DNA from: a virus
Length of the DNA: 39,400 nucleotides
IMG/VR virus record: IMGVR_UViG_3300028115_001651
Location: 1 to 39,400 of that record
Reading direction: 5' to 3' (one strand)
Below the pieces are notes generated by a model. That model was not told the origin of the DNA, ran no database searches, and saw only the letters and a list, made by a program, of their open reading frames with translations. A program made the position numbers and the translations under genes. Numbering within the stretch: position 1 is the stretch's first letter; every line of letters begins with the position of its first letter. This document shows, piece by piece, positions 1 through 39,400 of this stretch.

Positions 1-1039
1 ACATTACTATATCTGGTGTAAATGTAAAAATAACTTTTGCTAATACGTCTACATCAAGTTCGTCTGCTAGTTTTTGAATACGTCCTACTTCAAATAAACC
101 AGGAAGTGTAAGTGTAAAATCCAAACGCATCTGTCTTCTGTGGGTTGCAATAGCACACCCTTTTTTGAAATTATCTACAAATTCGTCGTATTTTAAACCT
201 GTGCGAATATATTCTCCTATTGCACTAGTACCATCAATACTGGCGCAGATTTGCCAATCACGTATTTTTTGTAGTATATCTGAGTAAAGGTTAATGCCTT
301 TATAATCAATACGGCTTAGGTTTGTATTATATCTTGCATACAACCTAGGACCATCTCCTAATTCTACTATGCGTTTCATATATCTCCAGTGTTGTTCATA
401 CATCAGAGGCTCTCCGCCTACCCAATATATTTCTTCAATTCTATGTTCTTCTACTGCTTCACTGAACTCTTTTTCAATTTGTGTATCTTGAAAATGTGAA
501 ATCTCTTTACGCACTTCTGGACGCATCCAGTTGTTTTTTGGATTACTGTAATTAATCATGTTGTGGCTACGTTGTTCTGCTTCCCAACTCGAACTTAGCA
601 TGTCACCACAGGTACGGCATTTAAAGTTACAGAGGTTTGAAAATCTATAGTCCCAACTTATAGGCTTCATTGAGGTCCAACCAGTATCGTCAGTGGTAGA
701 CCATATTTCATCATAACGATGTTGAAACAAGTGCCAAAAGTAAGTTCTATATACATCAGTGTTTAATAATTTGTCTGTACAGACTTCACACTCACTAAGT
801 TTTTCGCCTGACATCATGCGTCTTCTCACACTACGCATGTGATCACTGTTCCAATGCTCTTCGAGTGTGGATGGATTGTAAGTTCCTGTGCCTGCATCAG
901 TGTCTATATACTGCTCAAAGCTCTGTGCCGGTTCTCTACTAGCACAACATAATCTACGTTCAGTTTGAGGTGATAGATAGGTATGTGTCCATGGAGCCAT
1001 ACACAAAGTTTCTGGCTTTGATGTTGGCTTGTTTACCAC
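1..1039 (-). CDS. Radical SAM enzyme with N-terminal twitch-like domain (3' end cut by window edge)
   Basis: The frame is open from a GTG at 1039..1037 to base 1, giving about 346 codons without a stop, so the C-terminus lies outside. The radical SAM cluster motif CNFKCRTC (Cys137, 141, 144) follows the phrase SWDYRFSNL, and GGEP follows in YWVGGEPLM. An N-terminal cysteine set precedes the core: CMAPW (Cys13), the pair Cys31-32, and CEVC (Cys84/87), the layout of an auxiliary-cluster twitch/SPASM-like region placed before the core. The GTG is the only plausible start that keeps Cys13: an in-frame TAG lies a short way upstream and the first ATG lies inside the CMAPW motif. It overlaps the stop of the nucleosidase gene, so translational coupling is likely. 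The substrate is unknown. It is closest in layout to the 401- and 427-aa paralogues further up the operon. Confidence 0.9.
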   Translation of the reverse strand, partial: MVNKPTSKPETLCMAPWTHTYLSPQTERRLCCASREPAQSFEQYIDTDAGTGTYNPSTLEEHWNSDHMRSVRRRMMSGEKLSECEVCTDKLLNTDVYRTYFWHLFQHRYDEIWSTTDDTGWTSMKPISWDYRFSNLCNFKCRTCGDMLSSSWEAEQRSHNMINYSNPKNNWMRPEVRKEISHFQDTQIEKEFSEAVEEHRIEEIYWVGGEPLMYEQHWRYMKRIVELGDGPRLYARYNTNLSRIDYKGINLYSDILQKIRDWQICASIDGTSAIGEYIRTGLKYDEFVDNFKKGCAIATHRRQMRLDFTLTLPGLFEVGRIQKLADELDVDVLAKVIFTFTPDIVM

Positions 1040-1596
1040 AGCTCTAATTGATCCTGTTGTGTTAACATACTTCTAAACAGATCTGCACCTTTGTGAACAT
1101 TAGCTTCCCATTCACGCCCTTGATCTTCACCGTCTGCATCACTGTCTGAGATATACTTGTAACAATCAAATGGAACTCCAAATTTTGCACAAACTTTTGC
1201 TAGTGCGTATGCTTCCATTTCGCAAACTTGATAGTTAATATGTGGAACACTAAAACTGTCTCCTGTGCCACACACGTATAAACTGTCGTGTTTGGTCTGA
1301 CATACTATCATTTGTTCTTCATCACCAGGTGAAACATACAGAGGCAGACCCAGTGGTGTACAATCCATATCACGTTCAATTACTGCACTTATACCGACTA
1401 GTTGACCTTTAAGTGCTTCGGTACCGCCAGCACTGCCATAGTTTATTATTCTTTCATATGCATGATCATTGTAAGCAAGTTCGGTTGTTAAGGCAATACT
1501 TGCATTAACTTTACCAACACCAGTCACGAGTTTTTTATAACCTGATGGTAGCTGCCCTGGCAGTTCTTCTTCTAGTGCTACTACAACCAATATCAT
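1033..1596 (-). CDS. MTA/SAH (5'-deoxyadenosine) nucleosidase-like protein, PNP/UDP phosphorylase superfamily
   Basis: A 187-aa soluble protein matching the landmarks of E. coli Pfs/MtnN as I remember it. ALEEEL at residues 7-12 corresponds to the AMEEEV strand with the catalytic base. VTGVGKVNAS (24-33) is the phosphate-loop equivalent, and INYGSAGG (51-58) is the purine-site turn. CEMEAYALAKVC (125-136) holds the ribose-binding Glu128, and ISDSDAD (149-155) holds the catalytic Asp151. It is shorter than the usual ~230 aa, mainly between GSAGG and EMEA. Family members cleave adenine from methylthioadenosine, S-adenosylhomocysteine and 5'-deoxyadenosine. It overlaps the upstream radical SAM gene by 4 bases, and the next radical SAM start lies within its stop region. 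A role in clearing 5'-deoxyadenosine made by those enzymes is therefore likely. Another nucleoside substrate, as in a phosphorylase, cannot be excluded. Confidence 0.87.
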   Translation of the reverse strand: MILVVVALEEELPGQLPSGYKKLVTGVGKVNASIALTTELAYNDHAYERIINYGSAGGTEALKGQLVGISAVIERDMDCTPLGLPLYVSPGDEEQMIVCQTKHDSLYVCGTGDSFSVPHINYQVCEMEAYALAKVCAKFGVPFDCYKYISDSDADGEDQGREWEANVHKGADLFRSMLTQQDQLELW

Positions 1597-2798
1597 GTTC
1601 TTGGTCCTTCATAATCTATTGCATTAGCTAGTTCTGGATGATGTGTACGTAAATCTTGACTTCTTCTTCGATCTACCTCTGCTACACTTTTGCGTAATTC
1701 TTCGCCGTCTAAACTGGTACCTGCTTGTATAAAATCTACTATGTTAACAAACTCTTTCATATGAAAATCAGATACTTGCGAGCTCATTAATCTATTAGAT
1801 ACTAGCTCTTTTGCACGTTCTGGTAGTGTGCTAACACTGTGATGGCGTGCTTCGTGCAACATGTTCCAGTACACAAAATCAAAATTACGTGTGTCGATCC
1901 AATTTGCCAAGCCTTCCAGATACATGACATTGAATACATTTACAGTTGAACAAACCTGAAGTTGGATGTTTGTATTTCTATCACGCATGGCTTCAAACTG
2001 ATCCATATTTGCGTTTACTTCGTCCCATATAGCATTAGCTCGTTGATATTCAAAACGTGGTCCAACATCGTCGATGCTGAAAGCAATTTCAACCAACTTA
2101 AAATGTTTCCATATTGATTCAGCATGTTTTGGAAACTGTGTTCCATTTGTATTATAGTGTATTTCTACGTTTGATGCAATGCCTCGATCAACCATTCTTT
2201 GCAATAAATCAAAATGTTCTTGAATCATAAATGGTTCACCACCAGTAAACTCTAAGTAACGTATTTGTTCCATAAGTTTATCTATTTCTGTCCAAAACTT
2301 TTGATTACGTCTTGGCCATGCTCCATCTTTTAACATTTTATAATGAAAACTATCTTTACCTTCAAAACTAACTTCTTCTGCGGCAAACGTGCTTGAACTC
2401 CAACTGCCACATATTCTACATTTTAAGTTACAAATGTTTCCGAGTTTAAAATCTATAAACACCAAAGGTTTTGCATCTTGAGTCCACTTAGTATCTGTGA
2501 CAATGTGTTTTAATCTGTCAATGGTGTGCATCCTTTTTGATGTTCGGCCACTGCGTTCTTCATTCCAACATTTACGACAAGTATCAGGTTGTTCACCATT
2601 AACAAACTGCTCACGTAGACGTTTCATGTATTCACTATTGTGTATTTCATCTAAGTCAGTGGTAAGCAAACTATATTTTTTTCCTGCGGTATCAGTTATT
2701 TCTTCTTCTGCTAGACAACACGGACGAACTGTGCCAATTGGCGAAGTCTCTAAACTTATCCATGGTAATACACAAAATTTTTCATGTGGTAACTTCAC
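1593..2798 (-). CDS. Radical SAM enzyme with N-terminal twitch-like domain (401 aa)
   Basis: The radical SAM 4Fe-4S motif is CNLKCRIC (Cys123, 127, 130), followed by the SAM-binding GGEP at 186-189 (EFTGGEPF). Ahead of the core lie CVLPW (Cys9), Cys27-28 in GTVRPCCLAEEE, and CRKC (Cys74/77), with the linker EIHNSEYMKRLREQ between them. That linker closely resembles the iw-s---k-lr region of SPASM/twitch modules, which normally sit C-terminal to the core. The reaction presumably begins with reductive cleavage of SAM to a 5'-deoxyadenosyl radical; the substrate is unknown. It starts inside the stop of the 427-aa paralogue (4-base overlap) and ends with a 4-base overlap on the nucleosidase gene. 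The three genes are thus a tightly coupled unit. Confidence 0.93.
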   Translation of the reverse strand: MKLPHEKFCVLPWISLETSPIGTVRPCCLAEEEITDTAGKKYSLLTTDLDEIHNSEYMKRLREQFVNGEQPDTCRKCWNEERSGRTSKRMHTIDRLKHIVTDTKWTQDAKPLVFIDFKLGNICNLKCRICGSWSSSTFAAEEVSFEGKDSFHYKMLKDGAWPRRNQKFWTEIDKLMEQIRYLEFTGGEPFMIQEHFDLLQRMVDRGIASNVEIHYNTNGTQFPKHAESIWKHFKLVEIAFSIDDVGPRFEYQRANAIWDEVNANMDQFEAMRDRNTNIQLQVCSTVNVFNVMYLEGLANWIDTRNFDFVYWNMLHEARHHSVSTLPERAKELVSNRLMSSQVSDFHMKEFVNIVDFIQAGTSLDGEELRKSVAEVDRRRSQDLRTHHPELANAIDYEGPRT

Positions 2799-4078
2799 TG
2801 TAATTCTTCCAGTTCTGGTATTATATCAAGTATATTTTCATTTCGAATGTCGTCGAGTTGACGTGTCTTTTGCCAAAACTTTTCTAATAGATGTGTGTTG
2901 TCTGTTTTAAGATACTGTAATGCACTTTCAAAACCAACAGTTGCTCTATTTAATTTGTCTTGTGGACGTAACCACGCAAGATGATCCTGATATGCAAGAT
3001 TGATCTTATCTTTGTATGCTTGCGGTGCAATATCAATTCTATAGTAATCAGGATCTTGTAATATATTAACATTTAGATCCTGTGCTTGAAGTAGTCCTTT
3101 ATCAACCCAGTCTCGATGAAATTCAGGTATGTGCAATGCATTCATAATGCTTAACGTTGGCGAAATATAAAAATCCACACGAGGACATATCTCTATCATC
3201 TTGCGTCTATTGTTTTCTACAACTTCCCATTTGGTTCCTTTGCGTATGTATTCTGCACGATCTCCCATTGCATCTAAACTAGCACCTACTGCTACACTTT
3301 CAAACTTTTTCCAGTAATCAAACACCAATCTATCTTTAAGTTGGACATGTGTAAAATTTGTATTATAAATTAGTCTGACATCAAAACGTCCACGTTTTTC
3401 TAATTCTTCTAGTATTACATAATGTTCATCCATCATGCAAGGCTCGCCACCAGCAAAGTAAATTTGTTCTACATAGTCAAGATGCTCCATCAACTGTTCC
3501 ATCATATCAGTTTTAAAACGTCCTGCATAGTTTAATACGTTGTTGTTTTTTGCCCATTCTGGACCAGCTAGTGCGACTTGATCTTTGTACCAACTACTTG
3601 AAAAGATGTGTCCACAACTCCTACAACTTAGGTTACACAAGTTTGAAAAACGTATATCCCAGTAGGTCATTTCAAAGTCCTTGTACTCACCGTCTGATGT
3701 GGTGTTTTGTGTTCGGTGTATATGGTGTCCGTGATGCTTGTTTGCACTTTGTCTACCACTAAAGAATCCTGATGCTTCTTGTTCATAGCATCTACCACAT
3801 GCGGCATTTTTAGTTTCTGTCAACATGTCTTGACGCAGTTTCTTCTGCTCTGGTGAATTCCAAATTTCAGTCATGGTGTTTGTCTTGCAGTTACCTACTT
3901 GCCCTACACCCATTTCAGCATGACAACAAGGATAGGCTTCGCCAGTTGGATAGGCATGCAAGTGAATCCATGGATACATACAAAATGTCTTACTCTCACT
4001 TAGGAGAAAACGTTCACGTTCTTCTAAGTCACTTAATTTTATTTTGATTGGATCACTGCTATTATAATCATAACTCAC
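2795..4078 (-). CDS. Radical SAM enzyme with N-terminal twitch-like domain (427 aa)
   Basis: The core motif CNLSCRSC lies at Cys148, 152, 155 and GGEP at 210-213 (YFAGGEPCM). The N-terminal region has CMYPW (Cys33), PTGEAYPCCHAEMGVG with Cys51-52, an extra Cys64, and CGRC (Cys94/97) followed by YEQEASGFFSGR. This is the fullest version of the N-terminal cysteine signature in the window, with a His-rich stretch (HHGHHIH, about 115-121) just after it. The segment DIRFSNLCNL is nearly the same as in the partial gene at the window edge. It overlaps the upstream paralogue by 11 bases and the downstream one by 4. The substrate is not readable from sequence. The class is near certain, the biological role is not. 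Confidence 0.93.
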   Translation of the reverse strand: MSYDYNSSDPIKIKLSDLEERERFLLSESKTFCMYPWIHLHAYPTGEAYPCCHAEMGVGQVGNCKTNTMTEIWNSPEQKKLRQDMLTETKNAACGRCYEQEASGFFSGRQSANKHHGHHIHRTQNTTSDGEYKDFEMTYWDIRFSNLCNLSCRSCGHIFSSSWYKDQVALAGPEWAKNNNVLNYAGRFKTDMMEQLMEHLDYVEQIYFAGGEPCMMDEHYVILEELEKRGRFDVRLIYNTNFTHVQLKDRLVFDYWKKFESVAVGASLDAMGDRAEYIRKGTKWEVVENNRRKMIEICPRVDFYISPTLSIMNALHIPEFHRDWVDKGLLQAQDLNVNILQDPDYYRIDIAPQAYKDKINLAYQDHLAWLRPQDKLNRATVGFESALQYLKTDNTHLLEKFWQKTRQLDDIRNENILDIIPELEELQ

Positions 4079-5462
4079 TAAACCACTCCTTCATACTAGG
4101 AAATGTTGTTAAAAAGTTTTTATTTCGACGTGTGTCGTATTGTGAGTAGAATTGTTTAAAATCATTATGTAGTTTTGGCATATCAAATGCATCACTGTGA
4201 GGGGTTTTTACAACGTCAAGATAATCAATTAATCTTTGAGTTTGATTTAGTTCATGTTCGTGTAATAATTCATTGTTGTAATTTTTATCATACCATTTCT
4301 GTAATCTATCTTTGTGAAATGTTCTAATCGAGTTTGGCAAAACCAATGGAGATTGAAAACTAGGAAAACGTAGTATGTTCAAAGTAAAATTAGGAAAATC
4401 TCTTCCATATTGTGCTTTAAATTTTAGTAGATAAGATAAAAATTCTGGTAATGTTTCTAAACAAAGTGCATTGATTGTACACATGTTGTGTAAACCACGT
4501 AACTTACCTGATCCAGCTAGTAAATGCATGTTCCTAGACCACACACTCCAATCTAAACCATCTCGAATGTATTCTGCATGATTTACCAAACTTTCATTGG
4601 AAGTGTAAATGTCCAGTGGTGCACTGTCTGCTCTGTCGAGCAGTTTTAAAATATCTGCACTTTCTAATCCAAGATTACTGTTTATTGCAATTCTTGTTTT
4701 ACTTGCTCCTTTGTTGTCTTTAAACCAATCTAACAATTTCCATAGATGTCCACTCATCATTGGTTCACCACCAGTTATACGTAATTCATCTAACGTTTTG
4801 TGTAAGTCACTATCCCACCATTTAAAAAACGCATCTATGTAAGGATTTGTTTCTGTGTATTTGTACAATTGTGAACTGTCATGTTCATGAGTAAAATGAT
4901 TGCGTCCATCGCTTTCTAAGTTTTTATATGCACCATTGTTTTTTATATCTTTTACCCATGTTGTACTAAACGCAGGATTACAATAACTACAGGCAAATTG
5001 ACATGTTCTGTCAAATGCTATTTCAAGTGTCTTTAGATTTACATCTTCTTGTGGTGATGCTGAGTGTGCTTGTTTAAGTTCGTCATCGGTATAAATTACA
5101 CTTTTATAGACTCGATCACTTATATTATTTCTATCAACATCTTCAATCTTCCAACAATATTCACAACCAGCAGGACGTTTGCCCTGTTGCATCATTTCTC
5201 GTTCTGCTTTTTTCTTAGGTGTGTTATGCAATGCTTTTGGATTTGCAATCACATCTTCAACACTTACTTTATGAGGAAGTGGATGATGACAACTTGTGGT
5301 CATACCTGAACCTAGCCAGATAGTTGCATTGTACCATTTTGCTCCACACATACTTGAACTAAGTGGATCAAGCACTCGTTTTTTATATTCAAGATCGGTT
5401 TCGTTACCTTGCTTAGGCAAATAAGTTCTCCATTTTATACTTTTGTTCAATGGCAAACTCAT
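4068..5462 (-). CDS. Radical SAM enzyme, long subtype, copy B of the duplicated pair (464 aa)
   Basis: The frame is open up to 5504, but I place the start at the ATG at 5462..5460 (MSLPLNKSIKW), with an AGG about 5 bases upstream. From this start the cysteines CGAKW (39), SCHHP (58) and CEYC (100/103) fall at the same residue numbers as in the 478-aa paralogue, which supports the choice. The core motif is CQFACSYC (Cys154, 158, 161) and GGEP lies at 231-234 (RITGGEPMM). Shared phrases with the 478-aa copy include ALHNT, NPY(I/V)(D/E)AF and GGEPMM. Unlike the shorter paralogues it has a single Cys, not a CC pair, in the first block, so the auxiliary site may differ. Even with the internal start it overlaps the preceding GT-like gene by about 50 bases, more than any other junction here. 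Substrate unknown. Confidence 0.91.
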   Translation of the reverse strand: MSLPLNKSIKWRTYLPKQGNETDLEYKKRVLDPLSSSMCGAKWYNATIWLGSGMTTSCHHPLPHKVSVEDVIANPKALHNTPKKKAEREMMQQGKRPAGCEYCWKIEDVDRNNISDRVYKSVIYTDDELKQAHSASPQEDVNLKTLEIAFDRTCQFACSYCNPAFSTTWVKDIKNNGAYKNLESDGRNHFTHEHDSSQLYKYTETNPYIDAFFKWWDSDLHKTLDELRITGGEPMMSGHLWKLLDWFKDNKGASKTRIAINSNLGLESADILKLLDRADSAPLDIYTSNESLVNHAEYIRDGLDWSVWSRNMHLLAGSGKLRGLHNMCTINALCLETLPEFLSYLLKFKAQYGRDFPNFTLNILRFPSFQSPLVLPNSIRTFHKDRLQKWYDKNYNNELLHEHELNQTQRLIDYLDVVKTPHSDAFDMPKLHNDFKQFYSQYDTRRNKNFLTTFPSMKEWFSEL

Positions 5463-6408
5463 CGAACCTAGTTTTATTATAACGCAAATCTGGCAACATG
5501 TCAAGGTACATTTCTTTAAGATCTTGTGTTTGTAACCACTCTATTAGATTGCATATGTTTTTGTGTATGTCGTCAATGTTGCAGTTTTCAAGATCGATAT
5601 GAGGCCAATAATGATTGAATGTTCGAAATCCTTGCTTTCGCAACAGCTTATAAACTTCTAATTGTCCGTTGATTACAAAAGGACGTAATCCAATTATTGG
5701 TTTGTAGGTTTTTTCTGTGATATAGGTCCACAAATGATCTTCAAAATCAGTTTCACTAACCACATTCAAAAAATGATTTTGCCAGTACTCAGGCCTTCCA
5801 AGACTATGAATATCATGGGGTATTCCAAAATCATCAGGCATACCCCAGTTGCCTTCTTTGTACTCTTCAATTGTTTCGCCTACATTTCGATCGTTGCCTA
5901 GTGTAACCACCCCCAGTTTGCTAAGTTTGCGATCATCTAACATTTGTACAAACTGTTTTCTATGATCTCTAGGTTTGCGATTGTAGTTGATAAAAATGTA
6001 TTGGGGATTGTTAAACAGTAAATCGCTATCTTTGTAATTAGGAAAATAGTTGCCAATAACTGTGCTAAAGAAGTTAAAATGGTAATCTGTATCAAAGTGT
6101 CCCAACAAATAAATGTTTTCAGCACCAGTGGCTTTAATAAATTGGTCAGTTTCTTGTTTGTTAAAGAAGCAAGGGTCTTCACTGGCAAGTAAAAATAAAT
6201 TATCTATACTACAGTATTGGCAGTATTCCATAAATTTATCATATTCGTTGTTATTTTTGAACTGTGGACCAAACCAAGTCATGTTAATTAGTACATTTTT
6301 CTTGTCTTTGAAATTTTTTTCAATTTGCTCAGAGATATCATGCATCAAGGCTATTTGATGCTTGTGCCATTGACTACCCCCAGAAAATGTACTTCCAAAT
6401 GTTCTCAT
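5413..6408 (-). CDS. Glycosyltransferase-like protein, copy B of the duplicated pair (331 aa)
   Basis: No signal peptide or membrane segment is visible. The protein shares a C-terminal block with the 317-aa protein upstream: TEKTYKPIIGLRPF at about residue 229, then LRKQGFRTFNHYWP. A central stretch, IFINYNRKPRDHRKQF (about residues 140-155), looks like the start of a nucleotide-sugar-binding half. The E-K-T---PI-----PF pattern followed by an aromatic-rich GF-TF segment reminds me of the donor-site end of GT-B or GT10-type glycosyltransferases, and of uncharacterised proteins common in marine phages. This is resemblance, not proof. It lies 18 bases after the 478-aa radical SAM stop and overlaps the next radical SAM gene by about 50 bases. 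No good Shine-Dalgarno precedes its ATG, so its translation may rely on coupling. Any alternative function remains open. Confidence 0.55.
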   Translation of the reverse strand: MRTFGSTFSGGSQWHKHQIALMHDISEQIEKNFKDKKNVLINMTWFGPQFKNNNEYDKFMEYCQYCSIDNLFLLASEDPCFFNKQETDQFIKATGAENIYLLGHFDTDYHFNFFSTVIGNYFPNYKDSDLLFNNPQYIFINYNRKPRDHRKQFVQMLDDRKLSKLGVVTLGNDRNVGETIEEYKEGNWGMPDDFGIPHDIHSLGRPEYWQNHFLNVVSETDFEDHLWTYITEKTYKPIIGLRPFVINGQLEVYKLLRKQGFRTFNHYWPHIDLENCNIDDIHKNICNLIEWLQTQDLKEMYLDMLPDLRYNKTRFDEFAIEQKYKMENLFA

Positions 6409-6426
6409 ATGTATAATTATGGATAG

Positions 6427-7863
6427 CTACTTGTGAGCCAAATATTTACACTCGGCCCACCAGTCTTTCATTTCAGGAAATGTTTTAAGGAAGTCTGTGC
6501 CTCTGCGTCTGTCGTGTTCATTGAAAAATCTGTAAAAGTCTGCTTTATTGCGTCGTATATATTCTGGATCTAGTTTTTGCCCGTTACGCATCCAGGCAAT
6601 ATCTCTGTCAAGCCTTGCAACCTCATAGTCTTTAAAACCTTTGAAACGTGTTTCTTCTGTTTCTAAATTTCCGTTCATCCAAGACTTGATAACTTCCAAC
6701 TCGTGTACATAACTTTCTGGCAATATTTGTAAACTTTGCCAAGTTGGTGTACGTAGCACTGGTGTATCAAACCAAACACGTTGATAGGTGTTACTGTAGA
6801 TTTGACGTAATCCAAGTATTGCGGTGAACAACTTTTGTAATGTGGTAATACTCAGATTGTTCATTGTTACAATAAAAGTTATGCTATTTCGTTCTGGAAT
6901 ATCACTTAAAAATTGATTTACTCTATCCCAAAGCAATTCGAAGTTTAACCCATGACGCATGTATTCAGCAGGTTCAAACATTCCATCAAGACTTACGTAT
7001 TGCATAAAATGTTCTAACTTGTAAGGTTTCTCACATAGCATTGTTACATAGCCTTTGTAACGTTGCCAAAGTTTTTCTTCTACACTAAAGTTGCTTGTTG
7101 TACTAAGATGTAGTTTGCTTGATGGATTTTGCAACACATGATCAAATACTCGATATGTATTACGATCCATCATTGGTTCTCCGCCAGTCATGCGAAAATG
7201 TTCTAGTTCAGGATACAGTGTTGGCCACCACTGCCAGAACGCTTCAACATATGGATTGTGTTCTCGTGCTGGTATTGGTCTGCGTTCACCTACAAAATGA
7301 CTTGGATCATTGTGTGGTGTTGATGTAGGCCATGCACCTTCACGTTCTGTTTCAGCCATCCATGTTGAACTATACTGTGGAGAACAATAACTGCAACTTA
7401 GATTACATGCACTATTAAAATCTACTTCTACATAACTTGGTGTAATATCTTGATCCCAAGGAGCATTTTTGATCTTTTCAAAGTCCTTGATTGCCCAAGG
7501 TTCACCTGAACGATAGTGTCTATCACTGAGTTTTCCATTGTCTTCCATTGCCCAACAGTAACTACACTCAGGGGGTCTAGTGCCTTCCAACATCAACTTA
7601 CGTTGTTGTTTTTTGTGTTCTGTGTTGTGCAATGCACTAGGATTAGACTTAATTGATTCTGCATCTGCTCTATGTAACGGAGGATGGTAACAACTATTGT
7701 TCATTCCCGTTGTTAAGTGCAAACTTAATTGTTTCCATTTTGCTAAACAGAAACTTGGACTCACAGTGTCTAACTTTTGTTGGGCACGTTCAGCATCAGA
7801 CAGAAAATTGCTTTTAAAATTCTCATCAACACTGTCACCTTTATTTTGTTTAGTATCTGTCAT
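6427..7863 (-). CDS. Radical SAM enzyme, long subtype, copy A of the duplicated pair (478 aa)
   Basis: The core motif CNLSCSYC lies at Cys153, 157, 160 and GGEP at 227-230 (RMTGGEPMM). The N-terminal block has CLAKW (Cys39), SCYHPPLH (Cys58), the helix-forming ALHNTEHKKQQRKLM, and CSYC (Cys100/103) then WAMEDNGKLSDR. This is the layout of the other four radical SAM proteins but with single cysteines where three of them have CC. It resembles the 464-aa paralogue along its whole length, pointing to duplication followed by divergence. It starts inside the end of the 317-aa GT-like gene (14-base overlap) and is followed after 18 bases by the second GT-like gene. It should generate a 5'-deoxyadenosyl radical; the acceptor is unknown, with a sugar, lipid or peptide all possible. 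Confidence 0.93.
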   Translation of the reverse strand: MTDTKQNKGDSVDENFKSNFLSDAERAQQKLDTVSPSFCLAKWKQLSLHLTTGMNNSCYHPPLHRADAESIKSNPSALHNTEHKKQQRKLMLEGTRPPECSYCWAMEDNGKLSDRHYRSGEPWAIKDFEKIKNAPWDQDITPSYVEVDFNSACNLSCSYCSPQYSSTWMAETEREGAWPTSTPHNDPSHFVGERRPIPAREHNPYVEAFWQWWPTLYPELEHFRMTGGEPMMDRNTYRVFDHVLQNPSSKLHLSTTSNFSVEEKLWQRYKGYVTMLCEKPYKLEHFMQYVSLDGMFEPAEYMRHGLNFELLWDRVNQFLSDIPERNSITFIVTMNNLSITTLQKLFTAILGLRQIYSNTYQRVWFDTPVLRTPTWQSLQILPESYVHELEVIKSWMNGNLETEETRFKGFKDYEVARLDRDIAWMRNGQKLDPEYIRRNKADFYRFFNEHDRRRGTDFLKTFPEMKDWWAECKYLAHK

Positions 7864-8803
7864 TTATAAATATTTCAAAATCTTTATCAGTTAGTTTCAT
7901 AAAACGTTTTTTGTTGTGTTCTAAGACTGGTTTCATCTCTTTATACATAGAATTTAGTTCTGATATATCTTTGTTCGCTAAAAAGTCAACAACTTTCGTA
8001 ATTTCTATAGGTTGATGATTTGCAGAATCTTCACTATAACCTTCGTCCCACCAACTACCAAATGTCTTAAATCCTAAATCTCTAAGTCTATGTAGGTACC
8101 ACTGTGGTCCTTGAACTATAAATGGAGTTTCTAAAATAATAGGGCGCCATGTTTTTTCAGTTGGAAAAAACGTTTGACCTGTGTAATATGTTTCGCAAAC
8201 AAGTTCAACTAAAAAATTAGAATACTCTGAATGTATGTTGTTGTGTTGATCTTTTAGAATAGGATACGATACTTTTTCGTCTTTTAGAAGAGGAGAATCC
8301 TCTATCAAATCTACTGCATTTGGTAATGCTTTAACGCCATAGACATGTATTAATTCTTCTAGTCCAAGATTGTCTTTATGAAAGTCTGATTTATTATTAT
8401 AATGAAATGTTTGATTTGCCAATTTATGTTTGTACAAATAACTGCTAAGGTACAACCTATGTAAATTACTGCGACCAATAAACATGCCAATTGGTTTTTT
8501 TATATTCTTGTTAATTTTGGCATTAGCAAGTGAATCTTTTGTGCTCCTGAGAAAATGAGGACTTTGCTTTACAAATCTAATATTACCCACTGGTGGTTGT
8601 ACTATATTACGTGTAATTACAGTGGTACGATCTTCCCAGTCACTTATATACTTCAGCAGATCTAATACTTCAAAATTAGGACCTTCATCGAGCAAATCTA
8701 TAATTAAGTCTTGATTTGTATTTTTTGCTTCTACAATTGCTTGAACAGTTTCGCCTAAATTCCAAACTTTGCTATCACTGGTAATTACATTTGCAGTTAC
8801 CAA
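7850..8803 (-). CDS. Glycosyltransferase-like protein, copy A of the duplicated pair (317 aa)
   Basis: This is a soluble protein related to the 331-aa protein downstream. Shared points are TEKTWRPIILETPF (about residue 213) followed by LRDLGFKTFGSWWDEGY, and a central MFIGRSNLHRLYLSSYL corresponding to the RDHR segment of the other copy. The N-terminal third, with DLLDEGPNFEVLDLL, shows no motif I can name. The C-terminal block resembles the donor-binding end of GT-B-type glycosyltransferases, but I see no diagnostic catalytic residue, so the enzymatic call is tentative. It overlaps the upstream GT-A-like gene by 7 bases and the downstream radical SAM gene by 14, so it is co-translated with both. 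It could instead be a binding or scaffold partner of the radical SAM enzyme that always follows it. Confidence 0.55.
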   Translation of the reverse strand: MVTANVITSDSKVWNLGETVQAIVEAKNTNQDLIIDLLDEGPNFEVLDLLKYISDWEDRTTVITRNIVQPPVGNIRFVKQSPHFLRSTKDSLANAKINKNIKKPIGMFIGRSNLHRLYLSSYLYKHKLANQTFHYNNKSDFHKDNLGLEELIHVYGVKALPNAVDLIEDSPLLKDEKVSYPILKDQHNNIHSEYSNFLVELVCETYYTGQTFFPTEKTWRPIILETPFIVQGPQWYLHRLRDLGFKTFGSWWDEGYSEDSANHQPIEITKVVDFLANKDISELNSMYKEMKPVLEHNKKRFMKLTDKDFEIFINDRY

Positions 8804-9726
8804 CCTTCTTGTCTCCTAATTACATCAATTTCACGGGTCATAATTGTTTGATTATGCCAGTTACTACGATAGTGATGTTTGAAAAATTTGCTTTGTACAG
8901 GAGTATAAATGTTCATTGGCAACCCTAGTTGCCTTGCAAGTTCTTCCATTTTTAGTGTTACAAGTTCGCCTGGAGCAAGGTGCTTTACATCGTTCCACAT
9001 ATCTTCAAGTAAAGCAAAGTCTTGCACCTGTTTGTAATCCCAATCACTGAGCATGGTTTTCCATGTGCCTAACCTTGATCCTGCAATTGCCCACAGTCCA
9101 TGTTCAGTATCTGCACCTACATTGTGCCAGATGGTTAAATGGTCCAAGTTCCTGTTATGTACACGTTCTTTAAATTCACTCGCACTCGGCTTGGTTCCTC
9201 TATCAAGGCACATTTTTACGCCTTCTCTAAAGCCCGCACGAAAAGCATGTTTCTCACTGCCTCCTGGGTATGTTGTGCTATAGCAGTTATACATTGGCCA
9301 ATAAAGATCATCAAAACAAAATTCAACATCAGTTTCATCTGCACCTTCACTTGCTTCATGTGTACGCATGTTGTTCACAAATGTTTTAGTCCATGAACTA
9401 ATGCCACCGTTGCCATACATAAGTCCATTTATATCGTTACGGGCACGCCATCTGTAGACTGCTTGTTCGTACTGTTCTGTTTTGTATTCTAAGGTTTCGT
9501 TGAAAAAACTTTCTTCAGGTAGATTGTCACCATCAATTAAGATAAAACGTTCTGTATCACTGGCTTCGGCGGCGGCTTTGTGTGCAGCATCACTACCTTT
9601 TACACCATCTACACGTTTTGCCCAAGGTACCATGTTTTGTATCTTAATCCAAAACTCTTCCTTCTGAGGTTCGTCATAGCTTAGGTATATACAGTCTAGG
9701 TCAGCTACATCTACAGAATTTGTCAT
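8797..9726 (-). CDS. GT-A-type glycosyltransferase-like protein with DGD motif (309 aa)
   Basis: The N-terminus reads as a nucleotide-sugar-binding fold. DCIYLSYDEPQKEEF (residues 11-25) is the first strand and donor loop, VDGVKGSDAAHKAAAEA is a helix, and RFILIDGDNLP places a DxD-like Asp65-Gly-Asp67 at the end of a hydrophobic strand, where GT-A enzymes bind metal and diphosphate. The rest is rich in Trp and His with no known domain visible to me. The start is firm: ATG overlaps the stop of the secreted-protein gene in the usual 4-base arrangement. It ends with a 7-base overlap on the GT-like gene of copy A, so it probably feeds the same pathway. The sugar donor and acceptor cannot be read from the sequence. 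I am more sure of the fold than of the activity. Confidence 0.6.
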   Translation of the reverse strand: MTNSVDVADLDCIYLSYDEPQKEEFWIKIQNMVPWAKRVDGVKGSDAAHKAAAEASDTERFILIDGDNLPEESFFNETLEYKTEQYEQAVYRWRARNDINGLMYGNGGISSWTKTFVNNMRTHEASEGADETDVEFCFDDLYWPMYNCYSTTYPGGSEKHAFRAGFREGVKMCLDRGTKPSASEFKERVHNRNLDHLTIWHNVGADTEHGLWAIAGSRLGTWKTMLSDWDYKQVQDFALLEDMWNDVKHLAPGELVTLKMEELARQLGLPMNIYTPVQSKFFKHHYRSNWHNQTIMTREIDVIRRQEGW

Positions 9727-10097
9727 TGTCTATATTTCCCATCAAACGGTTCCAAGTCATTTCCACCTATAATAACACATGCTACCTGTCTATCACCAAA
9801 GTCCTGAAAAGAAAATATACTAAAAGTCTTGCGATCTTTAGAAACATACATAAGAAAGTCAGCCTCTTGAAAGCCATCTAAATTGATTGGTTTAAAAGTA
9901 AAAGTTCCACTTGCAAATTCTTCTTCTTTGTAATAATTTGTAATTTCACTGATGTAGTCAACACCATCTTCTCTACAGGGAATAGTGATATTGAGAAGCA
10001 GTTGTGTTTTTGGTCGAGGTTTAGGGGACGGCACAGGTTCTGCACTTGCGATAGTTACAAAAAGTATCACAAACAGTATTGATAAAAGTTTTCTCAT
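9723..10097 (-). CDS. Small predicted secreted/periplasmic protein with signal peptide (124 aa)
   Basis: Residues 1-19 form a clear Sec signal peptide: Met-Arg-Lys, a hydrophobic run (LLSILFVILFVTI), then ASA before Glu20, a good type I cleavage site. A Pro/Lys-rich linker (PVPSPKPRPK) follows. The mature ~105-aa domain has two cysteines, Cys41 and Cys107, that could form a disulfide in the periplasm. The layout of Cys, a helix containing YY, a strand with TFTF, and a late GDRQVACVIIGG reminds me of small exported proteins of alphaproteobacteria and their phages. The ribosome binding site is the strongest in the cassette (AGAAGGAG, 5-6 bases before ATG), suggesting high expression. It is the only clearly exported product in the cassette. 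It overlaps the next GT gene by 4 bases. Function unknown; it could be an adaptor, an exclusion factor or a target of the modification enzymes. Confidence 0.85.
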   Translation of the reverse strand: MRKLLSILFVILFVTIASAEPVPSPKPRPKTQLLLNITIPCREDGVDYISEITNYYKEEEFASGTFTFKPINLDGFQEADFLMYVSKDRKTFSIFSFQDFGDRQVACVIIGGNDLEPFDGKYRQ

Positions 10098-10112
10098 TTT
10101 TACTCCTTCTAC

Positions 10113-10478
10113 CTAATCTTGGTAGTAAGTCTTGAGCTTCCACTTGGTTGGACCTTCTTGGTCAACAATCATAATATTATCTGCTCTAGTTGAGGTAGAT
10201 CCATCTTGATCTGGTACAAGTTTTGTCCAAATTTCAGCATCTACTAATTTTTCAATAGTACCGTTTCGTATCCTAACATCATAACGTCCTTCGGTATATT
10301 GTTCTTTTGAGACTACAATATAATCACCTTGAGATTTATCATCCATGGTATAAAAAAGAGGCTCACATGTTTCTTTATTATAGTATAATCTGTACTCGTA
10401 GTCAACCTTATTTTTTTCTATGTCGGCTATTAAACCATTTAGAATTGCAAGTACATCTTCACCCATAATAGTCTCCAA
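10113..10478 (-). CDS. Conserved-looking phage protein of unknown function (121 aa)
   Basis: An acidic, soluble protein with no signal peptide, membrane segment or cysteine cluster. The middle reads as a small beta-rich fold: EYRLYYNKETCEPLFYTM, then GDYIVVSKEQYTEGRYDVRI and RNGTIEKLV. The phrase YIVVSKEQY-EGRYDVR--NG-I is of a kind I associate with short hypothetical proteins in T4-like marine phages, with no known function. Translation could start at 10478 or at the internal Met5 (10466); both overlap the upstream GT gene, which ends at 10459. It is followed after 15 bases by the secreted-protein gene, which has its own strong ribosome binding site. I see no catalytic motif. Confidence 0.7.
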   Translation of the reverse strand: METIMGEDVLAILNGLIADIEKNKVDYEYRLYYNKETCEPLFYTMDDKSQGDYIVVSKEQYTEGRYDVRIRNGTIEKLVDAEIWTKLVPDQDGSTSTRADNIMIVDQEGPTKWKLKTYYQD

Positions 10479-11238
10479 AATCTTTTGCTAGATGTTTTTG
10501 ATTATAGTGTACAATTCCTGTTTGATTGTGTCCGTTGATACGTAATACACCATCAACTATTTCCCAAACAAGTTCTTTACTCCAATCTTCTGCACTGGTT
10601 CCAATTATTTGTGACTTCATATGAACAATCTGTGGTCCTATACCAGGTGTAATGTAGTCTTCTGCACACAAAGAGTAAACCAGGTCTGTGCTGGCTATTT
10701 CGTCTTGAGCGCCTTGAATAATAGTTTTTACTGAATTCCACTCTTCAAAAATTTGTCTTATTTTATAGAAAAACTTTTGTGCCTCTCTGCTCATGCGCCA
10801 GTAGGTTACAGCATTATAAACGTCTGGAAGATTGTTACGATCAAAAATTTTCCTGTAAGTTCTATTCTTTGAAGTCTTTCCATGAAAATCTCTACATCCT
10901 GTAGATATCCAAACTGGCTTGTTTCTAAACAAGGTCCACCAATGGTCGATTGGCCCACTAACCACCATATCTGCTTCTAGTTTAACAGTTTCATGAAAAG
11001 GACTTGCTTCAAATACCTGCCAGTCGGTGGTCCATCCACCAGTATTTCCATAAGGAAAATTCACCACATAGTCAAAGATACTGTTTTGATAATTTTCAGC
11101 ATCTGTAAGCAAACAAACCTTTGCATCTTTGTGCCAGTATTTTATACTTCGTGCCAGAGTAATAGCACATGTCAAATAGTCTACTTGCTCGTCGAGACCA
11201 GCAACTATCATGTATCCTTTTTCAGCTTGGTATTGCAT
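10459..11238 (-). CDS. GT-A-type (GT8-like) glycosyltransferase-like protein (259 aa)
   Basis: The N-terminal half follows a GT8-type plan. GYMIVAGLDEQVDYLTCAITLARSI (quoted in part: IVAGLDEQVDY at 11-21) gives the first strand, the donor loop and the long helix. KVCLLTDA (40-47) is the second strand. HETVKLEADMVVSG (82-95) occupies the DxD strand, with Glu-Ala-Asp in place of Asp-x-Asp. Polar aromatic residues cluster after it (DHWWTLF). The acidic triplet could still bind metal, but the substitution lowers confidence in the activity. The ORF overlaps the preceding GT gene by 17 bases; a later start at Met10 (11211) is possible and keeps the first strand. Two GT-A-like genes in a row suggest successive sugar additions. 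Confidence 0.6.
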   Translation of the reverse strand: MQYQAEKGYMIVAGLDEQVDYLTCAITLARSIKYWHKDAKVCLLTDAENYQNSIFDYVVNFPYGNTGGWTTDWQVFEASPFHETVKLEADMVVSGPIDHWWTLFRNKPVWISTGCRDFHGKTSKNRTYRKIFDRNNLPDVYNAVTYWRMSREAQKFFYKIRQIFEEWNSVKTIIQGAQDEIASTDLVYSLCAEDYITPGIGPQIVHMKSQIIGTSAEDWSKELVWEIVDGVLRINGHNQTGIVHYNQKHLAKDFGDYYG

Positions 11239-12016
11239 ATAATTCTTCTAGATAACTTTTACACATCACGTGTAAATCATTGTTTTTCACACATATTTTT
11301 TTATTGTTATTTTTTTCTTGGTACTCGATCCACCAGGTGTTGTCCATATAGCTTACTTTTACATCAGTATCAACATTTAACAAAGGCCACGGAATTTCAC
11401 ACTGTGTTGGATGTAGATTTCCGTTGCACAATAAAAGAGCAATGCTTAGTGCATAGTCATTTCTAAACTGTTTTGTACTAAAACCAAAAAGTTCAGCATA
11501 GTGTTTATAATTTTCTTGGACCATTTTCCAAACTGTAAACACATCTTCTGTGAAACTATTGCTTTTTTCAAATATAACCACAGTGGCCCACCACATGTTT
11601 GTGTTTTTGGTACCAAACTTTTCTATTCTTGATTTATCATGATGTATACTCTGTACTGATCTATGACACAAAAAAGGTTGTGAGCTTGTTAAAAATGGTA
11701 GCAGTGCATCATTGTTGATCATATAGTCACTGTCAATGAGCAGTGTTCTGGTGTATGGCGACAGTTCTAAAGCACGATATCTTCCAAAATTATACCAAGT
11801 TGTAGATGATTGTCTATCAACAAAAAATCGACGATTGGTATCAGCACCTCTGTCTACAATGATTTGTTTTTCAAACACGTCTGTGTCAATGTGTTTGTCC
11901 GTTACAAGCGTGACAGGAATATCAAGATATTTGATTACACGACTTGCACATTCCATTGCCAATCTAGTGTAAGATATCTCGCTATCAAAAGCAAAAATCA
12001 AAGCACCAACGGTCAT
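11222..12016 (-). CDS. GT-A-type glycosyltransferase-like protein with DSD motif (264 aa)
   Basis: I choose the ATG that overlaps the preceding stop (ATGA), giving MTVGALIFAFDSEISY as the N-terminus; the open frame extends 12 codons further upstream inside the preceding gene. The first strand (GALIFAF), a helix (TRLAMECASRVIKYL) and a second strand (VTLVTD) are followed by YNFGRYRALELSPYTRTLL, then IDSDYMI, with Asp95-Ser-Asp97 as the metal-binding DxD. This is the strongest GT motif in the cassette. Downstream is DALLPFL, then a region rich in His, Trp and Cys. No membrane anchor is seen. The enzyme likely transfers a sugar from a nucleotide-sugar donor in the host cytoplasm; the acceptor is unknown. 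It overlaps its upstream neighbour by 4 bases and its downstream neighbour by 17. Confidence 0.68.
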   Translation of the reverse strand: MTVGALIFAFDSEISYTRLAMECASRVIKYLDIPVTLVTDKHIDTDVFEKQIIVDRGADTNRRFFVDRQSSTTWYNFGRYRALELSPYTRTLLIDSDYMINNDALLPFLTSSQPFLCHRSVQSIHHDKSRIEKFGTKNTNMWWATVVIFEKSNSFTEDVFTVWKMVQENYKHYAELFGFSTKQFRNDYALSIALLLCNGNLHPTQCEIPWPLLNVDTDVKVSYMDNTWWIEYQEKNNNKKICVKNNDLHVMCKSYLEELYAIPS

Positions 12017-12315
12017 CGATTTTTTGAGATTTCTTTGTATTCTGCTTGCCAAGCATTCATTTGTTCTTGCCAGCGTTGTTTTGCCAAGTCACATAATTCA
12101 TTGCTATCGACACTAACTGGAGTATTGTATATGTCTTCTAGCACAACAGTGCCTTCGCACGAATTACACAACACAATTAGTTCAGGTGATGCACGCCACA
12201 TGCCGCCATTGTGTGCAAAAACCATCTTGGCCTGATAGGTTTCACGCAAAATAGTCCTTGCTTGTTGATGGTTAAATCTTGTTTTAATATTTTGGGAAAG
12301 TTGATCTGTTTGCAT
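12013..12315 (-). CDS. Conserved-looking small phage protein (100 aa), first gene after the structural block
   Basis: A soluble 100-aa protein. A polar helical N-terminus precedes AKMVFAHNGGMWRASPELI (29-47), LCNSCEG (Cys50/53), EDIYNTPVSVDS and a C-terminal Gln/Trp-rich helix (RWQEQMNAWQAEY). From memory, similar short proteins with NGG-(W/F)-A-PELI and a MNAW helix sit near the structural genes of T4-like marine phages, without known function. A zinc site is possible from the CxxC but would need two more ligands. Its ATG lies inside the right arm of a perfect inverted repeat and lacks a Shine-Dalgarno sequence, so translation may be controlled by that hairpin. Its stop overlaps the next GT start by 4 bases. 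Confidence 0.75.
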   Translation of the reverse strand: MQTDQLSQNIKTRFNHQQARTILRETYQAKMVFAHNGGMWRASPELIVLCNSCEGTVVLEDIYNTPVSVDSNELCDLAKQRWQEQMNAWQAEYKEISKNR

Positions 12316-12336
12316 ACTGTTAATTAGTATGCAAAC
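12308..12336. repeat. Perfect inverted repeat, 11-bp arms and 7-base loop, covering a start codon
   Basis: The arms GTTTGCATACT and AGTATGCAAAC are exact reverse complements around GTTAATT. The repeat lies at the junction between the late structural block and the accessory cassette, and the right arm on the coding strand contains the ATG of the 100-aa gene. No run of T follows it on the minus strand, so it is not a classic intrinsic terminator in that direction. It could be an RNA hairpin hiding the start codon, an operator for a dimeric repressor, or an mRNA processing site. Confidence 0.8.
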
Positions 12337-12337
12337 T

Positions 12338-12343
12338 ATTGTA
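12338..12343 (-). promoter_or_regulatory. Possible -10 element (TACAAT) ahead of the accessory cassette
   Basis: On the minus strand TACAAT stands in an AT-rich gap, 22 bases before the ATG of the 100-aa gene and just ahead of the inverted repeat. It matches a sigma-70 -10 hexamer at five of six bases, but no convincing -35 lies 16-18 bases upstream. The gap has no late-type octamer, unlike the gaps before structural genes. Weak evidence only. Confidence 0.25.
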
Positions 12344-12361
12344 TGGTTTAATTTTTAAATT

Positions 12362-13273
12362 TTATGACAATGACCACGATGCACTGTTTTGAGAAACTGT
12401 TCCCCAGCTGTTAGTTAGATTGGCTGTTGATGGTGGACGTATAACTGTTGTCATAGTTAGTGTACCATCTACCTGATCAGTTCCAATTGTGCTATCGTTA
12501 TCGTCTAGTGTTACTGCATAAGTTATGACCGCTCCTGATACACTTGCTTTTATTTCAATAAAGTTACTGGTGTATAGATAGGTAGTTGTAAATTTTTTCA
12601 AAATTGTTGTTGGTGTTCCGGTATAGTTTGTTACTGCACCGTAAGCAGTATTTAGAGTGTCCTCTGTGCCTGATCCGCCAATTTTTGAAGTGCCTGTGTA
12701 TACTGTTCCAGCAATAGTTTTACTTGCGGCTGATCCTGTTGCAACAATAGTACCTGTTGCACTTAGTAGGTTTGTCCAACTGGTGTTTTGTGTTGTACTA
12801 GAACCACCTGAGCGTGAAAAACTCATTCTTATCATACCACCAGCGTTGAAAAAGTAACGCAGTTGGTTTGCACTGGCAAATGTTATGGTTTTTGATGTTG
12901 TTGCAGTGGTACTCCATGCACTGGTTGTTGTAGTAGCTGCACTACTGTCCGAGCCACTAGCGTTGGCATCCAAACGACCACTTGTAATATCCGTAATATT
13001 ACTTGCTAGTGTTGTGTAAGCCTGTATTGTATCTCCCGCACTTGGATTTCCTATGGGTGATAAACTTGTGTTTTGATGTGCACCAGCACTTGTCATTGGT
13101 GTTAACAAACTGCCCCATTGTGTTGCAGTTATAGTTGATCCTGCACTTACTGCACTTATTGCACTTTGACCATATCCTGAATCGCCTGATCCAGTGCTCC
13201 ATATTGCATTTATATCATCTTTGAAGCCGTTGTAGTCATCATCTAAGATGGTATTTCCTGAGCTATAAGTCAT
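12362..13273 (-). CDS. Virion structural protein, peripheral tail/fibre type (303 aa)
   Basis: The N-terminus (TYSSGNTILDDDYNGF, then INAIWSTGSGDSGYGQS) and the following ITATQWGSLL-----AGAHQNT have the form I recall for a structural protein family widespread in T4-like cyanophages and pelagiphages. That family is usually annotated as virion structural protein. The rest is a Ser/Thr/Gly/Ala-rich beta protein (runs of SSAATTTTSAWSTTATT at about 108-124) with FASANQLRYFFNAGGMIRMS in the middle, ending in NSASWSLS. This composition is typical of fibre or appendage proteins. A late-type octamer and AAAGGG ribosome binding site lie just upstream, so it is probably made late and independently. It is the last structural gene before the junction hairpin. 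Its exact location in the particle is unknown. Confidence 0.75.
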   Translation of the reverse strand: MTYSSGNTILDDDYNGFKDDINAIWSTGSGDSGYGQSAISAVSAGSTITATQWGSLLTPMTSAGAHQNTSLSPIGNPSAGDTIQAYTTLASNITDITSGRLDANASGSDSSAATTTTSAWSTTATTSKTITFASANQLRYFFNAGGMIRMSFSRSGGSSTTQNTSWTNLLSATGTIVATGSAASKTIAGTVYTGTSKIGGSGTEDTLNTAYGAVTNYTGTPTTILKKFTTTYLYTSNFIEIKASVSGAVITYAVTLDDNDSTIGTDQVDGTLTMTTVIRPPSTANLTNSWGTVSQNSASWSLS

Positions 13274-13290
13274 TTGTTATCCCTTTATTA

Positions 13291-13298
13291 TATTTATA
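13291..13298 (-). promoter_or_regulatory. Late promoter octamer (TATAAATA) for the 303-aa structural gene
   Basis: TATAAATA on the minus strand is the exact T4 late consensus. It sits in the 26-base gap, 17 bases before the ATG, with an AAAGGG ribosome binding site between them. The spacing matches the octamer before gp6. In T4 such sites are read by gp55 with the sliding clamp; neither gene is in this window. Confidence 0.6.
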
Positions 13299-13299
13299 T

Positions 13300-14859
13300 T
13301 TACACAATTTTCACAATTGCTTCAATTTTCCCAATTTGTTCTGTTGTCTTATTGTCTAATGCACGTCCAATTACATTAAACGCAGTTGATTCTTCTAGTG
13401 TTGCAGATCTTGCCAATCCGTTACCTGCACTAACTAATCTGTCACCTTTTGTAACAAATCCCATGACATTTACAGGTACTCTTCCGCTCATTGCAATTGG
13501 TGGGTGTGTAGCATCTGTGCCTGCACCACCATTCATTAAGTACGCAGGTTGTTCTGATACTACTCCAAATACCTTATCACTTAATTCTGTGTCGCATAAT
13601 GTGACTTCATTTACACCGCCAAGTTCAACAACTGTTCCTGCTGAGTATTCAGCATCTGCATGAAAACGTTCTGCCATATCAGCATATTGTGCTGATGTTG
13701 CAAGAGCATGAACTGTATTGAATGCAACACTTGAGCTTCCAATGTTTCCTACTCCATCTGCATTGTTGTTTGTAATACTACCAACAGCTACATCACCAAC
13801 GCCTACTGACATATTTGCGGCAGTTACATTTCCAGTTGCTGAAACTGCACCACCAGTGGTTAAGTTACCACCAGCAACGTTGCCTGTGGCAGTGATTGTA
13901 GTTGTAGCCGTAATGTCACCAGCTGCAACCTGTCCAGCAGTAGTTAAGTTACCAGCACTTACATTTCCAGTTGCACTTAAACTTGTGTTGATGTTTACAA
14001 CTGATGTAGCACCATCAATTGTCATTGCAGTGGTAACTACACCACCATCATTAACACGGAAAATTAGATCACCGTCTTGGGTGTCGTTGTCAATTCTTAC
14101 ATCTGTTCCACTTACACTTATATGACCGTCACTATCTCCACCAATGTATAAACCAGTATCAGATAAAACACTTATGCTTGTGTCATTACTTGTAGCAGCA
14201 TCTGATCTCATAAATGATGTTGAGTTTAAACTATCTAGTGTATCTGCGTTTGTTGCAGTTCCGTTAAACACTGCATTTGAAACTGCGGTGCTCATGTTTA
14301 AACCTGGACCTATAGTTGCAAATCCTGAAATAGCTACTGCCGGAGTAAACGTAGCGTCTTTTGAGAAAATTGAAACTATTACATTGTTCACATACATCTG
14401 CACAACAACATGGTCTGTGGCAACATTATCTGAAATTGTTGCAACTATTGCGCCTGATGTTCCTTGTCCACTTGTACTAGCAGGACCAACAGTTATGAAA
14501 CTTGATCCATTGTAAACTTTTAACTGGTCGTTTGTTGAATCAAACCATAAGTCACCTTCTACATTTGAACTTGGTTGACTTGTGGATGCTATAGCACCTG
14601 ATAATGATTTAAATATTGTACCGTTATAAACTTTAATTATGTTGTTGGTTTTGTCATACCAAAGCTGACCTGTTAATGGTGCTCCTGGTGCACTGGTGTT
14701 GGCTGCATTTTCAAGAAGCCTAATAAAGTTCTCATCTAAAAACTCTCCATATCCAGCGTAGTTTTTTCCAACAAGCGTTTGACTTGAATCTGTATTGATA
14801 GTACCATCTGCAACTACTGCAAATATTGTACCATCTGTTAGGTTAATGGTGTATGCCAT
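13300..14859 (-). CDS. Tail-fibre-like structural protein with repeats and a C-terminal YADMAE domain (519 aa)
   Basis: Three regions are visible. Residues 1-130 hold AYTINLTDGTIFAVVADG, a conserved GYGEFLDENFIRLLENAA segment, and two copies of a short repeat: GQLWYDKTNNIIKVYNG (about 64-80) and GDLWFDSTNDQLKVYNG (about 102-118). Residues about 285-360 hold alternating repeats of the ATGNV-AGNLTTAG type, likely a beta-helical or trimeric shaft. The C-terminal domain from YADMAERFHADAEYSAGTVVE (split here at YADMAERF, about 392) to the end includes VFGVVSEQPAYLMN and GRVPVNVMGFVTKGDRLV. That domain closes many marine phage fibre and structural proteins in my memory and resembles autoproteolytic or chaperone-like fibre ends. 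It is preceded by late-type octamers and a GGAG ribosome binding site. Probable host-facing appendage; receptor unknown. Confidence 0.8.
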   Translation of the reverse strand: MAYTINLTDGTIFAVVADGTINTDSSQTLVGKNYAGYGEFLDENFIRLLENAANTSAPGAPLTGQLWYDKTNNIIKVYNGTIFKSLSGAIASTSQPSSNVEGDLWFDSTNDQLKVYNGSSFITVGPASTSGQGTSGAIVATISDNVATDHVVVQMYVNNVIVSIFSKDATFTPAVAISGFATIGPGLNMSTAVSNAVFNGTATNADTLDSLNSTSFMRSDAATSNDTSISVLSDTGLYIGGDSDGHISVSGTDVRIDNDTQDGDLIFRVNDGGVVTTAMTIDGATSVVNINTSLSATGNVSAGNLTTAGQVAAGDITATTTITATGNVAGGNLTTGGAVSATGNVTAANMSVGVGDVAVGSITNNNADGVGNIGSSSVAFNTVHALATSAQYADMAERFHADAEYSAGTVVELGGVNEVTLCDTELSDKVFGVVSEQPAYLMNGGAGTDATHPPIAMSGRVPVNVMGFVTKGDRLVSAGNGLARSATLEESTAFNVIGRALDNKTTEQIGKIEAIVKIV

Positions 14860-14885
14860 TTTGTTTTACTCCGTTTACTACAAGT

Positions 14886-14894
14886 GTATTTATT
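14886..14894 (-). promoter_or_regulatory. Late promoter octamer (AATAAATAC) for the 519-aa fibre gene
   Basis: AATAAATAC reads on the minus strand inside the 56-base gap between the 220-aa and 519-aa genes, 26 bases before the ATG. An ACGGAGT ribosome binding site lies between them. It differs from the T4 late octamer only at the first base, which also varies in marine T4-like phages. Confidence 0.5.
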
Positions 14895-14912
14895 ATTTTA
14901 GTAATATACCTG

Positions 14913-14920
14913 TATTTATG
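14913..14920 (-). promoter_or_regulatory. Second late-type octamer (CATAAATA) upstream of the fibre gene
   Basis: CATAAATA overlaps the stop codon of the 220-aa gene, 53 bases before the fibre ATG. It is the same variant as the one before gp6. It may be a second start site for the fibre transcript or a chance match in AT-rich DNA. Confidence 0.35.
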
Positions 14921-15578
14921 TAGAACTCAAATTGGTTAAAGTCTGTATACGCACAGTATAATCAATTTGTATTTGTCTGTTTAAACTTTTTTGCACTGGA
15001 TGAAAAATTACGTGTGTTATTAATCTTAGATCAGTTGCACTGCCGTTCCATGTTTTTAATCCTAATTCATCAAAAACATAATCGCCATTAAAGTCGGTTG
15101 AATTATCAAAAGCCTGTTGCCCTGAAGGCTCACCATAATCTAATAAACAACTTACCAATATATCTGTGTATACCTTGCCAGTTGTATGTGTTACTGTTAG
15201 TTTGTTTCGTGTGGTATCAGTGTTACTTGCACTGTTATCGTCTACAACTTTTGAATATGTTGGATTGTATAGATTGGCATTCTGTCCGGTTGTATTTGGT
15301 GGCAAATAGGTAATTACACCAGTGGTATCAACACTACTACCTCCATTTCCAAATGCCATGCTATATATTTGTCCAACTGCTTTGTTTGCAAGACTGTTTG
15401 CTAATGCTTCACTTATATTTTCATAATGAATAGCATTGCGTTTATCAACAATGACTTCACCACTGTTAGGATCAAATATTTTTATGTGTCCACTAATAGC
15501 AATTTGACCATTTTCATTTGGACGAACTTCGTCAACTGATTCTGTCACTGATTCCTCATTTGCATTTTCTTGTTCCAT
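14916..15578 (-). CDS. Virion structural protein (220 aa), baseplate/fibre-associated
   Basis: An acidic, disordered N-terminus (EQENANEESVTESVDEVRP) leads into GQIAISGHIKIFDPNSGEVI and then NAIHYENISEALANSLAN (about 48-65), phrases I recall from a structural protein conserved in T4-like cyanophages. The middle has IYSMAFGNGGSSVDTTGVI. The C-terminal half is beta-rich and ends with TDLRLITHVIFHPVQKSLNR and IDYTVRIQTL. No enzyme motif, membrane segment or cysteine cluster is present beyond one Cys in the middle. It follows the giant gene after 24 bases and precedes the fibre gene, so it is probably a connector or minor baseplate component. I cannot assign it to a T4 gene product. Confidence 0.7.
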   Translation of the reverse strand: MEQENANEESVTESVDEVRPNENGQIAISGHIKIFDPNSGEVIVDKRNAIHYENISEALANSLANKAVGQIYSMAFGNGGSSVDTTGVITYLPPNTTGQNANLYNPTYSKVVDDNSASNTDTTRNKLTVTHTTGKVYTDILVSCLLDYGEPSGQQAFDNSTDFNGDYVFDELGLKTWNGSATDLRLITHVIFHPVQKSLNRQIQIDYTVRIQTLTNLSST

Positions 15579-15602
15579 GCTGTATTTACCTTAATAAATT
15601 AC

Positions 15603-18600
15603 CTAGTCTTTCAAAAACAGAGCAGCTGGTGTAGTTTGATCTTGTAGTGCAATGCCATTACTTGCAGTATCAACACCTTGTGCATACATTACGTTTGCAG
15701 TTTCTTGACTAAAATACACTTCTACTCCATCTCCAGGTGCAGTTACCAATGTAACTTCGGTACTAGTTGCATTTACTTCTGTTACCGTATAGTCTGTTTC
15801 AGGTACCAATACAGTTCCTCCAACTGTGACTGTAACTGCATCACTTAATTCAGTACTGTCAAGTGTTACTGGTACAACTATTGAAGTTTCAAAAACTTTG
15901 GTTGATCCGTCGCCTACATTTGTTTTATCTGTTGTGGTTTTTTCTTGATAGCGAGTAGGAAGTTGTTGTCCAACACCAACATCGCTTACAGTTGCACCAA
16001 CTGCATGTTGATATATTCCAGTGCCCGCAGTTCCTCTTCTTAAACCGCTTACACTATTGTTCCCTGTATTTCTTGATCTATAAGTTATTCTTTCGCCACC
16101 TACAATCAGTTGTCCAAAAATGCCTTGTGTAAGATTAGGCTCGCCTAACTTGGTAACATCATTTACAAAAATAATATCATCTGAGATTGCAACTGCCTGT
16201 GCTAATTCTGTGGTGTTTGTTTTGTTAAACCTAAGCAGTTTTTGATTACCAAGCATGTCTTGGAAAATACGGAAGTTAAGACTGTTTGGTACAACACTAT
16301 TTGTGAACATTGTTACTGCTAATACATCTGACGCATTCAAAATACTTAGATTAAGAACTAATGTACTAAGTTGGTTATCATTTGTTATTGTAAAATCAAT
16401 GTTAGGTTGCAAATATTGTCCATTTAGAGTAACAATAATTCTTTGTGTTTCAGTTACTAATCTTCCTAGTGCAAAATTATTTGTTTCAATTGTAGATCCA
16501 ATTGTCTCGTCAAAAGTACTTTCGTCATATGTATCTTCATCGTATGCAATGCCAGTGGTTACACCTTCAGTTGTAGGTCCAACAAACACCTTGGTCATAA
16601 TATTCTGTTGAGATGTATCGTTGTATGTAGTAACATCAAAAAGTGCATTAAAAGCTGCACTTACTCGTAGGTTTATGTCACTGGTGTTGACAATTGTGTA
16701 ATCAGCTTCAGTGGTGGTATAAATTTCAATCCTTGATCCAGAGGCTGGTAAAGACAGTGTATTAAATTCAATATATCTATCACTACTGCCGTCCCATGGG
16801 CTTAGAGTCCAGTTTACTGCAACATTCTGTTTGACATTATCAACGTAAACTAGTAAATCAGCAGAACTAATTAATGCTTGATTTGTTTTTGCAGTAGTAC
16901 TTAGGTAATAAGGACCAAGGCTTGATCCGTCGCCGGTGTATTCTATTCCTTCTGGTGGACGTAATCTAAAACCATCTCTATCAACAACCATGTTTGCAAT
17001 GTTTGTACCTTGTAGACTTGCAGTCAATGGGTATTGTGTTGTAGACCCATCATAGTTAAAATAATCATTTACCTCGGTGCTCCAACTACGTTGTATTGGA
17101 GTGGTTTCGCCAAGAGCAACAATTGTAAGCCATTGGGTGCTAGTAGGTTGTGTTGTAAAAGTGATTTCTGTTGCAAAACTACCACTTGCGGCAAAAGTAT
17201 AATCATTTGTTTCACTGCCATCTAAGAAAATAACCATTTCGTCGATTTCTGAAAATGCTACGGGTATCGTTTGAGTACGGTTTGTAATACTACTGCCAAC
17301 AAAACTCTCTTTATAAAGTTGTGAACCGCCGCCTAGTCCATATACTTCAACTCTTATAATATCGCCAGCACTGGCATTTGCACTAGCACTAACACTCACA
17401 GTTTTTGCAACCCAATTAATGCTAGTTACAGATGGTGGAAGTACCTGTCTAGTTGTTATGTTTATAACATTTAGACTTACAGGATGTTGAATAAGGTTTA
17501 GAAAACTAATTGTTACTCCGGTTGATTCAAAAGTACTACTTGTGCTTTTAATTTCAAATCCGTGTCCGTTGTTGCTCCAATCACTGCCGGGTCTAGTAAA
17601 AACTTTTAGATCAAGTGTATCAAATTCGCTTCCAGGAACAAGTTCTTCAGGAGCATGTGAACTGTACGTGTCAACAAATCCTCCTCCTTCGACATTTATA
17701 TCTGTTGCTCTTGTACCAAGATATGTGTCGCTGAAACTGCTTTCATATATTACATCTAGGATTGAATCGTCGTATGTTGGTTCACCCTCTGGCCCAAAAC
17801 TAATATTATCAAATGGATTAATATCATAGTTTCCAATATCAAAACCAGTGTTTTGATCAAAGTCTGGAGCATCAACTTGTACACCAGGATAGTCAATGCC
17901 AGTCATGACCTGTGCTAACTCGCGACCTGGTTCATTTGGACCAGGATTATACAATCCAATTGTTCTGTCAGCAGCATCTAGTGAGTCAGGATCAACAACA
18001 GTGTAATTGTCTGGATCAAATTCAGCAGTTGAAGTGAAATCTGAAGTTACACTGTAAACTTTAGGTTCAGCAACATTAACTACGCCTACAGTTGGAACTG
18101 GATAGCGTACTAATTGTCCAGTAGTGTATGAGGTATTTGCAGTCCAATCTATTACTGTGCTTGAGTATGTAATTCTGTTGTATGCAATAGTGGTTGTGAA
18201 ATCACGAACTTGTTGTGTTCCTAGTACTGCTATTGCTGTTGCTCCAGTACCATTACCGCCTGAGATAGTAATAATTGGAGTTGTGGTATATCCACTACCA
18301 GGAGTAATAACATTTATTTTAGTTACCACGCCTGCAGTATTAACAGTTGCAGTCATTGTTGCTTGTGTTGTTGCGTCTCCTGTTACAATTACTTGTGGTG
18401 CAACTGTATATCCAGACCCACCATCGACCACTGTAGCACCCGAAACCACCAATAGATAATTTTGGTACCATTGACTGTACGGAAATGTAGTCCATAACGA
18501 AGACGTACTTGGTACTGCACTCTTGGATTCTGGATTTGCACTATCATCTAATATTGGAGATACAAACTGTTGTAAAGCACTATCGTAATAGGCTGGTAAA

Positions 18601-21600
18601 TCAAAATCAGTTACACTGCCGTTGTAGATATCTTCGCCTTCGTATCTTAGATTGAATTCTCTAATTTGTACATGGTATGGTTTTACTTCTTTGATGTAAT
18701 CCTCGACAAAGTCTTGGTTATCTCTTCTAAATATTGGATATTCAATCAAATCACGTATCTTATGATTAACATCAATTAAACTGGTTTTGAACAACCAGTT
18801 TGGTGCAGCCTGTTCACTCATGATGAATTCAAACATCAAAATTAACAATTCATTACGTCTAACTAATAAATCGCTTACAAATATTTCAGTGTTTAGAGCC
18901 TGTAATATTTGTCTTGTTTCTGTAATTGGTTCTTCACCAGCTATAGGATTTTCAATTGAGTAATCCCAAATAGTAGCATCTATTGCAATTGTTCCATCTT
19001 CTAAATAAACTCTTGTCCATTCGCCTGATGTTGTGCTATATTGATACACTTCTGTTTTTCCATTACTGTTTGCAGTAACAGTTGCCCATTCGCCGTTCTG
19101 TACATTATTGAGAGCTAGTAAATTACTGTAAACCGCAACCTCATAAGAAGAAGGGTTAGCACTACTATAAAAAGAACCGTCAGCATTTAATCCAAACCAG
19201 TCAACATAACTCCAATAAAGATCGGTTTTGTAACTTTGTACACGAGTCAGTAAAAGCGTACGGTCTGATTGAACAGTGTATATTGACCACAATCCTTCGT
19301 TGTTAACGTCGCTTGCTACTAGGTATCTATATCCAATTGCTACCTGTGATAGATCTTGGTATGTTAGCTCAGCATAGGTTAAAACACGTTTATCCCATTG
19401 ACCGCTTGCAGTTGTTGGCTCAGGTTCTTCACTGTTTAGTAATTTAAAACTCTTGCTTTCTGAAATAGTATATAACTTCATAATAGAGTTTGCTCTAGTC
19501 ATGTAATTCTTGAGTGCAAGAAATCTATCAACAAACATACTCTGTCTTGGTCGAAAACTCACACCATATCTGTCTGCAATGCTTAGTGTTGTATCTGGCA
19601 CTGCATTACCTGCGGTATCAGCTCCACAGAAACTATCAAGCAATTTCCTATACAATTGTGTTCCTAAGAAACTGTTCTCGTCTCCATCGGTTATGATATC
19701 ATATTCACTGTGAACAGCATCATCGTTGGCAATTTTATCAAACTCTACGTGCAATATTGAGTCATCAGCACTTATTAGGTTTCTTGAGTTAAACAGTGTA
19801 ATTTCATTTTTTGCAATTGCGGCTGAATAACTAATACCACTGGCACGTGGATTAGAAATGTACTGTTCTATACCACTTGAACTAAGCGTTTTATTTGGAC
19901 TGATAGCAGTTAATCCTTTAACCCAATAAAAATATTTTGTTACAAAGGTTCCAGCACTGTCGAGGTAGGTTATAGTTGTGTAACTATCTGTGGTATAGAC
20001 TGTTCCAGGTCCACTATAGTTTGCAGGCGGTACGGTGTTTTCAGTCCATTGGTAGATATCTACACTCGAACCGTCGAATAACTGCCCCCAACGTCTTGCT
20101 CTAAACTGTATGTCATCCTGATTATAATCTATGAATCTCACAGTTGATAGATCCCACCAAATTTCGCCAAGGTGTTCTTCTCTCCACATACTTCCAAAAT
20201 TGTTTACTGTGCCTGTGTTGTACAACGCAGGATCAATTCCGCCTGTGTAGTCTATGTTTGCTCTTGCGGCACCTAGTATTCTACCTTGCAGTGGATCAAT
20301 GAAATCCAAGTATCTTGTAATACTATTAGAAACTTTATTGTATATGAATACACTGTTCAGCAATGCTGAATTTACAACTGGTGTTTCGGTATATCTTGCT
20401 TTCCAACTTGGTTCGTTATCTGCATTTGTAAACTGTGTTACACGACCAAAGTTGCCAGAGCTATCTCCAAGATCATCATTTGGTGCACCAACAAGTAAGA
20501 TTCCATCTACGTAACTTACACTACTTCCAAACTTGTCAAGGCTGGTAATGCTCATATCATAAATTTGTTGTCCATAAACAAATTTGCCTGGGTTGGTTGC
20601 ACTTGGAGATGCAGAGCTTAGATAATCGTATGTGTATGCAACGCCTGATTCAGGCATTGGGTCTACATAATTTGTTGATCCAGAATCAAAATCTGTTGTT
20701 GAACTATCAAAAGTAGTAGATAAGAATGCAGTTGCGTCTGGAGCTCCAACACTTAATGTAAGTGCATCATCGCTTATGTTTATACTTGTGCCAAAATGTG
20801 CATATTCTTGCGTAAATGGTGGCACAATTGTTTGAGCATATACCCAAGGTTTCAATCCTAAATCACTGAATGCAGTTCCTGTACCCGGTGCTACTTCTAG
20901 TTTGATAAACTGTTCTCCAGCTTGAACATCAACCAATGTAATTTGTAATGCACCATTTACAGTGGCAGCAGCTATATTTGGAATATTTGCATTTGTAATA
21001 TCAGTAACCAAACTTTCAACTGTTGTGCCAGTAAGTGTTACATAATAGTTGTTGATACGTATACTGTCTGCGGCACTAAGCACAGGATTAGAAACAGTAC
21101 CAGTAATAGTTCCAAACAGTCTACTTTGATTAATCCAACGCTCTACACTACCTTGTTCAACTGCAATTGCACTATCGTGTGGCATACTAATGTATGCACT
21201 ACAATTTGTCGAACACATGTCAACTGCTCGACCAAAATAATAATTTTCTCCGTTCAATGCACTGTTAAAATTTTGTAGTGTGGTAAAACTATTGGTTTCA
21301 ACTTCGATTATATCACCAACTGCAAGTGTTACTGGATTAAGTGTTGTTCCGATTGTTACCACACTGCCAGCAACACTAAATTGTGCATTGTTTGCGTTTC
21401 CAGTTGGAATTAAAAATGTTCCGTTAAGTTTGACTGTAACTGGACCAGTTGGTGCTACTGATGTTGTATAAGCAACAGTTGCGGCATTTGTTACCTGAAA
21501 CCTTTCAACACTTCTATCAATAATAAAGGACTCACCAGCAAACTGATTTGTTGCGACTGTGGCATCTGGTGTGCCTATTAGTATTTGTCTACCATCGGTT

Positions 21601-24600
21601 GTTGTTGAAATACTGTAACCAAATTGATCAATTGTTGAATCTATGCTAGTTGAACTAAATGAGTCTACAAAATCCCAATGTGTTTTTGCATTTATTGTTA
21701 AAGTTCCTGAGCTTATTCCTGAAGTTAATACAATGTCAGTTCCAACAACTGTGTAGTCAAAAAATGGACGTAATAAAACTGAGTCCTGTATAACAGTCAT
21801 TGAATAAATGTCACTAGCTGTAAACAAAGTTGTAAAACTAAAGTTTGTAGTCAACACACTTGGATTATAAGTTTGACTTTCACGTCTAGTAATAACAATT
21901 GCATCATCAAGATTTGGTGCAACAGTGAAATCTACTGATTGTATTCCATCTGAAGTACTTACTGTATAATCAACACCAGCAGTCTGTTCAAGTGTATTAC
22001 GAGTAACCTTAATTTGTGTTTGGGCAGTTCCGTCACTGGCATCAACTTGAATTGTTGGTTCTATCACAAAACTAAATGTTGTTCCGTCGCCAGTGAATGT
22101 TAAACTCTGTGTTTGCACATTTACTTTGTTGTATGCATAAATTTTGTTATCAGCCGGAGCACTAATATACATCCAGCGTTCATCATCACTAACTGCTACG
22201 CTATAACCAAATTTATCAGCGTCATTTGTTCCTGTGTTAAAGTGCTGATAAAAACTATAAGTTCCGTCTGAGGAATTTCTAAGAATAGCACTTGCATAAC
22301 CTTTATCAGAATCTGAATCAGGTGCACCAACTAAGGCCCATTCAGTATCACCTACATCAGTGCTAAATCCAAAACCTGTGAACGGTTGTGATGCATCAGG
22401 AGAAAGAATTGTTTGCTGAGCATAAGTTGAACCATTGATTGTTGACCCATCCTCTAACTTGTTAAACGCATAAACACCACCAGTGCCACTTGCGTATCCT
22501 GTTGCTCCAACAATCAATCCATCATTGTTTAGTCCTTGTGCCAAAGAGGTTCCAAATAGATCATTTATAACTGGTGTTTCAGCTTGTATTTCGCCTGTGG
22601 TTGAAAATGGATTTTGTTTTTGTAGCACTGTCCAATTGTCATTACCGTTATTGTCCACCCATACTTGATTTGTAGCAACTAAACTTGTACTAAAACTTAG
22701 TCCAGCAATATCGCTTGGCTGAGTAACTCTTACACTTTCTAGTGTAAAGGCTCTTCCATCTCCATTTGTAATTGTTGTTACATCTTCAGGCAGACTGAGA
22801 TTTACTGTGAGTGTTTTAAGTCCGGGTACAGTTTGTATAATGTAAGCACCGTCAACTGCACTGTTGAAAAATTTTATTATCAATCTTTGTCCAACACTTA
22901 AACCATGATTAACATCAAAAGTAAATGTGCAAGTTCCGTTTAGGTTGTCAACCACTGTAGTAAGTGTAGAATTTACAAGATTAACTCTGTAAATATTCCA
23001 ATCGTAACTGTTTGCTTTTGCTACCCAAATATTTGTTCCTACCACAATATTATCAAGATTGTTTATAACTGTTGTTAAATCATCAAAATCAAAAACTTTA
23101 ATATCAACATCATCATAATTTACATAACCAGCACTTGGCAATCCAACGGTATCTGGAATACCATTTATTGTTGGTAATATATCAGTGGTGCTTATTTTAT
23201 AACTTGATTTGTAGATATCATCAATTAAAACTGTTTGTTCGGCAGTTGAAGTAGTATTAGGGGCAATCACTGCGACTGTGCTTGGATTACTAAGAAGTTT
23301 ACTTTCTTCTAGTTGTAATTCAAAATAACTTCGGTTAGCATTTGCTCCATATATAGCTCTTTGAATTGCCCAGTTTTCGTAAATTTGATATTCTGCTTCT
23401 TCTTTTCCAAGAAACGCATTTTTAAATATTTCTGCTGATCTAATAGTGCCTTTTGTTCCTAAGAAACTGGAATACAATCCAGCTTGTGAAATATCATCAA
23501 GATTGAGATTTTGCATGTACTGTCTTGGACGAAATCCAATTAGTCCTAGTCCTAGTAGCGTTGAATCGCTTTCAAGATTAGCAGTGTGAATGTTGTAATT
23601 GTCTTGAAATTCATCTGCTTTGGTTGCAAGGTTAGGAAGTAAACCAGTTTGTATTCTAGCGTAATCACTCTTTATCCAGTCTGCAAAAACAAAAGTTTGG
23701 CTTGGTGGTAATATTGTAGTAGCACTCCAATATGCATTTTTATATTCTACAATTTGACCTTTGGTGTAGCCTACATTTGGCTCCCATGGTTTAATGTTAT
23801 CCTGGTTCAGTATAAAACCTTGTGCGTCCAGTGTTCCATTCCATTCATAGACAGTGTACCCATTTAATAACAATCTGTTTTGTCTTGCACCAGTTACTGG
23901 TTGATAGATTAAATCATTAAAAATACTTGTGTTATCGAAAACGATAATGTGCTCATAAGATGTAAACCTAGCTTGAAGGAAACTAAAAGTATTATTGTTC
24001 AATCCTACAAGTTTAAGTTCATTTCCTAATCTTTCTACTGCATAGTCTTCTGATAACAAAGATCTAAAATTTTGATTTAAGATTACATCATTGATATTTT
24101 CAGTTGCTAGACTTTCTACAACACTATTTTCTTTGGTAAGTTTTAAAACATTTGCAGCTGGATTCAAGTTTATCACACTTCCTACAGTCCAAGATTGTCC
24201 AACCCAGTATATAAACTCTTGGGCCATCTGTGTCCAGTCTACAATAATTTCATTTTCAGTCGACTCGAAGGTCATTCCTTGTTGGTTCAACAATTTGCCA
24301 TAACTTGCTAAGAAATCTACCACTGCACTTGTGCTGGTAAATTCATAGCCATAAGGAACTTGTACCACTTGATCGGTAAATGTTTCAGGTACTCTAAAAG
24401 TGTCTCCGTTTACAGTGAAGGTGCTAAATGTACCTGCAGCCGTACTCTTCAAAATATTAAAGTATGGTTTAGTAGTAGAATAACCAGCAACTTGCCAACC
24501 GTTGTTTGTTCTTTGAACAATAACACTTGAATATTGTATTTCACTAAAACCTGGGTTCTTGTATAAAAATAGTTGATAACTTTCATCAGGCAACAACAAA

Positions 24601-27600
24601 CTACTGTTTAGACTGTTTGGAGATGATTTCTCTGAAAATATTTTCAAATAGCTTTTATCACTGAAAGCAGCCATTCTATAACATAGACGAATGTCAAGAT
24701 TTTCTAATTTTGTTTTGACTAAAGCAGTACTGTCAACTCCTGTTAATCTATTGTAATCAACTACAAAATTTATAAAACTGTGCTTTGCAGTTCCATTACC
24801 ATAGACCTCAACAGTCGAAGCGTCTATACGATATCTATTATTGTAAAGATATTGATTGAAATCTGTATTGTATTTGTATAAATCTACATCAGCAAACAAG
24901 CCAAAGTACTTTGCAGGCATGGTGAGAGCAAGCAGTCTCTGTATGGCAAAAGGATAGTAGCTACTTCTTCTCCAAGCAGTTTGTGTAGGACCATAATCTC
25001 CAGCAACCCAACTTTTTCTAAAGCTGTTTAGATCATAACTTCCAACAATAGAGACCATTGGATCAACTAGATTACCCTGTGAATCTGTCGGTATACATTC
25101 CAACAATTGCGGACGCACAAATTGCGATCTTATTACATCACCGGTTGGATAGGCAATTTTACCATCAGCCATATCTTGCCAAAGAACAGTATTTCCACTG
25201 GTATAAGGAGCAGGACCATAACGTGTGTTCCACCAATCTGGTTTTTCACTTAAACCGACCATTTCCCATGGACGAGTATCAGGACTATCTGTATCATAGA
25301 GATCAAAATATATGCCACGCCAAAAGCCAAGTAAAGGTTTTCCATCTAGTCTATTTGCACTCTGACTGTAGTTCCAAGTAAAACCGTTATCAGCATCGTA
25401 GGTCTGAACTTTATATGGAACTCTTTGTGAACCAACCCATGCAAGAAAACTAACATTTAGAATATCGTTTATCTCAGTGAGTGTGTAGTCTGTTGTTCTA
25501 AACTGTCCTGGAATAACATCAACAGCTTGAAGTGTAGGATTGTATTTTTCATCAGCAGTTAGTTTAATATTATTGTAACATCTTTTTTCAAATTCTAATA
25601 ACACACTATTTCTGTAATCACCATCTGGAAATGATACTGTGATACTACCATCGTGACCTTGTATTACATTTGTTGGTTCTACATAGGTGTTGTCAAGGAA
25701 CGTTTGTGGCATATACACTTGATATAAGCCTAACATGCTAGGAGTAGCCGGCACGTAACTCCCATATGTCGTTTTGTATTCTCTTAAAATGATTTTATCG
25801 CCAATTGCTAGTGTGATAGCAGCACTGTTAATTGTAATTCTTGGACCATCAGTAGCAACTGTGTATTCATGCCCATCACCAATTAGTTGTGTTTCTACAC
25901 CTGTTGAAACTGGAATATAATACACCAGCAAACCTTGGTAATTTGCTGATATAAAGTTATAACTGTATAGTGTATCAAACACGTTTGTTGTGATTGGAGT
26001 CACAGTGTATGTTGTTTGTTCATACGTCGTACCGCTTGGGATAGCATCAGTCCAGTAGAATGATGAAGATGAAGTTTTTCCTGCGTTTATTGCCAGTAGA
26101 GTTTGATCAAGAATCTCAGCCGCAGTTTTGTTCTCCCAATCGTTGTTTGCAACGTAATCAAGTATTTTGTTCTTGGTTTTATTATACTCAGAAGCATTGA
26201 ATTCCAATGCTCTAAAGAAATCAGTGCTTCTTTCATTTATAAAAGGAGTTGTAAGTGTCAATGGTGCACTTTGTTGAAGTATTAAATCTCCATATGGAAC
26301 AACATTACCAAGGTCACGTATGTTATTTGCTCCGTGTATCTTGCCTGAGAAATGTTCAAGATTTTGACAGATACTTTCATAGTGTGTTCTAATTGTACCT
26401 AAAGTAAAAGTAGAACTATTTTCATTGAGTGCATTTGATTCTAAATTGTCTGGAATGGTATAAAAAGCAACACTACTTGCACTATCGCTTATTACCTGTA
26501 CTTCTATTACTGATCCTGTTGGCGGAACAGTTGCTGGTTGTCCAACTATGTTTGCATTAAATGTGATTTCGGTTATACCTGCACTGTTAGTTGCATAGGT
26601 ATAGGTGCTAGGTAGTACAAATTGTCCTTCAACAAAAACTTTTACTGGCACAAGACTTGTATCACTTGACACTTCTATGTCGAGTACCAACGGGTTGCCA
26701 TCAAACTCAAAACTAAAACTTTGACGCTGAACATAATTTGTAAAACTGGTTTGCCATCCAAGTAGTTTAGTAAAACTATCAATTGTGTTGTACTGTCTTA
26801 CTGTACCAAGAGAAATATTTGCGGTGGTGCCATTGTTACTTGAACCGTAGGTAAATGTATCTGAATAAAAATTATTATCAAACACAATATCACCAACGTT
26901 GTTGATGGTTAGATATTTTAAAGGTTGTTCAATAATAGGATCTGTGGTTCCTGTGCCAAGTGCATAGCTGAAAATTTTAGTTCCTGCAAAAGTAGTTGAA
27001 GGGTAAACTGAACTATCACTTAAACTGTAGCCACTTGCATCATATACGTTAAACAATGGTGCTTGATTTGTATCTGTTTTTTGTTGAGCTTCTGTCCAAG
27101 TTGTGCCATTGAACCAGTATGCTTTTCCTTGCTCGGTAATTCCAGATCTTACAACAACTGTGGTATTAGTTGCAACGTCAGGTTCAGTTAAACTTGCGGG
27201 TTGTAAGTCAATTACATCACCTGCTCCTAGGTTAACAAATTGCACTGTGTAAATTTTATTTCTAACTTCGGGATCAATATCTGCATTGAATATAATTCTT
27301 GAACCTTCAATAAGCGTATAGCCATCTACTGAATATCCGGAGGTTCCGTTTATATTACTAAAAGCATCAGTTTCTTCAAAATCAATAATATCAACTGGTT
27401 GTGTAGCAAGAGTTCCAAAATTATACAATCTTAGATTTTTAATAAATTCAATAATTGGACGTTTAGCTCTTGCATCATTATCTAAGGTTAGTACTGTATT
27501 ATTGTAGGTTGCAGTTGCAGTTAGTACATCAATATGAAACCATCTATTGCCTCTACTCCATGAATTTAGATCAATACTTGCACGATTAATTGTTAGATAA

Positions 27601-29144
27601 TCTTGTACAAGCGGAGCATCGGCAGTGGCATCAAACCCACCTTCATCAAATGATGTACTATCATAAGGTACAGTATCAGATTTTGTATAGGTCTCAGGAG
27701 TGATAAGGTCTGTGACTTTTACAAATTCAATTGCAGTACCAACACCTTCTATGTAATACTCTATGTTAGCGTAACTAGCAGGAACTACATTTCCAATAAA
27801 CTGGACTTTCAATCCATTGGTGAAAACCACACCATTTGGTGATGTGTAGTTGGCTTTTCCTAGTATGTCTGCAATATTCAAATCTGAAGAATTTATTTGA
27901 TCAACTACTCTTATAACACCAAAATTGGTTTCATCGCTTCCATCTTGATAGTACAAGATATCAAGATTAGCAGTTATCAGCGGCTGTCGTGCAAACACAC
28001 CTTCAGCAGTTTTGTACATGGTGCTACCAGAGTACTCTGTGCCATATTCTATCTTTGTTTTACTTAGATTTGCTATGCTTTGAACTTTTGTAAGTTCCAT
28101 AAACGGACGAAGAGGATCGTCGTAGTTGTAATTGATACGCCATTGAACGTAACGCTCAGGGTCGGTGGCAATAGCACCTGAATCACTAAATGCTGTTGTA
28201 TCAAATCCTTCACTGCTAAATGGTTCTTCGTCTTCCCAGCCTTGGTCTGTGGTTGTGTTGAAAATAAGTGTGCGATTTTGTAGATCAGTGATCCCATCAA
28301 TACCGCCATGTTCTTCTAAAAATACATCAACGTATCTATTGTTAATTTGATTGAATTGTAGTGTATCTTCTACTAGGTCAGTTGAACCTATATCAGCAAG
28401 ATTAAAGAAAAAATTCTGTGCAGTTTTTGCAGGAACATTAAAAGAAACTGTGCCAACATCGTCACCATTGTTGCTTACTCCAAGTACTTCACGAGAACTT
28501 TGGTTGGCTTGTTGTGGTAATACACCACTGGTTCCAGGAACACTTTGTATCCAAAAATTACGTCCACTTGCATTTACATCAAATGTATAATTTCCTTCTC
28601 TTACAAGTGTGATAGTAGGCAGTGTGCCACTATAACCACTAAATTTATATCCGCCTTCACTGTGGGTTACGTCAAAATTGTCCGCGGTTGGAATTGTGTT
28701 TGCAAAAACATCTACACTATTTGGACCTGCTGGTATCCAGTAGTACTGTCCAAAGTTAACAAATTTATCGTAATCAATCATTGGATCGTAGCTGTAATGC
28801 TCGCTATTGAACAACCTATCGTGTCTTGTAGTGTTTGCTCCTTGCATTTTTAAACTATCAATGACGCCAGGATAGGTAATTGCGTTGTCAACTGTACTTG
28901 TATCAGGTTTAAGTTGAACTACACCTGGTTCCAGTTGATAATCTGTTCTAGTTTGAGATGGTTCAAGAATGTAGTTGTCACTAGCAGTAACACCTGGGCC
29001 AATCTTACGTCCTATGTAACCTTCTGTTGGTTTAAGTTTAGGATTTTGTGTAAGTTGATCAAGAGTACTTCTTAGAAGTTGCTTGTTTGCTGGTGTTTGA
29101 AAGATTTCAGGTAAGAAATCTTCTGAGCGAATACGCTTAGCCAT
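15603..29144 (-). CDS. Giant baseplate/tail virion structural protein with FG-GAP-like propeller (4513 aa)
   Basis: One uninterrupted frame of 13.5 kb. The N-terminus (RIRSEDFLPEIFQTPANKQL and, later, HYSYDPMIDYDKFVNFGQYY) is of a type I recall from the very large structural proteins of marine T4-like phages. Visible regions are as follows: repeated beta modules with a V-V--G--L-P--DYTV pattern (for example near 850, 2350, 2580, 3975, 4240 and 4445); seven FG-GAP-like blades between about 2195 and 2890 (for example DKFGYSVAV---ISAP and DKFGSSVSYVDGILLVGAP); a conserved helical segment ending in VEDYIKEVKPYHVQIREF near 3488; and two GSGYT--P--- repeats near 3576 and 3618. It follows gp6 with a 3-base gap and a GGAG site inside the gp6 end. 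It stands where T4 has gp7 and gp8, so it may form the outer wedge or a long host-contact appendage. No signal peptide or enzyme motif was found. Confidence 0.8.
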   Translation of the reverse strand: MAKRIRSEDFLPEIFQTPANKQLLRSTLDQLTQNPKLKPTEGYIGRKIGPGVTASDNYILEPSQTRTDYQLEPGVVQLKPDTSTVDNAITYPGVIDSLKMQGANTTRHDRLFNSEHYSYDPMIDYDKFVNFGQYYWIPAGPNSVDVFANTIPTADNFDVTHSEGGYKFSGYSGTLPTITLVREGNYTFDVNASGRNFWIQSVPGTSGVLPQQANQSSREVLGVSNNGDDVGTVSFNVPAKTAQNFFFNLADIGSTDLVEDTLQFNQINNRYVDVFLEEHGGIDGITDLQNRTLIFNTTTDQGWEDEEPFSSEGFDTTAFSDSGAIATDPERYVQWRINYNYDDPLRPFMELTKVQSIANLSKTKIEYGTEYSGSTMYKTAEGVFARQPLITANLDILYYQDGSDETNFGVIRVVDQINSSDLNIADILGKANYTSPNGVVFTNGLKVQFIGNVVPASYANIEYYIEGVGTAIEFVKVTDLITPETYTKSDTVPYDSTSFDEGGFDATADAPLVQDYLTINRASIDLNSWSRGNRWFHIDVLTATATYNNTVLTLDNDARAKRPIIEFIKNLRLYNFGTLATQPVDIIDFEETDAFSNINGTSGYSVDGYTLIEGSRIIFNADIDPEVRNKIYTVQFVNLGAGDVIDLQPASLTEPDVATNTTVVVRSGITEQGKAYWFNGTTWTEAQQKTDTNQAPLFNVYDASGYSLSDSSVYPSTTFAGTKIFSYALGTGTTDPIIEQPLKYLTINNVGDIVFDNNFYSDTFTYGSSNNGTTANISLGTVRQYNTIDSFTKLLGWQTSFTNYVQRQSFSFEFDGNPLVLDIEVSSDTSLVPVKVFVEGQFVLPSTYTYATNSAGITEITFNANIVGQPATVPPTGSVIEVQVISDSASSVAFYTIPDNLESNALNENSSTFTLGTIRTHYESICQNLEHFSGKIHGANNIRDLGNVVPYGDLILQQSAPLTLTTPFINERSTDFFRALEFNASEYNKTKNKILDYVANNDWENKTAAEILDQTLLAINAGKTSSSSFYWTDAIPSGTTYEQTTYTVTPITTNVFDTLYSYNFISANYQGLLVYYIPVSTGVETQLIGDGHEYTVATDGPRITINSAAITLAIGDKIILREYKTTYGSYVPATPSMLGLYQVYMPQTFLDNTYVEPTNVIQGHDGSITVSFPDGDYRNSVLLEFEKRCYNNIKLTADEKYNPTLQAVDVIPGQFRTTDYTLTEINDILNVSFLAWVGSQRVPYKVQTYDADNGFTWNYSQSANRLDGKPLLGFWRGIYFDLYDTDSPDTRPWEMVGLSEKPDWWNTRYGPAPYTSGNTVLWQDMADGKIAYPTGDVIRSQFVRPQLLECIPTDSQGNLVDPMVSIVGSYDLNSFRKSWVAGDYGPTQTAWRRSSYYPFAIQRLLALTMPAKYFGLFADVDLYKYNTDFNQYLYNNRYRIDASTVEVYGNGTAKHSFINFVVDYNRLTGVDSTALVKTKLENLDIRLCYRMAAFSDKSYLKIFSEKSSPNSLNSSLLLPDESYQLFLYKNPGFSEIQYSSVIVQRTNNGWQVAGYSTTKPYFNILKSTAAGTFSTFTVNGDTFRVPETFTDQVVQVPYGYEFTSTSAVVDFLASYGKLLNQQGMTFESTENEIIVDWTQMAQEFIYWVGQSWTVGSVINLNPAANVLKLTKENSVVESLATENINDVILNQNFRSLLSEDYAVERLGNELKLVGLNNNTFSFLQARFTSYEHIIVFDNTSIFNDLIYQPVTGARQNRLLLNGYTVYEWNGTLDAQGFILNQDNIKPWEPNVGYTKGQIVEYKNAYWSATTILPPSQTFVFADWIKSDYARIQTGLLPNLATKADEFQDNYNIHTANLESDSTLLGLGLIGFRPRQYMQNLNLDDISQAGLYSSFLGTKGTIRSAEIFKNAFLGKEEAEYQIYENWAIQRAIYGANANRSYFELQLEESKLLSNPSTVAVIAPNTTSTAEQTVLIDDIYKSSYKISTTDILPTINGIPDTVGLPSAGYVNYDDVDIKVFDFDDLTTVINNLDNIVVGTNIWVAKANSYDWNIYRVNLVNSTLTTVVDNLNGTCTFTFDVNHGLSVGQRLIIKFFNSAVDGAYIIQTVPGLKTLTVNLSLPEDVTTITNGDGRAFTLESVRVTQPSDIAGLSFSTSLVATNQVWVDNNGNDNWTVLQKQNPFSTTGEIQAETPVINDLFGTSLAQGLNNDGLIVGATGYASGTGGVYAFNKLEDGSTINGSTYAQQTILSPDASQPFTGFGFSTDVGDTEWALVGAPDSDSDKGYASAILRNSSDGTYSFYQHFNTGTNDADKFGYSVAVSDDERWMYISAPADNKIYAYNKVNVQTQSLTFTGDGTTFSFVIEPTIQVDASDGTAQTQIKVTRNTLEQTAGVDYTVSTSDGIQSVDFTVAPNLDDAIVITRRESQTYNPSVLTTNFSFTTLFTASDIYSMTVIQDSVLLRPFFDYTVVGTDIVLTSGISSGTLTINAKTHWDFVDSFSSTSIDSTIDQFGYSISTTTDGRQILIGTPDATVATNQFAGESFIIDRSVERFQVTNAATVAYTTSVAPTGPVTVKLNGTFLIPTGNANNAQFSVAGSVVTIGTTLNPVTLAVGDIIEVETNSFTTLQNFNSALNGENYYFGRAVDMCSTNCSAYISMPHDSAIAVEQGSVERWINQSRLFGTITGTVSNPVLSAADSIRINNYYVTLTGTTVESLVTDITNANIPNIAAATVNGALQITLVDVQAGEQFIKLEVAPGTGTAFSDLGLKPWVYAQTIVPPFTQEYAHFGTSINISDDALTLSVGAPDATAFLSTTFDSSTTDFDSGSTNYVDPMPESGVAYTYDYLSSASPSATNPGKFVYGQQIYDMSITSLDKFGSSVSYVDGILLVGAPNDDLGDSSGNFGRVTQFTNADNEPSWKARYTETPVVNSALLNSVFIYNKVSNSITRYLDFIDPLQGRILGAARANIDYTGGIDPALYNTGTVNNFGSMWREEHLGEIWWDLSTVRFIDYNQDDIQFRARRWGQLFDGSSVDIYQWTENTVPPANYSGPGTVYTTDSYTTITYLDSAGTFVTKYFYWVKGLTAISPNKTLSSSGIEQYISNPRASGISYSAAIAKNEITLFNSRNLISADDSILHVEFDKIANDDAVHSEYDIITDGDENSFLGTQLYRKLLDSFCGADTAGNAVPDTTLSIADRYGVSFRPRQSMFVDRFLALKNYMTRANSIMKLYTISESKSFKLLNSEEPEPTTASGQWDKRVLTYAELTYQDLSQVAIGYRYLVASDVNNEGLWSIYTVQSDRTLLLTRVQSYKTDLYWSYVDWFGLNADGSFYSSANPSSYEVAVYSNLLALNNVQNGEWATVTANSNGKTEVYQYSTTSGEWTRVYLEDGTIAIDATIWDYSIENPIAGEEPITETRQILQALNTEIFVSDLLVRRNELLILMFEFIMSEQAAPNWLFKTSLIDVNHKIRDLIEYPIFRRDNQDFVEDYIKEVKPYHVQIREFNLRYEGEDIYNGSVTDFDLPAYYDSALQQFVSPILDDSANPESKSAVPSTSSLWTTFPYSQWYQNYLLVVSGATVVDGGSGYTVAPQVIVTGDATTQATMTATVNTAGVVTKINVITPGSGYTTTPIITISGGNGTGATAIAVLGTQQVRDFTTTIAYNRITYSSTVIDWTANTSYTTGQLVRYPVPTVGVVNVAEPKVYSVTSDFTSTAEFDPDNYTVVDPDSLDAADRTIGLYNPGPNEPGRELAQVMTGIDYPGVQVDAPDFDQNTGFDIGNYDINPFDNISFGPEGEPTYDDSILDVIYESSFSDTYLGTRATDINVEGGGFVDTYSSHAPEELVPGSEFDTLDLKVFTRPGSDWSNNGHGFEIKSTSSTFESTGVTISFLNLIQHPVSLNVINITTRQVLPPSVTSINWVAKTVSVSASANASAGDIIRVEVYGLGGGSQLYKESFVGSSITNRTQTIPVAFSEIDEMVIFLDGSETNDYTFAASGSFATEITFTTQPTSTQWLTIVALGETTPIQRSWSTEVNDYFNYDGSTTQYPLTASLQGTNIANMVVDRDGFRLRPPEGIEYTGDGSSLGPYYLSTTAKTNQALISSADLLVYVDNVKQNVAVNWTLSPWDGSSDRYIEFNTLSLPASGSRIEIYTTTEADYTIVNTSDINLRVSAAFNALFDVTTYNDTSQQNIMTKVFVGPTTEGVTTGIAYDEDTYDESTFDETIGSTIETNNFALGRLVTETQRIIVTLNGQYLQPNIDFTITNDNQLSTLVLNLSILNASDVLAVTMFTNSVVPNSLNFRIFQDMLGNQKLLRFNKTNTTELAQAVAISDDIIFVNDVTKLGEPNLTQGIFGQLIVGGERITYRSRNTGNNSVSGLRRGTAGTGIYQHAVGATVSDVGVGQQLPTRYQEKTTTDKTNVGDGSTKVFETSIVVPVTLDSTELSDAVTVTVGGTVLVPETDYTVTEVNATSTEVTLVTAPGDGVEVYFSQETANVMYAQGVDTASNGIALQDQTTPAALFLKD

Positions 29145-29147
29145 ATC

Positions 29148-32100
29148 TTAAACTACTCCACTATTTGGTGCAGTTCTAAGTTGACTGCTGGTCAGTGCAT
29201 CAATGACTTCAACATCATTTACTGTCGCGGCATTCACAAAAATTTCGTTTGCTTGAGATCTTATTTCGTATAAATCACCAAAAGATTTCAAAGGATTTGT
29301 AGGCACAAGCACAACCGTGCTTATGATTGAACCAAGTTGATCATGAAGATAAGAACTCAGCTCTGAAAAGAAAAATGTGTCTCCAAAATCCCAATTTTCA
29401 ATTGTAAAATATTGATTGATTGCATTAACAACTTGACTTTTTATTTCACTTACGCTTACTGTGCTTGTAGCATTTTTCACACATTTAATAGTGGCTCTAA
29501 GTTCTTCTTGTGCTTTGATTCCAAACAATGGTTTGAATGTTACACTGTTTAAGATAATATTATCTGAAATCATTTTATATTGATCAAGTGTATTGTACGA
29601 AGTAGTAAGTTCATCAATTGTTGGTTTTGCTGGCTCTTTAACCGAACCAGTGGTATCTCTTAGATAATTTTGATATGCATTGTAATATGACTGTGTTAAA
29701 AGGAAAATATCAATGATATTGGTTGTACCTGGGTCAATACGTCGACTCAGTGGTGCATTGTGTCTATACTGAAAATAAAGATCTTGTCTTCCAACATAAG
29801 TTTGATAGCCAGTGACTTCACTGATGGTTCTAGTACCATCATAGGCGACAGTTAGTTTATAGAATTTTTCATCTGTGTACGCATAGAAAACCTGTCCATC
29901 TACGTATTCGCTTTTATCTAGTTCAATTGCATCTTTTGTTGCATAAGTGCCGTTGACTACTCCACTTGCAAGCGGAGTATATCTTTCAAGATTATCAAAA
30001 TCTATAGTTTGCTGAAGGTATACTCTTTTGCTATTAGGGTTGGTATCTGGTGCCACCAATGTTTCAAAATAATCTGGATTGTCTGGAATGCCATCATTGT
30101 CTGAGTCTTTATAGCTGACTCTTACTCTAAAGTCATCGATGAATCCGTCTGCTTCAACTGGTTGTCCAATTATATCCAATATTTCATCACTGTTTAGTGT
30201 TGAACTAGAGTCTGGTAAATTGTTTGTTTTTAGTACATTTATGAAATCATTTACAACCTTGCCTGTTTTTGGATCATAAACTTTTTGTGTTCCATCATAG
30301 AAAAAACGTGTTTCTAGTACACTAGCCCAAAAACGATCTAAGCTTCTCGAGCTTACTGTGTAGGTTACGCCATCAGTTTCAAATGCAACCAACCAAGAAT
30401 TATCTAAATTAGTTCCTGAAGTATTTTGAGCATATGCTAAACTAAAAGTAGTACTGCTATCTAGGTTTGTTGATGTGATGATATACCATGTTTGCGTAAG
30501 ATTATCATAACCCAAACCAAAATCTCTATAAAGTTCAATGTTTTCTCTCATTGTGGTTTCAATAGAGGTAGGCAAATCAGTAATAAAATTTACAATTACC
30601 TCTGTGGGCACTGCATCTGTAGGAATAAAAGAGTTTAGAGTTACAGGACCAGTACCGTCAGCATTATTGCCAACACCAAAGTTAGTACCATCAAGTTCTA
30701 ATGCAGTTACAGTTGCCCAAAGTACCATCTTATCTCCAGGAAGTGTCGGAGATCCAACTGCTAGTCTATTAGTAGCAGTAAAATATTGTCCAGCTGGTGG
30801 AACAAATTTTACCAATCCACCTGTTGCAATATATTTTTTATTGTCGCTTGCTTGAGGTCCTACAGGAGCCGGTGCTCCGCTTGAGACAAATTTGAAATAT
30901 CCAGTTGTTTCATTATTACTAGTGGTGCTTTGATTCCATTCAAGGTTTAAAGTTGTAAGACTTGGTCGATTGAAATTTTCATAGTAAAATTCTTGCATAC
31001 CTCTACTGGCTAACAGAGGTTCAACTTGATTGACAATTACATTGGTAATGTCATTTGCATCAGCAAAAGTAAATGTAAAGCTAGGCACTTGTGTATTTTC
31101 ATATATCATGCCATCAGATGCAAAAACATTTGTGCTTGAGTATTTTCCAGTGATATCTACTAAATCCAAGTACCTACTAGTACCAATTGAGCTTCTGTTG
31201 ACAGCTTTGGACTTGATTATAGTTGAATAAAGAGTATATGGAAAATTGTTGTAGTCTTCTCCGTTAACCATTCTATCTTGAGTATAGTATCTTGCTGGAG
31301 CTCTTTGTTTGATATCGTTTATATTTTCTCTACTTGCCGCATTGCTGACTGGTACTGTTAATGCACAAGTAAAGGTCAATGTTTCATTTCTTCCTGTTTT
31401 GCTTACGTAACCGATATTAAAAGTTACATTTTGCATTTCATCTGGATTGATAATGTAGTTTAAACCATTTGAACTTCTAACGTAAGTTCTAAATGTTCCA
31501 ACTGGTATACTGCTGAACACACCATCGCCAAAGTTCAAGTTAATTTGGTCGTTTGTTCTTGATGTAATTGAAAAATATCTACGTTGTTCAGGTGTAAGTT
31601 CTTCAACTGCACCAGTGTAGATGTTTTCAACTTTTTCCCATTCTGCAATTATTGAGTTTTGTGCGTTAAGTTGATACAACCATACGTCTTCGTTGTTGAT
31701 ACCTTCTATGTTTACGTTAACAACTCTGTTGCTGATTCTTTCTCCAAGATTAAATTGTTGATCTTGTAGAGATCCTTGTTTAAAATAAAAAAAGTAACCA
31801 GTGTTTGCACTAGCATAGCCTTGTTTGTCATTTCTATACAATAGGTTCAACGGACCACTTGGTGCTGGTGCAGGCTCATATAGATATGTTTCATTTAATG
31901 AAGTTGCATTAACTGCTTCAAACGTCATGTTGGTCCCATTTACAACTTGGCTAAATGGCACAACTGGTAAAAATCCTGCTATTAGATTGAGTGTGTATTC
32001 ATCTGTATCGACGCCTAAAAGTGTTTGACTGTTTCCTGGTTTTCCAAAACGCTGACTCCCACTAAGAGCTGCATTTACAACAACTGTAAATTGTTCCAAC

Positions 32101-32555
32101 CAATTTGGGTTGGTACTATCGTTCCAGTTAATAGTGATGTTGGAAAGATTTACACCTGTGAAGTCAATTACACCTTCTGTGGTGCTGATACTTTGCACTT
32201 TTAAAAAACCTTGTGCAGCAGTGTTACGTTTAGGAGTATAACTAACTAGTTCTGCAAGTCGAGTTACACTGTCTCTTCTTTCAGCAGTATCAATAAAATT
32301 TTCTCGTGTGTTAAGATCATTTCTAAAACTTCCTGCTTGACCCATGAAAGCCATAACATCAAGAATAGCTATAAATTCGCTAGATTCTATATAATCGTTG
32401 AAACTTTCAGGATAGTATAGTCTAATATAATCAATAAAAGTCTTACGAAGTGTTTCAAAATCATAGCTTTGAAAGTCTGCTTCACGGTATGTCTGGTAGA
32501 TTCTTTTCCAATCTTCCACACCAAATATACTTGTTTGTCTTGTAGTTTTAGCCAT
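29148..32555 (-). CDS. gp6: Baseplate wedge protein gp6 (1135 aa)
   Basis: The N-terminus (TSIFGVEDWKRIYQTYREAD, then FIDYIRLYYPESFNDYIESS and FIAILDVMAFMGQAGSFRND) is the recognisable gp6 start, followed by NTRENFIDTAERRDSVTRLA and LVSYTPKRN. The middle region with GDGVFSSIPVGTF and the RAPARYYTQDRMVNGEDYNN segment is the baseplate J-like core. The C-terminus (IKSQVVNAINQYF, WDFGDTFFFSELSSYLHDQL) matches the domain that joins neighbouring gp6 copies in T4. gp6 dimers form the inner ring of the baseplate. T4 gp6 is about 660 aa, so this version is nearly twice as long; extra material includes a TSP3-like DSDNDGIPDN near 817. It has its own late-type octamer and an AAGGA ribosome binding site. 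Confidence 0.92.
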   Translation of the reverse strand: MAKTTRQTSIFGVEDWKRIYQTYREADFQSYDFETLRKTFIDYIRLYYPESFNDYIESSEFIAILDVMAFMGQAGSFRNDLNTRENFIDTAERRDSVTRLAELVSYTPKRNTAAQGFLKVQSISTTEGVIDFTGVNLSNITINWNDSTNPNWLEQFTVVVNAALSGSQRFGKPGNSQTLLGVDTDEYTLNLIAGFLPVVPFSQVVNGTNMTFEAVNATSLNETYLYEPAPAPSGPLNLLYRNDKQGYASANTGYFFYFKQGSLQDQQFNLGERISNRVVNVNIEGINNEDVWLYQLNAQNSIIAEWEKVENIYTGAVEELTPEQRRYFSITSRTNDQINLNFGDGVFSSIPVGTFRTYVRSSNGLNYIINPDEMQNVTFNIGYVSKTGRNETLTFTCALTVPVSNAASRENINDIKQRAPARYYTQDRMVNGEDYNNFPYTLYSTIIKSKAVNRSSIGTSRYLDLVDITGKYSSTNVFASDGMIYENTQVPSFTFTFADANDITNVIVNQVEPLLASRGMQEFYYENFNRPSLTTLNLEWNQSTTSNNETTGYFKFVSSGAPAPVGPQASDNKKYIATGGLVKFVPPAGQYFTATNRLAVGSPTLPGDKMVLWATVTALELDGTNFGVGNNADGTGPVTLNSFIPTDAVPTEVIVNFITDLPTSIETTMRENIELYRDFGLGYDNLTQTWYIITSTNLDSSTTFSLAYAQNTSGTNLDNSWLVAFETDGVTYTVSSRSLDRFWASVLETRFFYDGTQKVYDPKTGKVVNDFINVLKTNNLPDSSSTLNSDEILDIIGQPVEADGFIDDFRVRVSYKDSDNDGIPDNPDYFETLVAPDTNPNSKRVYLQQTIDFDNLERYTPLASGVVNGTYATKDAIELDKSEYVDGQVFYAYTDEKFYKLTVAYDGTRTISEVTGYQTYVGRQDLYFQYRHNAPLSRRIDPGTTNIIDIFLLTQSYYNAYQNYLRDTTGSVKEPAKPTIDELTTSYNTLDQYKMISDNIILNSVTFKPLFGIKAQEELRATIKCVKNATSTVSVSEIKSQVVNAINQYFTIENWDFGDTFFFSELSSYLHDQLGSIISTVVLVPTNPLKSFGDLYEIRSQANEIFVNAATVNDVEVIDALTSSQLRTAPNSGVV

Positions 32556-32573
32556 GTGTGTTTCCTTACATGG

Positions 32574-32581
32574 TATTTATG
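32574..32581 (-). promoter_or_regulatory. Late promoter octamer (CATAAATA) for gp6
   Basis: CATAAATA on the minus strand lies in the 50-base gap between gp25 and gp6, 18 bases before the gp6 ATG. An AAGGA ribosome binding site falls between. Layout and spacing match the octamer before the 303-aa gene, supporting a real site for the downstream gp6 and giant-protein transcript. Confidence 0.55.
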
Positions 32582-32605
32582 AACATAATTAACTACGCAG
32601 TTTAT

Positions 32606-32986
32606 CTACACGTCTGCGTAGGCGGCTCTCATGGTCTCACTGTTAAAAAATATATTAAGTAGTTCACCTTGTTGTCCGCTTACAGTATCAACTTCAAGTT
32701 CAATTAAGATTCCATTTTCTTGTGGATAAACGTTGATATCAGAAACATTTATTCGAGGATCTTGTGCAACAATGCGTTGTATTTCAGTATTGATTGCTTT
32801 AGTTGTTGGAGCACCTTGAGGTTCAAACAACAAACTCCACATGGTTGTACCAACGTTAGGTCTGCCAGGCATTTCGCCTTGTCTGATCGTGAGTGCATTT
32901 AAGAGATCACGCTTGATCAATTCAAAATCTGTGACTGTGTAGTTCTTGTACCTTCCAATGGTACTGTATCCGATAAATGTTGGCAT
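32606..32986 (-). CDS. gp25: Baseplate wedge protein gp25 (126 aa)
   Basis: The length is close to T4 gp25 (132 aa) and the pattern fits the gpW/gp25 family. FIGYSTIGRYKNYTVTDFEL precedes KRDLLNALTIRQGEMPGRPN and the hallmark VGTTMWSLLFEP, then INTEIQRIVAQDPRINVSDI and a strand ending in IELEVDTVSGQ. gp25 lies at the inner baseplate, where it touches the gp6 ring and the start of the sheath, and is among the most conserved proteins of contractile systems. It sits between gp5 and gp6, a neighbourhood common in marine T4-like phages. The start has only a weak GAGA upstream. Confidence 0.94.
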   Translation of the reverse strand: MPTFIGYSTIGRYKNYTVTDFELIKRDLLNALTIRQGEMPGRPNVGTTMWSLLFEPQGAPTTKAINTEIQRIVAQDPRINVSDINVYPQENGILIELEVDTVSGQQGELLNIFFNSETMRAAYADV

Positions 32987-33007
32987 AATGTATTTATTTT
33001 CTCTTTT

Positions 33008-35242
33008 TTACGTGCTTATTCCGTTGACCTTTTTGTTTACAACTATGTTTTCTAAGGCAGTATCAATACTTGTTCTTTGAGTTGTATTCACTGCACCCAA
33101 ACTTCCAGTAGAAAAACCTTGGATTTCGTTGCTGAGTTTCTGTTGTGCTAATTGAACTGAAAACTGTCCACCTCTTACAACTTCATTCATTTGTGTGTTT
33201 GTTATTTTTGCACTATTTGCTCCAGCAAATGTTTCTCCAAGCACTGCGGCACCTTCTTGCCATTTCTTTACTGCGTCAGCACCAAACTTGCTTGCACCAC
33301 TTATCAAACCACCAAGAGCGGCTTCATCTTCTAGTCCGGTTACAATGCCAGCATTTTGTAATTCGCCCAGTCCTTTGTTAAATAAATCTGTTTTTGTAAC
33401 GTCTTGAAGTGTTTCGTTGTTTAGAAAATCACTCAGTCCATTGACACCTTGTGAACCAGTCCATACACTTGAACTTCCTAGCACAGTATTTAGATCAGCA
33501 GTAGCATCTTTCAAAAAGAATTCACTTGTGCCTGGCTTTAGAAGTCCACCTTTTTCTAGTTCGGCGGCACTGAATCCAAATTTACCCACTCCGTTTGCAT
33601 TAGATATTTCATTGAAGTCTTGTGGAACAAGTTTGCTTGACTGTGCTACCATACTTGTTACTTTTTCTGGTGGTATTTTACCAACATTTGTTTTTGCTTG
33701 AGATTGTTTTTCGTAGTCACCTTCGTTAACTGCATCAATTTCAGTTGCTTCAGCTTTGGTAACTGCTTCTTGTGTTTTTGGTTCCAACGGAACTTGTTCA
33801 GCAGTTGATTCAAGGCTAGTACTGGTGTTTACACCTGTACCACGTGCCGCAAAAGGTTCATGTGTTGGTGCTCTTGTAACAATTGTTTCTATTGACGCTG
33901 GATCCTGAATCCATCCTTGTTGAGGATCAAACTTAGTATCACTCAAACGCAACTTTGGAATTTCTACTGTTTTTGAAACAGGAGATGCTGATCCACTGTT
34001 TAACTTGATACAACCAGCTTCAAGAGTAAGTCCAGTGCCTGCACCCCATCCTCCAGTTCTACTGTTTAGATTTAACGATCCGTCACTTTTAATTCCAACT
34101 GAACTTTTGCTATATGCCAGTATGCTATTGTTTCCGGTCAAACTTAGACTTCCAGTTTCCAAACTCATAGCACGTTTTGCAAAAATATTAACGCTACCTT
34201 CTTCGCTGGCAATGTTTATATTTCTGTCAGCATGCATGTTGAGTTCGCCAGCACTTCTTATGTTTAAACTGTTTGATGCATATACATCAATAGTACCTTC
34301 GTGACCTAGTTCTATCCAGGTTTGTCCATTGGCATGCATAATATGAATTGTTTGTTTACCAGCAGTATCATTCATCATTATTTGATGACCAGCACTGGTA
34401 CGAATTCGTGTAAGGTTATCTTCACCTGTTAGGTCACCGTCATCCATTACAAGACTGTGTCCACCTTTACGTGCTATTATCGTAGTTTCGTTTGGTTGAA
34501 GAGTACTGTTTGCTACTTTAGCAGCTATTTGTGCATCAGTTAATCCTCCCTGATAAACAGGTCTACCAGCAGTGCTTATTCCAAATACTGTGCTTGGCGA
34601 TTCCCTTTGACTGTTTGAACCAATAGGTCCAATCAAAGGATCTGCTATTACACCTTGGGAAAGCATTTGTCCTGCAAGTACACTGTGAACTGGTTTGGTT
34701 TGGTCAAAGAATCTTGGATTTTCTGATATTGCTTCATTGGAATTGTTGATCTCTACAACTGGTAGTTTTGATTTGTTAGCGAATAATGGAGAATTGCTGT
34801 CATCAACATATTTCTTGCTTGATCCAATTGCCGGAACCATATGATTAAGTCCTGGCGATATTGGCATACCAAGATAGTAACCTTCGTTTGGATCGCCGTT
34901 TACAAAGAAACAAATTACTTTTGTTCCAAGGTCTGGCGGAGTTCCAAAGAATCCATAGGCATGATTGTTACCGGTAAAACTTCCTGGGCCAGTTGGTTGC
35001 TGGGCACTTTGTTGAGTATATCCATAGTAGGGAGAAATATAATTTACTGTACGCCACAGGTCTTTGTTGTTTTTATCGTCACCAGAAATATACTCTATAT
35101 AAACCTGTAGTCTGCCAGCTCTAATAGGATCAATATTATTAACAACTTCACCAAGAAACGGTCCTGATTCAGCTGGAGTACCTCCTGCACTTGTTTTGTA
35201 TGCTCCTGGAGCTCCCCTACTTCTTTGATAGTTTTCTGCCAT
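33008..35242 (-). CDS. gp5: Baseplate hub/spike protein gp5, no evident lysozyme domain (744 aa)
   Basis: The N-terminal OB-fold reads PFLGEVVNNIDPIRAGRLQV (about 28-47), DLWRTVNYISPYYG and PPDLGTKVICFFVNGDPNEG (about 105-120), the typical gp5/VgrG-like hub plug. A conserved linker (DPLIGPIGSNSQRESPSTVF) leads to RKGGHSLVMDDGD. From about 260 to 414 short beta repeats (IDVYASNSLNIRSAGELNMH, NINIASEEGSVNIF) form the trimeric needle. In T4 a lysozyme domain lies between OB-fold and needle; I see no such domain here. Instead a 330-residue C-terminal region rich in Ala, Glu, Lys and Asn follows the needle, with no known motif. It presumably forms the membrane-puncturing tip below the hub-like protein encoded just upstream. 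Confidence 0.88.
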   Translation of the reverse strand: MAENYQRSRGAPGAYKTSAGGTPAESGPFLGEVVNNIDPIRAGRLQVYIEYISGDDKNNKDLWRTVNYISPYYGYTQQSAQQPTGPGSFTGNNHAYGFFGTPPDLGTKVICFFVNGDPNEGYYLGMPISPGLNHMVPAIGSSKKYVDDSNSPLFANKSKLPVVEINNSNEAISENPRFFDQTKPVHSVLAGQMLSQGVIADPLIGPIGSNSQRESPSTVFGISTAGRPVYQGGLTDAQIAAKVANSTLQPNETTIIARKGGHSLVMDDGDLTGEDNLTRIRTSAGHQIMMNDTAGKQTIHIMHANGQTWIELGHEGTIDVYASNSLNIRSAGELNMHADRNINIASEEGSVNIFAKRAMSLETGSLSLTGNNSILAYSKSSVGIKSDGSLNLNSRTGGWGAGTGLTLEAGCIKLNSGSASPVSKTVEIPKLRLSDTKFDPQQGWIQDPASIETIVTRAPTHEPFAARGTGVNTSTSLESTAEQVPLEPKTQEAVTKAEATEIDAVNEGDYEKQSQAKTNVGKIPPEKVTSMVAQSSKLVPQDFNEISNANGVGKFGFSAAELEKGGLLKPGTSEFFLKDATADLNTVLGSSSVWTGSQGVNGLSDFLNNETLQDVTKTDLFNKGLGELQNAGIVTGLEDEAALGGLISGASKFGADAVKKWQEGAAVLGETFAGANSAKITNTQMNEVVRGGQFSVQLAQQKLSNEIQGFSTGSLGAVNTTQRTSIDTALENIVVNKKVNGIST

Positions 35243-35252
35243 TTTTTACTGC

Positions 35253-38200
35253 CTATTTAAAAAGTGAACTCTTGCTTGTACCAGCTCCGCCGCTACCAAC
35301 AACTTTGGCTCCACGAGCTCTGGCATTTTCTGCCTTTAGTCTTGCAAGTCTACGTTTTCTAGCGAATAAACTTTCTTGCATTGGACTTGTCTTAGTTCCA
35401 GCATCGTCGCTTACAGTATTGCTTCCAGGTTTTGGTTGTACTGGTGGTTGAACAACTGTGTTTGGTCTTGGTTGCCAATCTGATTCACCTGGTGTTACGT
35501 CTGCATCATCTGAATAGTTTACAGTTGAATCAGGTAATTTTGCAACTTTGTTAGTAGTAGCATTATTTACTGTAGCACTAGAGTATGGTTGAGTATTTGT
35601 TTTACTTCCATCAACAGTTGCAGTTTTAAAGTTTCCAGCACGAGGATCTGGAGTGAATGAAGTACTGCCATTATTGCTTCGACTAGCACCAGTTGGAGTT
35701 GGTCTTACTGTAGGTGTTTCAACTTTGCTTGCTCTTGGTGTTGTAGGACTTATAGCTCCGCCAGCACCACCAAAAGCATCTAAACCTGGTTCTTCTACAA
35801 CATTTTTCTCGATCTGTTTTTGTTTAGGACTGTTTACTGCGTTGTCAAACATTCTTGCCACACCTTGAATAGATTGTGTAAACTTGCCATCAACTAATTT
35901 GTTTGTAACATTAGTTGCGGCATAAACCAAACTTTCAGCAGCTAGGTTTTTTTCTCCTGTGATTTTACTGTCAGAGTTTTCAGCATTCACAGGTGTTTCG
36001 CCAGTGGCCATATTGTAATCAACCGGACGGTTAAAACGTATTTCAAATAGTACTTCGCCAGCGTTGCCATTCACACTTCCATCAGGTTCAAATGCTTCAA
36101 GATTACCAGCACTGTAAAATAATTCACTTTGCATGATAAAATCTGGATCACCTACTATTGTAACATCAGCTTTGGATACATCTGCTGGCGAATAAAGTCG
36201 TGCGGCTAATTGTGCAGCCGGTCTACCAGCATCGCCTTTTGCACCTTGCGTACTAGAATCAGGGGCACTTTGAAAAAATCTTTTTTCAGCAAATCTTGCA
36301 TCATTTCCAACCGCCACATCTTCATCTGCAATTAACCCATCTTTGCCCATGATAGTTACATAGTTCGATTTAACTTCTATGTCAAAATCTATAACTTCTG
36401 TGTTTAAACCAGTAAACCAGTAATTGTATATCTTGTGAGCTCCTCGATACATTGCAGGCGGAAAATAAGGTGATCGTGGTGTATTGATTTGATACCTTGA
36501 GATTCTATAGGTAATCTGATATGCATAATCGTTGCGTACCTTGCAATATTCTTTTGGAGCAGCAAATTGAGTTATTCTATACCACTGCACAGTTTTAACA
36601 GGTGGATTACGAATTTCTTTGTTGGTTATTTCGTCGAATGCAATAGTTTGTTGTGCAGTAACATAGGTAGAATTTTTTAAAACTTGATCGATCAATTGAA
36701 TAATCTGAGTACCAGCACTGATACTATACTCTTTGGTTTGCTTGTCCAGTGCTTGTTTTTCCATATTCTTTTGTTCATTAGGGTTGCTTGATTTCTGAAA
36801 CGTTGTTCTTGTTTTATTTGTTCTACCTTGCTTATCCATTTTTGCATCAATTAATCCAGGTACATCTTCAATTTCGATTATGTATTCATCTGGTATCATG
36901 CCATTCTTTTTAGCCAGTTCACGTTGATGTTGATTCAGTGCATCACACAATCCTGATGTAACAGTTCTGTCTTGAAGTCCAAGTTTACCTGCACGTTGTT
37001 GTTCTACACTGGTTGTAACATCTTCTTGTACCTCAATGGTTGTTGCATCACCAAATTCTGTGAAACTTGGTTTCTTCACTGTGGTTCTAGTTACAAGTGG
37101 CACAAGAGGTTGTAATTCACTGTTACCATTTAATAACTTCTTGACAGTTGATGCACTAAGTTGAAAGTTAAAAGGTATGCTGCCTCGTGCGGTTGAATAG
37201 CCAACAATATTCTGTGGAGTTGCACAATTACAACTGTAGACCACTGCTTTGTTGTTTATCTTGTAATTAATATCGTTGAACTGAAACGGAATAAACTTTT
37301 CAACTAATGCCTCTGGATCACTGGTGCTTTCTAATTCACGTGCTTGAGCTTCGCCATTTGTTCCAGTAGCAGATGGCAAGTCTCTTTTGGTTACAAGGTT
37401 TCCAAATTCATCATACCCGTAGAAACGTATAACCATCAAATAGGTTTGTGCGTTAATGTTTACTCCGGGCTCCTGCACATGATCTGTTACTGCTTTCTTT
37501 AATCTTTCAAGAAAAGTTATTCCTTGTGGTTCAAGAATATCAAAAGTCAACTTAGTAACATTATGAGGTGCACCTGAACCTTGACTACCTAGAACTGTTT
37601 CAAATTCTATATTTTCAATGTAAAAATCTACATCAAAGTACTTGTTACGTTCTTCTGCTTTGGCACCACCGCTTTGCAATATCAGTTGTTTAGTTGGCAA
37701 TATTTTTTTATCAGTTCCTAAAAACTGCACATACTCAGATCTATTCATCATATAGATTGATACACTATAGGTTTGACTAGCAAGCCCTAGTAGAGGGTTT
37801 GGTGATGCTTTGATTGGTTTTAAAAATTCTTCTGCAATGCTGGTACGTCCTTCAACGCCGTCTGCATTGATAGCATTTCCAACACTGTTTCTATTATTAC
37901 TAAATGCATCATCTCCAGGAGCTACTTCAACTTTTCCGCCGGCTCCTCCACCAGTACCTGTTCCAGTATTTAGATCATTGCCACTTAGTGGAGTGACTGC
38001 TCCTCCAGTTGTTTCTGCAACTGCTGATGTTTGAGTTTGTCCAATCTTTTTAACTGGTGCTCCGCCGCCAACAGTTGATGTGGCTCCACTACCTTTAAGG
38101 TCACCAAGTTGATCAATTTCATCATTGTCGAGAATTGATCTACGTGCATTGGTTGGTTTGTTTTTGCTTTCAAGATCGGGAACAATTTGATCTACAACAT

Positions 38201-38654
38201 CTGTATCGAAAACCAAATCATTTCCTATAACAGGTGAGGTAAATCTCGAGGTTTCAACAGAACCAATTTGTTCAGTTTTGATAATTTGTCCGCTGCTGTC
38301 TTTGGTAATGTTTTGTGTTACAGAAGTAATTTGTGTATTTTTAAAAGCCTGAGTGCGAACACCATTCATTGTGGTTTGCATTGTCGTAACTTCAACTTGA
38401 TTTTTTGTAATCAAGGTGTTCAGTCTTGACTGCCCAGGATCATTGTTTAATCCAGCATTTTGTTTTTTTAAGTTATCAAGTGTGCTAGCCTGATTGAATA
38501 GTTTTTGACTGGTCTTTGTCCAATTGTTTTCTATGTCACTCCAACTGCGTCCTGAAGCAACTGATACTTCAAGTTCATCTACCTCAGGTTTTGTCTGATT
38601 TATTTGCAGTTGTACTGCTTGTCTTGCAACACCTAGTTGTGCAGAAGTCGTCAT
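35253..38654 (-). CDS. Large baseplate hub-like virion structural protein (1133 aa)
   Basis: Residues 1-110 look like a coiled coil (SDIENNWTKTSQKLFNQAST, then LITKNQVEVTTMQTTMNGV). About 110-280 is low-complexity and Gly/Thr-rich. The folded core, about 285-900, has YSVSIYMMNRSEYVQFLG, FYIENIEFETVLGSQGSGAP and VIRFYGYDEFGNLVTKRD, and later PYFPPAMYRGAHKIYNYWFT with DFDIEVKSNYV. The tail, about 900-1133, is Thr/Asn/Pro-rich and ends in a strongly basic segment (FARKRRLARLKAENARARGA). Position next to gp53 and gp5 and the beta-rich core suggest the hub that holds the gp5 spike (the T4 gp27 role), but I cannot prove homology, so no symbol is given. It starts two bases after gp53 ends and stops 10 bases before gp5. 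Confidence 0.65.
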   Translation of the reverse strand: MTTSAQLGVARQAVQLQINQTKPEVDELEVSVASGRSWSDIENNWTKTSQKLFNQASTLDNLKKQNAGLNNDPGQSRLNTLITKNQVEVTTMQTTMNGVRTQAFKNTQITSVTQNITKDSSGQIIKTEQIGSVETSRFTSPVIGNDLVFDTDVVDQIVPDLESKNKPTNARRSILDNDEIDQLGDLKGSGATSTVGGGAPVKKIGQTQTSAVAETTGGAVTPLSGNDLNTGTGTGGGAGGKVEVAPGDDAFSNNRNSVGNAINADGVEGRTSIAEEFLKPIKASPNPLLGLASQTYSVSIYMMNRSEYVQFLGTDKKILPTKQLILQSGGAKAEERNKYFDVDFYIENIEFETVLGSQGSGAPHNVTKLTFDILEPQGITFLERLKKAVTDHVQEPGVNINAQTYLMVIRFYGYDEFGNLVTKRDLPSATGTNGEAQARELESTSDPEALVEKFIPFQFNDINYKINNKAVVYSCNCATPQNIVGYSTARGSIPFNFQLSASTVKKLLNGNSELQPLVPLVTRTTVKKPSFTEFGDATTIEVQEDVTTSVEQQRAGKLGLQDRTVTSGLCDALNQHQRELAKKNGMIPDEYIIEIEDVPGLIDAKMDKQGRTNKTRTTFQKSSNPNEQKNMEKQALDKQTKEYSISAGTQIIQLIDQVLKNSTYVTAQQTIAFDEITNKEIRNPPVKTVQWYRITQFAAPKEYCKVRNDYAYQITYRISRYQINTPRSPYFPPAMYRGAHKIYNYWFTGLNTEVIDFDIEVKSNYVTIMGKDGLIADEDVAVGNDARFAEKRFFQSAPDSSTQGAKGDAGRPAAQLAARLYSPADVSKADVTIVGDPDFIMQSELFYSAGNLEAFEPDGSVNGNAGEVLFEIRFNRPVDYNMATGETPVNAENSDSKITGEKNLAAESLVYAATNVTNKLVDGKFTQSIQGVARMFDNAVNSPKQKQIEKNVVEEPGLDAFGGAGGAISPTTPRASKVETPTVRPTPTGASRSNNGSTSFTPDPRAGNFKTATVDGSKTNTQPYSSATVNNATTNKVAKLPDSTVNYSDDADVTPGESDWQPRPNTVVQPPVQPKPGSNTVSDDAGTKTSPMQESLFARKRRLARLKAENARARGAKVVGSGGAGTSKSSLFK

Positions 38655-38655
38655 G

Positions 38656-38961
38656 TTAGATACCTAAAACAGTTTCTAGCGTACTCTTTTGAGGAAGATA
38701 AATGGTTACGCCAGTAACAAAATCAAACAGAGGATCTGGAAGTTGATTTGGATTACGCATTGCAAAGACCCACCATAGATTGCTATCTCCATACAAGTCA
38801 AATGCCAGCAGATCAGGTCTAAGATTGTAGGTTTCATTTATAGTCATTGAAAGATCATCTACTAATTTTGGTATTTCTCTTTCTATCATCAATCCAAGAT
38901 ATTGATTGTTTATTACTGGTGTGTCAAAATATGGACTGGTACTTTCGTATGATGTTGCCAT
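38656..38961 (-). CDS. gp53: Baseplate wedge protein gp53 (about 101 aa)
   Basis: The protein reads SPYFDTPVINNQYLGLMIER, then INETYNLRPDLLAFDLYGDS, NLWWVFAMRNPNQLPDPLFD and FVTGVTIYLPQKSTL. The YNLRPD-LA--LYGD---WW--A-RNPN-L-DP--D---G--I--P pattern is the LysM-like gp53 family of T4-like phages. T4 gp53 is longer (about 196 aa); this short form covers only the core. gp53 clamps neighbouring wedges together in the baseplate. I place the start at the ATG at 38961, because AAAGGA lies 8 bases upstream. A GTG six bases earlier (38967) would leave only two bases of spacing. Confidence 0.9.
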   Translation of the reverse strand: MATSYESTSPYFDTPVINNQYLGLMIEREIPKLVDDLSMTINETYNLRPDLLAFDLYGDSNLWWVFAMRNPNQLPDPLFDFVTGVTIYLPQKSTLETVLGI

Positions 38962-39400
38962 TACCACATTCCTTTCTTAATAAGATTGCCATTTGCATAC
39001 TCTTTAAGGCTAAACTGCTGACTTACTTGCTTTCTGCTTACAATTGGGTTGAGTACCAATGTGACATCCATTTTAGTTGGCACATAGGTTGCACCTTTAG
39101 ACCCAAGGTTTCCAGGAGCAGGCTTATAAGGTTCTGCCGCAGCCTCAAGAGGTTGACTTTTTCCATTATATGCATTTGTTACCGCAGTTTTCAATCTTGA
39201 CAAACTTGAAAAATTTCCGTTGGTTACGCTGGTTGCCAATGGCTTTTTATATTGCAATTGCCCATCACGTTGTATCTGTTTGCTTCTTGCACGTATGTAG
39301 TTAACATCGTTAGGTAGGTTGTAGTTAAATTCGCTTATCACGCAGGGCGATTCATTGAACTGATATTCTCCTAGTCCACTTAGATACAATAATGGCGGAG
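38961..39400 (-). CDS. gp48: gp48-like baseplate tail-tube cap protein, C-terminal part (5' end outside window)
   Basis: The frame is open to the window edge, and codons before the first TTG still read PPLL then YLSGLGEYQFNESPCVI, so the start lies beyond base 39400. The visible ~145 residues include EFNYNLPNDVNYIRARSKQI near the start, a Pro/Ala-rich linker, then KMDVTLVLNPIVSRKQVSQQ, FSLKEYANGNL and a final KKGMW. The FNYNLPNDV-YIR segment and the VTL-L-P--SR-QVS--FSL--YA-G-L ending match what I recall of gp48 in T4-like marine phages. In T4, gp48 with gp54 caps the baseplate and starts tube assembly. The ribosome binding site of gp53 lies within its last codons. Confidence 0.65.
   Translation of the reverse strand, partial: PPLLYLSGLGEYQFNESPCVISEFNYNLPNDVNYIRARSKQIQRDGQLQYKKPLATSVTNGNFSSLSRLKTAVTNAYNGKSQPLEAAAEPYKPAPGNLGSKGATYVPTKMDVTLVLNPIVSRKQVSQQFSLKEYANGNLIKKGMW

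Follow-up and report, generated by a model that had tools for sequence, protein, structure and literature searches.

A conserved cassette of radical SAM enzymes and glycosyltransferases beside the tail genes of aquatic jumbo phages, with a possible role in glycan assembly and editing

The cassette combines five radical SAM genes, which all belong to the N-terminal-twitch family NF033640, with five glycosyltransferase genes (three of GT-A type, two of GT-B type), an MTAN-like nucleosidase gene and genes for three small proteins, all on a single strand of a 39,400-nt window (the whole stretch of viral DNA analysed). We read it as a phage-encoded pathway for the assembly and editing of a glycan, with the product most likely on the envelope of the infected cell, and give this reading a probability of about one half. 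That the genes form a pathway, as the initial annotation had proposed, is supported by conserved order and content, by intact motifs and by the sugar-biosynthesis and decoration genes linked to the cassette in relatives.

Gene content and organization

The features of the cassette and its upstream flank are, in window coordinates:

rS1: 2..1039, minus strand; N-terminal-twitch radical SAM enzyme, C-terminus lost at the window end
NUC: 1033..1596, minus; short MTAN-like nucleosidase of the MTA/SAH/5'-deoxyadenosine type; optional and confined to the window subclade
rS2: 1593..2798, minus; N-terminal-twitch radical SAM enzyme
rS3: 2795..4078, minus; N-terminal-twitch radical SAM enzyme
rS4: 4068..5504, minus; N-terminal-twitch radical SAM enzyme, real start probably inside the ORF
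GB1: 5413..6408, minus; GT-B-fold glycosyltransferase (predicted structure); optional
rS5: 6427..7863, minus; N-terminal-twitch radical SAM enzyme
GB2: 7850..8803, minus; probable GT-B glycosyltransferase related to GB1; optional
GA1: 8797..9726, minus; GT-A-fold glycosyltransferase (predicted structure); core
SEC: 9723..10097, minus; small protein that begins with a signal-peptide-like segment; optional
U121: 10113..10478, minus; small protein, near-core
GA2: 10459..11238, minus; predicted GT8/glycogenin-like glycosyltransferase; core
GA3: 11222..12052, minus; predicted GT8-like glycosyltransferase; core
U100: 12013..12315, minus; conserved small protein encoded at the head of the unit; core
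Palindrome: 12308..12336, no strand; hairpin overlapping the U100 start codon
T303: 12362..13273, minus; Ser/Thr-rich probable tail protein, immediately upstream of the cassette
T519: 13300..14859, minus; tail-fibre-like structural protein

The gene set initially claimed (five radical SAM genes, glycosyltransferases, a nucleosidase and a secreted protein, co-directional) is present in full. The claimed spacing, with overlaps of 4–50 bases and gaps under 20 bases, holds for the most part. Neighbouring genes are spaced by −20 to +18 bases with two exceptions: GA3 has an overlap of 40 bases, and the longest ORF of rS4 shares 92 bases with GB1, which departs from the claim. In the orthologue alignment conservation of rS4 starts only near residue 45, and its true start may therefore lie further in. 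The window end truncates rS1, leaving 346 of about 436 amino acids inside. SEC, whose N-terminus resembles a signal peptide when judged by eye, NUC, GB1 and GB2 are optional among relatives, SEC being found in a subset.

Conservation and carriers

The comparison set consists of 109 dereplicated IMG/VR loci, and the number that is testable varies by gene. The core order U100-GA3-GA2-U121-GA1-rS5-rS4-rS3-rS2-rS1 is the same in 107 of 108 loci, so the arrangement is far beyond chance. U100 is present in all 80 testable loci and U121 in 100 of 108, and rS5 lies downstream of GA1 in 95 of 97. Order and content are thus conserved across phage genomes with the motifs intact, and we found neither scattered single genes nor inactive glycosyltransferase or radical SAM motifs. 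However, the retrieved loci are related by descent, so that synteny alone overstates functional linkage, and we count this shared descent against the glycan reading.

The carrier is a jumbo myovirus, and cassette relatives occur in many aquatic samples; the marine T4-like phage setting given initially was inaccurate. The baseplate protein of the carrier matches that of Agrobacterium phage Atu_ph07 at 34%, and T519, which falls in PHROG tail and structural families, has a homologue in the same phage. A tblastn search with rS5, GA1, rS3, T303 and GA2 against 50,697 phage records returned zero carriers, and none of the cultured phages in that collection has the cassette. Cellular carriage was considered for small contigs in bacterial MAGs (L098-L102, L105) and rejected, as most contain T303 and are probably mis-binned phage.

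Flanking tail genes and transcription signals

The cassette always adjoins tail genes, a position that we count against the glycan reading. T303 lies directly upstream in 67 of 67 testable loci, and its Ser+Thr content is 34%, compared with 17–21% in other structural proteins. Both features would suit glycan machinery acting on proteins of the virion itself, in the tail (T303 for example) or the capsid, as would the top Foldseek match of GA1, a capsid glycosyltransferase of PBCV-1 (E=1.5e-4; TM just 0.3–0.4). However, Ser/Thr richness is common among tail-fibre-like proteins, the GT-A matches of GA1 are generic, and in most relatives a predicted terminator and a separate, putatively leaderless sigma70-type promoter part the cassette from the tail genes. 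Glycosylation of the virion is possible but unlikely, and we lean towards the host surface as the site of the product.

The intrinsic terminator follows T303 in 75 of 101 relatives (0.4 expected), and TATAAT occurs near the U100 ATG in 54 of 110 (4 expected), 5–6 nt before the ATG in 49 of these. Upstream of T303 the late-promoter motif [AT]ATAAATA is unconvincing (9 of 110 against 4.4 expected). The promoter and terminator come only from relatives, which we count against the glycan reading; the window itself has the hairpin instead. This has 12 pairs in the terminator scan and 11 in the RNA fold (z −6.7), and in relatives TAC/GTA is replaced by TGC/GCA, a compensated change.

Radical SAM enzymes

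All five radical SAM proteins score above the curated NF033640 cut-off of 170 bits (rS1 269, rS2 345, rS3 404, rS4 283 and rS5 304), and each contains CxxxCxxC. This motif of the SAM cluster is kept in 673 of 673 orthologues from the dereplicated IMG/VR loci, and each clade has four to five conserved N-terminal Cys as well as one extra conserved Cys outside the two clusters, namely C265 in rS1, C283 in rS2, C298 in rS3, C348 in rS4 and C277 in rS5. In the radical SAM tree rS1 forms a monophyletic clade (support 1.0), and rS4 and rS5 are sisters. The PDB sequence nearest to the N-terminal domain of rS3 is the auxiliary domain of BtrN (E=0.0013), an enzyme that oxidises an aminocyclitol. We know of no NF033640 member with an established substrate, and some bacterial members occur in ACP/ketosynthase or other natural-product-like clusters; both points are counted against the glycan reading.

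BtrN, NeoN and HygY, from aminoglycoside biosynthesis, share with the cassette enzymes a radical SAM domain and a twitch auxiliary cluster. They act on sugars or cyclitols, and HygY and NeoN are cited as sugar epimerases of this class in which one Cys is critical (PMC10991966). BtrN has its auxiliary domain at the C-terminus, the cassette enzymes at the N-terminus.

Peptides are the substrates of many twitch/SPASM radical SAM enzymes, which favours a RiPP-like maturation, with a peptide cross-linked or otherwise altered by the radical SAM enzymes and given sugars by the glycosyltransferases. The unit does contain the small proteins U100, U121 and SEC, and the equivalent slot of Atu_ph07 holds peptide-maturase-like radical SAMs beside a protein ending in CHSSCHASCH. 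However, the Atu_ph07 enzymes fall outside the NF033640-type cassette family, U100 and U121 carry no conserved Cys or core motif, and the genes linked in relatives are sugar enzymes. Internal gaps of at most 18 bases leave no space for a hidden precursor, and no adjacent RiPP precursor with a recognisable core was found in the cassette. We consider a peptide product improbable. By eye C5 and gp166 of Atu_ph07 seemed homologous, which hhalign did not support (probability 0.3%).

Glycosyltransferases

GA1, GB1 and GB2 have no match in Pfam, PHROGs or NCBIfam, and the structures of GA1 and GB1 were therefore predicted with AlphaFold2. The GA1 model (pLDDT 86) matches GT-A-type folds at Z 8–9 (rmsd 3.2–4.3 over 129–143 residues), and the protein has a conserved DGDN motif. 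GA2 and GA3 are predicted to be related GT8/glycogenin-like proteins. The GA2 profile matches glycogenin with E=0.0013 across 90 residues, although Pfam gives no match, and GA3 matches GA2 in a profile-profile comparison (probability 99.1); the conserved motifs are EADM and DxDY, respectively. Searches of PDB sequences with the profiles of GA3 and the GB proteins returned no significant match.

The GB1 model (pLDDT 80) best matches T4 BGT (Z 11.4), with fold matches over 262–271 residues at rmsd 4.9–5.1. The best 50 matches of the structural search are exclusively glycosyltransferases, and plain Foldseek gave nothing below 0.001. GB2 aligns with GB1, and the two share a C-terminal EKT..(K/R)P..PF..G..GF.TF motif. 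Since T4 beta-glucosyltransferases act on DNA and glycan modification of phage DNA is already known, the glycosyltransferases and radical SAM enzymes might together alter phage DNA bases. However, GB1 is optional, and among its fold matches are many glycosyltransferases of carbohydrates and proteins. The cassette lies beside tail genes and outside any replication module, and a modified-nucleotide synthesis gene is not linked. DNA hypermodification has very little likelihood.

Nucleosidase and the island beyond the window

NUC matches the phosphorylase/nucleosidase family PF01048 (2e-14, 53.8 bits, cut-off 25.1), and its best PDB match is 4pr3. Against curated MTAN equivalog models it reaches 38–55 bits, below the cut-offs of 74–169, and it is therefore graded as MTAN-like only, a short, divergent relative. 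E11, E128 (EMEA) and the Asp of an ISD motif are invariant in orthologues; we take these to be the equivalents of catalytic E12, E174 and D197 of E. coli MTAN.

The window truncates the island, and the remainder seen in relatives encodes a carbamoyltransferase, an amidinotransferase and a sugar aminotransferase along with a sugar dehydratase/epimerase and further glycosyltransferases. A DegT/DnrJ aminotransferase and a 4,6-dehydratase-like SDR are linked to the cassette in these relatives, outside the window. In the window's subclade, relatives also carry a SAM synthetase (MetK) and a PaaD/SufT-like Fe-S factor in the island, alongside the MTAN-like gene. An independent search seeded with the amidinotransferase, in which Asp, His and Cys are invariant, recovers rS1 in 45/45 cases, rS2 in 44/44, the SDR in 42/42 and the carbamoyltransferase in 45/49.

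This enzyme mix recalls aminoglycoside pathways. The rS3 twitch domain is BtrN-like, the amidinotransferase matches arginine:glycine and StrB1-type enzymes, the carbamoyltransferase is TobZ-like, and the sugar aminotransferase is nearest to scyllo-inositol transaminase. The product might then be a soluble, aminoglycoside-like small molecule released against competing bacteria or phages. However, a scan of proteins encoded downstream in L213 identified no cyclitol-forming enzyme (inosose synthase or equivalent), the regions read contain no export or self-resistance gene, and a short lytic infection is ill-suited to a diffusible antibiotic. We regard such a release as markedly improbable.

Proposed pathway

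The glycan reading draws support from the five glycosyltransferases of the window, the additional ones in relatives and the acidic motifs conserved in GA1-GA3. Where the initial annotation had named a surface glycan, lipid or protein as product, the evidence for a glycan is far stronger than that for either of the others. GA1-GA3, with GB1, GB2 and others beyond the window, would join nucleotide sugars, taken from the host or modified by the phage, into an oligosaccharide. Each of the five twitch radical SAM enzymes may abstract hydrogen from a different sugar carbon, leading to epimerisation or oxidation, with its extra conserved Cys a candidate hydrogen donor. Downstream genes in relatives would add amino groups (the DegT/DnrJ aminotransferase acting after the 4,6-dehydratase-like SDR) as well as amidino, carbamoyl and methyl groups.

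Radical SAM enzymes are inhibited by 5'-deoxyadenosine (PMC8102628). In the window's subclade the nucleosidase would clear this compound and SAH, while the SAM synthetase would provide SAM and the PaaD/SufT-like protein could aid Fe-S cluster loading. A Wzx-type flippase (PF01943) was not found in 9 long records and an NTP_transferase match in just 1 of the 9, so the phage would rely on the host for both, a dependence that we count against the reading. The cassette would be expressed separately from the tail genes, and the benefit we infer is that a product on the envelope of the infected cell could mask receptors; the superinfection exclusion suggested initially would be a further candidate role.

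Comparison with known systems

Tail-gene neighbourhoods that contain radical SAM and glycosyltransferase genes are already known. The host recognition cluster of pelagimyophages (PMC7029224) likewise places GT8 and radical SAM genes by tail-fibre genes in large aquatic myophages, and surface alteration has been proposed for it. However, that cluster is described as hypervariable, whereas the island has a fixed order of orthologues, a jumbo lineage and a linked aminosugar/amidino/carbamoyl pathway. The LPS clusters of cyanophages P-SSM2, S-SSM7 and S-SM2 (PMC3037559) and the capsular clusters of jumbo phages (PMC7824862) also combine sugar and glycosyltransferase genes with a presumed change of the host surface. 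Unlike the island, these are sporadic and polymorphic, and no comparable radical SAM set appears in the accessible parts of the two reports. Cyanophages often carry NodU-like carbamoyltransferases.

TARA_ERS488813_N000010, a T4-like genome from an aquatic phage, is described in the accessible part of its report (PMC5332604) as having 12 radical SAM genes, cas4, grx and paaD, and so resembles the island in its many radical SAM genes and an Fe-S assembly gene. It is presented there as a case of Fe-S metabolism, and that part describes no cassette, order or glycosyltransferase link; the genome may carry a related island. The Vibrio phage isolates K566 and K567 have GT8 genes interspersed among five related radical SAM genes, two of which score above the NF033640 cut-off, and PagP and LpxC lie next to them; we count the set in K566 in favour of the glycan reading. 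These radical SAMs form a clade separate from the cassette enzymes in the tree, and a profile search of the two phages found no orthologues of GA1, U100 or T303. A literature search limited to papers outside subscription yielded no description of the island, and its fixed-order form appears to be undescribed.

A bolder version of the glycan reading, which we offer only tentatively, is a complete, vertically maintained jumbo-phage pathway for an aminoglycoside-like oligosaccharide. A run of five radical SAM epimerases or dehydrogenases would rewrite its stereochemistry once it is assembled, and the product would re-coat the infected cell (or the virion). If true, this radical chemistry would be unusually elaborate for a virus. 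NF033640 enzymes are common in aquatic phages, and a fixed island with five orthologous members and dedicated glycosyltransferases makes their function testable as one system, to which the SAM, Fe-S and by-product housekeeping genes of one subclade contribute. Experiments could start from cultured phages that have related genes, such as Vibrio K566 and KVP40-like phages. Such a pathway would show that phages keep multi-step radical sugar chemistry over the long term, beyond sporadic auxiliary genes.

Gene content and conservation

The first 12.3 kb of the window contains 14 tightly packed ORFs on the minus strand. The initial annotation counted five radical SAM genes among them, and all five (rS1–rS5) score well above the cut-off of NF033640, an NCBI family defined by an N-terminal twitch domain. 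The nucleosidase (NUC) is a short MTAN-like protein by sequence, family and structure-database matches. Support for the glycosyltransferases proposed alongside comes from sequence for GA2 and GA3, from predicted fold for GA1 and GB1, and from alignment with GB1 for GB2, a probable member. GA2 weakly matches glycogenin/GT8, and GA3 is its homologue. GA1 has no family match; its AlphaFold2 model (pLDDT 86) has a GT-A-type fold (Z 8–9, about 140 residues). However, the fold matches also include nucleotidyltransferases, so its predicted role as a glycosyltransferase draws on the neighbouring genes and an invariant DGDN as well. Plain Foldseek gave weak matches for the GB1 model (pLDDT 80). On a second look its top 50 structural matches are glycosyltransferases only, the best being T4 BGT (Z 11.4, 262–271 residues, rmsd 4.9–5.1).

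In IMG/VR the nucleosidase as query returned 18 loci, rS3 returned 74 and GA1 at least 596. The arrangement, previously likened to a pathway, keeps the same order in 107 of 108 dereplicated GA1 loci, although these carriers are related by descent and synteny is not independent evidence at each locus. Genes were counted in 109 dereplicated GA1 loci, each scored only where the locus is long enough. Upstream of GA1 are T303, a Ser/Thr-rich probable tail protein (67/67), the small protein U100 (80/80), GA3 (86/86), GA2 (100/100) and the small protein U121 (100/108); downstream are rS5 (95/97), rS4 (82/85), rS3 (76/80), rS2 (39/40) and rS1 (34/35). The presence of NUC, GB1, GB2 and the small protein SEC varies. 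Loss of the radical SAM motif was not seen, CxxxCxxC being present in 673 of 673 proteins. Protein identities fall to 27–60% with every motif retained, which argues for selection. In a tree including bacterial and Vibrio-phage members each of rS1–rS5 is monophyletic (support 0.95–1.0), with rS4 and rS5 as sisters; the five are thus old paralogues retained side by side. Four divergent loci (L089, L091, L092, L105) carry rS5 followed by several rS3-like genes replacing rS4–rS1, and the GA block wherever the record is long enough. The cassette also occurs on small contigs in bacterial MAGs (L098–L102, L105; Verrucomicrobia, Betaproteobacteria, Rickettsiales, Pelagibacter, Flavobacterium, Rhodobacteraceae), which are probably phage sequences binned in error.

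Expression signals

The T303–U100 junction contains an intrinsic terminator in 75 of 101 distinct relatives (0.4 expected). TATAAT lies no more than 25 nt from the U100 ATG in 54 of 110 (4.0 expected), 5–6 nt before it in 49, and Shine-Dalgarno-like sequences precede U100 in 15 of 110 as against 91 of 110 for T303. In relatives the cassette transcript therefore reads as leaderless, sigma70-type and shielded from tail-operon transcription. Within the window's own subclade a hairpin takes the place of these signals:

Window 12308–12336: palindrome or strong hairpin, 11–12 pairs, overlapping the U100 start codon.

It shows a compensated base-pair change in relatives, and may be an operator or translational switch.

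The wider island and its carrier

Downstream content was read in 14 long records of relatives. In 13 of these rS1 is followed by C5, a protein with no family match that may work together with the radical SAM enzymes:

L213 (a relative's locus) 1497–2555: C5, 352 aa, the gene immediately following rS1 in almost every relative.

Past C5, a SAM synthetase and an FkbM methyltransferase each occur in 3 of the 14 records, a NodU/TobZ-like carbamoyltransferase in 12 and a PaaD/SufT-like Fe-S protein in 5. Facing this unit lie an amidinotransferase with Asp/His/Cys retained (10/14) and two GT-like genes; next come a long GA1-like glycosyltransferase (13/14), a DegT/DnrJ aminotransferase (13/14) and a dehydratase/epimerase SDR (13/14), followed by core phage genes such as thyX. 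An independent search with the amidinotransferase found, among dereplicated testable loci, rS1 in 45/45, rS2 in 44/44, C5 in 47/47, the SDR in 42/42 and the carbamoyltransferase in 45/49. Two single-cell contigs (L227, L228) belong to Marine virus AG-345-D19; one 8-kb piece of L227 joins an N-twitch radical SAM gene, a carbamoyltransferase and an amidinotransferase, the island's trio recurring here in a different marine phage.

The window's baseplate wedge protein is 33–35% identical to those of the jumbo myoviruses Atu_ph07, SCTP-2, Munch and CBB. Its gene run matches that of Atu_ph07 (gp25, wedge protein, giant protein, homologues of T220 and the tail-fibre-like T519).

Window 15603–29144: giant structural protein, single ORF, 4513 aa, homologous to those of Atu_ph07 and Salmonella phage PHA46.

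Records of relatives also reach about 345 kb and hold as many as 14 NF033640-like genes, so the source is a jumbo phage. In the slot after its tail genes, cultured Atu_ph07 (L229, 16909–23647) instead carries radical SAM genes outside this family, three in number, together with a cupin/JmjC protein and one of 296 aa that has the C-terminal end CHSSCHASCHNSRSRR and resembles a peptide substrate of radical SAM modification.

Proposed function and target

The enzymes linked to the cassette belong to aminosugar synthesis and decoration. By sequence, BtrN is the closest protein of solved structure to the twitch domain of rS3, and the twitch radical SAM enzymes HygY and NeoN act as epimerases on aminoglycoside sugars (PMC10991966). 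Each of rS1–rS5 has one further conserved Cys outside both cluster sets, a candidate hydrogen donor of an epimerase. The nucleosidase would clear 5'-deoxyadenosine, a fitting role because this product inhibits radical SAM enzymes (PMC8102628), while the SAM synthetase and Fe-S protein may have supply roles. Among nine long records searched none has a flippase and one has nucleotide-sugar synthases, so host machinery would provide both functions.

The separate sigma70-type expression slightly favours the host surface as target, as does Vibrio phage K566 (L198, 16458–29244), where GT8/GT4 genes are interspersed among related radical SAM genes and the lipid A genes pagP and lpxC follow. Glycosylation of the virion remains a serious rival, since the cassette always adjoins Ser/Thr-rich T303.

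The general kind of cluster is already known: in pelagimyophages the tail fibres have glycosyltransferases and radical SAM cassettes as neighbours (PMC7029224), LPS clusters occur in cyanophages (PMC3037559), and a T4-like genome was noted for its 12 radical SAM genes and paaD (PMC5332604). The literature searched yielded no account of the present island, with its five enzymes in fixed order and amidino, carbamoyl and amino-sugar genes linked to them, nor was the island found in any cultured phage of the collection searched. Bacterial NF033640 genes at L103 and L112 belong to clusters of natural-product-like make-up, with a carrier protein, ketosynthase-like genes and further radical SAM genes, which offer a lead to the biochemical function of the family, and Vibrio phage K566, an isolate, provides an analogue open to experiment.
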